Positions 1 to 64,000 of a DNA stretch of 64,000 bases are shown piece by piece. A program made the position numbers and the translations under genes. Position 1 is the first letter of the stretch. Each line of letters opens with the position of its first letter. The DNA comes from Subtercola boreus (lineage in GTDB: Bacteria > Actinomycetota > Actinomycetes > Actinomycetales > Microbacteriaceae), in assembly GCF_006716115.1 (NCBI RefSeq), contig NZ_VFOO01000001.1:3782001-3846000 (forward strand). Direction: 5' to 3'. The notes under the pieces were generated by a model, which saw only the letters and a list, made by a program, of their open reading frames with translations, was not told the origin of the DNA and did not search any database.

Positions 1-1
1 T

Positions 2-496
2 CTCGAGCATCACATCAAAACGAAAGCTCACATTCGGTTCGAGGCAGCCACGACAAACTTTGCGAGTGTCCTAGACCCGGCTGACTCTGAACTGGCTCAG
101 CAGATCACCAAAGACCCGTACGTCCTGGATTTTCTGGCGATCGGCAGTGGGCTGAGGGAACGCGAGATCGAAAAGGCGCTGGTAGAACGAATCATTGACA
201 CGCTCCGCGAGCTCGGCGATGGCTTTGCGTTTGTCGGCAAGCAAGTTCATCTCGAAGTCGCTGGCGACGACTTCTTCGTCGATCTGCTTTTCTTCCACGT
301 CGAGCAGTTACGTTATGTCGTCGTCGAGCTCAAAACAGGAACCTTCAAACCCGAGTATCTCGGCCAGCTCGGCTTCTACTCTCTCGGATCTCAACGGACC
401 TCGATCGGAGTAGCGAGCTACGACATGCTTCCGCCAGCTGTGCGAGCGTCGCTGCCCTCCGAAGCTGCTCTCGCCGAAGCGCTGAAGGCTGATTGA
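2..496 (+). pseudogene. C-terminal part of a YhcG/DUF1016-type PDDEXK nuclease, internally deleted
   Basis: One frame stays open from the window edge to TGA at 494-496, so the 5' end lies outside the window. The translation carries the hallmark C-terminal part of YhcG/DUF1016 proteins: DPYVLDFL, then ELGDGFAFVGKQVHLEV, then FFVDLLFFHVEQLRYVVVELK with the PD-(D/E)xK-like D...E-x-K signature. From memory of the family, after KPEYLGQLGFY about 30-35 residues are missing before the distal YSLGS...YDMLPP tail, an in-frame deletion. The family is found in restriction-modification and defence islands. The deletion lies just behind the catalytic motif, so activity is doubtful. The fold assignment is firm; calling it a pseudogene is inference. 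Confidence 0.7.
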
Positions 497-499
497 CGC

Positions 500-730
500 C
501 GAGCGTTCGGCCATCTCGATGAGGAACATCGGTGGGCGTCGCGAAGAAGACTCCTTGCGAGAGTTCGCCTGGTTGAGCGCGCGCTGAGCGAAGTGGTGGT
601 GGAGCTCGTTCTCCAGCGTGACGACGCCTTCGCCGAACGCGCCCTTGTTGGAGATCACGTAAACGTAGCCAGCGCGGATGTTTGCCGCTCTAAAGTCGTG
701 GACTCTCGCGAGACTGCGCGAGATGAACAA
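500..730 (-). pseudogene. Remnant of a T5orf172/DUF4041 (GIY-YIG-like) protein
   Basis: On the minus strand at about 551-670 the translation reads AGYVYVISNKGAFGEGV and then directly ENELHHHFAQRALNQANSRKE. These are the two ends of the T5orf172/Mug113-type GIY-YIG domain; the middle (usually K-I-G-M-T-R...) is missing. After the RKE motif the reading frame appears to shift: a neighbouring frame continues with FFATP, as in intact members. So this is a decayed gene with an internal deletion and probably a frameshift. It abuts the deleted nuclease gene, and together they look like an eroded defence or mobile-element scar. Confidence 0.55.
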
Positions 731-770
731 TTGTCATTGACGACGGGGCATGCCGCTGTAGTCTTGAAGC

Positions 771-995
771 ATGTCACTGTTGGAACGCATCGTCGTCGAC
801 CCAGAGATTGTGCATGGCCGGCCGGCCGTTCGTGGTACTCGGGTTCGTGTGACTGACGTTCTCTCGCTCCTGGCCTCGGGGGCGACCGAAGTCGAAATTC
901 TCGAGGATTACCCGTATCTCGAGGCTGACGACATTCGGGCATGCCTTGAGTACGCCGCTGCGCAGGCTGATCACGCAATCCTGCTTGCTTCGTAG
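771..995 (+). CDS. DUF433 antitoxin-like protein
   Basis: A 74-residue protein with the DUF433 signature: IVVDPEIVHGRPAVRGTRV near residues 7-26, followed by LSLLASGATEVEILEDYPYLEADDI and an amphipathic end. DUF433 proteins are small winged-helix-like proteins usually encoded just before a DUF5615 (PIN-like) protein, and the pair is regarded as a type II toxin-antitoxin system. Here the partner starts three bases after the stop. By family role it should bind and neutralise the PIN-like partner and autoregulate. The start is ATG at 771; no strong ribosome site is visible (TTGAAGC just upstream). Confidence 0.85.
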   Translation: MSLLERIVVDPEIVHGRPAVRGTRVRVTDVLSLLASGATEVEILEDYPYLEADDIRACLEYAAAQADHAILLAS

Positions 996-998
996 CCT

Positions 999-1328
999 GT
1001 GCGGTTTCTCGTTGACGCTCAGCTGCCGCCGGCGCTGGCACGCATGTTGTCTGCGCGCGGGCATCTTGCCGAGCATGTGACCGATATCGGCCCAGCCGAC
1101 TCACCCGACCGGGATCTTTGGCTTTACGCGTTGGACCACAAGGCCGTGCTCATTACGAAAGACGAAGACTTTTCGAGCATGCTCGTGTTCGGCGGAGAAG
1201 CGCCGATCGTTGTCTGGATCCGCGTCGGCAACACGAGCCGCCGCGCGCTGATCGAGTGGTTCGAGCCGCTCGTCGACCGAGTCGTCGAGATGATTGAGGC
1301 AGGGAACGACTTCGTCGAACTTCGTTGA
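999..1328 (+). CDS. DUF5615 PIN-like toxin candidate
   Basis: A 109-residue protein starting at GTG 999. It begins MRFLVDAQLPPALARML, the DUF5615 PIN-like N-terminus with the first acidic residue (D6). It then has HVTDIG, the SPDRDLWLYAL segment and ITKDEDF, which holds the second acidic cluster typical of Mut7-C/DUF5615 proteins. The family is predicted to be a Mg-dependent RNase-like toxin paired with DUF433 antitoxins; catalytic activity is rarely proven. It sits three bases behind its presumptive antitoxin. Both genes are intact although they adjoin two decayed genes. Confidence 0.85.
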   Translation: MRFLVDAQLPPALARMLSARGHLAEHVTDIGPADSPDRDLWLYALDHKAVLITKDEDFSSMLVFGGEAPIVVWIRVGNTSRRALIEWFEPLVDRVVEMIEAGNDFVELR

Positions 1329-1994
1329 CGCGGATGTATACCGCCAGCTGTGGAGCGAGACTCGAGTGAACGACGGTATTCCATTCAAAACGATAGAAGC
1401 TGATGAGTCTTCGTTATACGGAGGAGATCTCGGGATTGGTGTTGCAATCCTCGATACCGACGACGGGTTCCACGACCGTTGCTTCGTTGAACCTGCAGCT
1501 ACCGCTTGAAGTCGTTCGAACGCGGTCGCTCTACCGAGGTCGAGCCTGGCTCATGGCATTGATGAGGTGACTCGAGAATGGCCTGCAACGCATCTCCAGT
1601 AATGCGTCCGTCAGCGATGAGATTCTTCAGCTCGTTTGCGGGATTCATAGTAGGTCTCCGATGTTCGGGTCGTCGTTCGAATCGCGAGCGTCTTCTCACT
1701 GCCGTCGAGGAATTTGCTGCTTCTGAACATCTCGTGCTCCAACGCTCGATGTGTGTGCTCAGGCCCAGATTCCCCCGCTGACCTTGCTTTGGGTTTACGC
1801 CCGGTCCGCCGAGGAGTCAAACTGAGGGGACAGGGGTCTGTTGTTGCGCCGTGGTGCGCTCGGCGCGACCGAAGGACGGCCGCGGCGGCGGAGGTGGCAC
1901 ACTGGGGTGATCCGGGCATCCGGCTACAGCACTTCGGACCGCGGCGTTGCACGACGACAGAACGTGTGACGCGGCCCCTCAGGAAGGACGCTCC
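1329..1994. other. Intergenic region without a recognisable gene
   Basis: About 660 bases of lower G+C than the rest of the window. Several short frames exist on both strands. The best is a minus-strand ATG at 1648 with GGAGA just upstream, giving about 49 residues starting MNPANELKNLIADGRITGD, but no family is recognised. It may be a fragment from the same eroded element as the genes at 1-730. The last bases hold the arginine deiminase leader with an AGGAAGG ribosome site. Confidence 0.4.
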
Positions 1995-3245
1995 ATGCCT
2001 GCACCCTCCGATCTCTACGGTGTGCACTCCGAAGTCGGTCGGCTTCGCAAGGTGCTGGTCTGCGCTCCGGGCCTCGCCCATCGCCGCCTGACGCCGAGCA
2101 ATGCCGACGATCTGCTCTTCGACGACGTGCTCTGGGTCGAGAACGCCCAGCGCGATCACGCCGCCTTCGTCGCCGACCTGCGGTCGAACGACGTCGACGT
2201 GGTCGAACTGCACGAGTTGCTGGCCGCCACGCTGGCCGTGCCGGGGGCCCGCGACTGGTTGCTCGATCGCAAGATCACCGCCAACGAGGTGGGTCTCGGG
2301 CTCATCGACGGCACGCGTGCGTTCCTCGAGAGCCTCGAGCCGCGCATCCTCGCCGAGTACCTGATCGGGGGGTTGTCGACGACCGATCTCCCGGGCGAGT
2401 ACCGGAGCGGCGCCGTCTCGCTGGCGCGCGAGTCGACCGGAGTCGGTGAGTACCTGATGCCGCCGCTGCCGAACACGCTGTACACCCGTGACACGACCTG
2501 CTGGTTGTACGGGGGAGTGACGCTGAATCCGCTCTACTGGCCGGCACGGCACGGTGAAACGTTGCTGATGAAGGCGATCTACGACTTCCACCCCGATTTT
2601 GTGGGGTCGAGGGTCTGGTGGGGCGACCCGGAGAAGGACTGGAGCCAGGCCACTTTCGAAGGCGGCGACATCATGCCGGTCGGAAACGGTGTCGTGCTGA
2701 TGGGCATGAGCGAGCGCACCTCCCGCCAGGCCATCACCCAGGTCGCGACGGCCCTGTTCGAAGCGGGGGCGGCCGAGCGGGTGATCGTCGCCGGCATGCC
2801 CAGGCTGCGCTCGGCCATGCACCTCGACACGGTGTTCACGTTCGCCGACCGCGACATCGTGACGCTGTTCCCGAACATCATGGATGCCGTGCACACGTTC
2901 ACACTGCGACCCTCGGATGCCCTGGGGGGCCTCGACGTCACCGATGAGGGTTCGGCGGCCTTCGTCGATGTCGTCGCGGCGAGCCTCGGCCTGCCGAAGC
3001 TGCACGTCGTCGCGACGGCGGGCGACGCGTACGCCTCCGAGCGCCAGCAGTGGGACTCCGGCAACAACGCCGTGGCTCTCCGCCCCGGCGTGGTCTACAC
3101 CTACGACCGCAACACCCAGACCAACGACCTGCTGCAGAAGGCCGGCATCGAGGTGATCCCGATCGTCGGCGCCGAGCTCGGTCGTGGCCGGGGCGGCGGT
3201 CACTGCATGACCAGTCCGATCATCCGGGATGCCGTCGACTACTGA
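1995..3245 (+). CDS. arcA: Arginine deiminase
   Basis: Hydrolyses L-arginine to L-citrulline and ammonia, the first step of the arginine deiminase route; cytosolic. The 416 residues match the usual 400-420. Family motifs in order: an N-terminal [15 protein letters not shown], the LPNTLYTRD segment, FEGGD with a catalytic Asp, HLDTVFTF with the catalytic His, and the terminal GGGHCMTSP holding the nucleophilic Cys (about C404). The start is ATG 1995 because AGGAAGG lies seven bases upstream; an in-frame ATG at 1947 lacks a site. No ornithine transcarbamoylase, carbamate kinase or antiporter gene is adjacent, so the full energy-yielding pathway is not encoded here. A role in ammonia production against acid stress is possible. 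Confidence 0.95.
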
Positions 3246-3254
3246 GGTCGGGAA

Positions 3255-3297
3255 AACAGTCCGGCCCTCACTTCTGGGAAGCGAGGGCCGGACTGTT
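3255..3297. terminator. Bidirectional terminator hairpin
   Basis: A perfect 15-bp inverted repeat (AACAGTCCGGCCCTC at 3255-3269 and its complement at 3283-3297) with a 13-base loop. It lies between the convergent arginine deiminase and CsbD-like genes. Confidence 0.8.
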
Positions 3298-3307
3298 CGG
3301 GGTGGTT

Positions 3308-3481
3308 CTACTTCTTGAAGACGTCTTTGATGTCTTCGACTTTGCCGCGGGTCTGGCCTTTGGCCTGGTCGGCTTTGCCTTCGGCGACGAGCTCGTCGTT
3401 GTCGGTGACGTTGCCGACGGCTTCTTTGGCCTTGCCGGCGACGTTCTCGGCGGCGGCCTTGATCTTGTCTGCTGCACTCAT
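3308..3481 (-). CDS. CsbD-family stress-response protein
   Basis: A 57-residue, highly charged, Lys/Ala-rich protein that starts MSAADKIKAAAENVAGKAKE, continues through a DELVAEGKADQAKG segment and ends IKDVFKK. This is the CsbD pattern (SigB-controlled general stress protein in Bacillus, molecular role unknown). The ATG at 3481 has AAAGGAG about eight bases upstream. It is the last gene of the minus-strand Asp23 block, which fits a role in cell-envelope or general stress. Confidence 0.9.
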   Translation of the reverse strand: MSAADKIKAAAENVAGKAKEAVGNVTDNDELVAEGKADQAKGQTRGKVEDIKDVFKK

Positions 3482-3500
3482 GGGTTCTGCTCCTTTTGTG

Positions 3501-3560
3501 TTGTGGTGACGGGTGTCACCGGTGGGGGTGTTGTGGTGACGGGTGTCACCGGGGTGTGTG
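3501..3560. repeat. Tandem 30-bp duplication containing a palindrome
   Basis: Two adjacent 30-bp copies (3501-3530, 3531-3560) share TTGTGGTGACGGGTGTCACC. Each copy contains GGTGACGGGTGTCACC, a small hairpin. They lie between the amaP-like stop and the csbD-like ribosome site, so they could attenuate or process the operon message. Confidence 0.85.
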
Positions 3561-3562
3561 GG

Positions 3563-4168
3563 TCAGGCGACCCGGGTGGTGTTGCCGGCCATGGTGGTGC
3601 GGAGTCCGCTGACGATCTGGATGACGACTGGTGTCGTCTGGCCGAGCACGTCGTCCCATTCCGTGACCGCGCTGTCGATGAGTGTGCGGATCCGGACGGG
3701 TGAAGCACCCTTCCGGGCGTGGGCGGTGATCCGGAGCACGTTCTCACGGCGGACCCGGAACGCGACGACATCCACCGCGGCGATCTCGGGCTGCCGGGTG
3801 AGGGCGTCTTCGAGGACCTGGGCTGCGACTTTCACGTCGACTCGCAGGTCACCGCCGGTCGGGGTGTTCGCGGTGGTGTTCTGCCGGACGGTCAGAAGGG
3901 TCGTGGTGCGGCCCCGGCCCTGCCGGAGCACGAACCAGAGCAGCACGACGATCAGGATGACCGCGGCACCGGCGGTGGCCCAGAGGATCCACGGGTTCGC
4001 CTGGAAGGTGCCGTCGACCTGGTCGTTCGCAGTTCGGGCGCCGTTGCTGATCGGCTGCTGCAGGTCAGGAAGCAACGCCCCGACGGCCAGCACCGCACCC
4101 GCGGCGAGCACCAGCAGACCGATGATGAAGAGGAAGAGCCGGTTCAGGAAACGGTTCGTGGAGTTCAT
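3563..4168 (-). CDS. AmaP-like alkaline-shock membrane anchor protein
   Basis: A 201-residue membrane protein with two N-terminal transmembrane segments (about residues 10-32 and 60-82) joined by a short loop, then a soluble domain with VDVKVAAQVLEDAL...IAAVDVVAFRVRRENVLRITA. This is the arrangement of AmaP, which anchors Asp23 to the membrane in Staphylococcus. Its ATG overlaps the stop of the preceding gene, so translation is coupled. It should tether the Asp23 proteins encoded upstream in the same operon. The name follows architecture and neighbours rather than strong sequence identity. Confidence 0.75.
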   Translation of the reverse strand: MNSTNRFLNRLFLFIIGLLVLAAGAVLAVGALLPDLQQPISNGARTANDQVDGTFQANPWILWATAGAAVILIVVLLWFVLRQGRGRTTTLLTVRQNTTANTPTGGDLRVDVKVAAQVLEDALTRQPEIAAVDVVAFRVRRENVLRITAHARKGASPVRIRTLIDSAVTEWDDVLGQTTPVVIQIVSGLRTTMAGNTTRVA

Positions 4169-4743
4169 CAGGCGACCTTCCCCTTCTTCGACACGTGCAA
4201 TGTTGAGCGGAGGGCCGGCCGGTAGTCATACGAGGCGACATCCTCAGCGACGGCGTCCTGGATCGCCTGCCGGTCAACGGCACGCCCCGAGGTGGGGGTG
4301 ACATCGACCCGCACGGTGCGGGTGCCGACGGTGACGCGGACGTTGTCGGGGTCCACGTCGCCGGCGTAGCTGACGGTGCGGGCGATCGACTGGGCGATGA
4401 CACGGTCATCGACCACCGCCGCTGTACGGTCAGATGCTGCGCCGCGACGTCCGCGGCGGCCCGGAGCGAACGAGACGACGATCAGCACGAGGCCGATGAT
4501 CGCTGCGACCGCGCCGATCGCGACGAGCAGGGGTACCGGTGCCGATGCCGCCGACAGGGTCGACGACACGAGGGTCTCGGGTGCGAGGAGCAGCGGGGGC
4601 TGCCCGATCGCTGCGAGCACCGACTCCACACCGAGGTACGCGAGGCCGAGCATCAGGATGATCGCGATGGTGATCGCGGCCCCGGACCGCGGGGAATGCG
4701 ATTCCCGCCTGACGATCCTCTTGTAGAGAGCGGGGGTGGTCAT
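4168..4743 (-). CDS. DUF6286-like membrane protein of the Asp23 operon
   Basis: A 191-residue protein with two predicted membrane helices: IAIILMLGLAYLGVESVLAAIG near residues 26-47 and LLVAIGAVAAIIGLVLIVVSF near 72-92. A basic loop and a soluble C-terminal domain with VRVTVGTRTVRVDVTPTSG and ALRSTLHVSK follow. Actinobacterial Asp23 operons commonly carry such a DUF6286 protein. It overlaps the upstream Asp23-like gene by four bases (ATGA). It probably forms part of the membrane assembly with the AmaP-like protein; its biochemical role is unknown. Confidence 0.7.
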   Translation of the reverse strand: MTTPALYKRIVRRESHSPRSGAAITIAIILMLGLAYLGVESVLAAIGQPPLLLAPETLVSSTLSAASAPVPLLVAIGAVAAIIGLVLIVVSFAPGRRGRRGAASDRTAAVVDDRVIAQSIARTVSYAGDVDPDNVRVTVGTRTVRVDVTPTSGRAVDRQAIQDAVAEDVASYDYRPALRSTLHVSKKGKVA

Positions 4744-5138
4744 GACACTCTCTTCCGTTGGTTCAGTCGCACACCGGTGATGTGCAGGTCGATCTCCGTG
4801 ATGGAGGTACCGGTCAGGGTCAGGCTCTGCTCCCGGATCGTGGACTGCGCCCTCGTGAGGCGTTCCACGATCGTGCCGGGCCGGCGCGCCCCGGTGCCGA
4901 GGGGTGCGACGTGGATCGGCGCACTCGCCGTCATAGTGAGGTCGCCCTCATGGTCGGAGAGGCTGACGGAGACGTCTTTCTCGTCGACGCCGAGCTGCTC
5001 CGCGGTGACGGCCGACACAACACGGCGCACAGCACGAGGAGCGATCACGTTCCGGCCGCCCTGGCCGTGACCGGCCGCCGTGCGACCGGATGCCGTGTTA
5101 CCGGCCGCCGTGCGGTCGGCCGTCACCGCCGTGCTCAC
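4740..5138 (-). CDS. Asp23/Gls24-family protein
   Basis: A 132-residue protein with a low-complexity Thr/Ala/Gly N-terminus (residues 1-35) and an Asp23/Gls24-like core: NVIAPRAVRRVVSAVTAEQL, then LTMTASAPI, a variable strand, and a C-terminal ITEIDLHITGVRL strand. The start is GTG 5138, which overlaps the TGA of the preceding DUF2273 gene (GTGA), as expected for a coupled operon. Asp23 proteins are cytosolic but membrane-tethered envelope-stress proteins. Confidence 0.75.
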   Translation of the reverse strand: MSTAVTADRTAAGNTASGRTAAGHGQGGRNVIAPRAVRRVVSAVTAEQLGVDEKDVSVSLSDHEGDLTMTASAPIHVAPLGTGARRPGTIVERLTRAQSTIREQSLTLTGTSITEIDLHITGVRLNQRKRVS

Positions 5139-5323
5139 GACGACCGCCGCCCGCGGAGCGCGTCGGTGACGCCGCGGACATCGAGCTTGCCTTCCAGTAC
5201 CCGGCCCACCGCGTAACCCACGGCCACGAAGAGGGCCACGAGGATCATGGCCCAGAAACCGAACGCCACAGCGGTCAGTCCGAGCACTGCGCCGATGAGC
5301 ATCCCGCGGGTCGTGGGTGTCAC
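5135..5323 (-). CDS. DUF2273-type small membrane protein
   Basis: A 62-residue protein with one long hydrophobic region (MLIGAVLGLTAVAFGFWAMI onward, residues 8-40) and a basic tail. It matches the DUF2273 small integral membrane proteins that accompany Asp23/AmaP genes. The GTG start overlaps the Asp23 stop by four bases. It probably helps hold Asp23 oligomers at the membrane. Confidence 0.8.
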   Translation of the reverse strand: MTPTTRGMLIGAVLGLTAVAFGFWAMILVALFVAVGYAVGRVLEGKLDVRGVTDALRGRRSS

Positions 5324-5757
5324 TGGACGCGGCTCTCGGTCTCGGCACCACTCCTGTTGTCGTCGGAGGGGATGTACACGTCGGAGACGGTCACGTTCAC
5401 CTCGGCGACCTCCATGCCGATCACTGTCTCGATCGCTTCGGTGATGCTGGAGCGCACGTCGTCGGCGAGGTCCTGCAGGGCGACGGGGTAGTCGGCGACG
5501 ACGATGACGTCGACAGCGACCTGCTTCTCGCCGACCTCGACCCTGATGCCCTGGCCGCGGTCCTGCTGGTTGATCGCGGTACGGATCGCACCGATCGCAC
5601 GCGCACCCGCGTTACCGAGGTCGTGCACCCCGGCGACCTCGCGGGCCGCGATACCGGCGACCTTCTCGACAACGCCATCGGCGATCGTGTTCTTACCCGT
5701 CGACACGCTGCTGTGCGCGGGAGACTTCGGGGCTGCGGTGGGGGTGATGTTCGTCAT
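5320..5757 (-). CDS. Asp23/Gls24-family envelope stress protein
   Basis: A 145-residue, canonical Asp23 protein: IADGVVEKVAGIAAREVAGVHDL, GIRVEVGEKQVAVDVIVVADY, SSITEAIETVIGMEVAEVNVTVSDVYI. The ATG at 5757 is chosen because AGGAG lies seven bases upstream; an upstream ATG at 5787 lacks a site. It is the first gene of the minus-strand stress operon (asp23, DUF2273, asp23-like, DUF6286, amaP, csbD). In Staphylococcus Asp23 is abundant, membrane-associated and sigma-B dependent; here a divergent ECF sigma factor is the likely controller. Confidence 0.9.
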   Translation of the reverse strand: MTNITPTAAPKSPAHSSVSTGKNTIADGVVEKVAGIAAREVAGVHDLGNAGARAIGAIRTAINQQDRGQGIRVEVGEKQVAVDVIVVADYPVALQDLADDVRSSITEAIETVIGMEVAEVNVTVSDVYIPSDDNRSGAETESRVQ

Positions 5758-6105
5758 GCTGCTACTCCTGGATTCTGCGGTGAGCACCGACCGGACGGCC
5801 GGAACTGAGGGTGCCGCACCAACCCGGTGCGGGATGGTGTCGGCTACACAATTGAGACGTTCCGAGATTCGACTTCGTCACAAAATCTTTTTCTATTCGA
5901 ATGCATCGTTCCGCCGGATTGGTGCTTGGACTACCCCAGAACGGGGTCTCCGAGGGACCCTCGATGGGGTCTCGCCGGCGCAAGGGCTACGCACGCCGTC
6001 AGGGATCCGGCTATATTCACTGGCACGGTCTCGCTCGCAGAAGCAAAAGCAAAAGCAAAAGCACGACCAGGAGCACGAGCAGGAGCCGGAAGAGGAAATG
6101 GGCGG
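5758..6105. promoter_or_regulatory. Divergent promoter region of the Asp23 operon and the ECF sigma gene
   Basis: About 350 bases without a convincing gene. On the minus strand GGAAC (5863-5859) is followed after 16 bases by CGAC (5842-5839), a weak ECF-type promoter candidate 82 bases before the Asp23 start. Near 6040-6062 there is a tandem AAAAGC run. The region is more A+T-rich at 5845-5900. Confidence 0.35.
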
Positions 6106-6672
6106 GTGAGCGACACGAACGACAACGATCGGCTCGCGAACGCCGCCGACGCCACGCTCGCCTCCCGTGCCATGGACGGCGATGTCGTTGCCTTCGAGGT
6201 GCTCGCGCGGCGCCACGGACCCCTGATGCGCGTTTTCGCCGCCAAGCTGCTGGGCTCCGACATCGAATCCGACGACATCGTGCAGGAGGCATTCCTCACC
6301 GGATGGCGGAGCTTCGACGACCTCGGCGAGCCCGCCCGTGTGCGCAACTGGCTCATGCGGATCGTCTCGAACAAGGCGATCGACCGCATCCGGGTGCGGC
6401 GGGAACACGCGGATGTCGCAGACTGGGATCCGGCCGCACCGCCCTCCAGCGACCCGAGCCGGATCGTGGAGAACCGGCTCCAGCTGGACGCGGTCTGGGT
6501 TGCGCTCGATAAACTGCCCACCATCCAGCGACAGAGCTGGCTGCTGCGGGAGACCGCCGGTTTCACGTACAACGAGATCGCTGAGGCCCTCGACCTCCCC
6601 GCAGCGACCGTGCGGGGCCTCCTTGCCCGCACCCGGAAGTTCCTCCTCACCGAATTGGAGGCATGGCGATGA
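6106..6672 (+). CDS. ECF-type RNA polymerase sigma factor
   Basis: A 188-residue protein. Sigma-70 region 2 lies at about residues 20-95 (FEVLARRHGPLMRVFAAKLL, DDIVQEAFLTGWRSF, VRNWLMRIVSNKAIDRIR) and region 4 at about 125-180 (LPTIQRQSWLLRETAGFTYN, EIAEALDLPAATVRGLLARTR). This is the two-domain ECF layout. The GTG at 6106 is chosen because AGAGGAA precedes it and the family fold starts soon after; the longer upstream frame runs through the AAAAGC tandem repeat and is unlikely to be translated. It is coupled by a four-base overlap to an Asp23-type gene, a probable regulator, and faces the Asp23/AmaP operon, its likely target. Confidence 0.88.
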   Translation: MSDTNDNDRLANAADATLASRAMDGDVVAFEVLARRHGPLMRVFAAKLLGSDIESDDIVQEAFLTGWRSFDDLGEPARVRNWLMRIVSNKAIDRIRVRREHADVADWDPAAPPSSDPSRIVENRLQLDAVWVALDKLPTIQRQSWLLRETAGFTYNEIAEALDLPAATVRGLLARTRKFLLTELEAWR

Positions 6673-7274
6673 CCGATCACGGCGACACACCCCTGCCTCA
6701 CGACGCAGATGAGCTCATCGACGGTCACACGGTCGACGAGCTCGACGCGTACCTCACTGCCGGCCGCACGCCCTACGACCCGAGCATCGAGAACTCGGCC
6801 AGCTGCCTGCTGTACCTCTCCGCCCTGGAGCGTCTCCGCAACCGCTCGTGGCAGGCCCTCACGCGCGAAGCTGCCGACGGGCACGACCGCGACGAGCTGT
6901 GGATCACCGGCCTGCTCGACACCATCAAAGACGAGGTGCGCGCCGGTCGCGACATCCCGCTCCGCCACCCGGACCCGACCATCCGGTTGACGGTCACCGA
7001 GGCGGCCGTGCAGGGCCTGATCCGTGACGTGGCAGACTCTCTCGACGGTGTCATTCTCGGCCGCATCGTTCTCGTCGGCGACGTCACCCTGCCCGATGAA
7101 CCTGTCGAGGTGCGGATGACCGTCGCCGCCGAGTACGGCCGGGACCTCGTTGCCCTCGCCGAGCGCTTGCGGCTCGCGGTCGCCCGTGCGCTCGACGAGC
7201 ACACCGAACTCGTCATCGTCTCCATCGCGGTGACCGTCGAAGACGTGTACCGGGGGAGGGAGGAGGGCCGATGA
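6669..7274 (+). CDS. Asp23/Gls24-domain protein with N-terminal extension, sigma-factor partner
   Basis: A 201-residue protein. The C-terminal half (about 95-195) is Asp23/Gls24-like: IRLTVTEAAVQGLIRDVADS, VEVRMTVAAEYGRDLVALAE, VIVSIAVTVEDVY. The N-terminal part contains SASCLLYLSALERLRNRSW and IKDEVRAGRDIPL, seen in actinobacterial Asp23 proteins encoded behind ECF sigma genes. The start at 6669 (ATGA overlap with the sigma stop) is supported by GGAGGC seven bases upstream. An anti-sigma or sigma-modulating function is inferred from position only. Confidence 0.7.
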   Translation: MTDHGDTPLPHDADELIDGHTVDELDAYLTAGRTPYDPSIENSASCLLYLSALERLRNRSWQALTREAADGHDRDELWITGLLDTIKDEVRAGRDIPLRHPDPTIRLTVTEAAVQGLIRDVADSLDGVILGRIVLVGDVTLPDEPVEVRMTVAAEYGRDLVALAERLRLAVARALDEHTELVIVSIAVTVEDVYRGREEGR

Positions 7275-7609
7275 CCACCGATTCGGAGCTCGCGCGCTCT
7301 CTCACCGCTGCCGTCACGGCGATCCACGGCGTCACGGCGGTGTTCCCCGTGAGGGCGATCCGTCAGGCTGCGTCAGAGGGCATCGCCAGCGCTCTCGACA
7401 TCCCGGCGCCCGACGTTGTGGTCGACGTCGCTCGCGGGGCAGACGCTGTGACGATCACCGCTCACATCGGGGCCTCGACCGGGCGGCCGACCCCGGAGAC
7501 GCTCGCCGCTGCGGCCGATGCGCTCAGGGCTGCGGCCACGGCCGAAGGCGTCGAGAACAGCATGATCTTCGTCAAAGCGCGCCTGATCGCGAAACCCACG
7601 CCCCGATGA
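7271..7609 (+). CDS. Small Asp23-operon protein of unknown function
   Basis: A 112-residue soluble protein that overlaps the preceding gene by four bases (ATGA), so it belongs to the sigma-factor operon. It has alternating helices and strands (ELARSLTAAVTAIHGVTAVF, VVVDVARGADAVTITAHIG), reminiscent of a shortened Asp23-like fold, but no family is firmly recognised. Its 3' end overlaps the convergent hydrolase gene by 38 bases. Confidence 0.65.
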   Translation: MTTDSELARSLTAAVTAIHGVTAVFPVRAIRQAASEGIASALDIPAPDVVVDVARGADAVTITAHIGASTGRPTPETLAAAADALRAAATAEGVENSMIFVKARLIAKPTPR

Positions 7610-8450
7610 CGGTGCGGATGGCCGTGACCAACGCGATCGGCTGGTCGAGCATCGGCGCGTGGCCCGTCTCGGGCAGCTGCGCGAAGAGCGCGCCGCTCGC
7701 CTCGACGATCGCGCGGGCCGACCCGTCCGTCACGCCGGTCTCGGCCCGCAGGTAGGCCAGCGGCCGGCGGAGCGCCCCGAACTGAGCCCTCAGTACCTCG
7801 CCGCCGAAGATGTTGCTGTCGAACTTCCAGCTCCAGCCGCCGGGCACCTCGGTGATGGAGTGGGTCGCGATGTGCCGGGCGACGTAGGGGAGCATCGACT
7901 GCGCCGGTACGGGGCGGAACCGTTCGATCATCCGCTCGGCGCTCTCGTACACACGCCGACGCACGGGCAGGAGGTCGTGCGACTCGATCGAGGTGAGCTC
8001 TCCCGGCGTGCCGACAGGGGAGTCGATCACGATGGCTGACCCGACGCTGGTGTCGGCGCGTGACGCGAGGTGTGTGGTGATCAGGCCGCCGAGGCTGTGC
8101 CCGACCAGGGTGAAACCGTCACCGAGGCCGGCGTGCCGCGCGACGGTGAGCACCTCTTCGCCCCAGGTCTCGACGCTGTACGTCGCGCGGTGCTCACTGT
8201 CGCCGTGGCCGGAGAGGTCGAGGGCGACGACCCTGCCATCGGTCGCGAGGAGGGGAGCGATGTGGTCCCACCAGCGGGAGTGCGCAGCGCCGCCGTGCAC
8301 CAGCACTATGTTCCGCCGGCCGCGCTCACCCCAGGTGCGGTACCGGATGCTCGCACCTGCGACGCTCGTCTCGAATACTTCCGGGGCCTGGGCGAGGGCC
8401 GCCGTGAACCATCCCGGAACGGTAGTCGTCGCCTCGGTCGTTGTGCTCAC
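7572..8450 (-). CDS. Alpha/beta hydrolase, possible acyl-CoA or ring-cleavage hydrolase
   Basis: A 292-residue alpha/beta hydrolase. Visible: the oxyanion-hole strand NIVLVHGGAAHSRWW, the nucleophile elbow LVGHSLGG (Ser), the acid region around IVIDSP, and the catalytic His in PETGHAPMLDQP. The GTG at 8450 is chosen because AAGGAG lies seven bases upstream. It is transcribed divergently from the benzoyl-CoA-reductase-like operon at 8587. C-C hydrolases of this fold open ring ketones in aromatic pathways, and others are thioesterases or esterases; sequence alone does not decide. Part of the catabolic island by position. Confidence 0.8.
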   Translation of the reverse strand: MSTTTEATTTVPGWFTAALAQAPEVFETSVAGASIRYRTWGERGRRNIVLVHGGAAHSRWWDHIAPLLATDGRVVALDLSGHGDSEHRATYSVETWGEEVLTVARHAGLGDGFTLVGHSLGGLITTHLASRADTSVGSAIVIDSPVGTPGELTSIESHDLLPVRRRVYESAERMIERFRPVPAQSMLPYVARHIATHSITEVPGGWSWKFDSNIFGGEVLRAQFGALRRPLAYLRAETGVTDGSARAIVEASGALFAQLPETGHAPMLDQPIALVTAIRTVIGAWVSRSGAL

Positions 8451-8586
8451 TGCGTGCTCCTTCTGGCCGCTCGAATACTCGACACTTATGGTGACAAAAT
8501 TGCAAAACTTGACAAACATCTGTCCGAGGCCCAGTCTAATGGAAGTTGTATTACGCCACTCTTTCGACGACGAGGCAGGGCTCTCG
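8451..8586. promoter_or_regulatory. Divergent promoter region before the reductase-like operon
   Basis: A distinctly A+T-richer stretch (8485-8520) contains two direct copies of TGACAAA (8492-8498 and 8510-8516). TTGACA at 8509-8514 may be a -35 box for the plus strand; a good -10 at the right distance is not evident (TCTAAT at 8535-8540 is 20 bases away). The direct repeats may be an activator or repressor site. Confidence 0.4.
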
Positions 8587-9753
8587 ATGACCGATTTCCG
8601 TCTCCGCGGCTTTTCGCGGCTGCAGGCTGCCGCGCAGGACCCGATCGGCTACGCCAGGTCATGGAAGGCGCGCACCGGGCGCCCGGTGATCGGTTCGTTC
8701 CCCATGAACTTCCCCTCCGAACTCGTTCACGCGACCGGCGCCCTGCCGCTGATCGTGCAGGAGAGTCGTACGCCCATCACCGAGGGCCGGAGCCTGCTGC
8801 CGGAGTTCTACTGCAGCTACACGCGGAGCGTCGCCGACCAGGCCGCGGTCGGCGAACTCGACGTGTTCGACGCCTTCGTGCTGGCCGATCACTGCGTGCA
8901 GCTGCTCGGCGCCGCAGACGTCATCCGCTGGGCGAAGCCGGAGACGCCGATGCACTTCGCCCAGTTCATCAGCTCGATGGACGACCCGTGGAGCGGCGCC
9001 CAGGTGCGCGACAAGGTCGACGCGCTGCGGGTCGAGGTCGAGGAGATCGTAGGGGTGACGGTGACCCCCGAGGTGCTCGGGGCCAGCATCCGTCTGTTCA
9101 ACTCCAACCGGCGGCTGCTGCGGGAGTTCTACGACCGGCGAAAGTCGGGGGCACTCCGCATCAGTGCGGGCGAGCTGCAGGTGCTGGTGAAGTCGAGCAT
9201 GGTCATGGACATCGAAGAGCACACGAGCATCCTGAACGACATGCTAGACGGCCTCGACGTCGACAGCGCCGCCCCGGCCTCGCTGGTGCGGCTGCACCTC
9301 TCCGGCCACTTCTGCGCGCCGCCCCGGGTCGAACTGCTCGACCTGATCGAGGAGTGCGGCGTGCTGGTCGTGAACGACGATCTCTACCACGGCACCCGCT
9401 ACATCTCGACGGATGTTCCCGAGACCGGCGATCCGTTCGACGCGCTGGCAACCTGGTACCTCGACCGCAACGTCTCGGCGCCCTGCGGCACCCGGGTGCA
9501 GCGGAACGTCGACTGGGACAGCTACCTCGTCGCCAGTCTCGAAGACAGCCGGGCCGACGGCGTCATCACGCTGATGGCGAAGTTCTGCGAGCCGCTGATG
9601 CTGTACTACCCGGAGCTCCGGCGGGTTCTGGATGATCGGGGCATCCCTGTGCTCCTCATCGAGACGGAGCATGAAGGGCTCGCGGCCGAGTCGGTGCGCA
9701 CCCGCGTCGAGACGTTCGTGGAACGTATCAGCAGAAAGAAGGTAGCCGCATGA
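8587..9753 (+). CDS. 2-Hydroxyacyl-CoA dehydratase / benzoyl-CoA reductase-type subunit (BcrC/HgdB-like)
   Basis: 388 residues, close to BcrC-type subunits (about 380-390). The family catalyses ATP-driven single-electron chemistry on CoA thioesters: dehydration of 2-hydroxyacyl-CoA or reduction of benzoyl-CoA. Visible: an N-terminal IGSFPMNFPSELVHATGALPLIV (the family start), then candidate Fe-S ligand cysteines in YCSYTRS (C76), ADHC (C103) and KFCEP (C334), the positions I recall as conserved in this superfamily, plus C243 in SGHFC and C300. A start at ATG 8539 would add 16 residues; 8587 fits the family length. It overlaps the next subunit by four bases (ATGA) and needs the activator encoded at 11143. 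Confidence 0.85.
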   Translation: MTDFRLRGFSRLQAAAQDPIGYARSWKARTGRPVIGSFPMNFPSELVHATGALPLIVQESRTPITEGRSLLPEFYCSYTRSVADQAAVGELDVFDAFVLADHCVQLLGAADVIRWAKPETPMHFAQFISSMDDPWSGAQVRDKVDALRVEVEEIVGVTVTPEVLGASIRLFNSNRRLLREFYDRRKSGALRISAGELQVLVKSSMVMDIEEHTSILNDMLDGLDVDSAAPASLVRLHLSGHFCAPPRVELLDLIEECGVLVVNDDLYHGTRYISTDVPETGDPFDALATWYLDRNVSAPCGTRVQRNVDWDSYLVASLEDSRADGVITLMAKFCEPLMLYYPELRRVLDDRGIPVLLIETEHEGLAAESVRTRVETFVERISRKKVAA

Positions 9754-11141
9754 CCCTCGAACTCCCACCCACCCGGCAGTCGCTCGACCTCTCGGCGACG
9801 AAGTTCATCACTCCCGAGAAGCCCGACAAGTCGAACCGTCTCGCCAGCACCAAGGCGGGCGGCAAGATGGTCGCCCAGTACTGGGAGAACATCTTCACGG
9901 CCAAGGAGCGCGGCAAGCACGTGGTCTGGTACAACGGCACGGCGCTGAACCCGATCTTCCAGGCGGCGGGGCTCGAATGGTGCCACGGGGAGGCGTTCTC
10001 GGCCAGGCTTGCGGCGATGCACCTCGAGGGCCCGGCCCAGGCTGCGGGCGAGGAGTACGGCTACATCGGTGAGCTCTGCTCGTACGCCCGCACCCACCTC
10101 GGCTGCGCCGTGATGACGCAGAAGGGCATCACCGAGAAACAGTCCGGCATCGTCGGCATGGTCGACCAGGACGAACTGGCCGCGAAGCTCCCCTCGCCCG
10201 ACTTCTTCGTGAACGCCTACGCCGGCTGCAGCACGGGCCAGCAGTGGGACGCGATGACGTACCGCGTGTTCGGCAAGGAGTTCCCGCTCTTCAACGTCTC
10301 GCTGCCGATGATCTGGGGCAACAAAAAAGACTCCGGATACCTCCGCGGCAGTGAGTGGGAGAAGACGCCGCTGTACGTCGAGGAGCAGCTGAAGAAGCTC
10401 ATCGAGTTCATCGAGTACCAGACGAAGACACCGTTCGACTGGGACGCGCTGTCAGAGAACATGTACTACATCAAGAAGGCCTCTGAGCTGCGGCTGGAGG
10501 CGATGGCGCTCTGCGCGGCCGCCCCGACTCCCGCCACCTACTGGGACTGGGTCGCCAGTATCGCGCCGATCAACTTCCTGCCCGCGAACCAGCTGCTGGT
10601 CGACTACTTCCAGGGCGTGAAGGACGAGATCGAGCAGCGCATCCGCGACAACGTCTCGGCCGTGGCGAACGAACGGTACCGGGTCTATTTCGACGGCATC
10701 ATGAACTGGAACAAGCTCGGCTTCCTGACCCGCAAGTTCGCTGAGTACGACGTGGCGGTCGTCGCCGGCCGCTACACGCACGACTCGTTCTGGCAGGAAC
10801 CCGACCTCATCGACCTCGACCGTCCGCTGCTCGGCATGGCCCAGCACTACCTGATCTGCCCGATCAACCACGGTCTGAAGATCATGGAGGAGCTGCTGCT
10901 GAAGCGCTGCGACGAGTACGGCATCGACGGTATCGCGTTCCATTCGACGCGCACCTGCCGCGCGATGACGAACCCGCAGCACATTCTGGCGCGCACCGCC
11001 GAGCGCGACCGCGGCATCAAGTCGTTCTTCTTCGAGGGCGATGTTGCCGACGCCTCCTTCTACAAAGACGAGTCGCTCGAGAGCGGCCTGGTCGCGATGC
11101 TCGAGTCGATCGACCAGCAGCGCTCGAAGGCGCGGGTGTGA
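9750..11141 (+). CDS. 2-Hydroxyacyl-CoA dehydratase / benzoyl-CoA reductase-type subunit (BcrB/HgdA-like)
   Basis: 463 residues, in the range of BcrB-type subunits (about 430-450). It should form the active-site heterodimer with the 8587 product. Candidate Fe-S ligands: C110 in GELCSYARTHLG, C160 in NAYAGCSTGQQWDAM and C403 in STRTCRAMTNPQ, in the same order as the CxY.R, TGC and KSC positions I recall in BcrB. The VKDEIEQRIRD stretch is also BcrB-like. Many members are anaerobic enzymes. Whether this one dearomatises a ring or dehydrates a hydroxyacyl-CoA cannot be settled from sequence; the surrounding genes favour a cyclic substrate. Confidence 0.85.
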   Translation: MTLELPPTRQSLDLSATKFITPEKPDKSNRLASTKAGGKMVAQYWENIFTAKERGKHVVWYNGTALNPIFQAAGLEWCHGEAFSARLAAMHLEGPAQAAGEEYGYIGELCSYARTHLGCAVMTQKGITEKQSGIVGMVDQDELAAKLPSPDFFVNAYAGCSTGQQWDAMTYRVFGKEFPLFNVSLPMIWGNKKDSGYLRGSEWEKTPLYVEEQLKKLIEFIEYQTKTPFDWDALSENMYYIKKASELRLEAMALCAAAPTPATYWDWVASIAPINFLPANQLLVDYFQGVKDEIEQRIRDNVSAVANERYRVYFDGIMNWNKLGFLTRKFAEYDVAVVAGRYTHDSFWQEPDLIDLDRPLLGMAQHYLICPINHGLKIMEELLLKRCDEYGIDGIAFHSTRTCRAMTNPQHILARTAERDRGIKSFFFEGDVADASFYKDESLESGLVAMLESIDQQRSKARV

Positions 11142-11142
11142 G

Positions 11143-12216
11143 ATGCGGGCGGTGGATGTCGCGGGCGGTGTGAGCGCGGTGGATGCCGCAGGCGCAGGCG
11201 CAGGCGCAGGCGCGGGTGCGGGCGACGGTGAGTGGTTCGTGATGGGCGTCGACCTCGGGTCGACCACGGCGAAGGCCGTCATCGTGGACAGTGGCGGCAG
11301 GATGGTCGCGTCGCGCGTCGTGCAGATGGGCGCCGTCAGCCGCGAGGGCGTGCGGGTCGCCATCGAGGCGTGCCTCGAGGATGCCCGGCTCACGCCCGCC
11401 GACATCTCGCGCACGATCAGCACAGGCTACGGCCGGCGGCTGGTGCCCTCGGCCGACAAGACCTTCACCGAGATCACCTGCCATGCCCGCGGTGCCGCTG
11501 CGCTTTCACCCGGAGTGCGCCTCGTGATCGACATCGGCGGACAGGACAGCAAGGCCATCGCCGTCGACGACGACGGCCTGGTCGACCGGTTCGCGCTGAA
11601 CGACCGGTGCGCCAGCGGTACGGGCCGGTTCTTCGACGTGCTCTGCCGTGCTCTTGAAGTCGACCTCGACGAGGTGGCGGCGCTCGCGCTCGCGGGAGGA
11701 ACCGACCTCGAGGTGAGCAGCATGTGCGCGACCTTCGCCGAGACGGAGGTGATCTCGTTGCTCGCGCAGGGTGCCGAGACCGCGGACATCTCGGCCTCGG
11801 TGCACCGCGCCGTCGCCGGGCGGACGCTCGGCCTGATCGCCCAGGTCGGCAAGGCCAGCCCCGTGGTGATGACCGGCGGTGTGGCGAAGAACCCGGCGCT
11901 GGTCGCGTTCCTCGAGGAGGCGCTCGGGCTTCCGCTCGAGGTGCTCGACGACCCGCAGATCGCCGGGGCGCTCGGCGCGGCCCTCATCGCGCGCGACGAG
12001 CACGCCGCGGCGCTGGCCGATGCTGCCGCTGCGCTGGCCGATGCCGCCGCCGCGCCCCTCCGGTTCGTCGCCGTCGCCGATGTCGGCCCCGAGAAGCAGG
12101 TGATCCCGGGCAACGCCGTCACGGCCCCGCACTGCGCCGACTGCGACGGCCACCTCGACTCGCACTCCCACCGCCCGGTCTCGGTCATCCTCCAGCTCGG
12201 CCCGGTCGGCCGCTGA
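11143..12216 (+). CDS. ATP-dependent Fe-S activator (HgdC/BadF-BcrA family)
   Basis: 357 residues, ASKHA-fold ATPase that transfers an electron from a reduced ferredoxin or flavodoxin to its dehydratase/reductase using ATP. Visible: the phosphate loop VDLGSTTAKAV (37-47), VIDIGGQDSKAI, the adenosine motif MTGGVAKNPAL, and the two cysteines that bridge a [4Fe-4S] cluster between protomers, C156 in NDRCASGTG and C195 in SSMCATF. Their spacing of 39 equals that of HgdC as I recall it (Cys127/Cys166). Only one activator gene is present, so a homodimer is expected, as in HgdC and unlike the BcrA/BcrD pair. Oddities: an Ala-Gly dipeptide run at residues 17-27 and a C-terminal extension with HCADCDGH (C331/C334). 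Confidence 0.9.
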   Translation: MRAVDVAGGVSAVDAAGAGAGAGAGAGDGEWFVMGVDLGSTTAKAVIVDSGGRMVASRVVQMGAVSREGVRVAIEACLEDARLTPADISRTISTGYGRRLVPSADKTFTEITCHARGAAALSPGVRLVIDIGGQDSKAIAVDDDGLVDRFALNDRCASGTGRFFDVLCRALEVDLDEVAALALAGGTDLEVSSMCATFAETEVISLLAQGAETADISASVHRAVAGRTLGLIAQVGKASPVVMTGGVAKNPALVAFLEEALGLPLEVLDDPQIAGALGAALIARDEHAAALADAAAALADAAAAPLRFVAVADVGPEKQVIPGNAVTAPHCADCDGHLDSHSHRPVSVILQLGPVGR

Positions 12217-12229
12217 CGCCAGCAGTCAG

Positions 12230-12274
12230 ACCGCCACCCGCCAGGCCGCCACCCGCCAGGCCGCCGCCCGGCCA
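12230..12274. repeat. Short GC-rich tandem repeat
   Basis: Two complete copies and a partial third of a 15-bp unit (GCCGCCACCCGCCAG) between the activator and the PaaX-like gene. Confidence 0.7.
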
Positions 12275-12306
12275 CGAGCCGACCGGGCGAACCGTAGGAT
12301 CAGAAT

Positions 12307-13167
12307 GTGACCACCGCAGCGAAAGCCGAGACCGCACCGCGGGAGCGCCGCGGCGGTCACGCTGAACTGGCCCGCGGAAGCTCCCGGTCGTTGCTGCTCA
12401 CGGTGCTCGGCGAGCTGGTCTGGCACTCGGGCGTCCCTGCACGCACATCGTCGCTTCTGTACGTGATGAACGGGCTCGGCTTCGAGGAGAGCGCGGCCCG
12501 GCAGGCGATCATCCGCGGCGCGGACTCGGGCTGGATCGAGCCGCACCGGCACGGCCGCGAAGTGAGCTGGACCCTCAGCCCGAGCCTCGTGAAGACCTTC
12601 GAGGAGGGGTCGCTGCGGGTGGAGTCGCTCGGCGATCCCTTCGAGAACTGGGACGGTCGCTGGCTCGTGCTGCTGATCACCGTTCCGCAGGCGCTCCGCG
12701 CGAACCGCAAGCGGCTCTACAGCGACCTGGAGTGGGCCGGGTTCGGCAACCCCTCAGCCGGCGTTTGGCTGAGCCCGCACACGGAGCGGCGCGAGCAGGT
12801 GTCGGCGGTCATCCAGAGACTCGGTCTGACCGACGACACGATGTCGTTCCTCGGAGAGGCCGACAGGGTGGGCATCTCCGAACAGGACATCGTGCGCCGC
12901 GGCTGGGACCTCGACGCCGTGGCGCTCGACTACGAAGCCGCCTTCGAGGCTTTTCGCGATGTGCAGCCGAGCGACGGCGACGAGAGGCTGTTCACGCACA
13001 TCCGCCTGCTGAGCGAGCTGCAGCGCTTTCCGTTCAGCGACCCCCAGCTGCCCGAGGCGCTGCTTCCCGACTGGATCGGCCGCCGCGTCACCCGCCACTT
13101 CCAGGCCCTCCGTGCGGCCTGGGCACCGGATGTGGCGGCCCGCTGGGCCGCCCTCAACGCGGCCTGA
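12307..13167 (+). CDS. PaaX-family transcriptional regulator
   Basis: A 286-residue protein with PaaX architecture: an N-terminal winged helix (SLLLTVLGELV, TSSLLYVMNGLGFEESAARQ, AIIRGADSGWI), a central ferredoxin-like part (KRLYSDLEWAGFGNPSAGVW) and the C-terminal PaaX helices (LFTHIRLLSELQRFPFSDP onward). PaaX proteins repress phenylacetate and related aromatic-acid genes and respond to aryl-CoA ligands. It lies 90 bases behind the activator gene, so it probably senses an acyl-CoA of this pathway. Start GTG 12307. Confidence 0.9.
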   Translation: MTTAAKAETAPRERRGGHAELARGSSRSLLLTVLGELVWHSGVPARTSSLLYVMNGLGFEESAARQAIIRGADSGWIEPHRHGREVSWTLSPSLVKTFEEGSLRVESLGDPFENWDGRWLVLLITVPQALRANRKRLYSDLEWAGFGNPSAGVWLSPHTERREQVSAVIQRLGLTDDTMSFLGEADRVGISEQDIVRRGWDLDAVALDYEAAFEAFRDVQPSDGDERLFTHIRLLSELQRFPFSDPQLPEALLPDWIGRRVTRHFQALRAAWAPDVAARWAALNAA

Positions 13168-13190
13168 CCCGCCGCGCCGCGCCGCGCGAT

Positions 13191-14882
13191 TCAGCCGCCT
13201 GCGGAGACCGACTGCGAAGCGGCGCGTGAGACCGGCACCGCGCCCGTGGCCGGTGCGGCGGGCCGCGCCACGAGCTCGCCCGCGGCGATGCGGTCGAGCA
13301 GCACGAACTTCTGCACCTTGCCCGAGGGCGTCATCGGGTAGGCCTCGACGAAGAACCACTGGGTGGGCGTCTTGTGCGCTGAGATGCGCTCGCGGCACCA
13401 CGCCTTCAGGCTTTCGGGCGTCGGCTCCGTCGACCCTGCCTTCAGTCGGATGACCGCGCCGACCTGCTCGCCCCAGCGCTCGTCGGGGATGCCCACGACG
13501 ATGGCTTCGGCGACATCCGGGTGCGCGAAGAGCAGTTCCTCGATCTCCTTCGGGAACAGGTTCACCCCGCCGCGGATGATCATGTCCTTCACCCGGCCGG
13601 TGATCTTCAGGAACCCCCGGTCATCCATCGTGCCGAGGTCGCCCATGTGCAGCCAGCCGTCGGCTTCGATCGTCTCTGCTGTCTCCGACGGCATGTTGTA
13701 GTAGGCCAACATGTTCTGGTAGCCCCGGCACAGAATCTCACCCTGCTGCCCGATGGGAACGACCTCGCCCGTCTCGGTGTCGACGATCTTCACTTCGAGC
13801 TCGGGGAGCGGCTGGCCCACCGTGGTCGACTGGTCGGCCGCGGTGTCGCTGATGCGGGTCTGGCTGATGACCCCGTGCATCTCGGTCTGGCCGAACAGGA
13901 TGCTGAACTGGCAGCCGAGCTCCTCGGTCACCCGCCGCACGAGAGCCTCTGAGACGGTCGCGGCTCCCGACCAGATGGTCTGCACGCTCGACAGGTCACG
14001 GGTGACGCGGTCGGGGTGTTCGAGCACGGCCAGCAGCATCGTGGGCACCATCAGCGAGTGCGTGCCGTGGTAGGTCTCGAAGAGTTCCAGTGTCAGGGCG
14101 GGGTCGAACGCCGGCATGACCACGTAGGTGCCGTGCACCGAGAGCGTCGCGAGTTCGGTGACCGCGCCACCCCCGATGTGGTACATCGGCATGCCGTTGA
14201 TGCAGACGCCGCCGTCGGTCATTCCGGCGCGCTCGCCGACGAACGCCGCCTCGTTGACGATGCCCTTGTGGTGGAGGAGTGCGCCCTTCGGGAAGCCGGT
14301 GGTGCCCGACGTGTACTGGATCTGTACCGGATCCAGCGGTGCGACGACGGGGAACTCCCGGCCGGGATCGCCCGACTCGAGGAAGTCTGCCCAGTCGGAG
14401 AAGCTGATCAGCTCGCGGAGCTCGGGTGCCGCGCCGCGCACCTCGTCGATGATGGCGCGGAGGTCGCTGCCGCGGTACTCGTCGACGAAGAAGATCCCGA
14501 CGGCACCCGACTGGGCTAGTACATACTCCAGCTCGTGCGCGCGGTACGCCGGGTTGATGGCGACGACGAGCATCCCGGCCATCGCGACGGCCTGCTGGAG
14601 GATCACCCAGTCGGCGGAGTTGGGAGCCCAGATGGCGATGCGGTCGCCCGGCTGGAAGCGGGCGAGCAGTCCGCGGGCCGCGCTCTCGGTGTCCCGCAGG
14701 TATTCGGCGTAGGTCCAGTGCCGGCGCGCGCCCGGATCGGGCTGGCCGTCGACCAGCGCGAGTCGGTCGGGTACGTGCGAAGTGGCCTCCCGCAGCAGCG
14801 CGGGCAGGGTCTGCTCGCGGATCCCGTCGCTCGCCTCGGAGGCCCAGCTGGAGAGAGTCAGGTTCGTGCTCAGGGCGTTCAC
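13191..14882 (-). CDS. AMP-binding acyl-CoA ligase
   Basis: 563 residues, ANL superfamily. Visible: the P-loop-like QYTSGTTGFPKGALLHH, the LFGQTEMHG motif (A5), the GWLHMGDLG motif (A7), GRVKDMIIRGGVNLFP (hinge A8) and the catalytic Lys near the end in MTPSGKVQKF. It activates a carboxylic acid to its CoA thioester. The GTG start has GGAGG eight bases upstream and lies three bases behind the stop of the preceding ligase, so the two are coupled. Two consecutive ligases suggest related acids or successive entry points. An Ala/Pro/Ser-rich C-terminal tail (last 30 residues) is extra. Substrate unknown; an aromatic or alicyclic acid is inferred. Confidence 0.85.
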   Translation of the reverse strand: MNALSTNLTLSSWASEASDGIREQTLPALLREATSHVPDRLALVDGQPDPGARRHWTYAEYLRDTESAARGLLARFQPGDRIAIWAPNSADWVILQQAVAMAGMLVVAINPAYRAHELEYVLAQSGAVGIFFVDEYRGSDLRAIIDEVRGAAPELRELISFSDWADFLESGDPGREFPVVAPLDPVQIQYTSGTTGFPKGALLHHKGIVNEAAFVGERAGMTDGGVCINGMPMYHIGGGAVTELATLSVHGTYVVMPAFDPALTLELFETYHGTHSLMVPTMLLAVLEHPDRVTRDLSSVQTIWSGAATVSEALVRRVTEELGCQFSILFGQTEMHGVISQTRISDTAADQSTTVGQPLPELEVKIVDTETGEVVPIGQQGEILCRGYQNMLAYYNMPSETAETIEADGWLHMGDLGTMDDRGFLKITGRVKDMIIRGGVNLFPKEIEELLFAHPDVAEAIVVGIPDERWGEQVGAVIRLKAGSTEPTPESLKAWCRERISAHKTPTQWFFVEAYPMTPSGKVQKFVLLDRIAAGELVARPAAPATGAVPVSRAASQSVSAGG

Positions 14883-14885
14883 TGT

Positions 14886-16544
14886 TCAGGCCTCCACGGG
14901 AAGGGACGCCAACTGGCGCAGTTCGAATTTCTTGACTTTGCCGGTCGCCGTCGTCGGCAGTTCATCGATGAAGATGATGCGCTCCGGGCATTTCGGAGGC
15001 GCGATGTGCCGCTCGTTCTGCAGATAGGCGGCCAGTTCGCCGATACTCACGCGTTCCTCGCCGGCCGGCACGATGAACGCGCAGACCTTCTCGCCCATCC
15101 GCTCGTCGGGCATCGACACCGCGGCGATGGCCTGGATGCCCGGATGGTAGGCCGCGTTCTCTTCGACCTCCCGCGCCGAGATGTTCAGCCCGCCCCGGAT
15201 GATCAGGTCTTTGATGCGGCCGGTGACGCGGAGGTACCCGCCGTCGACCCGCCCGAGGTCTCCGGAGTGGAAGAAGCCATCGGGCCCGATCGCGGCGTCG
15301 GTCTTCTCGGGGTCGTTCCAGTAGCCGAGAAGCATCCCGGGGCTGCGGAAGGTGATCTCGCCCTCCTGGCCCTCGCCGAGTGCGACCCCCGCCTCGTCCC
15401 GGATTTCGAGGGTGACTCCGGATGCCGGCCGGCCGTCGGAGGTCAGGGCCTTCTCGCCCGGGTCGTCGTGCTGCATCGCGGTCACGATCAGGGCCTCGCT
15501 GTTGCCGTAGACGGGCAGTGCGAGACATCCGGGAAAAAAGGCGTGCCACTCGCGAAGCAGGGCTTCAGGGATCGGCGCCCCGGCGCTCGCCCAGACCCGC
15601 ATGCTCGACACGTCGTGGGTCGGATCGGCTTTGAGCGCCGCCAACGCCATCTGCAGGAAGGGGGTGGCGCTCATGCTGACGGTCGTCTGGTACTCCGCGA
15701 TCCGTCGCAGGCCGTCGTTCGGCTCCCACACGTCGACGAGGTGGATGGCCGCGCCGTACAACAACGGCAGCATGACTCCGGCAGCGAGCCCGGTGGCGTG
15801 CGTGACGGGCGTCGGCATGAACATGATGTCGTCTTCGGTGAGCTGGAAGACGTCGGTCGCGAGGCGCCGCGCTGTGAAGCTCATGGTGGCGAACGTGTGC
15901 TCGCAGCCCTTCGGCCGCGACTCGGTTCCCGAGGTGTAGATGACGGCGTGTGTGTCGTTCGAGGAGGGAAGTGGCCCGAGTTCGGCATCGGTGGGCACGT
16001 GGTCGCCGGCGATGAGGTCGTCGTAGGAGAGGGCCGACCCGGTCGTCTCTCCCCGCACGATGACGACATTCTCGAGGGCGGGAGTGGTGGCGCGGATATC
16101 CTCGATCATCGTCTGGTAGTCGAAGTGCCGGAAGTTCGCCGTGACGATCGACATCTTCGCGCCGGAGTTGTCGATGACGAACTTCACCTCGTCACCCCGG
16201 TAGACCGGCATGGTCGGTACCAGCACCGCGCCGAGCCGGGCGAGCGCGAGGTAGATGACGACGAACTCGTTCCAGTTCGGCAGTTGCACCTGCACGCGGT
16301 CGCCGTGGGAGATGCCGAGCTTCTTCAGCGAGAGCGCCAGGCGGCGGGACTGGTCGTGCAGTTCTCCGCGCGTCAGCGTGCTGTTGCGATCGGTGAGGGC
16401 GATGCGATCGGGCCCGTTCGTCGCCAGCTCATCGAGGTGGGAGGCGAGGCTGCCGGTGTCCCACTGCCCCGTGCGTTCGAAGTCGTCCACCTGCTCGGCC
16501 GTATAGCGGGTGTGCTTCTGAGTCGTGTTGTCTGTTGTCGTCAT
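14886..16544 (-). CDS. AMP-binding acyl-CoA ligase (cyclohexanecarboxylate/aryl-CoA ligase-like)
   Basis: 552 residues. ANL motifs: AVIYTSGTESRPKGCEHT (an unusual P-loop with E-S-R after TSGT), YGNSEALIVTAM in place of the usual xGxTE motif, FFHSGDLGRVDGGYLRVTG, GRIKDLIIRGGLNISA, and the C-terminal ATGKVKKFELR with the catalytic Lys. Overall it resembles cyclohexanecarboxylate- and hydroxybenzoate-type ligases more than long-chain FadD. The start is ATG 16544; the open frame continues upstream but overlaps the next gene. Its promoter region carries an 18-bp palindrome. It is the upstream partner of the ligase at 13191. Confidence 0.85.
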   Translation of the reverse strand: MTTTDNTTQKHTRYTAEQVDDFERTGQWDTGSLASHLDELATNGPDRIALTDRNSTLTRGELHDQSRRLALSLKKLGISHGDRVQVQLPNWNEFVVIYLALARLGAVLVPTMPVYRGDEVKFVIDNSGAKMSIVTANFRHFDYQTMIEDIRATTPALENVVIVRGETTGSALSYDDLIAGDHVPTDAELGPLPSSNDTHAVIYTSGTESRPKGCEHTFATMSFTARRLATDVFQLTEDDIMFMPTPVTHATGLAAGVMLPLLYGAAIHLVDVWEPNDGLRRIAEYQTTVSMSATPFLQMALAALKADPTHDVSSMRVWASAGAPIPEALLREWHAFFPGCLALPVYGNSEALIVTAMQHDDPGEKALTSDGRPASGVTLEIRDEAGVALGEGQEGEITFRSPGMLLGYWNDPEKTDAAIGPDGFFHSGDLGRVDGGYLRVTGRIKDLIIRGGLNISAREVEENAAYHPGIQAIAAVSMPDERMGEKVCAFIVPAGEERVSIGELAAYLQNERHIAPPKCPERIIFIDELPTTATGKVKKFELRQLASLPVEA

Positions 16545-16603
16545 CGACCTGACCTGAGCCTTTCGTGAGGTGACAGCATTGTGCCTCGAGGGAAGAATAG
16601 CGC

Positions 16604-16629
16604 TTTGGTCAAACCATTGCAATGGTTTA
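16604..16629. promoter_or_regulatory. Operator candidate before the ligase pair
   Basis: TTTGGTC (16604-16610) opens TGGTCAAACCA (16606-16616, a 4-3-4 inverted repeat), overlapping a perfect 18-bp palindrome AAACCATTGCAATGGTTT (16611-16628). The first element matches the TnGTnnnACnA form bound by FadR-type GntR regulators. Confidence 0.6.
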
Positions 16630-16635
16630 CCTTTT

Positions 16636-17616
16636 CTACACGATGTCGAGAACGACCTTCCCGATCGCCGTACCGCTCTCGAGGTGGGCGTGGGCTTCGG
16701 ATGCTGCGTCCAGGGGGAAGACGCGATCGACGGGTGGAGGCGCGGCGGCCGTGCGGTCGAGCAGCGACAGGAGCCCCGCGAAGTCCTGCGGGCTACCCAT
16801 CGAGGTGCCGATGATCTCGTGCTGTGCGAAGTAGAAGGGACGCACGGCGATGGTCGCGACATCCGAGCGCGAGGCGCCCAGGGTGACCAATCGGCCGCCG
16901 AGGCGGAGGGCGCGCAAGGACTCGGCCCAGGTGCCGACCGAGTCGAGCACCAGGTCGAACCCCCGGGCATCCGGCGTCAGCTTCCTGGCCTCCTCCGGCC
17001 AGGCCGGGTCGGAGTACAGCACCCCGTCGTCGGCGCCGGCCGAGACCGCCCGGGCGATCTTCTCCTCCGACGACGACGTGACGCTCACGTGCGCGCCGAT
17101 GGCCGCGGCGAGCGAGACGGCCATGGTCGCGACCCCGCCGCCGGCACCCAGCACGAGCAGGTGCTCGCCCGCCTGCAGCCGCCCCCGGCTGAACAGTGCG
17201 CGGAACACGGTGACGCCGACGAGAGGCAGCGCCGCCGCCTCGTGCCAGCTGAGGCCGGGGGGCTTCGGCACCAGGCAGTCCTCCGGAACCGAGACGAACT
17301 CGGCATAGGTGCCGTGCTGGTGGTCGCCGAGGATCTGCCAGTCGGCCGCCGGTGCGTTCTCGCGCCGACCCCAGTGGAGCGACGGCAGGATCATGACCTC
17401 CTCGCCGGTGTCGACGCGGATGCCGGCACCGTCGGCGCCGGGCACGTGGGGGAGCGGCGAGGCGTACTGCCCGCGGCGCACGAGCACGTCGTGCCAGTTC
17501 AGCGCGGCGCACGTCAGGCGAACATCCACCCACCCCGGCTGCGGCAGCGGACGTGCCACCTCGCGCAGCTGCAGAACCTCGGGGCCGCCGAACTCGGTCA
17601 GCACCGCAGCGCGCAT
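16636..17616 (-). CDS. Zinc-binding-dehydrogenase-family (quinone-oxidoreductase-like) MDR protein
   Basis: 326 residues of the medium-chain dehydrogenase/reductase superfamily: MRAAVLTEFGGPEVLQLREV start, CAALNWHDVLVRRGQY, VPGADGAGIRV, an NADP-binding VLGAGGGVATMAV loop and a C-terminal GKVVLDIV. The catalytic zinc ligands are not in place (ALNWHD instead of C-H-T-D), so it is of the non-zinc quinone-reductase/enoyl-reductase kind; enoyl-CoA reductase activity is possible. The start ATG 17616 lies eight bases downstream of the SDR stop, so the two form one unit. Confidence 0.8.
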   Translation of the reverse strand: MRAAVLTEFGGPEVLQLREVARPLPQPGWVDVRLTCAALNWHDVLVRRGQYASPLPHVPGADGAGIRVDTGEEVMILPSLHWGRRENAPAADWQILGDHQHGTYAEFVSVPEDCLVPKPPGLSWHEAAALPLVGVTVFRALFSRGRLQAGEHLLVLGAGGGVATMAVSLAAAIGAHVSVTSSSEEKIARAVSAGADDGVLYSDPAWPEEARKLTPDARGFDLVLDSVGTWAESLRALRLGGRLVTLGASRSDVATIAVRPFYFAQHEIIGTSMGSPQDFAGLLSLLDRTAAAPPPVDRVFPLDAASEAHAHLESGTAIGKVVLDIV

Positions 17617-17624
17617 GGTCCCGG

Positions 17625-18530
17625 TCACACGCTGCGCTGCCCTTTGCTGGCTTCGGATGCGGCGGTGCTGGCCGCTTTCACATCGGCCCAGTCCTGGTCG
17701 GAGAGCGAGGTGAGACCCGCGAATGTGGCGGGTCCCGCGAGGCGCTGGCCGCCATCCATCGCGATGGTCTCGCCGGTGAGGTAGTCGCAGGCGTCGGAGA
17801 GCAGGAAGATCGTGAGCGCCGCGAGTTCCTCGATCGTGCCGACCCTCTTCATCGGCACGTCGTCGGGCTGGGTCGCGCCGATCGCGCTCGAACCGGTGGG
17901 GCTCAGCATCTCCCAGGCGTAGTCGGTGGGGATCGGGCCGGGGGCGAGCGCGTTCAGCCGGATGCCGTAGCGCGCCCATTCGACGGCGAGCGACATCGTC
18001 ATGGCGTGCACAGCGGCCTTCGCCATGGCGGAGGGCACGACGAACGCCGATCCGGTCCACACCCAGGTGGTGAGCGTCGAGAGCACGGAGCCCGGGAGTC
18101 CCTCGGCGATCCAGCGCTTGCCTGCGGCGTGGGTGGTGTTGAACGATCCGTTCATCACGGTGGAGCTGACCGCCTCGAAGGCGCGGGCGCTGAGGCTCGC
18201 GGTCGGGGCGATGAAGTTGCCGGCCGCGTTGTTGATCACGCTGGTGAGCGGACCGTGCTCCGACCAGATGGAGCTCATCGCCTCGTCGACGAGCTCGGCC
18301 TTCCGAACATCCACCGCCTGGCAGAAGACGAGGCCGTCCCGGCCTCCGGATGCCTCGGCGGCCGACTCCTCGAGCACAGCCAGCCGGCGCCCCCAGAGGT
18401 GCACCTCGGCACCGTGATCGACGAGGTGGCGGGCGACGCCCCGGCCGAGCCCCGTGCCGCCTCCGGTGATCAGGATGCGCTTGCCCGCGAGAACGTCGGG
18501 GGCGAAGATGGATTTTCGTGCAGGGCTCAT
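17625..18530 (-). CDS. SDR of the 2,4-dienoyl-CoA reductase type
   Basis: 301 residues. It has the SDR cofactor loop ILITGGGTGLGRGVARHLVD and the signature INNAAGNFIAPT, which is characteristic of 2,4-dienoyl-CoA reductases. The usual Tyr-x-x-x-Lys is replaced by PSAMAKAAVHAMT, so the canonical Tyr is absent while the Lys is kept, as in mammalian DECR. The N-terminal FAPDVLAGKR is also typical. DECR enzymes reduce conjugated dienoyl-CoA with NADPH. In this island a cyclic dienoyl-CoA produced by the reductase-like enzyme is a plausible substrate. The start ATG 18530 skips 14 upstream codons that lack a ribosome site. Confidence 0.85.
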   Translation of the reverse strand: MSPARKSIFAPDVLAGKRILITGGGTGLGRGVARHLVDHGAEVHLWGRRLAVLEESAAEASGGRDGLVFCQAVDVRKAELVDEAMSSIWSEHGPLTSVINNAAGNFIAPTASLSARAFEAVSSTVMNGSFNTTHAAGKRWIAEGLPGSVLSTLTTWVWTGSAFVVPSAMAKAAVHAMTMSLAVEWARYGIRLNALAPGPIPTDYAWEMLSPTGSSAIGATQPDDVPMKRVGTIEELAALTIFLLSDACDYLTGETIAMDGGQRLAGPATFAGLTSLSDQDWADVKAASTAASEASKGQRSV

Positions 18531-18555
18531 TCGTGGCACACCTTCGGGCTCAAGT

Positions 18556-18566
18556 TGGACATACCA
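18556..18566. promoter_or_regulatory. Operator candidate before the SDR/MDR unit
   Basis: TGGACATACCA (minus strand TGGTATGTCCA), one mismatch from TGGTATGACCA at 31644-31654. It lies 26 bases upstream of the SDR start and between divergent genes. Confidence 0.5.
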
Positions 18567-18624
18567 TATCAAAGGACCGACCTTTTAGGCCAGCGTTCTG
18601 GCTCCGGCCCGGCACAATGGAGGT

Positions 18625-19281
18625 ATGCAGCCGTCTGACCTCATGCCCCAGCCCCACGATGATCTCGAACGCCGGCGGGCTGCCGCGCTCGACCTGGCTG
18701 AGGCGCTGAGGCAGGCGAACAGTGCCGCGGTGAGCACGGAGGCGACCGTCGAACAGCTCGAGAGGGCCGCCCTCATCGTGCGGGACGCCACGGCGGCCCT
18801 CGGGCAGTCGGTCCGGCCCCTCACGCGGGTCTCCGAGTTCGACGGGTTCCCCAGCAGCTCCCGGTTCTTCAGCCCGGTCAGCGGACCCGGCAGCCCGCTC
18901 TCGCCGCCTCTCTCCATTCGGGCGACGGCCGAGGGCGTCGAAGCGAACCGGTCGTTCGACCGGCGTTTCGAGGGCCCGCCCGGCCTCCTGCACGGCGGGA
19001 TCTCTGCCCTCCTCTTCGACGAACTGATGGGGGTGGCCGTTCTGCAGGCGGGCCACTGGGCCATGACCGGCCAGCTCTCGCTCGACTACCGCCGCGCGCT
19101 GCCCCTCGACACCGACCTCACGATGACCGTCGCGGTGACCTCTGTCGAGGGTCGCAAGATCCGGGTCGGCGGAAGCATCGTCGTCTCCTCCGAACCCGAC
19201 ACGGTCTTCGTCACGGCGACCGCGCTCTTCATCAAGCCGCGGGAGTCGACGCTCGAGAGGTATTTTGGTCAAATGGTTTAA
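18625..19281 (+). CDS. PaaI-type hotdog-fold thioesterase
   Basis: 218 residues with a C-terminal hotdog domain: FEGPPGLLHGGISALLFDELMG (the HGG(I/A)xxxxxDE motif of PaaI/ACOT13-like thioesterases, central to catalysis), AMTGQLSLDYRRALPL, VTSVEGRKIRVGGSI and FVTATALFIKP. The helical N-terminal part is longer than in small PaaI proteins. PaaI-like enzymes hydrolyse dead-end acyl-CoAs and recycle CoA. GGAGG sits only one base before ATG 18625, while CACAAT (18613-18618) has the spacing of a -10 box for a leaderless transcript beginning at this ATG; ATG 18643 is an alternative start. Confidence 0.8.
   Translation: MQPSDLMPQPHDDLERRRAAALDLAEALRQANSAAVSTEATVEQLERAALIVRDATAALGQSVRPLTRVSEFDGFPSSSRFFSPVSGPGSPLSPPLSIRATAEGVEANRSFDRRFEGPPGLLHGGISALLFDELMGVAVLQAGHWAMTGQLSLDYRRALPLDTDLTMTVAVTSVEGRKIRVGGSIVVSSEPDTVFVTATALFIKPRESTLERYFGQMV
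19264..19280. promoter_or_regulatory. Operator candidate before the aldehyde/alcohol dehydrogenase genes
   Basis: TTTGGTCA (19264-19271) followed directly by AATGGTTTA (19272-19280). Both words also occur in the site at 16604-16629. It overlaps the last codons of the thioesterase gene and lies about 90 bases before the aldehyde dehydrogenase start. Confidence 0.5.
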
Positions 19282-19369
19282 TGGCCCTTCCATTTACGCG
19301 GGTTCGGGAGTTACCCTCATCGTGACCACTCGGGCAACGATGCCCAGGGTGGAGAACTGGAGACCGACA

Positions 19370-20848
19370 ATGTCGTTTGAAACTCCCACCATCGAGTTGC
19401 TCGAACCCCGGCATGTGCCGAAAGACGAACTCGAACGAATCCTGGATCTGCAGCGCGCCGCCTTCCTCGCCGAGGGATTCGTCTCCGCCGCCGTGCGCCG
19501 CGACCGGGTCAGCCGGGTCGCGCTCACCATCCTCGACAACATCGACGCGATCTCGGACGCGGTGAGCCTCGACTACGGCTACCGGCCTGCGCAGCTCACC
19601 AAGGCCTTCGAGGCGACCTCCTGGCTGCCCGATGTGTTCGCGAACTTCGCGAAGCTCGACGACTGGATGAAGGACACCGAGGTTCCGGGCGGCTTCATCC
19701 AGCAGAAGCCGAAGGGCGTCGTCGGCGTCATCGGGGCCTGGAACTTTCCGATCATCCTCTCGTTCGAACCGGCCATGGCGGCGCTCCTCGCCGGCAACCG
19801 GGTGATGCTGAACTTCTCGGAGTTCCACGTGCGCACGGGCCAGCTGCTCGCAAAGCTCTTCGCCGAGAAGATCGACGAATCGGAGTTCGCCATCGTCACC
19901 GGGGATCTCGCCACGGCCCGATCCTTTGCCGAACTGCGCTTCGACCACCTGATGTTCACGGGTTCGCCCGGCGTCGGCAGCCTCGTGGCGCAGGCGGCCG
20001 CGAAGAACCTGGTTCCGGTCACCCTCGAGCTCGGCGGCAAGAACCCCGTCGTGATCTCGCACAGTGCCGACCTCGAGCTCGCCGCGCACCGCATCGCGGG
20101 CACGCGAGCGCTGAACAGCGGACAGATCTGCCTCTGCCCCGACTACGTGTTCGTACCGCGTGACCAGAAAGACGAACTCGTCGAGGGACTCCGCAAGGAG
20201 TTCGCGGCCCTCTATCCCGACTTCCTCGAGAACCCGGGCGTGGTCGCCATCGTGAACGACCGCAACTACGACCGTGTCGTCGGGCTCATCGACGACGCCG
20301 TCGACAAGGGTGCGACGAAGATCGTCGTGGCGCCGGAGAGCGAGCTCGGTTCGCTGCCGAACCGCGAATCCCGTCGCATCGCCCCGACCATCCTGCTCGA
20401 CGTGCCCGATGAAGCGCGCATCTCGGGTGAGGAGATCTTCGGTCCGGTGCTGCCGGTGTACGTCTACGACGACATCGCCGAGGTCTCGCAGTATGTCGCT
20501 TCGCGCCCGACTCCGCTCGGCGCGTACTGGTACGGCGAAGACGACGACGAGTTCCGCGGCTTCCTGAACACCACGTCAAGCGGCGGCGTGACGCGCAACG
20601 ACGGCATCACGCACGCTCTGCTGCTGGATGCGCCGTTCGGTGGGGCGGGCAACTCGGGCTCGGGTTCGTACCACAGCAAAGACGGCTTCGACACGTTCAC
20701 CCACCGTCGCACGGTCTCGAACGTGACGGCCGAACGCGGTGTCTCCGACGGCCTCATCGGGCGTGCGCTCGACGACGAGCAGTTCAAGGGGATGATCGAC
20801 CAGGTCATCTCCGATTCGGCCGACGCCTTCCGATCGAACCTTCTCTGA
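19370..20848 (+). CDS. Aldehyde dehydrogenase, coniferyl-aldehyde dehydrogenase type
   Basis: 492 residues, NAD(P)-dependent oxidation of an aldehyde to the acid. Visible: PKGVVGVIGAWNFPI (cofactor and oxyanion Asn), LMFTGSPGVGSLV, the general base in TLELGGKNPV (E220) and the nucleophile in NSGQICLCPDYVFVP (C254). The CPDYVFVP context, with Pro-Asp-Tyr after the catalytic Cys, is typical of coniferyl-aldehyde dehydrogenases (CalB), which accept aromatic and medium-chain aldehydes. GGAG lies eight bases before ATG 19370. Followed 26 bases later by an aryl-alcohol dehydrogenase, giving a consecutive alcohol-to-acid pair. Confidence 0.9.
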   Translation: MSFETPTIELLEPRHVPKDELERILDLQRAAFLAEGFVSAAVRRDRVSRVALTILDNIDAISDAVSLDYGYRPAQLTKAFEATSWLPDVFANFAKLDDWMKDTEVPGGFIQQKPKGVVGVIGAWNFPIILSFEPAMAALLAGNRVMLNFSEFHVRTGQLLAKLFAEKIDESEFAIVTGDLATARSFAELRFDHLMFTGSPGVGSLVAQAAAKNLVPVTLELGGKNPVVISHSADLELAAHRIAGTRALNSGQICLCPDYVFVPRDQKDELVEGLRKEFAALYPDFLENPGVVAIVNDRNYDRVVGLIDDAVDKGATKIVVAPESELGSLPNRESRRIAPTILLDVPDEARISGEEIFGPVLPVYVYDDIAEVSQYVASRPTPLGAYWYGEDDDEFRGFLNTTSSGGVTRNDGITHALLLDAPFGGAGNSGSGSYHSKDGFDTFTHRRTVSNVTAERGVSDGLIGRALDDEQFKGMIDQVISDSADAFRSNLL

Positions 20849-20874
20849 ACGCGACGGGGAAAAGGAAGAACATC

Positions 20875-21975
20875 ATGGAGACAACTGCAGCAGTCGTCCG
20901 CGCCGTCGACGGCGACCTCGAGTTCGAGACGGTGACGCTCGACGGTCCCCGCGCCGACGAGATCCTCGTCGAGCTCGTGGCCGTCGGGGTGTGCCACACC
21001 GACCTCGCCACCATCGCCGGTGCTCTGCCGTTCCCGATGCCCGGAATCCTCGGGCATGAGGGCAGCGGCATCGTGCGGGAGGTCGGTTCAGCCGTGACCA
21101 AGGTGAAGCCGGGCGACCGGGTGGCCGTGAGTTTCGCGAGCTGCGGTGAGTGCGCGGCGTGCCTCGCCGGAGAGCCCGCGTACTGCCACAGCTTCATGGC
21201 ACTGAACTACGCGGGTATGCGGCCCGATGGATCGTCGGTCGCGTCGGACGCAGACGGGACGGTCGGAAGCAGCTTCTTCGGCCAGTCGACGTTCGCGCGG
21301 CACGCCATCACGAAGGAGCGGAACGTCGTTCTCGTGCCGGAGGAGTTCCCGCTCGAACTGGCGGGGCCGCTCGGCTGCGGCATCCAGACCGGGGCCGGAG
21401 CCGTCATGCGGAGCTTCGCGGCGCCCGCGGGTTCGTCGATCGTCGTGCTGGGCGGCGGGTCTGTCGGGCTCTCCGCTGTGCTGGGTGCGGTCGTGCAGGG
21501 CTGCAGCACGATCATCGTGGTGGAGCCGGTCGAGTCGCGGCGACAGCTTGCGTTGTCGATCGGAGCGACGCACGCGATCGATCCGGCTGCAGGCCCGGTG
21601 GAGGAGCAGGTGCGGGCCATCGAGGCGAATGGCGTCAACTTCGCGTTCGACACCACGGGCATCCCCGCGGTGCTCAGCTCTGCACTGAACGCGCTGGCGC
21701 CGCAGGGCACCCTGGGACTGGTCGCGATCCCGGCTGACCCGACCTCGGTGCTGTCGCTGCCGCTCATCCAGTCGATCATCCTGGGCGTCACGGTGAAGGG
21801 CATCGTCGAGGGCGACAGCGACCCCGACGTGTTCATCCCCGAACTGATGGCGCTGCACCTCGCGGGGAAGTTCCCGTTCGACAAGCTCATCACGAAGATG
21901 CCGTTCGACCAGATCAACGAGGGCATCGAGGCGCAGCACAATGGGTCGGCCATCAAGGTCGTTCTCGTCCACTAG
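20875..21975 (+). CDS. Zinc-dependent aryl-alcohol dehydrogenase
   Basis: 366 residues, class III-like zinc alcohol dehydrogenase similar to benzyl-alcohol dehydrogenases. Catalytic zinc ligands: C40 in GVCHTD, H61-E62 in GHEGSG, and C168 in PLGCGIQTG. Structural zinc cysteines: C90, C93, C96 and C104 in CGECAACLAGEPAYC. The NAD loop is VVLGGGSVGLSAV. Ribosome site AAGGAAG before ATG 20875. It should oxidise an alcohol, probably aromatic or allylic such as benzyl or perillyl type, to the aldehyde used by the neighbouring aldehyde dehydrogenase. Confidence 0.9.
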   Translation: METTAAVVRAVDGDLEFETVTLDGPRADEILVELVAVGVCHTDLATIAGALPFPMPGILGHEGSGIVREVGSAVTKVKPGDRVAVSFASCGECAACLAGEPAYCHSFMALNYAGMRPDGSSVASDADGTVGSSFFGQSTFARHAITKERNVVLVPEEFPLELAGPLGCGIQTGAGAVMRSFAAPAGSSIVVLGGGSVGLSAVLGAVVQGCSTIIVVEPVESRRQLALSIGATHAIDPAAGPVEEQVRAIEANGVNFAFDTTGIPAVLSSALNALAPQGTLGLVAIPADPTSVLSLPLIQSIILGVTVKGIVEGDSDPDVFIPELMALHLAGKFPFDKLITKMPFDQINEGIEAQHNGSAIKVVLVH

Positions 21976-21984
21976 CGGTCTGAG

Positions 21985-22033
21985 GGGACCCCTATCGCTC
22001 CACCTGCCCATTTGGGAGAGCGATAGGGGTCCC
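21985..22033. terminator. Bidirectional terminator hairpin
   Basis: A perfect 16-bp inverted repeat (21985-22000 and 22018-22033; GGGACCCCTATCGCTC) with a 17-base loop between the convergent alcohol dehydrogenase and racemase genes. Confidence 0.8.
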
Positions 22034-22053
22034 TTCGTCTGTTGTGGGGCGCG

Positions 22054-23157
22054 TCAGCCGAGCCAGTCCGTGAGGATGTCTGCCGCGTGCTCGCCGGGGC
22101 GGGGCGGGAGGGTGCGCCGGGCGGCGGGGGTGCGTCCGAGCAGCGGGGCGGGAGCGGGCTGGTGGAGACCGCCCTCCTGCTCGAAGCCTCCGCGCGCAAC
22201 GACCTGCGGGTCGGCGCGCGCCTCCTCGAGCGTCAGCACAGGGGTCAGGCACGCGTTCGTGCCTTCCGCCGCGGCAACCCATTCGTCCCGGGTGCGGAGC
22301 GCCACGATGGCTGCGAACCGCTTCTTCAGGGCGAACCAGCTCTGGCGGTCATCCTGGGCGGGAACTGTGGCCGGATCGACCCCGAGCACCGCGAGCAACT
22401 CCGCGTAGAACGCCGGCTCGAGGGCGCCGACCGAGATCCACTGGCGATCGGCCGTCTCGTAGACCGCGTAGAAGGGGGCGCCGCCGTCGACGAGGTTGTC
22501 TTCGCGATCGGAGCTCCAGCCGCCCGTCTGGCGGTAGCCGTGGAACGCTGTCGCCAGCAGGGTCGCACCGCCGAGGATCGAGGCGTCGATCACCTGCCCG
22601 CTGCCTGACCGTTCGCGCTCCCAGAGGGCGGCCATGATGCCGAATGCCAGGAAGGTGCCGCCCCCGCCGAAGTCGCCGAGGAGGGCGAGCGGGATGGTCG
22701 GGGGTGCACCCTTCGCGCCGATCAGGCTGAGCGTGCCCGATATCGACAGGTAGTTGATGTCGTGCCCCACACGGCCGGCGTACGGTCCCGTCTGGCCCCA
22801 GCCGGTCATCCGGGCGTAGACCAGACGGGGATTGTCGGCCATCAGAACCTCGGGTCCCAGCCCCAGGCGCTCCATGACGCCCGGGCGGTTACCCTCGACC
22901 AGCACGTCGGCCGCGCCAGCCAGCCGCCGGGCCGTCTCGCGGTCTTCGTCGGTCTTCAGGTCGAGCGCGATCGAGCGGCGGTTGCGGTGCAGCAGCTCCT
23001 CCCGCGCGTCTCCGGCCGGGGTGACGGAGGCGAATGCTCCTCGGCGGTCGACGCGTACGACGTCGGCGCCGTGGTCGGCGAGCATCATCACCCCGAACGG
23101 CGCCGGCCCGATCGAACCGAACTCGAGCACTTTCAGGCCGTGCAGGGCCCCGGTCAT
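22054..23157 (-). CDS. Alpha-methylacyl-CoA racemase (CaiB/BaiF family)
   Basis: 367 residues, family III CoA-transferase fold. The racemase branch is indicated by GHDINYLSISGTLSLIG with H132 and LALLGDFGGGGTFL with D162, matching the His/Asp pair I recall for the mycobacterial racemase (H126/D156) with the same 30-residue spacing. It epimerises 2-methyl (2-branched) acyl-CoAs so that both isomers can enter acyl-CoA dehydrogenation. ATG 23157 follows the stop of the gene upstream on this strand by seven bases. Its presence suggests that a branched or ring-substituted acyl-CoA is degraded here. A CoA-transferase role is less likely given these residues. Confidence 0.85.
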   Translation of the reverse strand: MTGALHGLKVLEFGSIGPAPFGVMMLADHGADVVRVDRRGAFASVTPAGDAREELLHRNRRSIALDLKTDEDRETARRLAGAADVLVEGNRPGVMERLGLGPEVLMADNPRLVYARMTGWGQTGPYAGRVGHDINYLSISGTLSLIGAKGAPPTIPLALLGDFGGGGTFLAFGIMAALWERERSGSGQVIDASILGGATLLATAFHGYRQTGGWSSDREDNLVDGGAPFYAVYETADRQWISVGALEPAFYAELLAVLGVDPATVPAQDDRQSWFALKKRFAAIVALRTRDEWVAAAEGTNACLTPVLTLEEARADPQVVARGGFEQEGGLHQPAPAPLLGRTPAARRTLPPRPGEHAADILTDWLG

Positions 23158-23164
23158 CCCGTCA

Positions 23165-24724
23165 TCACACCGTCTCTGCCGTGAAGCTCGCGACGAGCTG
23201 TCGCTTCATCACCTTGCCGCTCGCCGTCAGCGGCAGTGCTTCGACGAAGTTCACCTGCTTAGGCACCTTGTAGCCGGCGATGAGGGTGCGGCAGTGGGCG
23301 ATGACGGCCTCTTCGGTGAGGTTCGCCGCGGGGTCGGCTACGACGAACGCGACGACACGCTCGCCCCACTTCTCGTCGGGGATGCCGACGACCGCGCTCA
23401 GCTGCACTCCGGCGAGCTGCGAGAGTGCCGCCTCGACCTCCGTGGAGTACACGTTCTCGCCGCCGCTCACGATCATGTCCTTCACCCGGTCGACGATGTA
23501 CAGGTAGCCGTTCGCGTCGCGGTAGCCCGCATCCCCCGAGTGGTACCAGCCGCCGTCGAAGGCCTCGGCCGTGACCTCGGGCTTGTTGAAGTAGCCGGTG
23601 GTGAGGGAGGGCGACCGGATCAGGAATTCGCCGACCTCGCCGATCCCCACCTCGCGGCCTTCGGCATCCGTGACCCTGATGTCGATGAGAGGCAGCGGGC
23701 TGCCGCAGGACTTCAGCAACGTCTTGTCGTCGAGCTTGTGGTCGGCGGGCCGCAGGAAGGTGATGCCCGCCGCGGTCTCGGTGCCGCCGTAGAACTGCAG
23801 GAAGTCGCAGCCCATCTCGGTGATGGCCCGCTGGAGGGTGTGCGGGCTGATCGACGAGCCGGCGTAGACGACGAGTCGCACCGACGAGTAGTCGGCGCTC
23901 GCAGCGTCGGGGTGGTCGAGCAGCATCTGGATGACCGTCGGCACGATCGGCAGGAGCGTCGGCCGGTCGCGGGCGATGAGCTCGATGAGCTGCCCGGGGG
24001 TCGGCATCGGGTACACCGCGACGGCGGCCCCGTTGTAGATCGCCTGCAGCGACAGCCCGACGCCCATGGCGTGGAAGAGCGGCATCACCGTCAGCATGAT
24101 GTCGCTCGCGGTGTAGTCGAACGAGGGCTCGAGGTGTTCGCTGAGGCGAAGGAACAGGTAGCCCTGGTGGGACAGCTTCACACCCTTCGGGATGCCCGTG
24201 GTGCCCGAGGTGTACATCAGGATCGAGGTCGACCACGGGTCGACCTCGATGCCGGGGTCGTCGGCGCTCGCGGCGGCCATCAGCAGTCCGAGCTCGGCAT
24301 GCGCCGGGTCGGCGGCATCGAAACCGATGACCCGGCAGTCGAGACCACTCTGTGTGACGACGGTCTCGGCGAGCTCGCCGAACTCCCGGTCGGCGATCAG
24401 CACGGTGGGGGTGGCATCGACGAGCACGCTCGAGAGTTCGGGGGCGGCGAGCCGCCAGTTGAGCGGCAGGAGCGCGGCATCGGCCTTGTTCACACCGAAG
24501 AGCAGCTCGAAGTAGCGGGCGGTGTTCTTGCCGAGGAACGCGACGCGGTCGCCGCGGGCCACACCGAGCGCGAGCAGGGCGTTCGCCACCCGGTTGCTGG
24601 CCTCGTCGAGCTCGCGGAACGTCTGCGGTCCGTCGGCGTCGATGATCGCCGGGGCGTCGGGGGTCGTGCGCGCATAGTGGCGGGGGATGTCACCGAGCGT
24701 CTTGATTTCTGCGTACAACCACAT
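23165..24724 (-). CDS. Acyl-CoA synthetase (FadD-like)
   Basis: 519 residues, ANL superfamily. Motifs: ILMYTSGTTGIPKGVKLSH, FYGGTETAAGITF, GWYHSGDAGYRDANGYLYIVD, DRVKDMIVSGGENVYSTE, and the catalytic Lys in TASGKVMKRQL. This is the fatty-acid/medium-chain FadD kind rather than the aryl kind of the ligase at 14886. AAAGGAG lies seven bases before ATG 24724. It is cotranscribed with the racemase. Probably activates a side-chain or ring-opened acid; the exact substrate is not readable from sequence. Confidence 0.88.
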   Translation of the reverse strand: MWLYAEIKTLGDIPRHYARTTPDAPAIIDADGPQTFRELDEASNRVANALLALGVARGDRVAFLGKNTARYFELLFGVNKADAALLPLNWRLAAPELSSVLVDATPTVLIADREFGELAETVVTQSGLDCRVIGFDAADPAHAELGLLMAAASADDPGIEVDPWSTSILMYTSGTTGIPKGVKLSHQGYLFLRLSEHLEPSFDYTASDIMLTVMPLFHAMGVGLSLQAIYNGAAVAVYPMPTPGQLIELIARDRPTLLPIVPTVIQMLLDHPDAASADYSSVRLVVYAGSSISPHTLQRAITEMGCDFLQFYGGTETAAGITFLRPADHKLDDKTLLKSCGSPLPLIDIRVTDAEGREVGIGEVGEFLIRSPSLTTGYFNKPEVTAEAFDGGWYHSGDAGYRDANGYLYIVDRVKDMIVSGGENVYSTEVEAALSQLAGVQLSAVVGIPDEKWGERVVAFVVADPAANLTEEAVIAHCRTLIAGYKVPKQVNFVEALPLTASGKVMKRQLVASFTAETV

Positions 24725-24741
24725 GGGGATCTCCTTTGATC

Positions 24742-24773
24742 GTGGGTCAGTGGGTCAGTGGGTCAGTGGGTCG
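24742..24773. repeat. 8-bp tandem repeat, four copies
   Basis: GTGGGTCA repeated three times plus GTGGGTCG, in the 68-base gap between the SDR stop (24793) and the acyl-CoA synthetase start (24724). Copy-number change could alter leader spacing. Confidence 0.85.
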
Positions 24774-24792
24774 GTGTGCGGGTTCGTCCCGG

Positions 24793-25566
24793 TCAGGCGA
24801 CCGAGATCCCCCCGTTGATGCTGATGGCTTGGCCGGTGATGCGCCGGGCTGCGGGGCTGGCCAGGTAGACCGCCATCGAGGCGAGATCAGACGCATCCGG
24901 CACCCCGAGGCTCGCGAGCCGGGCGGCCTTCTCGAACATCTTCGCGCTGAACTCCTCGCCGTCGATGAGGGCGGCGCCGGGCGTTCCGGCGATGAGCGAC
25001 GGCGTCAGCACGTTGATGCGCACGCCCTCGCGTTTCGCCTCGACCGCCGCGGCCTTGCAGTACATGACGATCGCTGCCATGGCTGCTCCGATCAGGGTCT
25101 CGCCGGGAGTGGCCACCTTGGCGGCATCGGAGGCCACGATGACGATCGCGCCCTGCCCGCGCTCACGCATCCCCGGCAGAACGGCATGCATCAGGTGCAG
25201 CGGTGGCAGCATGATCTCCTCGATGCGGGGGCGCACCGATTCGATGGCGATCGTGTGCAGCAGGCGCGGCGGGTCGGACGGCCCGGTGGTGCTGACCAGC
25301 ACATCGATCTCGCCGAGCAGCGCGCGGCAGGATGCTGCGGCAGCCGTCGCCTCGGAAGCGTCAGTGGCATCGACCCGCACGAAGTCGACAGCGGCTCCGG
25401 GAACGCGCGAGCGGACAGCCGCGACTGCGGCCTCACCGCGCTCGGCATTCCGGCCGAGCAGCACGAGACGCGCACCCTCTTCGGCGAACTGGCAAGCGGT
25501 CTCGAGGCCGACGCCGGCCGTTCCGCCGAGCACGACGACGCCCGCCGATGACGATCCTGGGGGCAT
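24793..25566 (-). CDS. SDR-family oxidoreductase with atypical catalytic motif
   Basis: 257 residues. Rossmann loop VVLGGTAGVGLETACQFAE, then VSTTGPSDPP in place of the usual NNAG, IVIVASDAAK for the catalytic-Ser strand, AIVMYCKAAAVEAKREGVRINVLTP with Y-C-K-A so that the Tyr-x-x-x-Lys spacing is broken (M-Y-C-K), and ITGQAISINGGIS at the C-terminus. The fold is certain; the altered active site makes substrate prediction risky. ATG 25566 is chosen because AAGGAG lies six bases upstream. First gene of the unit with the synthetase and racemase, divergent from the crotonase/acyl-CoA dehydrogenase operon. Confidence 0.75.
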   Translation of the reverse strand: MPPGSSSAGVVVLGGTAGVGLETACQFAEEGARLVLLGRNAERGEAAVAAVRSRVPGAAVDFVRVDATDASEATAAAASCRALLGEIDVLVSTTGPSDPPRLLHTIAIESVRPRIEEIMLPPLHLMHAVLPGMRERGQGAIVIVASDAAKVATPGETLIGAAMAAIVMYCKAAAVEAKREGVRINVLTPSLIAGTPGAALIDGEEFSAKMFEKAARLASLGVPDASDLASMAVYLASPAARRITGQAISINGGISVA

Positions 25567-25609
25567 CCTCATCTCCTTCGATGAAAGCCGCGATTCGTTT
25601 GACGCTATC

Positions 25610-25636
25610 GGTCAATAATCTTATTATTGGACCAAA
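25610..25636. promoter_or_regulatory. Operator candidate in the divergent promoter region
   Basis: CGGTCAATAATC (25610-25621) and TTATTATTGGACCAAA (25621-25636) form an interrupted inverted repeat (AATAAT/ATTATT). GACCAAA at 25630-25636 is the minus-strand form of TTTGGTC found at the other sites. Located between the SDR and crotonase genes. Confidence 0.5.
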
Positions 25637-25657
25637 GTGTCAAGGGAGACATCAGCC

Positions 25658-26497
25658 ATGAGCAGTGCAGCCAGCAAGACCGACGCGGAGACCCCCGACG
25701 CGCAGGCACTCGACGCGCAGGCCGCCGAGTCACCCATCCTCTTCGAGGTCGCCGATGGGCTCGCCACGATCACCCTCAACCGCGCCTCGAAGTACAACGC
25801 CATGTCGATGGGCTTTGCGCGCAGCCTGTTCGACGCCGTCAGGCAGATTGCAGATCGGCCGGAAGTCGGCGTGGTCCTCATCGAGGCCCGGGGCCGCGCG
25901 TTCTGCGCCGGTGGCGATCTCGACGGCATCGCCGAGGCGACCGATCGAGAGGCCTACCTCACCGAACTGGCCGAGCAGCTGCACGGCGCGTTCGCCCTGC
26001 TCGACTCCCTCCCTGTCGTGGTGGTGGTCGCGGCCCACGGCGTGGTCGCCGGGGGAGGGGTCGGCCTGATGCTCGCCGGCGACCTCATCATCGCGGCAGA
26101 CGACTGCACCTTCATGTCGGCCTACGAACGCCTCGGTTTCACGCCTGACTGCGGTGTGAGCGAGCGGCTCCCGGCCGCTGTCGGGGTGCAGCGTGCCCTG
26201 CAGTTCTCGGTGGGTGGCCAGAAGCTGACGGCGGCGGATGCCCTCGCCTGGGGCCTCGTCGGCGAGGTCGTCTCGCTCGCCGACGTCGACACTCGCGCCC
26301 GCGAGGTCGCGCACCGCGTTCTTGCGACGGCTCCGAGGGCGTTGGGGCGCACGCGGCAGCTGCTGCGGGCATCCGTCGACCGCCCCTTCGCCGAGAATCT
26401 CGACACCGAGGCGCAGACGATCATCGCGCTGAGCGCAGAGGCCGAATCGTCGGCACTCTTCGAGCGCGTGGCTGCAGCCCGCTCGGTGCGTTCGTGA
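25658..26497 (+). CDS. Crotonase-superfamily protein (enoyl-CoA isomerase/PaaG-like)
   Basis: 279 residues with a disordered Asp/Ala-rich N-terminus. Crotonase core: FCAGGDLDGI (oxyanion hole), VVAGGGVGLMLAGDL, then SAYERLGFTPDCGVSERLP. The two glutamates of true enoyl-CoA hydratase are missing (GGGVGL has Gly instead of Glu; the second is Tyr), whereas the PDCG Asp matches the isomerase/PaaG position. So an isomerase or related reaction is more likely than hydration. AAGGGAG lies nine bases before ATG 25658. Four-base overlap with the acyl-CoA dehydrogenase gene. Confidence 0.8.
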   Translation: MSSAASKTDAETPDAQALDAQAAESPILFEVADGLATITLNRASKYNAMSMGFARSLFDAVRQIADRPEVGVVLIEARGRAFCAGGDLDGIAEATDREAYLTELAEQLHGAFALLDSLPVVVVVAAHGVVAGGGVGLMLAGDLIIAADDCTFMSAYERLGFTPDCGVSERLPAAVGVQRALQFSVGGQKLTAADALAWGLVGEVVSLADVDTRAREVAHRVLATAPRALGRTRQLLRASVDRPFAENLDTEAQTIIALSAEAESSALFERVAAARSVRS

Positions 26498-27651
26498 GCG
26501 GCTACGGCTTCACCCCCACCGCCGACCAGCAGGAACTCGCCGACAGCGCCCGCGAGTTCGGGGTTCGCCGGCTCGCCCCGTTCTACCGGCAGCGCGAGCG
26601 GGAGGGTGCCTTCGACCGTGAGACCCTGCGCGAGATGGGGCGCATGGGCCTGTTCGGTATGGAACTGCCCGAGGAGTTCGGTGGCCTGGGCCTCGACGCG
26701 GTGAGCGCAGGGCTCGTGCTCGAGGCGCTCTCGGAGTCGGACTACAACATCGGCCAGCTCTCCGTGACGATGGCGCTCGCCGGCACGATCGTCTCCCGGT
26801 ATGCCGACCCGTCGATCGCCAAGTACTGGCTCGAGGGCCTGGTCGCGGGAGAGCTGCTGCCCGCCATAGGCCTCACCGAACCGGGCGCAGGCTCCGACGC
26901 GGCCACCCTCACCATGCGGGCCGAGCGGGTCGGTGACGAGTGGGTGCTGAGCGGGGAGAAGAACTCCGTGACGTTCGCGAAGCAGGCCGCCTTCGCGGTG
27001 GTCTGGGCGCGCACGGGCACCGTGGAGAGCAAAGCGAAGGGCATCAGCGCGTTCCTCGTGCCGCTCGATCGCCCCGGCATCACCGCCACCGAATGGGACG
27101 ACATGGGCGGCCGGTCGGCCGGCCGCGGCATCCTGCATTTCGACGGCGTGCGCATTCCGGCGAACCATCTGCTGGGCGACGAGGGCCGCGGGTTCATGCA
27201 GGTGATGCAGGGCTTCGACTACAGCCGAGCCCTGATCGGGCTCCAGTGCCTGGCGGTTGCGCGCATCTCGCTGGAAGAGACGTGGAAGGCGGCGGCCGAG
27301 CGGCAGAGCTTCGGCAAGCCGCTCACCTCCCACCAGGGAGTCTCGTTCCCGCTCGCCGAGGCCGAGGCGCTCGTGCACGCCTGCCGCCTGATGTGCCTCG
27401 AGACCCTCTGGCTGAAGGACAACGGGCTGCCGCACACCGAGGAGGCCGCCATGTGCAAGTGGTGGGCACCGAAACTCGCATTCGAGGTGGTGCAGACCTG
27501 CCTGCTGACCAACGGCCACGGCGGGTACTCGAGCGAGCTGCCCTACGAGCAGCGGCTGCGGGATGTGCTGGGGCTGCAGATCGGCGACGGCACAGCGCAG
27601 ATCATGAAGCTCGTCATCGCCCGCCACCACGCCGGCCGCGAGACCAGCTGA
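26494..27651 (+). CDS. Acyl-CoA dehydrogenase with Asp at the catalytic-base position
   Basis: 385 residues, FAD enzyme that oxidises the alpha-beta bond of an acyl-CoA and passes electrons to ETF. Visible: LTEPGAGSDAATL (FAD/substrate motif), GEKNSVTFAKQA, FDYSRALIGLQCLAVAR, and NGHGGYSSELPYEQRLRDV. At the position of the MCAD catalytic Glu (Q-I-Y-E-G-T-A-Q) it reads QIGDGTAQ, so the base is Asp (D365). I recall the same substitution in cyclohexanecarboxyl-CoA dehydrogenases, which act on alicyclic acyl-CoAs. Coupled to the upstream crotonase (GTGA overlap). Confidence 0.88.
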   Translation: MSGYGFTPTADQQELADSAREFGVRRLAPFYRQREREGAFDRETLREMGRMGLFGMELPEEFGGLGLDAVSAGLVLEALSESDYNIGQLSVTMALAGTIVSRYADPSIAKYWLEGLVAGELLPAIGLTEPGAGSDAATLTMRAERVGDEWVLSGEKNSVTFAKQAAFAVVWARTGTVESKAKGISAFLVPLDRPGITATEWDDMGGRSAGRGILHFDGVRIPANHLLGDEGRGFMQVMQGFDYSRALIGLQCLAVARISLEETWKAAAERQSFGKPLTSHQGVSFPLAEAEALVHACRLMCLETLWLKDNGLPHTEEAAMCKWWAPKLAFEVVQTCLLTNGHGGYSSELPYEQRLRDVLGLQIGDGTAQIMKLVIARHHAGRETS

Positions 27652-27724
27652 GCCCGAGCCGGCCGAGGCCCGCCGGCTCCGCCCGAAACCACTGAACCTC
27701 ACCCAGACGAGAGAGCGGCATCCG

Positions 27725-28519
27725 ATGAGCAAAGTCCTTTATGAGAAGCGCGACCAGATCGCCTATATCACCCTCAACCGGCCCGAGGTGCACAACGCGA
27801 TCGACCGGGAGACGGATGATCTGCTCTTCGACGCCTGGAACGAGTTCGACAGCGATCCCGACGTGCGCCTTGCGATCCTCACCGGCTCGGGCGAGAAGTC
27901 GTTCTGCGCGGGCGCCGACCTGAAGTCGCACATCGACCCGTGGATCAACGCCGGGCCCGAGCTCGGCCGGAGCGTGCTCGCCCGCGGATTCGCCGGGGGA
28001 ATCACCCGGGGCCTGCACCACATCAGGAAGCCGATCATTGCGGCGCTGAACGGCTGGGTGATCGGCGGTGGCATCGAGCTGGCGCTGGCCTGCGACATCC
28101 GTGTCGCCAGCGACAACGTGCAGTTCGGCTTCTTCCACATGCGGCGCGGGATGCATTTCGCCGACGGCGGCATCGTTCGGCTCGTGAACACCTGCGGGGT
28201 CGGCATCGCTATGGAACTGGAGCTCATGGGCGAGCCGATCGACGTGCAGCGGGCCAAGGAGATCCACCTCGTGAACCGCGTGGTTCCTCAGGCGGAGCTG
28301 ATGTCGACGGCCGAGGACATGGCGCGGAAGATCATCCGCAACCCCCGCGTCGCCGTGGAGTCGGCGAAGGAGACCATTCTCGAGGTCGTCGGCCGGCCGC
28401 TGGACGACCAGCTGAAGTTCGAGGCCCTCTACGGTTACTCGACCATGGGCGACCCCGAGATCGCCGCGAAGCGCGACGAGTTCCTCGACCGCCGCGACCA
28501 GGACCGAGCGACCAGCTGA
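27725..28519 (+). CDS. Crotonase-superfamily protein (enoyl-CoA hydratase-like)
   Basis: 264 residues. Oxyanion-hole loop SFCAGADLKSH, then GWVIGGGIELALACD, which retains the first catalytic Glu, and FGFFHMRRGMHFADGGIVRL, where the second Glu (P-E in rat hydratase) is His. One of the two catalytic acids is therefore changed, so hydration, isomerisation or ring hydrolysis remain open. Third gene of the plus-strand operon, 73 bases after the dehydrogenase; AGAGAGCGG is a modest ribosome site. By position it follows dehydrogenation of a cyclic acyl-CoA. Confidence 0.82.
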   Translation: MSKVLYEKRDQIAYITLNRPEVHNAIDRETDDLLFDAWNEFDSDPDVRLAILTGSGEKSFCAGADLKSHIDPWINAGPELGRSVLARGFAGGITRGLHHIRKPIIAALNGWVIGGGIELALACDIRVASDNVQFGFFHMRRGMHFADGGIVRLVNTCGVGIAMELELMGEPIDVQRAKEIHLVNRVVPQAELMSTAEDMARKIIRNPRVAVESAKETILEVVGRPLDDQLKFEALYGYSTMGDPEIAAKRDEFLDRRDQDRATS

Positions 28520-28539
28520 CCCGCGGGGCGCTGCCGGTG

Positions 28540-28607
28540 CGAACGGGCGAGCCTCAGCCGACGCGACGCCGAATACGAGGCCAAGCCAGCTGAGGCTCGT
28601 CCGTTCG
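28540..28607. repeat. Palindromic repeat, family A, acting as terminator
   Basis: Arms at 28540-28558 (CGAACGGGCGAGCCTCAGC) and 28589-28607, complementary except for one base, with a 30-base loop. The same arms recur twice at 61330-61500. It lies between convergent genes. Confidence 0.8.
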
Positions 28608-28631
28608 TGCGGGGGGCGTGGGACCCGGGCG

Positions 28632-29498
28632 CTAGGCGAGGATGTCGGGGGCGGCCGCGCGGTGGAAGCCCGAGAAGGGGGTGTTGTGCGAGACCTCCTG
28701 GAGGTCCCACCAGCCCGAGCGGGCGTTCGGTGCGCCGCCGTCGACGCGGACGGTCGAACCGGTGATGAAGCTGGCCGCGGGGGAGAGCAGGAACACGATC
28801 GCGGCCGAGACCTCCGACTCGGTTCCGAACCGCTGCAGCGGGATGCCCCGCCAGACCTTGTTCTGGATGAACGCCGTGTGCTCGTCGTCGTAGGTGTCGA
28901 GCCCGCTCGACGCGATCGAGCCCGGGGCGACCGCGTTGACGCGCACGCCGGACTCCGCCCATTCGGTGGCGGCCGTCTCGGTGAGGGTGAGCATCCCGCC
29001 CCGCGAGGCAGCCGAGTGCGCGAATCCCGGCCAGCCGTTCGAGATGTCCGCGATCATGTTGACGATCGCGCCGCCGTTCTCGATCATCCACCGGTTGTAG
29101 ACCTCGCGCATCACGATGAAGCCGCCCGTGAGGTTGCTGCGCACCACCGCCTCGAAGCCCTTCGTCGAGATCGTCTTCAGCTCGGCTTTGTACTGGCCGC
29201 CCGCATTGTTCACGAGGCCGTCGATGCGGCCGTGCTGCTGGAGGATCTCGTCGATCACGGTGACCACCCCCGCCTCGTCGCGGATGTCGGTGGCGTGCGT
29301 CGTGACGCTGCCGCCGTCTTCGGTGACCTCGGCGCGGATGCGGTCGAGCTTCTCCAGGCTCCGGCCGACGACGGCCACCGTCGCTCCGAGAGAGCTGAGT
29401 TCGTGCACGACACAGCGACCGATGCCGCTGCCGCCTCCCGTGACGACGACGGTCTGGCCGGCGAAGAGCCCGGGGGCGAAGACGGAGGTGTAGGGCAT
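28632..29498 (-). CDS. SDR of the enoyl-CoA reductase (PECR/DECR) type
   Basis: 288 residues. Cofactor loop VVVTGGGSGIGRCVVHEL, VNNAGGQYKAE (the N-N-x-G-G-Q form seen in peroxisomal trans-2-enoyl-CoA reductase), and FAHSAASRGGMLTLTETAATEWA, where the usual Tyr is absent, as in PECR-type enzymes (H-S-G-A-A-R-A-G-V). It begins with SVFAPGLFAGQ, like its paralogue at 17625. NADPH-dependent reduction of an enoyl- or dienoyl-CoA is the best family-based guess. Last gene of the minus-strand unit with the lipocalin-like protein and the kinase-like protein. Confidence 0.82.
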   Translation of the reverse strand: MPYTSVFAPGLFAGQTVVVTGGGSGIGRCVVHELSSLGATVAVVGRSLEKLDRIRAEVTEDGGSVTTHATDIRDEAGVVTVIDEILQQHGRIDGLVNNAGGQYKAELKTISTKGFEAVVRSNLTGGFIVMREVYNRWMIENGGAIVNMIADISNGWPGFAHSAASRGGMLTLTETAATEWAESGVRVNAVAPGSIASSGLDTYDDEHTAFIQNKVWRGIPLQRFGTESEVSAAIVFLLSPAASFITGSTVRVDGGAPNARSGWWDLQEVSHNTPFSGFHRAAAPDILA

Positions 29499-29510
29499 GG
29501 CTGAGCCTTT

Positions 29511-30548
29511 CTAGCGGTCGAGCGAGGGCTGGTAGGTGTAGGAGGCGCTCCGCGAGTGCGCGAACTCGAGGATGCCGATACCGGTGCGTCCGGCCCACTC
29601 GAACACGGTCATCCGGTCGGTCAGGGCGGTGTCGACCGAGCGCGGGGAGACCGATCCGTCGAGCGGGTAGACGTCGAACTCGACGTGGTCCAGGCCTCGC
29701 GGATGCCCGTGCTGGCCGCCGTAGCCGCCGCCCGACATGTGGCCGCCCTTCGCCGAGGCGTCGACGCCGATGCGATACATCTCGCCGCTCGCGGTGCGCA
29801 CCTCGACGGTTCCGCCTTCGAGGTCGAGCTGGTCGGTGAAGCGCAGGTCGTGGCGCACGTCGACGATCTCGTCGAGTGAACCGCCGACGGGCATCACCGC
29901 GCCTTCGAGCAGCAGTCGCGCCTGAGCCCGATCCTCGACCAGAAGGAAGCCGATCGACCGATCGTCGAACTGGGCCTGGAACCAGAGGTGCAGCCCCTGG
30001 CCGCCCGACATCGTGCGCACCCCGCGCGACCGGTCGCGCTGGCCGTACCAGCCGTCGATGTCGAGGGTGACGCCGTCGAGCGATGCCGTGCCGGTGTAGT
30101 GGCCCGACTGGAAGAGGTGCTCGAACGACGAGGTCACCGATCCGTCGTCGCCCCGCACCGTGACGTCGCCCGACCAGGGGAGCGCTCGCGCCTGCCAGCT
30201 CGCGTCGAACTCGAAGCCCGTCTCGTTCGGGGCGAGCCGCAGGTGCCAACGCTCGAGCGGTTCGTCTATCGACCAGCTGAGGGGGCCGACTCCGGCGCCG
30301 TCCGTGGTGTCGAGTTCTGTGGAGAAGCGGAGGTTGCGCTGTTGTTCGGGCAGGGTGACGAGGGCGAACCCGTCGATGACGTTCCGGCCGGGGTAGAGTC
30401 CCGCGCCGACGATCACCGAAGGGGTGAGGGCGTCCCGGGGGTGCAGATTGAACATGAACCGGTCGAAGAACCGTTCCGGCAGACCGGTCTCGCCCGGCGT
30501 CACCAGGGCGTCGTGGAATCCGGTCGTGCTGGTGTGATCTTCCGGCAT
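29511..30548 (-). CDS. Lipocalin-like (AttH/CrtC, DUF7064-type) protein
   Basis: 345 residues, rich in beta strands and Trp, without signal peptide or membrane segment. It contains GWYGQRDRSRGVR near the middle, the G-x-R-D-x-S-x-G-x-R motif I associate with hydroxyneurosporene-synthase/AttH-like lipocalin folds. Such proteins often lie beside APH-like kinase and SDR genes in lipid, terpenoid or steroid catabolic clusters; their reaction is unknown. ATG 30548 with GAAGGAG upstream. It sits between the kinase-like and SDR genes in one unit. A hydratase or binding role is conceivable but unproven. Confidence 0.65.
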   Translation of the reverse strand: MPEDHTSTTGFHDALVTPGETGLPERFFDRFMFNLHPRDALTPSVIVGAGLYPGRNVIDGFALVTLPEQQRNLRFSTELDTTDGAGVGPLSWSIDEPLERWHLRLAPNETGFEFDASWQARALPWSGDVTVRGDDGSVTSSFEHLFQSGHYTGTASLDGVTLDIDGWYGQRDRSRGVRTMSGGQGLHLWFQAQFDDRSIGFLLVEDRAQARLLLEGAVMPVGGSLDEIVDVRHDLRFTDQLDLEGGTVEVRTASGEMYRIGVDASAKGGHMSGGGYGGQHGHPRGLDHVEFDVYPLDGSVSPRSVDTALTDRMTVFEWAGRTGIGILEFAHSRSASYTYQPSLDR

Positions 30549-30571
30549 GATGCTCCTTCTCGGGGTGCGGG

Positions 30572-31615
30572 TCACGGGATGTGGATGCCTGCCGTCTGGT
30601 GCGCCGCCCGCAGGAACGACTCGACCTGGGACCGGCCCGCGTAGTAGTCGTCGCCGACACCGCGCTCAGCCCGACGCCGCCCGTACTCGTAGAGCACTGC
30701 GAGCTTCCAGAGGGCGAGTGTGGAGTACCAGGCGAGGTCGGTGAGGTCGCGTCCGCTGCGTTCGGCATAGCGTGCCGCCAGCTCGTCGCGGCACAGGTAG
30801 CCGGGCTCGAGCATCGCGGTTGCGAACTCCTCCGTGGGGGTGAGCTCGTTCGGCGACTCGGGCACCGACGCGAGGAAGTAGCCGAGGTCGAAGAGCGGGT
30901 CGCCGATCGTCGCGAGCTCCCAGTCGAGAACGGCGGCGACTCGGCCCGGGGCATCCGGTGCCAGCACCAGGTTGCCGAGACGAAAGTCGTTGTGCACGAT
31001 CGCCGCACCCGATTCTGCGGGGGTGTGCTCGGTGAGCCAGAGCTGGATGCCCGCGAATTCGGCCGGCGGCGAGCCATCCGGTGCCGCCACCAACGCGGCC
31101 ATGCGACGGAGGTGGCGCGCGTTGAATCCCTCGGGGCGGCCGGCGTCGGCGAGGCCCACCGACCGCCAGTCGACGCTGTGCAGGTCGGCCAGGGTGTCGA
31201 TCATGCTCTCGCAGATGGAGCGGCGGGCTTCCGGTGTGTCGAGCGGCGACGGGGTCAGGGTGGTGACGACCGGGCCGTCGACCGCACTCATCACGTAGAG
31301 GGGCACGTCGAGAACGTCGCCGGCGGCCGCCGTCGCGAGCACCCTCGGCACGGGCACGGCAGTGCCGCCGAGAGCGTGCATGAAGCGGGCCTCCCGAAGC
31401 ATGTCGTGGGCGCCGGGCGGCACCGGTGGAGGTGGAGGGCGCCGTACCACGACCCGCACCGTGCCGTCGGTGACGAGGTAGGTGAGGTTGGAATGGCCGT
31501 CGCCGATAGGGGTGCTGCTGACCGGCCCCGCGGTGATGCCTCGCTGTTCGAGGAACGTGGCCAGGGCGGCGAGGGTCTCCGGCGTCCACTGCCAGGCCGA
31601 GACGTCTTCGGACAT
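30572..31615 (-). CDS. APH-family phosphotransferase of the acyl-CoA dehydrogenase-associated type
   Basis: 347 residues, protein-kinase-like fold. Visible: an N-terminal ITAGPVSSTPIGDGHSNLTYLV, the catalytic loop AIVHNDFRLGNLVLAPD (H-x-D-x-x-x-x-N) and VLDWELATIGDPLFDLGYFL (the D-x-E metal motif). This branch is related to the N-terminal kinase domain of human ACAD10/11, which phosphorylates 4-hydroxyacyl-CoAs. Here it would act on a hydroxyacyl-CoA rather than an antibiotic. GAGGGG lies five bases before ATG 31615, so eight upstream codons are excluded. First gene of its unit, with a perfect operator-like palindrome 27 bases upstream. Confidence 0.85.
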   Translation of the reverse strand: MSEDVSAWQWTPETLAALATFLEQRGITAGPVSSTPIGDGHSNLTYLVTDGTVRVVVRRPPPPPVPPGAHDMLREARFMHALGGTAVPVPRVLATAAAGDVLDVPLYVMSAVDGPVVTTLTPSPLDTPEARRSICESMIDTLADLHSVDWRSVGLADAGRPEGFNARHLRRMAALVAAPDGSPPAEFAGIQLWLTEHTPAESGAAIVHNDFRLGNLVLAPDAPGRVAAVLDWELATIGDPLFDLGYFLASVPESPNELTPTEEFATAMLEPGYLCRDELAARYAERSGRDLTDLAWYSTLALWKLAVLYEYGRRRAERGVGDDYYAGRSQVESFLRAAHQTAGIHIP

Positions 31616-31641
31616 CTTTCCCCCTCTACACCGTCGCAAGG

Positions 31642-31656
31642 TTTGGTATGACCAAA
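31642..31656. promoter_or_regulatory. GntR/FadR-type operator candidate
   Basis: TTTGGTATGACCAAA, a perfect 6-3-6 inverted repeat of the TGGTnnnACCA type, just upstream of the kinase-like gene and 118 bases from the divergent GntR gene. Confidence 0.7.
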
Positions 31657-31728
31657 TGAATGGCTGGACCGTAGCCTAGCAGAGCAGGGCGCGGCGGAGA
31701 TCGAGCGGTCGAAGGGCGATGGTAAATT

Positions 31729-31739
31729 AGGTCAGACCA
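31729..31739. promoter_or_regulatory. GntR autoregulatory operator candidate
   Basis: AGGTCAGACCA contains GGTCAGACC, a 3-3-3 inverted repeat of the same type as the site at 31642, 35 bases before the GntR start codon. Confidence 0.55.
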
Positions 31740-31773
31740 TCAGGCCAGTCCGCGGCCTGTCTCAGGAGGAATC

Positions 31774-32541
31774 GTGACCGAAGCAGAGCCGATTGTGCCG
31801 GTGAAGCGTTCCCCGATCACCCTTGCGCCGATGAAAGTCTCCAAAGCATCGGATGTTCTTGCCAACGAACTGCGGGAACGCATCCTGACTGGGGAGTTCC
31901 CCGAGGGGGTCGGGCTGCCGGCCGAACGCGACCTGGTCACCCAGACGCACATGAGCCGCACGACGGTGCGTGAAGCGCTCCGCATACTCGAAGTGCAGGG
32001 GCTCATCCGCATCAAGGCGGGTCGCACCGGCGGTGCGTTCGTGCAGCGACCGGGCGAGGAAGCGATGGCCAGCACGGTCAACCTGTTGATCAGGGGCCAG
32101 CAGATCCGCCTCGCCGACCTGCTGGGCATGCGCGAAGCCATCGAGCCGTACTGCGCCCAACTCGCTGCGGCGAACCGCACCGACGCCGAACTGGAGTTGC
32201 TCGACGCCGCAGTGGCCGCCCTCACCGACGATGAGGGCCCGCTGTCGACGTTCCTCGAAGCGAACGTCGAATGGCACGTCCTGGTGGCCCGGGCCAGCCA
32301 CAACAAGCTGCTCTCGGGGATGATGACGGCGCTGTCACAGGCGATCTACGCCGCCACCGACGACGAGCAGTTCGTCGACCTCGAGGTGCGCCACACCACC
32401 GCGCGGGCGCACGCCACCATCACGGCTGCCATTCGCGACCACGATGGTGAGGCGGCGGTGCGCCGCATGACGCGCCACGTGCACTCCTACGCCGCCGTGG
32501 TGCTCGGGGCAGACGAGGATCGCGAGATCGTCGTTCCCTGA
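31774..32541 (+). CDS. GntR-family regulator, FadR/FCD subfamily
   Basis: 255 residues. N-terminal winged helix: SDVLANELRERILTGEFPEG, LPAERDLVTQTHMSRTTVRE, ALRILEVQGLIRIKAGRTGG. A C-terminal all-helical FCD domain follows (LLGMREAIEPYCAQLAAANR onward, with the His-containing metal/ligand helices). GTG 31774 has AGGAGG four bases upstream. It lies at the edge of the catabolic island and is the best candidate to bind the TTTGGTC sites; its ligand is probably a pathway acid or acyl-CoA. The stop codon region is triplicated in tandem. Confidence 0.9.
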   Translation: MTEAEPIVPVKRSPITLAPMKVSKASDVLANELRERILTGEFPEGVGLPAERDLVTQTHMSRTTVREALRILEVQGLIRIKAGRTGGAFVQRPGEEAMASTVNLLIRGQQIRLADLLGMREAIEPYCAQLAAANRTDAELELLDAAVAALTDDEGPLSTFLEANVEWHVLVARASHNKLLSGMMTALSQAIYAATDDEQFVDLEVRHTTARAHATITAAIRDHDGEAAVRRMTRHVHSYAAVVLGADEDREIVVP

Positions 32542-32580
32542 GCCGATAGTTCCCTGAGCCGATAGTTCCCTGAGCCGATC
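32533..32580. repeat. 16-bp tandem triplication over the GntR stop codon
   Basis: Three adjacent copies of GTTCCCTGAGCCGATA (the last ends in C). The first contains the Val-Pro-stop end of the GntR gene. Confidence 0.9.
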
Positions 32581-32604
32581 GGGCGAACGGCGCCCGCGCC
32601 GGCG

Positions 32605-33492
<888 letters not shown>

Positions 33493-33587
33493 GACGACAG
33501 CTTAGAACCGGCAGTCGGCACCGCGGTCTGGTGTGCGTGCCGCTGGTGCGGTGCCGGTGGTGCGCCAGTGGCGACCGGATGCCCGGC

Positions 33588-34613
33588 TCAGGTCCAGGCG
33601 CGGGCGGTGCGTTCGGCCCAGTACTGCTCGGGCGGTTGGGCCAGCGCGACCAGCGCGTCGTCGTCGGCGGCGGGCGCCCGTGCGGTGAGGTTCTCCCGCA
33701 GCTGGGTGCCGGTGACGGCCCCGGTGAGCACGATGTCGGCCCACGGCCGTGCCAGCGCCGCGCCGAGGGCGAGCCCCGCGAGCGGTTGGTCTTCCGCCGC
33801 CGCGAGGGCGGCCGCCTCCCCTTCTGCGCCGGCCTCACCTTCTGCGCCGGCCTCACCGGCTGCTGCCGCGGCGGCGGTCGCCGTTCCGCGCCCGACAGCT
33901 GCCCCGAGCTCCCCGCCGCGCGCCGTCAGGCGACCGTTCGCCAGCGCCTCCTTCACCACCACGAGCCAGTTCGCGTCGTTTGCTCGCGCCAGCGCGGCCC
34001 CCGCAGACTGCTCCAGCAGGTTCCACGTCGACTGCACCGCGCTGAACGGCGAATCGGGCAGGGCGAGGGCCGCGTCGATCACCGCGGACTGGCCCGGTCC
34101 GCTCGTCGAGAAACCGACCCGCACCCCGCTCGACGCGATCTCCCGCAGCCGGTCGAGCAGTGCACTGTCGCCGAGCGCGGGGCTGTCAGGCGTGAGCGAA
34201 TGCACGAGGTACACGTCGGGCGCCCCGCCGAGCGCGTCGAGCGTCTCGGGCCACTGGGCCTCGAGCATCCGGAGGCTGTGGTCTTTGCGTTCCTGCACCG
34301 CGGCGTCCATGCGCCAGTCGCCCACGTACTCGTAGCCCCATTTGGAGCCGATCGTGAGCTCGTCGCGGCGCTCCGGATGCTCGGCGAGCCACGATCCGAG
34401 GAACTGTTCGGCGAACCCGTACGACCGGGCGGCATCGATGTAGCGGATGCCGAGCATCCACGCGCTCTGGAGCAGTCGGTGGGCGCGGCCGCGCATGGCC
34501 TCGACGGAGCGGTCGGCGCCGTCGCCGAGATCATCGCCCCGCCCGACCGTGATGTAGGCGGGCCGGCCGATGGCGGCGAGGCCGAGCCCGAGGCGGGAGG
34601 CGTTGACACTCAT
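33588..34613 (-). CDS. Aldo/keto reductase
   Basis: 341 residues, TIM-barrel NADPH oxidoreductase. Motifs: LGLGLAAIGRPAYI start, IRYIDAARSYGFAEQFLGSWL (the D-x-x-x-Y active site region), GSKWGYEY with the conserved Lys, VYLVHSLTPDS where the His lies, and VGFSTSGP. An Ala/Glu/Gly-rich repeat (AGAEGEAGAEGEA) interrupts the region near residue 280 and is encoded by a 15-bp tandem duplication near 33820-33860. A member of the family that includes D-threo-aldose dehydrogenase-like enzymes; substrate unknown. Confidence 0.85.
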   Translation of the reverse strand: MSVNASRLGLGLAAIGRPAYITVGRGDDLGDGADRSVEAMRGRAHRLLQSAWMLGIRYIDAARSYGFAEQFLGSWLAEHPERRDELTIGSKWGYEYVGDWRMDAAVQERKDHSLRMLEAQWPETLDALGGAPDVYLVHSLTPDSPALGDSALLDRLREIASSGVRVGFSTSGPGQSAVIDAALALPDSPFSAVQSTWNLLEQSAGAALARANDANWLVVVKEALANGRLTARGGELGAAVGRGTATAAAAAAGEAGAEGEAGAEGEAAALAAAEDQPLAGLALGAALARPWADIVLTGAVTGTQLRENLTARAPAADDDALVALAQPPEQYWAERTARAWT

Positions 34614-34804
34614 GCGTCCGACCCTACCCGCCCGCCCCCGCGATCTGCGGCCCGCGAGGGGACGCAGATCGCGCCAACCGGCCGGGGGCGGCACGATCTG
34701 GGTCCCTTCGAGCTCTGTTCGGGCATCCGGGGCGCGATCTGCCGCAGGAGCGCGCGAAACGCAACCCCCCTCGACCCGCCCCGCCGCCCGCGTAGCGTCG
34801 AAGT

Positions 34805-35701
34805 ATGACCGATGACCAGTACACGTTCCAGGATCCCTCGAAGATGTTCGCCGACATCACCCCGTCGGCCCAGTACCAGGAGGGCGCGGGGCTCGACTCC
34901 GAGCTCGATGACCGCGCCGACCACGGCGAGAAGACGTACCGCGGCAGTGGCCGCCTCACCGGCCGCAAGGCCCTCGTCACCGGTGGCGACTCGGGGATCG
35001 GCGCCGCCGTCGCGATCGCGTTCGCCCGGGAGGGCGCCGACGTCGCCATCTCGTACCTCCCGGAGGAGCAGGAGGATGCCGCTCGCATCCTCGCCCTCAT
35101 CGAGGAGACCGGCCAGAAGGGTGTCGGCTTCGCGGGCGACATCACCAGCCCCGACTTCGCGCGTGGCCTAGTCGCGGACGCCGTCTCCGAGCTCGGCGGT
35201 CTCGACGTGCTCGTGAACAACGCCGGCAAGCAGCAGTTCGTCGAAGACCTGCTCGATCTCTCCGACGAGCAGTTCGACGAGACCTACAAGACGAACGTCT
35301 ACGCGATGTTCTGGATCACCAAGGCCGCGCTGCCGCACCTTGCGCCCGGTTCGTCGATCATCAACACGTCGTCGATCCAGGCGTACTCGCCGTCGGAGAC
35401 GCTGGTCGACTACGCCTCGACCAAGGCTGCGATCAACACGTTCTCGAAGGCGCTCTCGCAGCAGCTCGCGCCGAAGGGCATCCGGGTGAACGTCGTCGCG
35501 CCGGGGCCGATCTGGACTCCGCTGCAGACCGCGGGCGGGCAGCCCACCGAGGCGCTGCCGACGGTCGGCGAGGAGACGCCGCTCGGCCGCTGGGGCCAGC
35601 CGTCGGAACTCGCGCCGGCCTACGTGTTCCTCGCGTCGGGCGAGTCGAGCTACGTGATCGGCGAAACCTTGCACGTCAACGGCGGCATGCCGACGCCCTG
35701 A
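34805..35701 (+). CDS. SDR-family general stress oxidoreductase (YdaD/YhxC-like)
   Basis: 298 residues. An N-terminal extension typical of GSP39-like SDRs (FQDPSKMFADITPS, then ADHGEKTYRGSGRLTGRKAL), cofactor loop LVTGGDSGIGAAVAIAFARE, VNNAGKQQF, INTSSIQAYSPSETLVDYASTK with the intact Ser and Tyr-x-x-x-Lys, and GEETPLGRWGQPSELAPAYVFLAS. Such proteins are stress-induced in Bacillus; substrates are undefined. No clear partner genes next to it. Confidence 0.9.
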   Translation: MTDDQYTFQDPSKMFADITPSAQYQEGAGLDSELDDRADHGEKTYRGSGRLTGRKALVTGGDSGIGAAVAIAFAREGADVAISYLPEEQEDAARILALIEETGQKGVGFAGDITSPDFARGLVADAVSELGGLDVLVNNAGKQQFVEDLLDLSDEQFDETYKTNVYAMFWITKAALPHLAPGSSIINTSSIQAYSPSETLVDYASTKAAINTFSKALSQQLAPKGIRVNVVAPGPIWTPLQTAGGQPTEALPTVGEETPLGRWGQPSELAPAYVFLASGESSYVIGETLHVNGGMPTP

Positions 35702-35720
35702 CGACCCCCGCGTCGCGCCC

Positions 35721-35781
35721 ATCGAGTGGGCAGTTTGGGCCCAATAGACACGCTGTTTACGGCCCAAACTGCCCACTCGAT
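35721..35781. terminator. Long inverted repeat between convergent genes
   Basis: A perfect 21-bp inverted repeat (35721-35741 and 35761-35781; core GAGTGGGCAGTTTGGGCC) with a 19-base loop. Probably a bidirectional terminator for the SDR and mug genes. Confidence 0.75.
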
Positions 35782-35815
35782 CGGGGTGGGACGGCGTTGC
35801 GGCTCGCGCCACGGG

Positions 35816-36403
35816 CTAGGGGACAGGCGGCGCGTCGTACACGCGGATGCCCGCCGCGACCGCGGCCGCGCGGTACGCGGCCGCCAGCGTGTCCACCGTC
35901 GCGTGGGCGTTCAGCCCGCTGGGGTTCGGCACGACCCAGAGCGGCACTCCGCCGAGCAGTTCGGGCTGCCGGCCCTCGACCGCCTTCGGCCGCGCGAAGG
36001 CCTGGCGGTAGGCCGTGATGCCCAGCATCGCGACGACGGCTGGTGCGATCATCCGCACCCGCTCTTCGAGCCGGGCTGCGCCCTCGACCAGCTCGGCATG
36101 CGTGAGTTCGTCGGCGCGAGCGGATGCCGTCGCCACCAGGTTGGTGATGCCGACGCCGCGCTCCTCGAGGTGCGCGAGGTCATCGGGTTCGAACCCGTTC
36201 GACGCGATGATGCGGCGGTCGAGGATGCCCGCCCGGTACAGCGCCGGATAGAAACGGTTGCTCCCGCCACCGAAGTGCGCCTGCACAGCGACAGTGCGGA
36301 GTCCCGGGTTGATGCCGACGAAGAGCAGGCGCACGTGCGGCCCGATGAGGTCGGGCAGGGTGCCACCGTGGAAGGCGGCAAGGTCGGCGCGGGTGAACGT
36401 CAC
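35816..36403 (-). CDS. mug: G/U mismatch-specific uracil-DNA glycosylase
   Basis: 195 residues. LLFVGINPGLRTVAVQAHFG (motif 1 with the catalytic Asn of Mug/TDG), SNRFYPALYRAGI, GITNLVATASARADEL, and WVVPNPSGLNAH (motif 2). It removes uracil or ethenocytosine opposite guanine in double-stranded DNA. Length fits the family (about 170-200). Stands alone. Confidence 0.93.
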   Translation of the reverse strand: MTFTRADLAAFHGGTLPDLIGPHVRLLFVGINPGLRTVAVQAHFGGGSNRFYPALYRAGILDRRIIASNGFEPDDLAHLEERGVGITNLVATASARADELTHAELVEGAARLEERVRMIAPAVVAMLGITAYRQAFARPKAVEGRQPELLGGVPLWVVPNPSGLNAHATVDTLAAAYRAAAVAAGIRVYDAPPVP

Positions 36404-36473
36404 GGTCTCACGCTACGCGCCCGGCCCCGGCGCTGTCGTGCGCGATCGGCGCCGCGCCCATCCGCCCCTGCGC

Positions 36474-36620
36474 TCAGCCCAGGTCGGCTGCGTGGCTGTT
36501 GCCCGCATGATCGCCGTTCACGGCGTCGATCTGTGCCCACGTGTTGTAGCCGACCACGACCGAGAGCACGATGCCGAGCACGCTCAGAGCCGGTCGGATG
36601 CCCTGCAGATACCTGTTCAT
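36474..36620 (-). CDS. Small single-pass membrane protein
   Basis: 48 residues: MNRYLQGIRPA, a hydrophobic helix LSVLGIVLSVVVGYNTW, then a polar acidic tail. ATG 36620 has GGAGGG four bases upstream, a strong site. No family recognised. Downstream of it on this strand lies the start region of mug. Confidence 0.6.
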   Translation of the reverse strand: MNRYLQGIRPALSVLGIVLSVVVGYNTWAQIDAVNGDHAGNSHAADLG

Positions 36621-36731
36621 TGCGCCCTCCTTGGTTCCTTCCATCGTGGAGGGCGATCCTATGAGCCCTCGGTGAGCATGCTGGATGCTCGCTGGATGAT
36701 TCGCAGCCGACTTCGGACGTATTCTGGAGCC

Positions 36732-37016
36732 ATGGCCAGCGAACTCCTGCACGACGCCGAGCGGCACCGCTACTCCCTCCGCGTCGACGGCGCCCTCGTC
36801 AGCGCGGCGGACTACGTGCTCCGCGACAACACCATCTCCTTCAACCACACGTTCACCGATCCGAAACTGCGCGGCAAGGGGTACGCCAACGAGGTCGTCA
36901 CCTACGCCGTCGACGACGTCGAGAAGAACACGAGCTATCGTGTCGTGCCGATGTGCTGGTATGTCGGGCAGTGGTTCGACGAGCATCCGGAGCGGGCCGC
37001 GCTGCTCGATCGCTGA
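36732..37016 (+). CDS. Small GNAT-fold acetyltransferase (YjdJ/NATD1-like)
   Basis: 94 residues. RHRYSLRVDGALVSAADYVL, NTISFNHTFTDPKLRGKGYANEVV (the acetyl-CoA binding R-G-x-G-x-A loop) and VVPMCWYVGQWFDEHPE, matching the short NATD1/YjdJ acetyltransferase family, which has the minimal GNAT core. Substrate unknown. GGAG directly precedes ATG 36732. Confidence 0.9.
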   Translation: MASELLHDAERHRYSLRVDGALVSAADYVLRDNTISFNHTFTDPKLRGKGYANEVVTYAVDDVEKNTSYRVVPMCWYVGQWFDEHPERAALLDR

Positions 37017-37121
37017 GCCGCTCGCACCGGCTGTTCACTTCGCGGTCAACTGCGTGATGCCTGAGGCCGGGATGCTCTCCCAGGGATGACTGTGCGGTCT
37101 CCCGAGGAAGAGAGAATCATC

Positions 37122-40100
37122 GTGCCTGCACCCTGGCGTTTTCCCGTCAGCATCATTCTTGCCGCCGCCGTTCTGGCGTCACCGTTCGTCGGGCTGCAGG
37201 CGGCTTCGGCTGTTCCTCTCGCGACCAGCGTCAGAATCAACGAGGTCGAGTCGTCGGGCGGCACGCCGGGCGACTGGGTGGAGCTGGTGAACACGGCTGC
37301 TTCTGCGGTCGATCTCTCGGGCTACCTCGTGAAGGACAGCGACGACACGCACATCTTCACGATCCCGGCGAACACATCGATCGCGGCGAACGGGTATCTC
37401 GCGCTGGATGTGGAGACCGCCTACGGGCTGGGCGCATTCGATTCGGCCCGTCTCTTCGCCCCCGACGGCACAACTCTCGTCGACAGCTACTCCTGGACGG
37501 CGCACGCGGCGACGACCTACGGCCGCTGCCCCGACGGCACCGGCGCCTTCGTGACCACGCTCGCCTCGACGAAGGGCGCCGCCAACAGCTGCACGCCGAC
37601 GGTCGCGGCCTCGGTCAGGATCAACGAGGTCGAGTCGAGTGGCGGAACCCCGGGCGACTGGGTCGAACTGGCGAACAAGGCGAGCGTCGCCCTCGACCTC
37701 TCGGACTACGTGCTGAAGGACAGCGACGACACGCACCTGTACACGATCCCATCGGGAACCTCGATCGCCGCGAATGGGTTCCTCGCGCTCGATGTGGAGA
37801 CCGCCTACGGGTTGGGCTCCGCCGACTCTGCCCGCTTCTTCACGCCCGGCGCTGCGACGCTGATCGACTCGTACAGCTGGGCCGCCCACGCGGCGACGAC
37901 CTACGGCCGCTGCCCCGACGGCACCGGCGCCTTCGTGACCACGGTCGCGCCGACGAAGGGCGCCGCCAACAGCTGCACCGTGTCGGCCGCTTCTGCGGTG
38001 AAGATCAACGAGGTCGAGTCCAGCGGTGGCACGCCCGGCGACTGGGTGGAGCTCAAGAACACGGCTGCTGCTGCGGTGGATGTCTCGGGGCTGGTCGTCA
38101 AGGACAGCGACGACACCCACGTGTTCACGATCCCGTCGGGAACGTCGATCGCCGCGAACGGGTATCTCGCGCTGGATGTGGAGACTGCCTACGGGCTGGG
38201 CGCAGCCGATTCGGCCCGCCTGTTCGGCACCGACGGCACGACGCTGATCGACTCGTACACGTGGACGGCGCACGCGTCGACGACGTATGGCCGCTGCCCC
38301 GACGGCACAGGCGCCTTCACCACGACCACGACCCCGACCAAGGGTGCGGCGAACGACTGCGCGCCGCCCACCCCGACCGGCCCGACGGCCGAGGCCTGGC
38401 CCGGCGCATCGGCGATCACCACGGCCGACCAGAACGGCGTGATCGGCGGCAACCTGAGCGGCCTCGCCTACGACCCGTCGGGCACGAGCGCCCGCGGCAC
38501 GCTGTGGGCCGTGAAGAACGGGCCGAGCACGCTCTACAAGCTCAGCTACAACGGGTCGGCCTGGGTCTCCGACACCAGCGGCACGGGCGCCTGGTCGGCC
38601 GGCAAGGCCCTGCACTACACCGACGGCACGGGCGACCCCGACGCTGAGGGCGTCGCCTTCACCGGCGCCGGCCCCTCGGGCGGGGCGTTCGTCTCGACCG
38701 AGCGCAACAACAGCGTCAGCGCGGTCAGCCGCCCCTCGGTGCTGAAGTTCGACGCCACAGGCTCTGCGACCAGCGGTGCCACCAGCCTGAACGCCACCAT
38801 GGAGTGGAACCTCACCGCCGACCTCCCGGCCGTGGCACCGAACAGCGGGCTCGAGGCGATCTCGTGGGTGTCGGATGCGTTCCTCACCTCGAAGGGTTTC
38901 GTCGACGAGCACACGGGCGCCGCCTACAACCCGGCGACCTACGCCGACCACGGCGACGGCCTCTTCTTCGTCGGGCTCGAGGCGAACGGCACCGTCTACG
39001 CCTACGCGCTGAACCAGGTGACTGGCGGCTACACCCGCGTCGCGACGATCGCGAGCGGTTTCACCGGCGTGATGGATCTCGAGTTCGAGCAGGAGACGAA
39101 CCGGCTCTGGGCGGTCTGCGATGACACCTGCAACGGGCAGTCGGCGATTCTCGAGATCGCCTCGTCGGGTGCGAACGCCGGCCACTTCGCAGTGACCCAC
39201 GTCTACGACCGACCGGCCGGCATGCCGAACTACAACAACGAGGGCTTCGCTCTGGCACCCCGGGCCGAGTGCGTGGCCGGGCAGAAGCCGGCCTTCTGGT
39301 CGGACGACACGAACGACGCGGGCTTCGCCCTGCGCAGCGGCTCGGTGAACTGCACCCCGATTCCCGACACGACCCCGCCGACCGTCTCCGGGTCGCTGGC
39401 CGGCCGCACCCTCACGCTCACCGCGGCAGACACCGGATCGGGTGTCGCGAGCATCGAATACCAGCTCGACGCCGCCACCGCGTGGGTCGCCTACAGCGCG
39501 CCGGTCGTGCTCGACGGCAGCGCCCACAGCGTGCGTTTCCGGGCAACGGATGTCGCGGGGACCGTCAGTTCGGTGCAAACACTCTCGGTTCCCGCGGCTG
39601 CTCCTTCGGGCATCCTGAGCATCGAGCCGCAGGGTGTGGCACGCACGATCGCGCCGGGCGGAACTGTCGCCGGGCTCGGCGCGCGTCTCGTGGATTCGAC
39701 CGGCGCGGTCGTTGCGGGCAAGCCGGTGAAGTTCACGATCGCCGGGCCGGGCACCTTCGCCAGCGGCTCTCTCACGGTCAACGTGGTGACGAATTCGGCG
39801 GGTATATCGTTGACGCCCACCATCGTGAGCACGGGGGTCGGAACCATCACGGTGTCGGCCTCGCGAGCCGGATCGGCGACGGTCGCGCTCCCCGCGATCA
39901 CGGTGGCAGCGCCGGCTCCGACCCTCACGGCGACCGTCTCGGCGACGACCGCGGTGGTCACGGGCAAGGTGTCGGTGACGGTTTCTGCCACGAACACGTC
40001 GGCCACCCCGGTGACGATCGTGCTGAAGACGAGCTACGGAACGAAGACCTTCGCGGGGGTCGCGTCCGGGCAGACGGTCACACAGACCTTCAAGTCGTAC

Positions 40101-40199
40101 CTGTCATCCGTGCCGGCCGGGTCGGCGACCGCGGTGGTCTCGTCGGATGCCGGACAACGCAGCCTGTCGGCGGCCTACTCGGCCGCGGCGGCGGGCTGA
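37122..40199 (+). CDS. Secreted protein with three lamin-tail domains and a beta-propeller-like region
   Basis: About 1025 residues. A signal peptide (FPVSIILAAAVLASPFVGLQ then AASA) precedes three lamin-tail domains of about 122 residues, each running from INEVESSGGTPGDWVEL to TTYGRCPDGTGAF and highly similar at the DNA level. Then comes a propeller-like region (IGGNLSGLAYDP, GLEAISWVSDAF, VMDLEFEQETNRLWAVCDD), resembling esterase-like phytase/SdiA-regulated folds. Ig-like domains end the protein, without a sortase motif or membrane anchor. GTG 37122 follows AGGAAGAG; ATG 37086 is an alternative. Likely an extracellular nucleic-acid, phosphate or surface-binding protein; function not established. 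Confidence 0.8.
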   Translation: MPAPWRFPVSIILAAAVLASPFVGLQAASAVPLATSVRINEVESSGGTPGDWVELVNTAASAVDLSGYLVKDSDDTHIFTIPANTSIAANGYLALDVETAYGLGAFDSARLFAPDGTTLVDSYSWTAHAATTYGRCPDGTGAFVTTLASTKGAANSCTPTVAASVRINEVESSGGTPGDWVELANKASVALDLSDYVLKDSDDTHLYTIPSGTSIAANGFLALDVETAYGLGSADSARFFTPGAATLIDSYSWAAHAATTYGRCPDGTGAFVTTVAPTKGAANSCTVSAASAVKINEVESSGGTPGDWVELKNTAAAAVDVSGLVVKDSDDTHVFTIPSGTSIAANGYLALDVETAYGLGAADSARLFGTDGTTLIDSYTWTAHASTTYGRCPDGTGAFTTTTTPTKGAANDCAPPTPTGPTAEAWPGASAITTADQNGVIGGNLSGLAYDPSGTSARGTLWAVKNGPSTLYKLSYNGSAWVSDTSGTGAWSAGKALHYTDGTGDPDAEGVAFTGAGPSGGAFVSTERNNSVSAVSRPSVLKFDATGSATSGATSLNATMEWNLTADLPAVAPNSGLEAISWVSDAFLTSKGFVDEHTGAAYNPATYADHGDGLFFVGLEANGTVYAYALNQVTGGYTRVATIASGFTGVMDLEFEQETNRLWAVCDDTCNGQSAILEIASSGANAGHFAVTHVYDRPAGMPNYNNEGFALAPRAECVAGQKPAFWSDDTNDAGFALRSGSVNCTPIPDTTPPTVSGSLAGRTLTLTAADTGSGVASIEYQLDAATAWVAYSAPVVLDGSAHSVRFRATDVAGTVSSVQTLSVPAAAPSGILSIEPQGVARTIAPGGTVAGLGARLVDSTGAVVAGKPVKFTIAGPGTFASGSLTVNVVTNSAGISLTPTIVSTGVGTITVSASRAGSATVALPAITVAAPAPTLTATVSATTAVVTGKVSVTVSATNTSATPVTIVLKTSYGTKTFAGVASGQTVTQTFKSYLSSVPAGSATAVVSSDAGQRSLSAAYSAAAAG

Positions 40200-40249
40200 C
40201 CGGCGGTCTTCGGCCCGCACCGTCCACTCGCACGCGGCTCACACGGCCA

Positions 40250-40300
40250 CCCGGCCACTCGGTTCACCCGGCCGCTCGGTTCACCCGGCCAGCCGGTTCA
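40250..40300. repeat. 17-bp tandem repeat, three copies
   Basis: CCCGGCCACTCGGTTCA, CCCGGCCGCTCGGTTCA and CCCGGCCAGCCGGTTCA in tandem, just before the Tat-exported protein gene. Confidence 0.9.
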
Positions 40301-40316
40301 CCAGAAGAGAGACACC

Positions 40317-40769
40317 ATGAACAACGCACCATCGACCGAACCCGAACAGTTCCCTGGCGGCCGGACGCCCAGCCGCCGCGCGGTGCTCCGTACGGCAGCC
40401 TGGAGCGTGCCGGTCGTGGCGATCGCGGTCGGTGCTCCGGCCTTCGCGGCATCGGGTGGTGCTGCGACGATCACCGCGCCCGACCCGATGGCGGCCGACA
40501 TCGGCGACTCGATCCCGCTGGTCTTCCAGATCTCCGAGAACGGTGCGCCGCTCGCGAGCGGCGTGCTGACGGTCGCCCTGAACGACGCCAGTGTTGTGTC
40601 CTTCGACCCGGAGGGTGAGGGCTACTCGAGCGCGACCCTGGCGTCGTACGTCATCACCGACGGCTACGCCCTGCCGCTGGTGATCGTCGGCTCACACGGC
40701 ACGGTCTTCGGGTCGGCGACCGTCGGCGGCGTGACTACGTCGTTCACGGCGTCGATCCTCCCGAACTGA
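40317..40769 (+). CDS. Tat-exported protein of unknown function
   Basis: 150 residues with a twin-arginine signal: PSRRAVLRTAAWSVPVVAIA followed by VGAPAFA-A as cleavage site. The mature part (about 105 residues) is an Ig-like beta sandwich (ITAPDPMAADIGDSIPLVFQ, VGGVTTSFTASILPN). Located 117 bases after the lamin-tail protein on the same strand, so perhaps coexpressed. Its end overlaps the convergent EamA gene by 78 bases. Confidence 0.8.
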   Translation: MNNAPSTEPEQFPGGRTPSRRAVLRTAAWSVPVVAIAVGAPAFAASGGAATITAPDPMAADIGDSIPLVFQISENGAPLASGVLTVALNDASVVSFDPEGEGYSSATLASYVITDGYALPLVIVGSHGTVFGSATVGGVTTSFTASILPN

Positions 40770-41660
40770 CCGTCGGCGACCGGGAGCGCCGCGCGGCACC
40801 CCGAGCAGCACGCCGCCCACCACCAGCGCCGTGCCGATCGCCTCGCGTGGCCCGAACGGCTCCGCGGCGAGCAGGGTGCCGAGCAGCACGCCGGTGACCG
40901 GGTTGAGCAGGCCGACGAGGCCGACGGTGCCGGCCGGCAGGTGGCGGAGGCCCGTGAACCAGGCGACGAACGCCAGCGCCGTCGCCACGACGGTGACGTA
41001 GCCGAACGCGAGGGCGGCAGTGCCGTCGATCACCGGGGGACCGCCTTCGATGACCAGCGCAAACGGCAGCACGAGCAGCCCGCCGGCGATCAATTGCCAA
41101 GAGGTGATGGCCAGTGTCTTCTCGCCCACAGCCCATTTCTTCGTGAGTACGAAGCCGAATGATGACATCACCATCGCGGCCAGGGAGGCGAGCACCCCGG
41201 CGGGCTCGATCGCGGTGGTGCCGCCGAGTACCATCGTGCCCACGCCGACGAAGCCGAGCAGGGCTCCGAGCAGCGGGAGCAGGGTGGGCCGGTCCCTGAG
41301 CAGCGGCCAGGCGACGAGCATGAGCACGGCGGCGGAGGTCGCCATGATGGTGGACGCCACGCTCGACGGCAGCAGCTGAGACGCGACGTAGACCAGCACG
41401 AAGAACGCGCCGACGTTGAGGGTGCCGAGCACGACCGACTTCCACCACCACGAGCCGCGCGGGCGAGACCGGCTCACCGCGAGCAGGAGCAGTCCGGCCG
41501 GCAGGGCGCGCAGCACGGCGCCCCAGAGCGGATGATCGAGCGGCAGGAACTGGCGCGTCACGTAGTAGTTCGATCCCCACGCGACCGGCGCGATGGCGGT
41601 GATGAGCAACCAGTGCCAGCCGCGGGGGAGGGCGGGCATCCGTGAGCCTATAGCTTCCAT
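40692..41660 (-). CDS. EamA/DMT-family transporter
   Basis: About 322 residues with ten predicted membrane helices in two EamA repeats (WHWLLITAIAPVAWGSNYY near the start; SFGFVLTKKWAV opening the second). A basic Arg-rich tail follows. Exports small metabolites in characterised relatives; substrate unknown. Divergent from a MarR gene through a double operator. On this strand TATAGT (41673-41668) lies seven bases before ATG 41660, so a leaderless message is likely; GTG 41669 and ATG 41639 are alternatives. Confidence 0.8.
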   Translation of the reverse strand: MEAIGSRMPALPRGWHWLLITAIAPVAWGSNYYVTRQFLPLDHPLWGAVLRALPAGLLLLAVSRSRPRGSWWWKSVVLGTLNVGAFFVLVYVASQLLPSSVASTIMATSAAVLMLVAWPLLRDRPTLLPLLGALLGFVGVGTMVLGGTTAIEPAGVLASLAAMVMSSFGFVLTKKWAVGEKTLAITSWQLIAGGLLVLPFALVIEGGPPVIDGTAALAFGYVTVVATALAFVAWFTGLRHLPAGTVGLVGLLNPVTGVLLGTLLAAEPFGPREAIGTALVVGGVLLGVPRGAPGRRRSVREDRRRERRSHAADGRRPEDRAV

Positions 41661-41693
41661 GGAAGCCACTATAGCTTCCGGGGAAGTTATAGT
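41652..41693. promoter_or_regulatory. Double MarR operator with two facing -10 boxes
   Basis: Two copies of CTTCC-NN-GGAAG (41654-41665 and 41675-41686) alternate with TATAG words. The first is the perfect palindrome GCTTCCATGGAAGC (41653-41666). TATAGT is a -10 candidate on each strand (41673-41668 minus, 41688-41693 plus), placed for leaderless starts of eamA and marR. A repressor bound here would cover both promoters. Confidence 0.75.
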
Positions 41694-41698
41694 GGAGT

Positions 41699-42193
41699 GT
41701 GCAGACGGATCGGGTTTCGGGCATCCAGGCGGAATGGCGGCGCGAGCGCCCCGACCTCGACGTGTCCCCGCAGGGGGTCATCGGCCGGTTGCACCGGCTC
41801 GCCGCGCATCTCACGTCCGAGCTGGCCGTCGTGTACGAGCGCCACGGGCTGGGCGAGGGCGAGTTCGACGTGCTCGCGGCACTGCGGCGGGCGGGGCATC
41901 CGTTCGAACGGGCCCCGGGGGAGCTCGCCGAGCACACGATGGTGACGACGGGGGCGATGACGAAGCGACTCGACAGGCTTGCTGCGGCAGGCCTCGTGGT
42001 ACGGCGGGCCGCCGAGGGCGACGGGCGGCGTCGCGTGGTGGCGCTGACTGTTCGCGGCCGGGAGGTGATCGATGCGGCATTCACGGAGCACATGGCGAAC
42101 GAGCACCGCCTCGTCGACCTCGTGCCCGCCGCCGACCGCCCCGCGCTCGAGGCGCTGCTCGCCGCCTGGCTCGCGCACTTCGAGGCGCCCTGA
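41699..42193 (+). CDS. MarR-family transcriptional regulator
   Basis: 164 residues. Helices VIGRLHRLAAHLTSEL, the winged helix (EFDVLAALRRAG, GELAEHTMVTTGAMTKRLDRLAAAGLVVRRA), the wing EGDGRRRVVALTVRGREVID and a C-terminal dimerisation helix. GTG 41699 begins five bases after a TATAGT box, so the message is probably leaderless. It should repress itself and the divergent EamA exporter through the operators at 41652-41693, with an exported compound as likely inducer. Confidence 0.9.
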   Translation: MQTDRVSGIQAEWRRERPDLDVSPQGVIGRLHRLAAHLTSELAVVYERHGLGEGEFDVLAALRRAGHPFERAPGELAEHTMVTTGAMTKRLDRLAAAGLVVRRAAEGDGRRRVVALTVRGREVIDAAFTEHMANEHRLVDLVPAADRPALEALLAAWLAHFEAP

Positions 42194-42232
42194 CCCGCCG
42201 CGCGCCTCGCTCCTCCCGCGCTCCCGCGCCCG

Positions 42233-42314
42233 CGTCGAATCGATTCGATAGGACGCCAACTGCTCCAAAAGGTGATCTTCAGAGCAGTTCGGGTCCCATC
42301 GAATCGATTCGACG
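42233..42314. repeat. Palindromic repeat, family B (copy 1)
   Basis: Two 33-base arms (42233-42265, 42282-42314) match in 30 positions around a 16-base loop. The outer arm contains TCGAATCGATTCGA, the inner arm GGACGCCAACTGCTC. Lies between convergent genes. Confidence 0.85.
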
Positions 42315-42378
42315 CCGCAGCGCAGCGGGAACGGGCGGGCACGCGACGGGGTCAGATGGCGAGGGCGCGCGGCGGGGG

Positions 42379-43446
42379 TCAGAGCGCGGCGGGGGCGCGT
42401 GACTCCTCGAGCGCGTGGGCGACGGCGGCGCTCACGCGCTCCTCCTCCGCGGCGGCACGCGACGCGGCGAGGCGGCGCCGCAGGCGGATGCCCAGCACGA
42501 CCAGCGCTGCGAGCACGAGGATGACCAGCAGCAGCATCCACGGCACCGCCCAGCCCGACGCCGACGCCGTCACGGGGTCGAGGTCGGTCGTCGACCCGGA
42601 GGCGTCGATGACGACAGGCACGACGCTCGCCGAGGCGCCCAGCCAGAAGGTCCCGGGCACATCCCGCACGGGCACGGTCACGTTCCAGGTCTCTCCGGGG
42701 AGCAGCTGCGGGGGAGCATCCAGAGCACCCGCGTCGGAGGCGAACCAGCCGAACGGGCCGGCGACGGTCGCCGACTGCTGGCCGGAGAGCACCGCGTTGC
42801 CCGTGTTGTGGAGCGTGTAGCCGACGGTGGCGTCGCCGCCCGCGAACGGGTTGAGGCCGCCGTTCCAGTCGACGTGCATGTTCTCGACGGCCAGCGACGG
42901 TGCGAGGTCTCCGCCCACGCGGAGGGTGATCTTGATGCCGAGGCGACGGTCGACGTTGATGCCGTTCTCGGTTCCGGGCTGGGTGAGCGACGTGACGATC
43001 CCGCCCGAGTAGTCGCCCGGGGTCGCGTCGGCGGGCACCGTGAGGGTGAAGGGGAAATCGATGGTTGCGCCGGGTGCCACAGTCACGTGGTCGGTCGAGC
43101 CGGCCACCCAGGCGCCGACGCCGACCGACGGCGTTCCGGCCACGACCAGGTCGAACTGCCCGCTCTCGGTTGTGAACCCGTCGGCGGCGTACACCCCGAG
43201 GTCGACCGCCGTGTCGCCGTGGTTCGCCACGACGAGGGCGTCGTCGATCGAGGAGCCGGGGGTGATCGCGTAGTTGTAGCCGGTGCGCTCTGCTCCGAAC
43301 TGGTTGGATGCCGTACGCACCGACCACGTCACCTCGTCGCCCTCGGCGTGGGCGATCCCGGCGGGCATCGCGATGACGCCGATGAGGGCGAGAGTGGCGA
43401 CGGCCAGTGTCGCGAGGATGGCGCTGGGTGATCTGTGCACGTTCAT
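42379..43446 (-). CDS. DUF916/WxL-interacting-type membrane-anchored exported protein
   Basis: 355 residues: a signal peptide (AILATLAVATLALIGVIAMP then AGIAHA), an N-terminal beta domain with GYNYAITPGSSIDDALVVAN and VPADATPGDYSGGIV as in DUF916 proteins, a second Ig-like domain (NPFAGGDATVGYTLHNTGNA), a C-terminal membrane helix (WMLLLVILVLAALVVLGI) and a charged cytoplasmic tail. DUF916 proteins in Gram-positive bacteria bind peptidoglycan and interact with WxL proteins. The next gene upstream on this strand encodes a protein ending in a WxL-like domain, which fits this partnership. Confidence 0.8.
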   Translation of the reverse strand: MNVHRSPSAILATLAVATLALIGVIAMPAGIAHAEGDEVTWSVRTASNQFGAERTGYNYAITPGSSIDDALVVANHGDTAVDLGVYAADGFTTESGQFDLVVAGTPSVGVGAWVAGSTDHVTVAPGATIDFPFTLTVPADATPGDYSGGIVTSLTQPGTENGINVDRRLGIKITLRVGGDLAPSLAVENMHVDWNGGLNPFAGGDATVGYTLHNTGNAVLSGQQSATVAGPFGWFASDAGALDAPPQLLPGETWNVTVPVRDVPGTFWLGASASVVPVVIDASGSTTDLDPVTASASGWAVPWMLLLVILVLAALVVLGIRLRRRLAASRAAAEEERVSAAVAHALEESRAPAAL

Positions 43447-43533
43447 GGTGTCCTTGAGGAGTTAAGAGCGAATGCCCGGTGGGGCGCATGCCGACGGGCA
43501 CGCACCCCACCGGGGCCGTTCGGGTGCTGCTGC

Positions 43534-45528
43534 CTAGCTGCTGAGCGCGGTCAGCGTCAGGGTTGCGCGGTAGCTTCCCTTGTCGACCGAACCCGGGATC
43601 TTCAGATCCAGGTCGGCGCCGAGCTTCGCGGTACCGCGCTCGTGGCCCTGGTCGGCTGAACCGAGACCGCGGGAGACCGAGAGGCCCGTTCCGCCGTCGT
43701 AGCCGGACTGGATCGCGAGACCGGCATTGGCGCCGGCACCGGGCGTGACGACCTTCGGCGTCCAGCCGAGGTTCTTGCCCGAGAAGGTGGCGGTGCCGTC
43801 GCGGAAGTCACCGACCGAGGCCGAGATCGACCACGGTGACTGCGTGTGGCGGGTGTCCGTGACGGTGATCGGGTTGATCGAGCCGTTGGCCTCGAAGTAC
43901 TGGCCGTTCTTCTCAACCGCGGTGCCGAGGTCGACGAGGCGGTTGCCGCCGTCGATGGTCCAGCCGAACTCACCCGGGGCGGCGGTCGGAACCGTCACCT
44001 GGATGTCTTCGCCGTTGCCGTGGTTGGGGTGGATGGCGACCGAGTCGACGATCGAGCCGACCGGCTGCGCGGCGGTGGCGCCGTTGTCCGGCCCGCACCA
44101 CGGCACCTTGCCGAGCTCGACGGCAGCGTTCGGAACGGCGCAGGTGCCGCTTCGAACGGTCTGCACGGTGAGCTGGTCGGCCGCGACCGAGACCTTGACG
44201 TACGAGCGCACGTGCTCCTGGTTCTCGACCGAGTTGTACCAGTAGCTCGACGGGTTCAGCGGGTCGGCGCCGTTGCCGGCACCGCTCGTTCCGCTCGAGT
44301 CGGGAGCCGTGATGTCGTAGTACTTCGAGCCGGAGGAACTGTTGGCCGTGACGTAGATGACGCCGCCGGGGCCCGGGTAGACATCGTCCTGGCCGGGCTG
44401 CTCATCGGGGTTGGCCTTGGCGCCGTTCTTGATCTCGTAGCTCCGCGAGTAGCTGTGGTCGTGGCCCTGCAGAACGAGGTCGACGCCGAGGTTCGAGAAC
44501 GCGGTCGGGTAGTCGGTGCGACGCACCTTGTTGTCCGAGTCCTTCGCGTGGTCGGCGGGGGAGTAGATCGCGTGGTGGTAGACCAGCACGGTGTACTTCG
44601 CCTCGGCCTGGTGCTGGTTGACGACATCCGTCACGTAGCCGATGTGGGCAGCGTCTCCGCCGCCACCCTGCGCAGTGGAGTAGCTGTTGCTGTTCAGGTC
44701 GATGAACAGAACATCCTTGTAGATGTACCAGTAGTCGCCACCCGAGGTGTTCGACGTCGGCTGGCCGTTGGAGTAGTACGCGGCCGAGCGGTCGGTGTTC
44801 GGCGTCGCGAGGTGCTGCTCGTAGGCCTTGCCGCCCACGTCGTGGTTTCCGATCGTGGCTGCGAAGGGAACCTGGCGCAGCTGGTCGGGCGCGAGGAACG
44901 AGTCCCACTGCGCCTCGGTGTTGGCCGTCTCGACCTGGTCGCCGCCCGAGACGAGCAGTTCGGCGTTCGGGTTGGCCGCGGTGGCGACGGCGAGCGTGTC
45001 AGCCCAGCCCGCGCCATCCTTCGCCACGTTGCCCGACGAACCGATCTGCGGGTCGCCGAGGAACAGGAAGTCGTAGTCGCCGTCGAAGCTCTGCGTCTTG
45101 AATGCGTACGCGCTCGACCAGTTGCCCTCGGAACCGACGCGGTACGAGTACGCGGTGTTCTCGCTGAGGCCCGAGATCGTGGCGTGGCGGTTGAATCCGC
45201 CGCTGGTCGCGATGTTCGCTGCACCGATGGCGGCGAACGTCGTCGCGCCGGCCGGGAAGGCGCCGGCGACGAGCGAGGCGGTCGGCGCGAGCTGAATCTG
45301 CTGGCTCGTGTCTGCCGAGGAGTACCACGACACGATGCGCTGCGATTCGTTCGCACCGACGCCGAGGACGACGCCGGTGAGGTTCGCGGTCTCGGCGGCC
45401 GAGGCGGAGGGGGCGGCGAAGCCGCTGCCGACCGAGACGCAACCCACGAGGGCGGCGGCGGTCAGGATCACGGCGGCGCGGTAGCGGGTGCGCCGCCGCC
45501 CTGCTGTGAATGCTGTGGGGGAGGACAT
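43534..45528 (-). CDS. Secreted metallophosphoesterase with C-terminal WxL-like domain
   Basis: 664 residues. A signal peptide (YRAAVILTAAALVGCVSVGS), a fibronectin-like N-terminal domain as in purple acid phosphatases, and a calcineurin-type phosphoesterase core with all metal motifs: GDPQIG, SGGDQVE, GNHD, YHHAIYS and GHDHSYSRS. The C-terminal 100 residues (WSISASVGDFRDGTATFSG to GSYRATLTLTAL) look like a WxL cell-wall-binding domain. ATG 45528 has GGAAG upstream. Expected to hydrolyse extracellular phosphoesters at the cell surface. Upstream of the DUF916 gene in the same direction, 87 bases apart. Confidence 0.88.
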   Translation of the reverse strand: MSSPTAFTAGRRRTRYRAAVILTAAALVGCVSVGSGFAAPSASAAETANLTGVVLGVGANESQRIVSWYSSADTSQQIQLAPTASLVAGAFPAGATTFAAIGAANIATSGGFNRHATISGLSENTAYSYRVGSEGNWSSAYAFKTQSFDGDYDFLFLGDPQIGSSGNVAKDGAGWADTLAVATAANPNAELLVSGGDQVETANTEAQWDSFLAPDQLRQVPFAATIGNHDVGGKAYEQHLATPNTDRSAAYYSNGQPTSNTSGGDYWYIYKDVLFIDLNSNSYSTAQGGGGDAAHIGYVTDVVNQHQAEAKYTVLVYHHAIYSPADHAKDSDNKVRRTDYPTAFSNLGVDLVLQGHDHSYSRSYEIKNGAKANPDEQPGQDDVYPGPGGVIYVTANSSSGSKYYDITAPDSSGTSGAGNGADPLNPSSYWYNSVENQEHVRSYVKVSVAADQLTVQTVRSGTCAVPNAAVELGKVPWCGPDNGATAAQPVGSIVDSVAIHPNHGNGEDIQVTVPTAAPGEFGWTIDGGNRLVDLGTAVEKNGQYFEANGSINPITVTDTRHTQSPWSISASVGDFRDGTATFSGKNLGWTPKVVTPGAGANAGLAIQSGYDGGTGLSVSRGLGSADQGHERGTAKLGADLDLKIPGSVDKGSYRATLTLTALSS

Positions 45529-45678
45529 GAGTCTTCCGTTCTCTTGGGCTCCCCGAGGGGAGCAGGTGGATGTCTTCACGGTTCCGCCCGGGGGTGAACG
45601 GCTGTTGAACGGATGTCGCTGGGGTAGTTGATCAAGCGCAAATACTCTGAGCCGATTCACATGATCGGTGCTGCTGTT

Positions 45679-46917
45679 TCACAGGTCGAGGAGCCGTTCG
45701 ACGAACCAGATGAGCCCGAACACAGAAACGGCCACCGCGAGAGCTCCGGTGGCCCACAGCCCGATCCGCGGCTGGCGGCGACGCAGCAGTGCGAGCAGCG
45801 GGAACAGGGCGGCGATGATCGCGACCTGCACCGCCTCGATGCCGAGGTTGAAGACGAGCAGCGACCAGAGCAGCGTCCACGACCAGGGTTCGTCGATGCC
45901 GAGCGCCGACGCGAAACCGAGCCCGTGCACGAGCCCGAACAGGAACACCACCCCGAGGCGCAGCCAGCCGGCGCGATCGAGCCCGAGCGGTCCGCTCGAT
46001 GCGTCGAGTTCGTTCGCCGCATCCCCCCGGCGCCAGAGCCTCCACAGGTACCACGACGCGACGACCGCGATCGAGAGGGCGATGATCGGCTCGATGATGC
46101 GCGCGGAGACCGAGATGACGCCGGTGGCGGCGAGGATGAACGTGACCGAGTGCGCCACGGTGAAAGTGGTGGCGGCGAGGATCACCTCCCGGAACTTGCG
46201 GGAGCCGGCGATGAGGGCGAGCAGGAAGAGGATGTGGTCGATGCCGGAGAGCAGGTGCTCAGCGCCGAGGTGGAAGAACTCCCAGAAGCGCTCGGCCGTG
46301 CTCTGCTCGGTCGAGAACGAAGGCTGATTCGAGTCGAGTGCGGCCGTGCCGGAGCGCTCGTCGATCTCGTAGGTGAGGATCGTCTTCGTGCCGGTGACGT
46401 AGCCCTCTGAGTCCGGGAACACCGAGCTTTCCACGATGTGGCCGTCACTCGTCGCCGCGCACTCCCGGTCAAAGGTGATCACGGCGTAGGGCACGCCCTG
46501 GTCGATGGTCTCGGTGATGTCGCCGACACGGTGCGGGATGCACGTGGTGCCGCCTGCCGTGACGCTGAACCTGCTCGAGAGGTAGTTCTCCACGCTCGCC
46601 GTGTGCGCCTCGAGCGCGGCCACCCGGGTCGAGGCGTCACCGTTCTCGAACGCGTCCGTTCCCGCTTGGAAAAGATCATCGTCGTGCTCGGCGTCGGCCG
46701 CCGAGACCACCAGGAGGTCGTATTCCAGCTGCAGTTCCGTGCGCACGCTTCCCGAGTCGGTGCGGCTGACATCGGCGTAGACGACCGACGAGAAACCGTG
46801 CGCGGAGGCGGCCCCTGCCGTGCCGAAGAGGAGGGCCCCGGCAAGGCCGGTGCCCGCGAGCGCCAGGACAGCGCCGCGGAGCATCGTGGAGGGGATACGG
46901 CTGGGCCGGTGTGGCAT
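45679..46917 (-). CDS. HupE/UreJ-like membrane protein
   Basis: 412 residues. A signal peptide (GAVLALAGTGLAGALLFGTA then GAASAHG), an extracytoplasmic domain of about 170 residues with one cysteine pair, then six or seven membrane helices with the HupE hallmark HLGAEHLLSGIDHILFLLAL, FTVAHSVTF and LFGLVHGLGFASALG. HupE/UreJ proteins accompany hydrogenase and urease genes as putative nickel permeases, but this long signal-bearing version is widespread in actinobacteria without nickel enzymes nearby; metal transport is uncertain. Immediately upstream of the metallophosphatase gene on the same strand, so possibly the same locus. Confidence 0.82.
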   Translation of the reverse strand: MPHRPSRIPSTMLRGAVLALAGTGLAGALLFGTAGAASAHGFSSVVYADVSRTDSGSVRTELQLEYDLLVVSAADAEHDDDLFQAGTDAFENGDASTRVAALEAHTASVENYLSSRFSVTAGGTTCIPHRVGDITETIDQGVPYAVITFDRECAATSDGHIVESSVFPDSEGYVTGTKTILTYEIDERSGTAALDSNQPSFSTEQSTAERFWEFFHLGAEHLLSGIDHILFLLALIAGSRKFREVILAATTFTVAHSVTFILAATGVISVSARIIEPIIALSIAVVASWYLWRLWRRGDAANELDASSGPLGLDRAGWLRLGVVFLFGLVHGLGFASALGIDEPWSWTLLWSLLVFNLGIEAVQVAIIAALFPLLALLRRRQPRIGLWATGALAVAVSVFGLIWFVERLLDL

Positions 46918-47092
46918 GGGTCTCCTTCAGTCGACTCTGAAGGCTGGCGTCCGACGGTGAACAACGTGAGGACCGCGAGAGAACGGGGGAGGAACTCTGC
47001 CCCGGGCAGGCCCGCCCCGGGCATCCGGTGCCGCAGGATGTGGAGGCACCTGCCTGCCCACACCCCCACCCCACCCGGAGGACGGATCACCT

Positions 47093-47758
47093 TTGCGCTC
47101 CCGCACCCGAGCCGCCGCACTGCTCACCACCTCTGCCCTCGCCGCCGTTCTGCTCGCGGGCTGCGCGGCCGGTGACGACTGGTCGGAACCCCACGACGCA
47201 CCCACCGCTGTCGGCGCCCTCCGCGACGGATTCCTGCCGACGACGGCCCCGAGCCCGGAGGCGACCATCGCTCCGCTTCGCGATTCGTGGGCCGACGTGC
47301 ATCCGTCCGCCGGCTACCGGGTCGTGCTGCTGACCGCGGGAGACGACGCACCGGCGGTCGCGTTGGCCGATGCCGTCACGGAGTGGGCGGCCGACGAGAA
47401 GGTCGACCTCCGCACCGTGCGGGCCGACGACGACCACGTCGGCGGGATCGTCGAAGCGATGGACCTGCACCCCGACCTCATCGTCTCGGCGGGCAACGAC
47501 CTCATCGACGCGCTCGCGGCCGTCACGGCGAGCCACCTCGACCAGCAGTTCCTCGTCGTGGGCGCGGAGGTCGCGGAACCGACCGGCAACGTGACCGCCG
47601 TAGACTGGACGGGCGCGTCGTTCCGCGGCGAGGGGCTCGGGGCGTCGTCGACGTACGACCCGACGTCGTTCACCCCCGAGCGGTGCGCGTCGGCCGTGCG
47701 TGCCGGGGTCGCCTCCGTGCTGCACGACCTCACGGGCATCGTGCTCTGGCTCGACTGA
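47093..47758 (+). CDS. Lipoprotein, BMP/periplasmic-binding-like
   Basis: 221 residues. A lipoprotein signal peptide with lipobox LLAGC (Cys near residue 24). The mature part has alternating strands and helices (YRVVLLTAGDDAP, VDLRTVRADDD, LIVSAGNDLIDALAAV, QFLVVGAEV), like one lobe of BMP-type substrate-binding proteins, though shorter than the usual 330 residues. No transporter genes adjoin. Divergent from the HupE-like gene. Confidence 0.75.
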   Translation: MRSRTRAAALLTTSALAAVLLAGCAAGDDWSEPHDAPTAVGALRDGFLPTTAPSPEATIAPLRDSWADVHPSAGYRVVLLTAGDDAPAVALADAVTEWAADEKVDLRTVRADDDHVGGIVEAMDLHPDLIVSAGNDLIDALAAVTASHLDQQFLVVGAEVAEPTGNVTAVDWTGASFRGEGLGASSTYDPTSFTPERCASAVRAGVASVLHDLTGIVLWLD

Positions 47759-47837
47759 CCCGCACCGCGTCCCCGCGCGTCCCCTGCGCCCCCGCGGGTC
47801 CCCTCGCGCGCACCGCGCCCCCTGCGCCCCCGCGCGC

Positions 47838-47960
47838 GCCCTGCAACCCCGCGCGTCCGCGCGCGCCTCCTGCACCCCGCGCGTCCCCGCGCGCGCCTCC
47901 TGCACCCCGCGCGTCCCCGCGCGCGCCCTGCACCCCGCGCGTCCCCGCGCGCGCCGGCGC
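47838..47960. repeat. GC-rich minisatellite
   Basis: Four imperfect tandem copies of a 27-30 bp unit built on CTGCACCCCGCGCGTCCCCG followed by CGCGCGCC. The preceding 80 bases are similarly low in complexity. No gene is seen in 47759-48059. Confidence 0.85.
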
Positions 47961-47972
47961 CACCGCGATGGC

Positions 47973-48042
47973 AAACGAGAGGACGCTAACTGCTCGAATT
48001 CGTGCCCGTCGCAGCAGTTGGCGTCCTTTCGAATCGATTCGA
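47973..48042. repeat. Palindromic repeat, family B (copy 2)
   Basis: Inner arms GAGGACGCTAACTGCT (within 47973-47994) and AGCAGTTGGCGTCCTTTCG (48013-48031) pair with few mismatches; TCGAATCGATTCGA follows the right arm as in copy 1. It lies between convergent genes. Confidence 0.75.
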
Positions 48043-48059
48043 CGACGCGCGCCGGCGGG

Positions 48060-49055
48060 TCAGCGGAGCTGGGCGCGCGCCGCGTCCATGGCTTCGAGCA
48101 CGGCGAGGGTGTGCGCGTGCGGCATGAGCGGCGACTCCTGGAGGCCGGCTGCGACCGAGCGTTCGAGTTCGAGTGCCTGGAACTGCATACCGCGCGTGCC
48201 GTTCATGCCGCTGGCGGCATATGGCTCCCACGACTCGACGAGCCGGGCGGGCCGGGAGGCGTCATGGCGCTGGAATGCCGTCCACGCGAAGTACGGTGCG
48301 TCGAGATGGATCCACCCCTCGTCGCCCATGATCGACGCATCATTCGGACCCGGGTGCGCCATCGAGAACGACAGCGACGCGCCCGCATCAGGATAGCCGA
48401 GCAGCACCTGGGCGCCGAGGTCGACACCGGCGACATCCACCCGCCCCGCGGCCGCGATCGAGTGCGGTGTGCCGAGGAGGTCGAGCGCGAGCGCGAACGC
48501 ATAGACCCCGAGGTCGAGCAGCGCGCCGCCGGCGAGGGCCGGGTCGCCGTGCCGCCCCGCCCTCGAGAGGTCGAGCTTCTGGTGGTGCGCCGTCGTGATC
48601 GCGCGCACCTCGCCGATGTCTCCCCGGGCGATGCGCTCCCGCACCGCGATCATCGTGGGGGTGAACCGCGTCCACATCGCCTCCAGCACGAACACGCCGG
48701 CCTCGCAGGCGGCCGCGAACACCCGGCGGGCGGATGCCGCATCCACCGTGAACGCCTTCTCGACGAGCACGTGCTTGCCGGCCGCGATCGCGAGCAGCGC
48801 CTGCTCGGCGTGGAAAGCCTGCGGGGTCGCGATGTACACCACGTCGACGCCCGGATCCGCGCAGAGCGCTTCGTACGAACCGTGCGCGCGGCCGATCTCG
48901 AAGCGGTCGGCGAAGGCCCGCGCCCGCCCTGTGTCGCGCGCGCCGATCGCGGTGAAGCGGATGCCCGCGGCCTTCGCATCGGCCGCGAAGACGCTCGCGA
49001 TCTTTCCTGCGCCGAGGATTCCCCACCGCAGCCCTGTCTGCTGTTGAGAGCCCAT
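48060..49055 (-). CDS. Gfo/Idh/MocA-family oxidoreductase
   Basis: 331 residues. NAD(P) loop LRWGILGAGKIASVFAADAK, DVVYIATPQAFHAEQALLAI, the EKAFTVD motif (E-K-P variant with Ala) and a C-terminal sheet domain with GALLDLGVYAFALALDLLG. Resembles dihydrodiol/xylose dehydrogenase-type members that act on sugars or cyclic diols. ATG 49055. Divergent from the beta-glucoside operon, so a role in sugar metabolism is possible. Confidence 0.88.
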   Translation of the reverse strand: MGSQQQTGLRWGILGAGKIASVFAADAKAAGIRFTAIGARDTGRARAFADRFEIGRAHGSYEALCADPGVDVVYIATPQAFHAEQALLAIAAGKHVLVEKAFTVDAASARRVFAAACEAGVFVLEAMWTRFTPTMIAVRERIARGDIGEVRAITTAHHQKLDLSRAGRHGDPALAGGALLDLGVYAFALALDLLGTPHSIAAAGRVDVAGVDLGAQVLLGYPDAGASLSFSMAHPGPNDASIMGDEGWIHLDAPYFAWTAFQRHDASRPARLVESWEPYAASGMNGTRGMQFQALELERSVAAGLQESPLMPHAHTLAVLEAMDAARAQLR

Positions 49056-49111
49056 GGCACCCTGTGTAGCACGATGTGCGCGCGGGGCGACGTGTGCTAT
49101 CGTCCCTTTCA

Positions 49112-49142
49112 GGACATGTAACTGGTCACGCAGGCAGGATCC
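49112..49142 (+). promoter_or_regulatory. Ribonucleic antiterminator (RAT) for BglG
   Basis: The stretch from GGACATGTAACTGGTCACGC to the GCAGGCAGGATCC end matches the LicT/BglG RAT pattern (GGAT..T.ACTG....GCAGGCAA..CC). Its 3' end overlaps the left arm of the terminator at 49137-49180, so the two structures exclude each other. Confidence 0.85.
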
Positions 49143-49180
49143 GAACGTCAGGCGAAAGTCGACGATCGGGTCCTTTTTTT
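49137..49180 (+). terminator. Conditional terminator of the beta-glucoside operon
   Basis: Stem GGATCCGA (49137-49144) with TCGGGTCC (49166-49173), one G-U pair, followed by seven T (49174-49180). Antitermination by the BglG protein encoded at 52771 should allow read-through. Confidence 0.85.
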
Positions 49181-49182
49181 GT

Positions 49183-49242
49183 GCCCGAAATAGCCCGAAA
49201 TGGCCCGAAATGGCCCGGAATGGCCCGGAATGTCCCGAAGCG
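49183..49242. repeat. 10-bp tandem repeat, six copies
   Basis: GCCCGAAATG-type decamers repeated six times (variants GCCCGAAATA, GCCCGGAATG, TCCCGAAGCG) in the leader between the terminator and bglF. Confidence 0.9.
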
Positions 49243-49305
49243 CACCGCTGCGCGAACCGGAAAGCGCACAGATGCGCGACCACACGAATCCACGGAAGGA
49301 CTCCC

Positions 49306-52741
<3,436 letters not shown>

Positions 52742-52770
52742 ACACGCCACGGGTGTCGACGGAGATACCC

Positions 52771-53601
52771 ATGCAGAGCATCAAGAAAGTCCTCAACTCC
52801 AGCGTCGTGCTCGTCGTCGACGAGCGCGGCGTGGAGCGGGTCGTGCTCGGCAAGGGCATCGGCTACGGCCGGAAGCCCGGCGAGCTCGTCGCCCCCGATG
52901 AGGCGCACCAGGTGTTCGTCTCGCTGCCGGAGGGCGACCACCGCAACCTGGTCGAGCTGTTCGCCGAGGTCCCTGCTGAGTACGCCGACCTGACCCGGTC
53001 GATCGTGCAGTTGGCGGAGGCGGCAGGATTCGAACTCGACCCGCACGTCTACCTCACGCTCACCGATCACCTGCACTTCGCCGTCGAACGCCAGCAGAAG
53101 GGGCTCGTGACGGTGAACCGGCTGGCCTGGGAGGTGCGCACGATCTACCCGCGGGAGTACGCGATCGGCGAGCGGGCGGTCGTACTGCTGCTCGAGCGTT
53201 TCGGAGTGCAGTTGCCGCCGGAGGAGGCGGCGAACGTCGCGTTCCACCTGGTGAATGCCGAGGTCGGCAACTCCGGGGTCGATTCCGTGCGGGTCGTGCA
53301 GCTCGTCAGCCAGGTCGCCACGATCGTCACGCACTCCACCGGGGTGCAACTGCACTTCGACGACCTGCACGGGGCCCGGTTCGTCGCCCACCTGCAGTAC
53401 TTCGCGCAGCGCTTCTTCGCGGGCCGGCTCGCCACCAGCGACGACGACTTCCTCTTCACCAACCTCAGCTCGCGCTACCCCTCAGCCGTGCTCGCCGCCG
53501 AGCGGGTGCGGGCGCTCGTGCAGCAGGAGTACGACCAGACCCTGCCGAACGAGGAGATCGCGTTCCTCGCGCTGCACATCGCGCGGGTCGTCGCCGACTG
53601 A
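52771..53601 (+). CDS. BglG/LicT-family transcriptional antiterminator
   Basis: 276 residues. N-terminal RNA-binding CAT domain (QSIKKVLNSSVVLVVDERG, VVLGKGIGYGRKPGE), then PRD1 with LTDHLHFAVE and AFHLVNAEV, and PRD2 with the distal LALHIARV histidine; the first PRD2 site reads HLQYFAQRFF. Phosphorylation by HPr and the EII switches dimerisation. ATG 52771 is preferred because homologues begin here and GGAG lies eight bases upstream; GTG 52738 overlaps the glucosidase stop. It should bind the RAT at 49112. Confidence 0.92.
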   Translation: MQSIKKVLNSSVVLVVDERGVERVVLGKGIGYGRKPGELVAPDEAHQVFVSLPEGDHRNLVELFAEVPAEYADLTRSIVQLAEAAGFELDPHVYLTLTDHLHFAVERQQKGLVTVNRLAWEVRTIYPREYAIGERAVVLLLERFGVQLPPEEAANVAFHLVNAEVGNSGVDSVRVVQLVSQVATIVTHSTGVQLHFDDLHGARFVAHLQYFAQRFFAGRLATSDDDFLFTNLSSRYPSAVLAAERVRALVQQEYDQTLPNEEIAFLALHIARVVAD

Positions 53602-53699
53602 GCCACGCACCCCGGCCCGCCGGCCGCCGCGCCTCCCGCCTGCCCCCCCACCGACCGACTGCCCGACCATCCGACTTTCTCCCGACCTCCAGGAGTTCC

Positions 53700-54434
53700 A
53701 TGACCGACAGCACCCTCCGCATCCACCTCGTGCGCCACGGGGAGACGCTCTTCAACGTGCGGCACCAACTCCAGGGCTGGTGCGACTCCCCGCTGACCCC
53801 CCGCGGGCTGCGGCAGGTCGCGGCGCTCGGTGAGTTCTTTCGGGGCATCCCGCTCGTCGCCGCCTTCTCGAGCGACCTCACCCGCACCCGGGCAACGACC
53901 GCGGGGGCGCTCGCCGGGCATCCTCACCTCACGGCCGAATGGATGCCCGCCCTCCGTGAATGGAACTTCGGCGGCTGGGAGGGCCAACCGAACCCCTCTC
54001 TCTGGACGCCCCTCTTCGAGGCCAGTGGCTACGTCTATGGAAACCGCGGGCACTGGGACGAACTCACCGTCGAGGGTCCCGACGCCGTGATCGACCAGGT
54101 CGCCGCGAGCGACCCGTCGGGGATGGCGGAGGACGCGGCGGCGGTCAACGCCCGGATGCGCGAAGCGGTCGCGGCGATCGAGGCGGTCGCGGGTGCCGTC
54201 ACGAGCAGCGGGACGGATGGCGACATCCTGGTCGTCGCGCACGGGGCGGTGCTGCAGTCCCTCGTGCCGCTGCTCGTACCGGGCGGCCGCATCGCGCCGG
54301 GCTACCCGAACTGCGGCGTCACCACGGTCACCGTGTCGGGCGGGGTCGCGGTGCTCAGTGAGGTCGACGCGAGCTGTGCGCTGCTGGATGAGCCGGGGCC
54401 GGAGCTGGTGCTGCCGGGGGCGCTCGCGGGCTGA
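53700..54434 (+). CDS. Histidine phosphatase (phosphoglycerate mutase-like)
   Basis: 244 residues. The phosphohistidine motif IHLVRHGETLFNVRHQLQGW, SDLTRTRATT, the acid in ALREWNFGGWEG and the distal His in LVVAHGAVLQ. A longer insertion around residues 100-150 resembles the broad-specificity phosphatase branch rather than glycolytic mutase. Located 98 bases after the antiterminator gene on the same strand; possibly dephosphorylates a sugar phosphate. Confidence 0.9.
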   Translation: MTDSTLRIHLVRHGETLFNVRHQLQGWCDSPLTPRGLRQVAALGEFFRGIPLVAAFSSDLTRTRATTAGALAGHPHLTAEWMPALREWNFGGWEGQPNPSLWTPLFEASGYVYGNRGHWDELTVEGPDAVIDQVAASDPSGMAEDAAAVNARMREAVAAIEAVAGAVTSSGTDGDILVVAHGAVLQSLVPLLVPGGRIAPGYPNCGVTTVTVSGGVAVLSEVDASCALLDEPGPELVLPGALAG

Positions 54435-54622
54435 CCGGCGGCTCGATCGACGGGCTGTGCCACCGACCAGCCCACCGACCGTGCCACCGACCGGCCCGCA
54501 GGTTGCGGCGCCGCTGCGGGCGCGACGAGCGTCTGCGCGAGCGACGCCCACAGGGCGCAGACCAGCACGACCACGATCGCCACCACGATCAAGGCATGCC
54601 GCGCCGCCTTCTCCCGCCACAT
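54302..54622 (-). CDS. Putative small membrane protein behind the ferric reductase
   Basis: 106 residues. MWREKAARHALIVVAIVVVL forms one membrane helix, followed by a low-complexity Ala/Pro/Ser/Thr tail. ATG 54622 lies one base after the reductase stop, implying coupling. The 3' part runs antisense through the end of the phosphatase gene by 133 bases and has no recognisable domain, so the true extent is uncertain. Confidence 0.4.
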   Translation of the reverse strand: MWREKAARHALIVVAIVVVLVCALWASLAQTLVAPAAAPQPAGRSVARSVGWSVAQPVDRAAGQPASAPGSTSSGPGSSSSAQLASTSLSTATPPDTVTVVTPQFG

Positions 54623-54623
54623 C

Positions 54624-55988
54624 TCAGACCATCCCGAAACGTTCGGAGCGGATGGCGTCGGGGCGCACACCCTGCTCAGCGAGAACGTGCTCGACAGCAT
54701 CCATCAGCGAATCGGGACCGCAGATGCAGAACGTCGAACCGGCAGCGACCTCCGGCAGGCGCGAACGGATGAAGTCGGCGTCGATGTGCCCCCTTGCCCC
54801 CTCCCAGCCCTCGCCGGGCCGCGAGAGCACGTGCACCACCTCGAGGTTCAGGCGCGGTTCGAGCGCGGTGATCTGGGCGAGGCACGGGATGCTGCCCTCG
54901 CTCCGGTTGCCGAGCCAGAGCTCGCACCGGCGAGAGTCGCCGCGGTCGGCGAGGGTCTCGAGCATGCTGAGCAGAGGTGTCACACCGACGCCGGCTCCGA
55001 TGCAGACGATCGGGCCGGACTCGGGCAGCACGAACGCGCCGAACGGTCCGTCCACGAACATCCGGTCGCCCGGTTCGAGGCCGGCGACGTCGTGGCTGAA
55101 CCGTTCCTTCGCCTTGATCGAGAAGGAGATGCGGCCGGGCCGCTCGGCGCTCGACGAGATCGAGAACGGGTGGTACGTGATCGCGAACGGGGAGCGTCGG
55201 GCCTGCAGCCACGCGAACTGGCCGGGATCGAAGTGGAACGCACCGGCGGTGCCGCGGCCGGGCGCGTCGTCGGCGGCACCCACATCCACTCGCCGGATGG
55301 TGATCGTCGTCACCTCGTCGACGTCGTGGTCGATGCTCTCGACCACCCACGGCTTCCGCCGCCGGAGCAGCGGCTTGACCAGCCGCACCCAGACGCCGAG
55401 CCCCACGAAGGCGGCGCTCAGAACGATCCAGAGCGTCTGCTCCCACCACTCGCGCACGTAGTACCCGACGAGCAGCACATGCAGCAGGGCGGTGACGACG
55501 ACCGCCACCGCGAGCACCGCGTGCGTCGCCTGCCAGGCCTCGTAGCTGATGTGGAGCCGCTGGCGGAACACCGACAGCCCGATGATGACGAGAAGCAGCA
55601 CACACGAGGCGACGGCGAACTTGGCCCGGAGCGGCGAGGTGAACACGTCGAGCAGGCCGAGGAACTGTGTGTCGACGACGAACAGGATGATCGGATGCGC
55701 GAACACGAACACCGTCGCCAGGTACGCCATCTGCCGGTGGAAGCCCAGCACGATGTCCATTCCGACCGGATGCACCACGGCGGCCGACCGCGCCGCCATG
55801 GCGAACTGCAGCCCGAACATCGACAGGCCCACGAAGCCGAGGGCCACGGAGAAGTTGATCCAGAAGCCGCGCCCCGGGTCGAGCCGGATGAGCGCCAGCG
55901 GCAGCGGAAGCACAACGATGAGCGTGTACAGGGCCACCCAGATCGCAAAGGCCCCGCGGGTGCGTCGACGCAGAACGGGTCGGCTCAT
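54624..55988 (-). CDS. Ferric-reductase-like flavocytochrome
   Basis: 454 residues. Six membrane helices with heme-ligand histidines in FHRQMAYLATVFVFAHPII and WQATHAVLAVAVVVTALLH, then an FAD domain (PGQFAWLQ, YHPFSISSSA) and a NAD(P)-binding domain (IGAGVGVTPLLSMLETL, CICGPDSLMDAVEHVL). Transfers electrons from NAD(P)H through FAD and hemes across the membrane to an external acceptor such as ferric iron or oxygen. The C-terminal aromatic-Glu-x-Phe end (SERFGMV) is typical. Stands opposite the phosphatase gene. Confidence 0.9.
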   Translation of the reverse strand: MSRPVLRRRTRGAFAIWVALYTLIVVLPLPLALIRLDPGRGFWINFSVALGFVGLSMFGLQFAMAARSAAVVHPVGMDIVLGFHRQMAYLATVFVFAHPIILFVVDTQFLGLLDVFTSPLRAKFAVASCVLLLVIIGLSVFRQRLHISYEAWQATHAVLAVAVVVTALLHVLLVGYYVREWWEQTLWIVLSAAFVGLGVWVRLVKPLLRRRKPWVVESIDHDVDEVTTITIRRVDVGAADDAPGRGTAGAFHFDPGQFAWLQARRSPFAITYHPFSISSSAERPGRISFSIKAKERFSHDVAGLEPGDRMFVDGPFGAFVLPESGPIVCIGAGVGVTPLLSMLETLADRGDSRRCELWLGNRSEGSIPCLAQITALEPRLNLEVVHVLSRPGEGWEGARGHIDADFIRSRLPEVAAGSTFCICGPDSLMDAVEHVLAEQGVRPDAIRSERFGMV

Positions 55989-56098
55989 CGGTCGGCTCTT
56001 CCCCTTCGGCCAGGCGACGTGGTGACGAATATTCTAAACCCCGGCAGGAGCGCCCCTAGAATCGGGATCGGGGGGAACGGCTCGAGGGAGGGGCGGCG

Positions 56099-56695
56099 AT
56101 GACGACACTCGCAGCGATCGTGGCCCTCGTCGGCGTGGCCGTCGCGCTGGCCGCGCTGATCGTCCTGCACCTCGGGCGCCCCGGGCTCAGCCCCGTGCGC
56201 TCGGCCGTCGGCGAGTACGGCATCTCCGCCCGTCGCGGCAGGTACCGGGTCGCCACCATCGCGCTCGGGGTCGCGGCGATCTCCCTGGGGGTCGCGGTCA
56301 CCTTCTTCCTCGCCGCGCCGAACCTGCTGGCGTTCCTCTTCCTTCTGCTGTCCGGTGTCGCGCGGCTCGTCATCAGCTGGGCCCCGATGGATGCGCCCGG
56401 CGCCCCTCGCACCGGCACCGGCCGCGCGCACACCGTGCTGGCGGCCCTCTTCTTCGCCTCGGCCACCGTCGCCGCGTTCCTCTTCACGGGCTCGTTCGTC
56501 GGCGATCCCGTCTTCGGATCGATCGCGGGGCTCTCGACGGGGCTCGCCTGGGCGATGGCGGCCCTCGGTGTCTTCGTGGTCGCAGCCGGCCTCATTCCGT
56601 CGCTCCGGCGGGTCTTCGGGCTGGCCGAGCGGCTGCTGTCCGCGGCGATCCTGCTCTGGATGACCGTGGTCGCCCTTGCCGTGCTGGTGCGCTGA
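56099..56695 (+). CDS. DUF998-like membrane protein
   Basis: 198 residues, six predicted membrane helices. VGEYGISARRGRYRVATIAL and RLVISWAPMDAPGAPRTGTGRAHTVLA match the DUF998 pattern (S..S.Y....R.....A; the F-P-x-D-x-P-G...H motif with the histidine before helix 4). Function unknown. ATG 56099 follows GGGAGG. Confidence 0.75.
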   Translation: MTTLAAIVALVGVAVALAALIVLHLGRPGLSPVRSAVGEYGISARRGRYRVATIALGVAAISLGVAVTFFLAAPNLLAFLFLLLSGVARLVISWAPMDAPGAPRTGTGRAHTVLAALFFASATVAAFLFTGSFVGDPVFGSIAGLSTGLAWAMAALGVFVVAAGLIPSLRRVFGLAERLLSAAILLWMTVVALAVLVR

Positions 56696-56744
56696 CGCGC
56701 CCCGGCCCCCCCGCCCGCATTCCCGGCCACCCCTGTTCCGCGCA

Positions 56745-56792
56745 CTTTCGGGTCATCCGCGCCCTGGCGCGCAGGCGCGGATGACCCGAAAG
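56745..56792. terminator. Terminator hairpin
   Basis: A perfect 19-bp inverted repeat (56745-56763, 56774-56792; CTTTCGGGTCATCCGCGCC) with a 10-base loop between the DUF998-like gene and the sensor kinase. Confidence 0.8.
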
Positions 56793-56892
56793 GGCGCGCT
56801 TCCGCCTCGCGGATGCCACGGCGACTCGTCCGCGGGGATGAGATCCGGCCGGAGGGCTCGGCCTGCAGCATCCGGACCCCTAGCGTGAAGGC

Positions 56893-58224
56893 ATGCTCAC
56901 CGCGCTGAAAGCCCTCCGTCCCGCACTGCTGCCCGCCGTCGCGGCGGTCTTCCTGCTGCTCTGGATCATGGCCGAGGTGGGCCGGATGCACTCCGCCTCG
57001 TTCTACGCTGCCCTCGCGGCCTACGCCGTCGCGATCGGCTCCGCCCGCGCCTTCCCCCGGGTCGCGCTCGCGATCCTGCTCGTCGTGCCGGTCGCCCAGG
57101 CCGTCGGGTTGCTCGAACGGCCGCAGGCCACGACCTGGCCGATCGCTGGGGCGAGCATCCTCGTCGCCTTCGCCATCGCGACCCACGCCCGGCCGCGGAT
57201 CCGGCGGGCCGGGCTGCTCGTCGTGGTGCTGCAGGCGGTGCTCCTCGGGTTCCTGCTCGTGTACACGGGGGACTGGCTGGACTGGGCCGGTGGGGGCCAG
57301 TCGGTTTCGCCGGACACGTACCTCCGGTACGCATCCACTCTCGCCGTATTGGGCGTGGTGTTCTGCGCGGCCGCCTGGACAGCAGGTTTCGCGCTGACCG
57401 TCAGCGCACGCCGGCGCGACGACAGGGCGCTGCTCGACGAGACCGAGGCCGAGCTCACCGCCGCCGGCTTCGAGCTGCGGAGCCTGGAGGAACGGGCGCG
57501 CATCGCGCAGGAGGTGCACGACGTGCTCGCCCACTCGCTCGCCGTCGTGGTGGCCGTGGCCGACGGATCCCGGTTCCTCCGCGAGACGAAGCCCGAGACG
57601 ACCGACCGGGCCCTCCGCGAGATCGCCGACACGGCCCGCGCGGCGCTCGGCGACCTCCGCGGGCTGATCGAGGGGCTCCGCGATGAGACCCCCGACCATC
57701 CGCAGCCCGGGCTCGCCGACCTTCCGGCGCTGACGAGCCGTCTCGCCGCCGCGGGGATGCCCGTCGACGTGCAGCAGTTCGGCGCCCCGCAGGCGCTCAC
57801 TCCCAGCAGGGATCTCGCCGCCTACCGCATCGTGCAGGAGAGCCTCACGAACGCGCTGAGGCACAGCGGCGCGCATCCGGTCGCCGTCGTCACCTTCACG
57901 TGGGAGGGGCCGGGGCTCGCTTTGGTGGTGACGAGCACGGGCGACGGGCTGCGCGCCGGGGCGGGCGACGGTGCTGGCGCCGGCGCTGGCGGCGGTGCGG
58001 GTGAGGGTGCGGGCGGCGGTGCTGGTGAGGGGGCGGGCGACGGCGCGGCGGATGCGCGGCCGCGCTTCGGGCTGCGCGGCATGGAGGACCGCGCGCGGCT
58101 CGCCGGCGGGTGGCTCACCGCCGGACTCGACGGGGGTGCCTCGGATTCCGACCCGGCGTACATCGTGACCGCGTACATTCCTACTGCGGTGCCGTCGGCT
58201 GGTGCGGGGGAGGCCGCCGCGTGA
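56893..58224 (+). CDS. Sensor histidine kinase (HisKA_3 type)
   Basis: 443 residues. Five or six N-terminal membrane helices (residues 10-175), the HisKA_3 dimerisation helix ERARIAQEVHDVLAHSLAVV with the phosphoacceptor H209, and a HATPase domain with the N box YRIVQESLTNALRHSGA. Between the N box and the GLRGMEDRARLAG motif lies an Ala/Gly-rich insert of about 35 residues (AGAGDGAGAGAGGGAGEGAG onward), where a normal kinase has DNGxG, so the canonical G1 box is obscured. GTGA overlap with its response regulator. Signal unknown; possibly cell-envelope stress. Confidence 0.85.
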   Translation: MLTALKALRPALLPAVAAVFLLLWIMAEVGRMHSASFYAALAAYAVAIGSARAFPRVALAILLVVPVAQAVGLLERPQATTWPIAGASILVAFAIATHARPRIRRAGLLVVVLQAVLLGFLLVYTGDWLDWAGGGQSVSPDTYLRYASTLAVLGVVFCAAAWTAGFALTVSARRRDDRALLDETEAELTAAGFELRSLEERARIAQEVHDVLAHSLAVVVAVADGSRFLRETKPETTDRALREIADTARAALGDLRGLIEGLRDETPDHPQPGLADLPALTSRLAAAGMPVDVQQFGAPQALTPSRDLAAYRIVQESLTNALRHSGAHPVAVVTFTWEGPGLALVVTSTGDGLRAGAGDGAGAGAGGGAGEGAGGGAGEGAGDGAADARPRFGLRGMEDRARLAGGWLTAGLDGGASDSDPAYIVTAYIPTAVPSAGAGEAAA

Positions 58225-58928
58225 ACCCGATCCGCGTGCTCGTCGTCGACGACCAGCGACTGTTCGTCTACGGCATCCGGATGCTCATCGAATCCCAGCC
58301 CGACCTCGACCTCGACCTCGTCGGCTCGGCGGCAGACGGCGCGGAAGCCGTGCGGTTGGTCGACGATCTTCGTCCCGATGTGGTGCTGATGGACATCCGG
58401 ATGCCCGTGATGGACGGAATCGAAGCGACTCACCGCATCGCCCGGAGCGCCGGCGGTGTCGGCGGTGTCGGCGGTGTCGGCGGGGGCGCGGTGCCGCGCG
58501 TCGTCGTGCTGACGACGTTCCAGCGCGAGGAGGCCGTGTTCCAGGCGATGAAGCACGATGCCAGCGCGTTCCTCACGAAGGACGCGTCGCCGGAGACCGT
58601 TCTGGAGACGATCCGCTCCGTGCACGCCGGGGGCGCCGTCGTGCGGCCCGCAGAAACTCTTGGGCCCGTGCGGGAGTTCGGGGTGGCGGGACCCGTCGCG
58701 CACCCGGCGCACCCGGTGCATCCGGCGCTGGCCGCTCTCACTCCGCGCGAGCAGGAGATCTTCCTCCTCACCGCCAAAGGCCTCAGCAACAGTGACATCG
58801 CGGCGTCGGCGTTCATCAGCGAGACGACGACCAAGACGCACATCCGGAGCATCCTGTCGAAACTCGGCCTGCAGAGCCGTGTGCAGGTCGTCGTCTTCGC
58901 CTACGAGAACGGCTTGCTGAAGCTCTGA
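58221..58928 (+). CDS. NarL/LuxR-type response regulator
   Basis: 235 residues. Receiver domain: IRVLVVDDQRLFVYGIRMLI, phosphoacceptor D58 in VVLMDIRMPVMDGIEA, LTTFQREEAVF and the conserved Lys in FLTKDASPE. C-terminal LuxR helix-turn-helix: LTPREQEIFLLTAKGLSNSD, FISETTTKTHIRSILSKLGL. A 9-bp tandem repeat adds GGVGGVGGVGGG near residue 80, and a His-Pro stretch precedes the DNA-binding domain. GTG 58221 overlaps the kinase stop. Confidence 0.92.
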   Translation: MNPIRVLVVDDQRLFVYGIRMLIESQPDLDLDLVGSAADGAEAVRLVDDLRPDVVLMDIRMPVMDGIEATHRIARSAGGVGGVGGVGGGAVPRVVVLTTFQREEAVFQAMKHDASAFLTKDASPETVLETIRSVHAGGAVVRPAETLGPVREFGVAGPVAHPAHPVHPALAALTPREQEIFLLTAKGLSNSDIAASAFISETTTKTHIRSILSKLGLQSRVQVVVFAYENGLLKL

Positions 58929-58988
58929 GCGCATGTGTACGCTGTTCACAAAACGTGACCCCGATCATCCGAGTCCCCGGAGGTTCCC

Positions 58989-59261
58989 ATGTGCCGAAAC
59001 ATCCACACCCTGCACAACTTCGAGCCGGCGGCCACCGGCGACGAAGTGCACGCCGCCGCGCTGCAGTACGTGCGGAAGATCAGCGGCACCACCAAGCCCT
59101 CGAAGGCCAACGCCGAGGCGTTCGACCGCGCCGTCGCGGAGATCGCCCACATCACCGGCCACCTGCTCGAAGACCTCGTGAGCGCCGTGCCGCCGAAAGA
59201 CCGCGAAGTCGAGGCCGCCAAGGCGAAGGAGCGTTCCGCCCGCCGCTTCGCGGCCGCCTGA
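58989..59261 (+). CDS. DUF2277-family protein
   Basis: 90 residues. MCRNIHTLHNFEPAATGDEV, QYVRKISGTTKPSKANAEAF and ITGHLLEDLV are the conserved DUF2277 blocks; function unknown. The N-terminal Cys-Arg-Asn-Ile is invariant in the family. ATG 58989; GGAGG about six bases upstream. Confidence 0.92.
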   Translation: MCRNIHTLHNFEPAATGDEVHAAALQYVRKISGTTKPSKANAEAFDRAVAEIAHITGHLLEDLVSAVPPKDREVEAAKAKERSARRFAAA

Positions 59262-59319
59262 CGCCGCGCTCACGGGCTGCACCAGCGCTGCGCAAACGGC
59301 CGAACGGCCAGTGGGCAAA

Positions 59320-59358
59320 GAAAAAGCCTCACTCCCCGTAGAAGCCGGGAAGCGAGGC
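59320..59358 (-). terminator. Terminator after tRNA-Phe
   Basis: On the minus strand GCCTC (59358-59354) pairs with GAGGC (59330-59326), with an internal CCCGG/CGGGG pairing, followed by a T run (complement of the A run at 59320-59325). Confidence 0.7.
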
Positions 59359-59360
59359 AG

Positions 59361-59433
59361 TGGCTCCGACCGGCATCGATCCGGTGACCTTTCGATTTTC
59401 AGTCGAACGCTCTACCAACTGAGCTACAGAGCC
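59361..59433 (-). tRNA. tRNA-Phe (GAA)
   Basis: 73 bases. The acceptor GGCTCTG pairs with CGGAGCC plus discriminator A. D arm AGCTCAGTTGGTAGAGC, anticodon loop CTGAAAA with anticodon GAA, and T arm CCGGATCGATGCCGG. CCA is not encoded. Confidence 0.97.
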
Positions 59434-59464
59434 GAAGAGGTGAACCCCTCCAGAGGCCGAAAAA

Positions 59465-59482
59465 CCCTTCCCGAGGGAAGGG
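59465..59482 (-). terminator. Terminator between tRNA-Asp and tRNA-Phe
   Basis: The palindrome CCCTTCCCGAGGGAAGGG is followed on the minus strand by five T, an intrinsic terminator for the tRNA-Asp transcript. Confidence 0.75.
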
Positions 59483-59496
59483 CATTCGATCCTTTG

Positions 59497-59570
59497 CGAC
59501 CCTGACCGGACTTGAACCGGCGACCTCCGCCGTGACAGGGCGGCGCGCTAACCAACTGCGCTACAGGGCC
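59497..59570 (-). tRNA. tRNA-Asp (GTC)
   Basis: 74 bases. The acceptor GGCCCTG pairs with CAGGGTC plus discriminator G. D arm AGCGCAGTTGGTTAGCGC, anticodon arm CCGCCCTGTCACGGCGG with anticodon GTC, and T arm GCCGGTTCAAGTCCGGT. Confidence 0.97.
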
Positions 59571-59645
59571 AAACTTATGAAATTGTTCTGTGTTGTAAAA
59601 CAGTGCCGCAGGTAATACTAGCGGACATCGTTAGCTGGTACTGCG

Positions 59646-59718
59646 TGACCCCAACGGGATTCGAACCCGTGCTACTGCCGTGAAAGGGCAGCGTCCTAGG
59701 CCGCTAAACGATGGGGCC
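59646..59718 (-). tRNA. tRNA-Glu (TTC)
   Basis: 73 bases. The acceptor GGCCCCA pairs with TGGGGTC plus discriminator A. Anticodon arm CTGCCCTTTCACGGCAG with anticodon TTC, and T arm ACGGGTTCGAATCCCGT. Confidence 0.97.
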
Positions 59719-59918
59719 GTTTTGACAACTCAACGAGTATGCCACACGCGAGGCCCCCCTCGCCAATCGTCTGTCCGGAACGCACCGGCTGAGCAGCGTC
59801 TGTGCAGATGAAGGCCGTCGGCGTGGGAGCCGAAGCTCCCAGCGGGCCCGATTACTGTGGGCCCAAGCCCGGTGGTCGACGGATGCCCGCCCCCCACCTC
59901 ACCCGACAGGACGAGTTC

Positions 59919-61289
59919 GTGACCGATCATCCCGCCACCTCGCACGCAGGCGCCCCGGCTGACCCCGCGAACCGACCTCGCCGCCGGCTCCGGGCGCTCG
60001 CGCAGGCCGCGACTGTCGCCTTTGCCCTCGTGCTCGGCGACGGGCTCGCCCCCGAGGCCGCCCGCGCTGTGGACTACCCGAGCTGGGAGGACGTTCTCGC
60101 GGCCCGCTCGAACGAGGCGTCGAAGCAGGGTGAGATCACGCGCATCCAGGGCCTGATCTCGGGGCTCGAGGCCGAGACCGTTGCGGCGCAGGCCCTCTCC
60201 GAGCAGCGCGGAGCCGAGTACGAGACGGCGCAGATCGCGTTCGACGAGGGTGTGCGGGTGAGCGAGGAGCTCGACGGCCGGGCGGGGGAGGCGACGGCGG
60301 AGGCCGCGGCATCCAGCAAGCGTGCGGGGGCTCTTGCCGCGCAACTGGCACGCTCCGGCGGTTCCAGCCTGTCGATCGCCCTGCTCGGCAGCTCTGGTGG
60401 CAGCGATACGGATGCTCTGCTCTACCAGCTCGGAGCCCTCAGCAAGCTCACCGAACAGACGTCCCAGATCTACGACCTCGCCGCCCAGAGCCGCAACAGC
60501 GCGGATTCGGTGGCGAGCCAGGCGGCGGTGGCGAAGACGGCGCTCGACGGTCTGCGGCTGGCGGCGGAGCAGGCGCTCGCCGAAGCGGCTGCGGCCCAGG
60601 CGGCCGTCGAGTCGATGCTCGCCGAGGAGCAGAGCCGCCGGGTGGAGCTGGCCGCGCAGCTCGACGTTCTGGTGTCGAACCGCACCGCGACGGAGGCCGA
60701 CTACCAGGCGGGTGTCGTCGAGCGCGCGCGCATCGCGGAGGAGCAGGCGCGGGCCGAACGGGAGGCCCGGGCGGCGGCGGAGCGTGAGCGGGCGGCTCGG
60801 GGCGGCGGCAGCGGAGGTGGCAGTGGCGGCGGCTCGGGCGGGTCCCCGGCCCCCATCGTCGTCGGCCCCGGCGGGCAGGGTTGGAGCAGCCCGCTCCCGA
60901 ACGCGCGGGTGTCGAGCGAGTTCGGTAACCGGTTCCATCCGATCGACGCGGTCTGGCGACTGCACGCCGGCATCGACCTCGTGAGCCCCGGCGGAACCTG
61001 CGGCGTGAACGTCTACGCGGCATCCGCTGGCACCGTGACCTTCGCCGGCTCGAACGGCGGCCTCGGCAACGCGGTCACCATCAACCACGGCGGCGGACGC
61101 ACCACCGTCTACGGCCACAACACGTCCCTCGTCGTGCGTTCCGGCTGGAGCGTCGCGGAAGGCCAGCTCATTGCGAAGGCGGGCACGACGGGGGCGTCGA
61201 CCGGATGCCACGTGCACTTCGAGACGCGCCTGAACGGCACGGCGCAGAACCCGCGCCAGGTGTTGGGGCAGTACGGCGCGGGCTTCTAG
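59919..61289 (+). CDS. Exported M23 endopeptidase with coiled coil
   Basis: 456 residues. A signal peptide (RRRLRALAQAATVAFALVLG then ARA), a long Ala/Glu-rich coiled coil (about residues 50-310), a Gly/Ser linker and a C-terminal LytM/M23 domain with the zinc motifs NRFHPIDAVWRLHAGIDL (H-x-x-x...D) and GCHVHFETR (H-x-H). Overall like EnvC/NlpD-type division or cell-wall hydrolases that activate or perform peptidoglycan cleavage. GTG 59919 is chosen because AGGACGAG precedes it and the longer upstream frame lacks a signal at its start. The 3' end is part of a tandem duplication. Confidence 0.88.
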   Translation: MTDHPATSHAGAPADPANRPRRRLRALAQAATVAFALVLGDGLAPEAARAVDYPSWEDVLAARSNEASKQGEITRIQGLISGLEAETVAAQALSEQRGAEYETAQIAFDEGVRVSEELDGRAGEATAEAAASSKRAGALAAQLARSGGSSLSIALLGSSGGSDTDALLYQLGALSKLTEQTSQIYDLAAQSRNSADSVASQAAVAKTALDGLRLAAEQALAEAAAAQAAVESMLAEEQSRRVELAAQLDVLVSNRTATEADYQAGVVERARIAEEQARAEREARAAAERERAARGGGSGGGSGGGSGGSPAPIVVGPGGQGWSSPLPNARVSSEFGNRFHPIDAVWRLHAGIDLVSPGGTCGVNVYAASAGTVTFAGSNGGLGNAVTINHGGGRTTVYGHNTSLVVRSGWSVAEGQLIAKAGTTGASTGCHVHFETRLNGTAQNPRQVLGQYGAGF

Positions 61290-61500
61290 CCCCGCCCGCC
61301 CGCCCGCCCCGCCTGAGCGCGCGCACCGGTGCCCGAACGGACGAGGTTCAGCCGTCATGCGACCGCATAGCGCTCCGTGTCGGCCGAGGCTCGCCCATGC
61401 GGGCTTCTAGCCCCGCCTGGGCGCGCGCACCGGTGCCCGAACGGACGAGGTTCAGCCGTCACGCGACCGCATAGCGCTCCGTGTCGGCTGAGGCTCGCCC
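61278..61500. repeat. Tandem duplication of a gene end carrying palindromic repeat family A
   Basis: Copy 1 (61278-61396) begins with the last bases of the M23 gene (GCGGGCTTCTAG) and copy 2 (61399-61500) repeats them; they differ by a 17-base CCCG-repeat length change and a few substitutions. Each copy holds arms CGAACGGACGAGGTTCAGCC and GGCYGAGGCTCGCCC, relatives of the 28540 element. No gene is seen in 61290-61650. Confidence 0.9.
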
Positions 61501-61650
61501 GTTGTGCCGTGCCGTGCCGTGCCGATACCGCAGCCACCCGTGAGGCGCGCGGTGGTGGCGCAACAGCGCCCATACGCGAAGGAGGGGACGAGCATCCGGT
61601 GCCCGTCCCCTCCTCCACAGGCGCAGCGTGGCGCCCGTTGTGCACAGAAC

Positions 61651-62145
61651 CTAGTGCGCGCCCTCTTCGGCGAGCTTGGTGATGCCATTCTGGATGATCT
61701 GCTCAGCGTCAGCGGCCGAACCCCAGCCCTCGGTCTTGACCCACTTGCCGGGCTCGAGGTCTTTGTAGTGCTCGAAGAAGTGCTCGATCTCGCTGCGCAG
61801 CTGCGCCGGGATGCTGTCGACGTCGGTGATGTGCGCCCAGCGCGGATCCTTCGCCGGCACAGCGATGACCTTGGAGTCGATGCCGGCCTCGTCCGACATG
61901 TTGAACACACCGACCGGGCGCACCTTGACGCCGACACCCGGGTAGACCGGGTACTCGAGCAGCACGAGCACGTCGACCGGGTCGCCGTCGAGCCCGAGGG
62001 TGTTCTCGAAGAATCCGTAGTCGGTGGGGTAGACGAAGCTCGTGAAGAGCACGCGGTCGAGGTACACACGGCCGGTGACGTGGTCGACCTCGTACTTGTT
62101 GCGGCTCCCCTTGGGGATCTCGATGACGGCGTCGTAGCTGGCCAT
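61651..62145 (-). CDS. ppa: Inorganic pyrophosphatase (family I)
   Basis: 164 residues. IEIPKGSRNKYEVDHVTG, FVYPTDYGFFENTLGLDGDPVDVLVLLEYP (the D-x-D-P-x-D metal motif), GIDSKVIAVPAKDPRW and a C-terminal FFEHYKDLEPGKWVK. Hydrolyses pyrophosphate to phosphate in the cytosol and drives biosynthesis. ATG 62145 with AAGGAG upstream. Divergent from tilS, a common actinobacterial arrangement. Confidence 0.97.
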   Translation of the reverse strand: MASYDAVIEIPKGSRNKYEVDHVTGRVYLDRVLFTSFVYPTDYGFFENTLGLDGDPVDVLVLLEYPVYPGVGVKVRPVGVFNMSDEAGIDSKVIAVPAKDPRWAHITDVDSIPAQLRSEIEHFFEHYKDLEPGKWVKTEGWGSAADAEQIIQNGITKLAEEGAH

Positions 62146-62295
62146 GGGCGGGTGCTCCTTCTGTGTGGTGTCTGCGTGCGGGTGCTGGTCAGAGTGCTGG
62201 TGCGGGTTCAGGTGCGCCGGTGGATGCCCGTCGGGCCGGTGCTCGCGTCGGCGACAGCGCCCAGCACGCTGGCGAAACTGCAATAACGTTACTGG

Positions 62296-63576
62296 ATGCA
62301 CCCTGCCGCCCGCCGCCCACGCCTCACTCCGGCCATGGCGGACGTTCGCCGGGCCGTGCGCGAGACGCTCCAGGCGCTGCCCGAGTCCCCCGCGGGCGCG
62401 GCTCTGGATGTCGCGGCTGCACCCCCGCGAAGCGCCCCTCCTCCCGCCGCTGCCGCTGGCGCCTCCACCGCGCCGCCCGCGCCCACCGCTGCGCCCCCCG
62501 CCCCCGCCGCCCCGGCGCCCGTCGCCGCGACCGCCGCCGCGACCGCCGCCGCCGCCACCCCCGCCGCCGCCGCTGCGCCGCCCGCGCCCGCCGCTGCGCC
62601 GCCCGCGCCCGCCGCCGCTCCCGATGCGGCGCCCGTCGCCGCCACGCCGCCCACCACGCCCGCGGCGCCGCTCGTGCTCGTCGCCCTCAGCGGCGGCCCG
62701 GACTCCCTCGCCCTCGCCATCGCCACCGCCTTCGAGGCGCCCCGGAACGGGTTCCTGGCAGGCGCCGTCGTGGTCGACCACGACCTGCAGGCCGGGTCCG
62801 CCGCCGTCGCCGAGTCCGCTGCCGCGCAGGCTCGTGAGCTCGGCCTCGACCCCGTGGTCGTCGTCCGCGTGCGAGTTGATCCTGCGAGCCCCGACGGCCC
62901 GGAGGCCGCCGCCCGCGCCGCCCGCTACGCGGCGTTCGACGAGGTACTCGGCGCACCGACCGGCGCCACCCGCATCCTCCTCGGCCACACGCTCGACGAC
63001 CAGGCCGAGACGGTGCTGCTCGGGCTCGCGCGCGGCTCCGGGCCGTCGAGCCTGTCGGGCATGGCCGCCGTGAACGGAGCCTTCGTGCGGCCGCTGCTGG
63101 GCATCCGGCGCCAGACCGTGCACCAGTCGGTGGATGACGCGGGCCTGGTCCCCTGGCGGGACCCGCAGAACCTCGATCCGGCGTACAAAAGGGTTCGGGT
63201 GCGCGAGACCGTGCTTCCACTGCTCGAATCCGAGCTCGGGCCTGGCATAACGGAGGCACTCGCCCGCACGGCCGACCAGTTGCGCGAAGACGATCAAGCT
63301 CTGGATGCCCTCGCCGCCGAATGGGCGGCCGAGATCGTCGAGCACGCCGAGGCCGGCATCGCGGTCGATGTGCACGGACTGAGGGCGAATCCGCCCGCGC
63401 TGGCGCAGCGCATCGTGCGTTTCGTCGTCGCGTCGGAGTTCGGGGTGAACCTCAGTCGCAGCCAGACCCTCGCGGCCCTGCGGCTCGTCACCGAGTGGCG
63501 CGGACAGCTCGGGGTCGATCTGCCGGGCATCCGCGTCACCCGCGCCGGCGCGCAGCTCGTCTTTGCCCGCCGCTGA
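62296..63576 (+). CDS. tilS: tRNA(Ile)-lysidine synthetase with Ala/Pro-rich insert
   Basis: 426 residues. Converts C34 of tRNA-Ile(CAU) to lysidine so that it reads AUA. Visible: the ATP pyrophosphatase loop VALSGGPDSLALA (S132), VVVDHDLQAGSA, LLGHTLDDQAETVLLGLARG and RPLLGIRRQTVHQS. Residues about 42-125, between the N-terminal helix and the P loop, are almost only Ala and Pro with a few Thr; normal TilS proteins have no such insert. The gene order ppa-tilS-hpt fits actinobacteria. Confidence 0.93.
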   Translation: MHPAARRPRLTPAMADVRRAVRETLQALPESPAGAALDVAAAPPRSAPPPAAAAGASTAPPAPTAAPPAPAAPAPVAATAAATAAAATPAAAAAPPAPAAAPPAPAAAPDAAPVAATPPTTPAAPLVLVALSGGPDSLALAIATAFEAPRNGFLAGAVVVDHDLQAGSAAVAESAAAQARELGLDPVVVVRVRVDPASPDGPEAAARAARYAAFDEVLGAPTGATRILLGHTLDDQAETVLLGLARGSGPSSLSGMAAVNGAFVRPLLGIRRQTVHQSVDDAGLVPWRDPQNLDPAYKRVRVRETVLPLLESELGPGITEALARTADQLREDDQALDALAAEWAAEIVEHAEAGIAVDVHGLRANPPALAQRIVRFVVASEFGVNLSRSQTLAALRLVTEWRGQLGVDLPGIRVTRAGAQLVFARR

Positions 63577-63783
63577 ACCGCCCGCCCGCCCGCCGCTGAC
63601 CCGCCGCACGCCCGCCGCACCCCGCGTTGCGGCGCCGCTCGCGCGGCCGGCCGCTGACGCGTGTGTACCTGCCGCCGGCCGCGCCCCGCGCTCGCACCGC
63701 CCCGCGCCCGCACCACCCTCCAACAAACCGCGCGGTGCGCACAGCTGCGCCGCGCCGGCCGGCTTTGCGCCCGGCGCATTCCT

Positions 63784-63848
63784 GCCCGGGAGGAGCTGAG
63801 TCGATCTGGCGCTCCATACGGCTCGGATCGCCCCAGCTCCTCCCGGGC
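63784..63848. terminator. Hairpin between tilS and hpt
   Basis: Perfect 15-bp arms GCCCGGGAGGAGCTG (63784-63798) and complement (63834-63848) around a 35-base loop. The 200 bases before it are low-complexity Cys/Gly-rich sequence (CGCCC, CGCAC runs) without a gene. Confidence 0.65.
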
Positions 63849-63944
63849 GGTCTCCGCCGGTGGTTTCAGGCCGATTGGGCCTGCCGTGAGCCCGGCCAGC
63901 CAGCCCGGCCGGCCGCGGACGGCCACCTTCGGTAGGCTCGACGC

Positions 63945-64000
63945 ATGGATTCCAGCGACGTCTCAGGCGACCTCACGAACGTTCTCATCACCGAAGCCGA
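63945..64000 (+). CDS. hpt: Hypoxanthine phosphoribosyltransferase, N-terminal start (partial)
   Basis: ATG 63945 opens MDSSDVSGDLTNVLITEA, which matches the N-terminus of actinobacterial Hpt (D-x-x-x-V-L-(I/V)-T-E). The position directly behind tilS is the usual place of hpt. The rest lies outside the window. Confidence 0.75.
   Translation, partial: MDSSDVSGDLTNVLITEA

Follow-up and report, generated by a model that had tools for sequence, protein, structure and literature searches.

The window, a stretch of 64,000 nucleotides from Subtercola boreus, contains a module of three genes:

8587–9753, plus strand: beta subunit (P0001, 388 aa), PF06050, HadC/BcrC-like, four-cysteine ligand pattern C76, C103, C300, C334
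9750–11141, plus strand: alpha (active-site) subunit (P0002, 463 aa), PF06050, ligands C110, C160, C403
11143–12216, plus strand: acyl-CoA dehydratase activase (P0003, 357 aa, start uncertain), cysteines C156 and C195

None of the three reading frames contains an internal stop. The beta and alpha genes share 4 bp (9750–9753), and the activase starts at 11143, directly after the alpha stop, which ends at 11141. We regard this start as uncertain because the first ~30 residues are rich in Ala and Gly and the alignment with most homologues begins only near residue 30. The genes are real and intact: they are full-length, their ligands are in place and alpha orthologues are known at 91–92%, which rules out a pseudogene or chance reading frames.

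Both family model and fold place the pair in the superfamily of benzoyl-CoA reductases and 2-hydroxyacyl-CoA dehydratases (BCR/HAD). The Pfam model HGD-D (PF06050, cut-off 28.4 bits) matches beta with 226.9 bits and alpha with 142.9 bits. The activase scores 196.4 bits with BcrAD_BadFG (cut-off 31.5) and 234 bits with NCBIfam TIGR00241 (cut-off 125.4). These are the only two PF06050 matches and the only TIGR00241 match in the Subtercola genome. Two PF06050 subunits encoded together with one activase gene, whose cysteines are 39 residues apart, correspond to the arrangement of HadBC/HadI and its HgdAB and FldBC kin. In contrast, class I BCRs (BcrABCD; MbdNOPQ, 9g87 and 9gai; BzdNOPQ, 8s02) combine two different activase subunits (BcrA/D, BzdP/Q), a pair that the module lacks. 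A sequence-only reading had described overlapping BcrC/HgdB- and BcrB/HgdA-like genes with the expected ligand cysteines, and one activator with the 39-residue spacing in place of a BcrA/BcrD pair. Coordinates, scores, alignment and the genome-wide activase count all agree with this description. The same reading observed that the subunit lengths are closer to those of BcrC and BcrB; they are, but length alone is a weak sign of kinship.

Since loss of the cluster ligands would have undone that reading, we examined them by alignment with 90 alpha and 85 beta rows of the module clade (all fetched clade rows plus those found in the phylum-sample loci L013–L041) and 29 alpha and 28 beta other rows. 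The ligand cysteines are retained and line up with those of HadB/HadC and BzdO/BzdN, and Glu81 of alpha aligns with the catalytic Glu55 of HadB. The three alpha cysteines and the Glu are kept in 88/90 clade rows; the other two are fragments. Alpha subunits of the clade share the motif CSTGQQW, and the position of HadB Ser37, a residue considered important, is Gly in 88/88 readable rows. The four beta cysteines occur in 84/85 rows, the remaining one lacking its N-terminus; the pattern P-C-C-[YFW]-C-C is found in 83, with one A-C-C-Y-C-C and one row cut at the N-terminus. HadC shares the four-cysteine pattern (a HadC-like row from Proteus reads PCCACC), whereas rows of BzdN and DCCP contain six cysteines and those of BcrC and MbdN three. 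The pattern is not universal among dehydratases, since an HgdB-like row from Fusobacterium lacks these cysteines. DCCP (6eno, 7yyl) resembles the module in fold and in its ATP-driven reductase component, but consists of two identical subunits with six cysteines each; the module beta subunit has no equivalents of C36 and C263 (BzdN numbers, as given in the text of PMC11971306). Two candidate BCR markers were dropped: His131 of BzdO, because BcrB and MbdO rows carry Phe at this position, and a double cubane, because only three of the six cysteines occur in MbdN and BcrC. The N-termini of BcrB were lost in the alpha alignment, where the Glu is therefore unread, and the BcrB rows were re-trimmed for the tree.

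Curated models match the subunits far below their cut-offs for either known function: HadB 126 of 750 bits and BcrB 76 of 487 for alpha, HadC 166.5 of 700 and BcrC 165.1 of 421 for beta. The cut-offs for BzdN and BzdO are likewise unreached. The trees comprise 35 loci chosen from the 81 fetched for the clade, the window, 7 of the 29 phylum-sample loci, and rows of L137 and L139 from genome G720, some of which repeat L105. Left out were L138_966_m and the fragment L099_20215 (alpha tree) and L138_0_m (beta tree). Alpha and beta each form a separate clade with support of 100/100, and Bcr/Mbd sequences lie outside it with the same support. In the beta tree, HadC/Hgd and BcrC/MbdN jointly form the sister group of this clade, so that neither function can be taken as inherited; branches are long and characterised references few. 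The closest fold matches are divided. The predicted beta model has a TM score of 0.89 to both BzdN and HadC, BzdN ranking first by E-value. For alpha, HadB ranks first by E-value, with query TM scores of 0.78 to MbdO and 0.76 to HadB. The best solved-structure match of the activase is the BCR subunit MbdQ (210 bits), practically level with HadI (209 bits). The HadBC/HadI structures 3o3m and 4eht are those of the (R)-2-hydroxyisocaproyl-CoA dehydratase of Clostridioides difficile. By these sequence comparisons the module is a separate lineage within the superfamily, as first proposed, and neither subunit falls inside a characterised Had, Hgd or Fld clade. With Gly in place of Ser37, this placement dismisses a plain HadBC orthologue or ordinary 2-hydroxyacyl-CoA dehydratase.

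The module is surrounded by an island of the following genes (counts give the number of 82 loci with a neighbour of that family):

7572–8519, minus strand: alpha/beta hydrolase, divergent from the module; a 47% homologue adjoins the module in Citricoccus (L049)
12307–13167, plus strand: PaaX-family regulator (34/82)
13191–14882, minus strand: acyl-CoA ligase (50/82)
14886–16970, minus strand: second acyl-CoA ligase, 61% to R. ruber; true start lower, since the domain begins at about residue 150
16636–17610, minus strand: zinc-type quinone/enoyl reductase family, 67% to R. ruber
17625–18572, minus strand: SDR, nearest model 2,4-dienoyl-CoA reductase (223 bits, cut-off 318)
18625–19281, plus strand: hotdog-fold thioesterase family
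19265–20848, plus strand: aldehyde dehydrogenase family
20875–21975, plus strand: MDR alcohol dehydrogenase (17/82), 57% to R. ruber
22054–23157, minus strand: CaiB/BaiF-type (class III) CoA transferase (35/82)
23165–24724, minus strand: third acyl-CoA ligase
24793–25572, minus strand: core SDR of the module (61/82)
25637–26497, plus strand: crotonase-family protein
26494–27651, plus strand: acyl-CoA dehydrogenase, nearest model cyclohexanecarboxyl-CoA dehydrogenase AliB (545 bits, just under the cut-off of 575)
27725–28519, plus strand: crotonase-family protein
28632–29498, minus strand: SDR, 63% to Azoarcus, 64–68% to proteobacterial loci L104, L110 and L113
29511–30575, minus strand: Rv3169-family protein, 62% to R. 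ruber
30572–31639, minus strand: phosphotransferase homologue, 67% to an R. ruber gene annotated as phosphotransferase family; APH matches weak
31774–32541, plus strand: FadR/GntR-type regulator homologue, 66% to R. ruber; final island gene

The host menB (32605–33492) comes next. We rejected this gene as a ring hydrolase of the island because the model for MenB, an enzyme of menaquinone synthesis, gives it 531 bits (cut-off 378). The island encodes a PimC-like protein, and its BadI-like gene is located upstream of the 64-kb window; the Subtercola orthologues of the BadI-, PimC- and AliB-like genes of R. ruber are 73–80% identical to these. All scores with the AliB, BadI and PimC models are under their cut-offs (R. 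ruber BadI-like, 328 of 468 bits).

A search of other genomes, suggested with the original reading, found 78 loci of the module clade in Actinomycetota and Pseudomonadota, which extends the lineage far beyond one actinomycete. Carriers include Rhodococcus, Nocardia, Gordonia, Amycolatopsis, Sphingopyxis, Paracoccus and Zhongshania. Most carriers are aerobes. The islands of the clade carry SDR, CoA-ligase, CaiB, PaaX and AliB/BadI-like genes and, from their sequences, look built for the breakdown of ring-shaped organic acids. Of 28 whole genomes, six combine three pairs of paralogues, here called types I, II and III, with one full-length activase. Activases above cut-off were counted in 25 of these genomes: 20 contain one and five contain two, each beside a different pair. 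Mostly aerobic hosts, alicyclic-acid genes and up to three pairs per activase all set the module apart from HadBC. A related gene set, the aerobic cyclohexanecarboxylate ali/bad genes of Rhodococcus aetherivorans BCP1, shares AliB/BadH and a naphthoate-synthase-like gene with the module islands (PMC5906575); the main text of that paper does not contain the word "dehydratase", so that it appears to describe no such step. Among the open-licence papers searched, we found none on the module lineage, and none that joins 2-hydroxyacyl- or 2-hydroxyglutaryl-CoA dehydratase with Rhodococcus.

We turned to the question as to what the module may do. Most likely, with a probability that we put a little above even, it contributes a radical 2-hydroxyacyl-CoA dehydratase-type step to a pathway in which an alicyclic acid, terpenoid- or naphthenate-like, is degraded aerobically. 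The enzyme would be a heterodimeric, ATP-activated Fe–S protein that removes the hydroxyl group from a 2-hydroxyacyl-CoA in an oxygen-respiring host. A CoA ligase or the CaiB-type transferase would form the CoA ester. The activase dimer, spending ATP, would push one electron into the [4Fe-4S] cluster of alpha, and from there onto the thioester carbonyl. The resulting ketyl radical would expel the alpha-hydroxyl group, with Glu81 and a cluster-bound water handling proton and hydroxide. Because the electron comes back, catalytic amounts would suffice. The 2-enoyl-CoA product, for example cyclohex-1-enecarboxyl-CoA, could then enter the AliB/BadI/Pim-like steps of the island.

Several observations argue for this dehydratase. 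The single activase is like Had, Fld and Hgd and unlike BcrAD or BzdPQ; the beta cysteine pattern is HadC-like, and the alpha ligands and Glu are kept. HadB outscores BcrB for alpha and is its top fold match by E-value. The CaiB-type transferase, present in 35/82 loci, is reminiscent of HadA/FldA. POR/KOR gamma (PF01558, the one donor family searched) has no match in the whole Subtercola genome, which extends the earlier remark that the window holds no electron-donor gene; a stoichiometric reductase would need POR/KOR more than a dehydratase. The AliB-like score and the BadI-, PimC- and AliB-like orthologues provide the alicyclic context. Other observations count against it: the beta-tree position outside both known functions, the exchange of Ser37 for Gly throughout the clade, the nearly equal BcrC and HadC scores of beta, the matches to BzdN, MbdO and MbdQ, and the sub-threshold AliB, BadI and PimC scores. 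Known activators of this superfamily are also very oxygen-sensitive.

This sensitivity would pose no paradox if the hosts were microaerobic degraders that use the module under oxygen limitation only, an explanation of conditions rather than chemistry and compatible with any reaction. Azoarcus and Paracoccus solventivorans, both carriers, are denitrifiers, and soil commonly has anoxic microsites. Nevertheless, we consider this explanation rather doubtful, since most carriers come from genera that are strictly aerobic by description and P450tol-like P450 genes, whose products require O2, lie less than 10 kb from the module in 9/82 loci.

It is also possible, if unlikely, that the enzyme reduces or isomerizes another CoA ester, such as a conjugated dienoyl-CoA, or catalyzes a reaction new to the superfamily, with types I, II and III acting at successive steps. 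Pointing in this direction are the beta tree, where the clade stands as a third branch next to Had and Bcr, an active site that has diverged (Ser37 replaced by Gly, the CSTGQQW loop, HGEA) and the six genomes with all three types under one full-length activase. However, the cluster ligands and catalytic Glu of a dehydratase are all kept, and the island already has a dienoyl-CoA-reductase-like SDR.

Improbable in our judgment is a single-activase, class I BCR-like aryl-CoA reductase that would dearomatize an alkylbenzoyl-CoA in an aerobe before BadI-like ring hydrolysis. The P450tol-like genes also fit such a route from methyl-arenes to aryl-CoA, and this counts against the dehydratase. The R. 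ruber P450, ~30 kb from the module, has P450tol as its best solved-structure match (688 bits, against 473 bits for P450terp), and the R. ruber cluster and R. jostii locus combine P450, ADH and ALDH genes with the module. Superfamily membership, the BadI- and PimC-like proteins, nearby PaaX-type regulators, the marginal preference of the activase for MbdQ and the beta model equally near BzdN and HadC would agree as well. On the other hand, no tandem activase pair occurs in any of the 25 clade genomes searched or in Subtercola, which also lacks POR/KOR (PF01558) and a close P450tol-like gene (best match 34%). One arene would hardly explain three paralogous pairs per island. Activase count, model scores, beta cysteine pattern and trees led us to reject benzoyl-CoA reductase as first choice; of the original interpretation, the superfamily pair, the single activase and the distinct lineage in hosts of aerobic type stand, while the reductase has lost ground.

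Returning to the dehydratase, we propose more tentatively, and at somewhat less than even probability, that the BCR/HAD superfamily has a third functional class, formed by this clade and at work in oxygen-respiring bacteria. Its substrates would be tertiary or ring-borne alpha-hydroxyacyl-CoAs of alicyclic-acid catabolism, which it would dehydrate or convert in some other way, with up to three specialized pairs (types I, II, III) served by one shared activase. Enzymes of this superfamily are textbook examples of anaerobic, oxygen-sensitive radical catalysts. If the proposal is true, aerobes such as Rhodococcus, Nocardia and Sphingopyxis run ATP-driven ketyl chemistry alongside P450s and the respiration of oxygen, which raises the testable question of how activated clusters survive oxygen. 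The sets of one activase and three pairs would make activase–partner specificity testable within a single cell. The lineage might also yield oxygen-hardier enzymes to study, and could supply steps in the breakdown of terpenoids or naphthenic acids.

Three intact genes share one direction at 8587–12216 of the window:

8587–9753, plus strand: gene 1, beta subunit, PF06050 match
9750–11141, plus strand: gene 2, alpha subunit, PF06050 match, overlapping gene 1 by 4 bp
11143–12216, plus strand: gene 3, activase

The sequence-only reading had described overlapping subunit genes followed by one activase with a cysteine pair 39 residues apart. The two PF06050 matches and the 39-residue spacing of C156 and C195 in the activase confirm this arrangement. 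A genome search returned the module pair as the single PF06050 pair and the module activase as the single TIGR00241 match. Upstream of the module, positions 5827–7274 encode an ECF-type sigma factor and then a protein with a sub-cut-off Asp23 match (27.1 of 28 bits).

The same reading placed the cysteine ligands at their usual positions, and this also held. Alignment to solved chains showed that the alpha subunit keeps the cluster cysteines C110, C160 and C403 as well as the catalytic glutamate (Glu81, equivalent to HadB Glu55 and BzdO Glu65). All ligands and the glutamate, with glycine in place of HadB Ser37, recur in 88 of 90 alpha rows of the clade that contains the window pair; the remaining two rows are fragments that lack the N-terminal columns. 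In the 42 clade rows aligned, the loop that follows the second ligand is CS[TS]GQQW. PMC11971306 gives Cys95/128/380 as the ligands of BzdO and Cys36/73/100/263/293/327 as the double-cubane ligands of BzdN. Across these six BzdN columns, BzdN and the double-cubane cluster protein read CCCCCC, whereas BcrC from five genomes over the BcrB cut-off reads PCCMTC (four) or PCCHTC (one), MbdN reads QCCFSC, and HadC and one Proteus HadC-like row read PCCACC. The beta rows of the clade read PCC[YFW]CC in 83 of 85 cases and ACCYCC in one; the last row is cut N-terminally. Because of this pattern, the small subunit looks like that of a 2-hydroxyacyl-CoA dehydratase (HAD). The alpha subunit is predicted to hold a [4Fe-4S]-OH cluster and the beta subunit one of [4Fe-5S] type, as opposed to a six-cysteine double cubane.

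Trees from a chosen subset of sequences (60 alpha and 61 beta rows) each recovered one 41-row clade with 100/100 support, which bears out the proposal of a distinct lineage. The beta tree gives this clade a sister group (99/93) that combines HadC/Hgd-like with BcrC/MbdN rows. For alpha, long branches meet and the deep branching order is unsettled, so that the sister group of the clade is unsure. The structure models (mean pLDDT 88.8 for beta, 83.7 for alpha) cannot choose between the families: the beta model matches HadC and BzdN equally (TM 0.89 each, BzdN first by E-value), and the alpha model places HadB top by E-value with a query TM of 0.76 vs 0.78 for MbdO.

The lineage is patchily spread. 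Relatives at about 92% identity occur in two other members of the genus, making 3 of 12 genomes together with the window's own, and the family sample adds one genome from a different genus. Any match was found in 7 of 299 family genomes, five of these at only 24–27% identity, and in 44 of 396 phylum genomes, where identity is ≤33% apart from the close relatives. The nearest named matches are metagenome-assembled genomes (MAGs) labelled Frankiales (92%), Subtercola (91%) and Microbacteriaceae (91%), in agreement with the actinomycete host named earlier. A scan of genome contigs yielded 78 loci at 48–92% identity among the best 80 of 97 candidates. Hosts with actinobacterial names include Rhodococcus, Nocardia, Gordonia, Amycolatopsis, Pseudonocardia, Nocardioides, Saccharopolyspora, Brevibacterium, Citricoccus and Intrasporangium; others include Sphingopyxis, Novosphingobium, Paracoccus, Mesorhizobium, Zhongshania and Solimonas. 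Plasmid records added R. ruber (77%), strain QY30 (64.5%, also in the contig scan), Sphingopyxis macrogoltabida (64%) and Azoarcus KH32C (48%). Most carrier genera are described as strictly aerobic; Azoarcus and some Paracoccus are denitrifiers. From the patchy spread and the copies on megaplasmids we infer horizontal transfer of the module.

PF06050 was counted in 28 whole genomes, of which 14 contain one pair. Six contain three clade pairs (G708, G711, G712, G714, G719 and G720); Paracoccus lichenicola is one three-pair organism. Two pairs are present in G710 and G715, two plus one remote match in G716, two in G695, G700 and G721, and two plus a remote divergent pair in G694 (Citricoccus) and G698 (R. 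jostii); these divergent pairs lie outside the island (G694:C12, G698:C23). By a quick subtype tree, G708, G711, G714, G719 and G720 each hold one pair of types I, II and III; G712 holds types I and II by tree and type III by motif only, its row being cut at the locus end. G710 combines types I and II, and G715 and G716 combine types II and III. The window protein is type I. Activases were searched in 25 of the 28 genomes, and 20 of these have one over cut-off, including all six three-pair genomes, though G719 and G720 are MAGs, so a gene may be missing, and the G720 pairs lie on two contigs. Five of the 25 have two activases, each beside its own pair. A further match in G711, a fragment, scores 23.6 bits.

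The phylum-sample loci L013–L041 pair a HadB-like alpha subunit (SECCVC in 28 of 29, one a fragment) with a beta subunit keeping six double-cubane cysteines (27 of 28); by motif, these pairs are a mix of HadB-type and BzdN-type. On a conjugative plasmid of Rhizobium leguminosarum ATCC 14479, a further divergent PF06050 pair (L046, 7887–13315) comes with two activases and has rhodanese-like and sulfate permease genes nearby.

Neighbours were counted in 82 loci (the window, three plasmid loci and the 78 scan loci). Rough counts, affected by single-linkage clustering and cut contigs, gave alpha in 82, beta in 78, activase in 63, one SDR family in 61, one ligase family in 50, a CaiB-type CoA transferase in 35, PaaX in 34, an AliB-like acyl-CoA dehydrogenase in 20 and an MDR alcohol dehydrogenase in 17. 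Direct BLAST (40% identity) raised the activase to 72 loci. Six of the ten others stop shortly past the alpha gene (L047, L048, L069, L083, L096, L097), and four are in three-pair genomes (L075, L092, L098, L105). Nine loci have a P450tol-like P450 within 10 kb of the module, and in R. ruber the distance is about 30 kb; the window's genome has no close one (best 34%). P450terp is CYP108. An APH/Rv3169-like family occurs in 19 loci, and the window has Rv3169-family and phosphotransferase genes at 29511–31639; kinases of this kind are linked elsewhere to hydroxyacyl-CoA breakdown. In some proteobacterial and Rhodococcus loci a DMSO-reductase-family molybdopterin oxidoreductase adjoins the module (L043, 19415–21577; homologues in L079, L092 and L108).

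The surrounding island reaches upstream of the window and is bordered on the right by the MenB gene of host menaquinone biosynthesis (32605–33492). Between about -20.9 and 32.5 kb, 53 ORFs were called by codon-position GC only; 33 of them match a panel of neighbours from Sphingopyxis, Azoarcus and R. ruber, and for 23 of the 33 the match is an R. ruber gene (57–82% identity). A stretch without panel matches from about -1.6 to 7.6 kb divides the island in two; an arginine deiminase gene lies between the parts (1947–3245; 533 bits, PRK01388). Matches include a BadI-like protein (80%) and PimC-like (78%) and AliB-like (73%) acyl-CoA dehydrogenases. Profile scores were 545 bits vs a cut-off of 575 for the AliB-like protein, 197 vs 624 for the window's PimC-like protein, and 328 vs 468 for the R. 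ruber BadI-like protein, to which MenB models come nearly as close. These proteins are kin of the named enzymes and not necessarily their orthologues.

The superfamily itself is known: in public records, the proteins from R. ruber, Sphingopyxis and Azoarcus are already annotated as '2-hydroxyacyl-CoA dehydratase family protein'. Searches of open-licence papers brought up no entry on the lineage or its islands, on its occurrence in aerobic hosts or on the three-pair sets with one activase. The function that we infer for the lineage is modelled on HadBC, which works by activase-driven one-electron reduction, ketyl radical formation and dehydration. By this analogy, the activase would reduce the alpha cluster by one electron at the expense of ATP. 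The thioester would become a ketyl radical and shed its alpha hydroxyl and then a proton, before the electron is returned and a 2-enoyl-CoA released. Speculatively, the substrate might be 1-hydroxycyclohexanecarboxyl-CoA, formed by methyl oxidation of a tertiary alcohol, since this would fit the AliB/BadI-like neighbours and the loci with P450, alcohol and aldehyde dehydrogenase genes. A PF01558 search found no POR/KOR in the window's genome. Stoichiometric ring reduction would fit such a genome, and an aerobic cell, less well than a dehydratase, which needs electrons for activation only.
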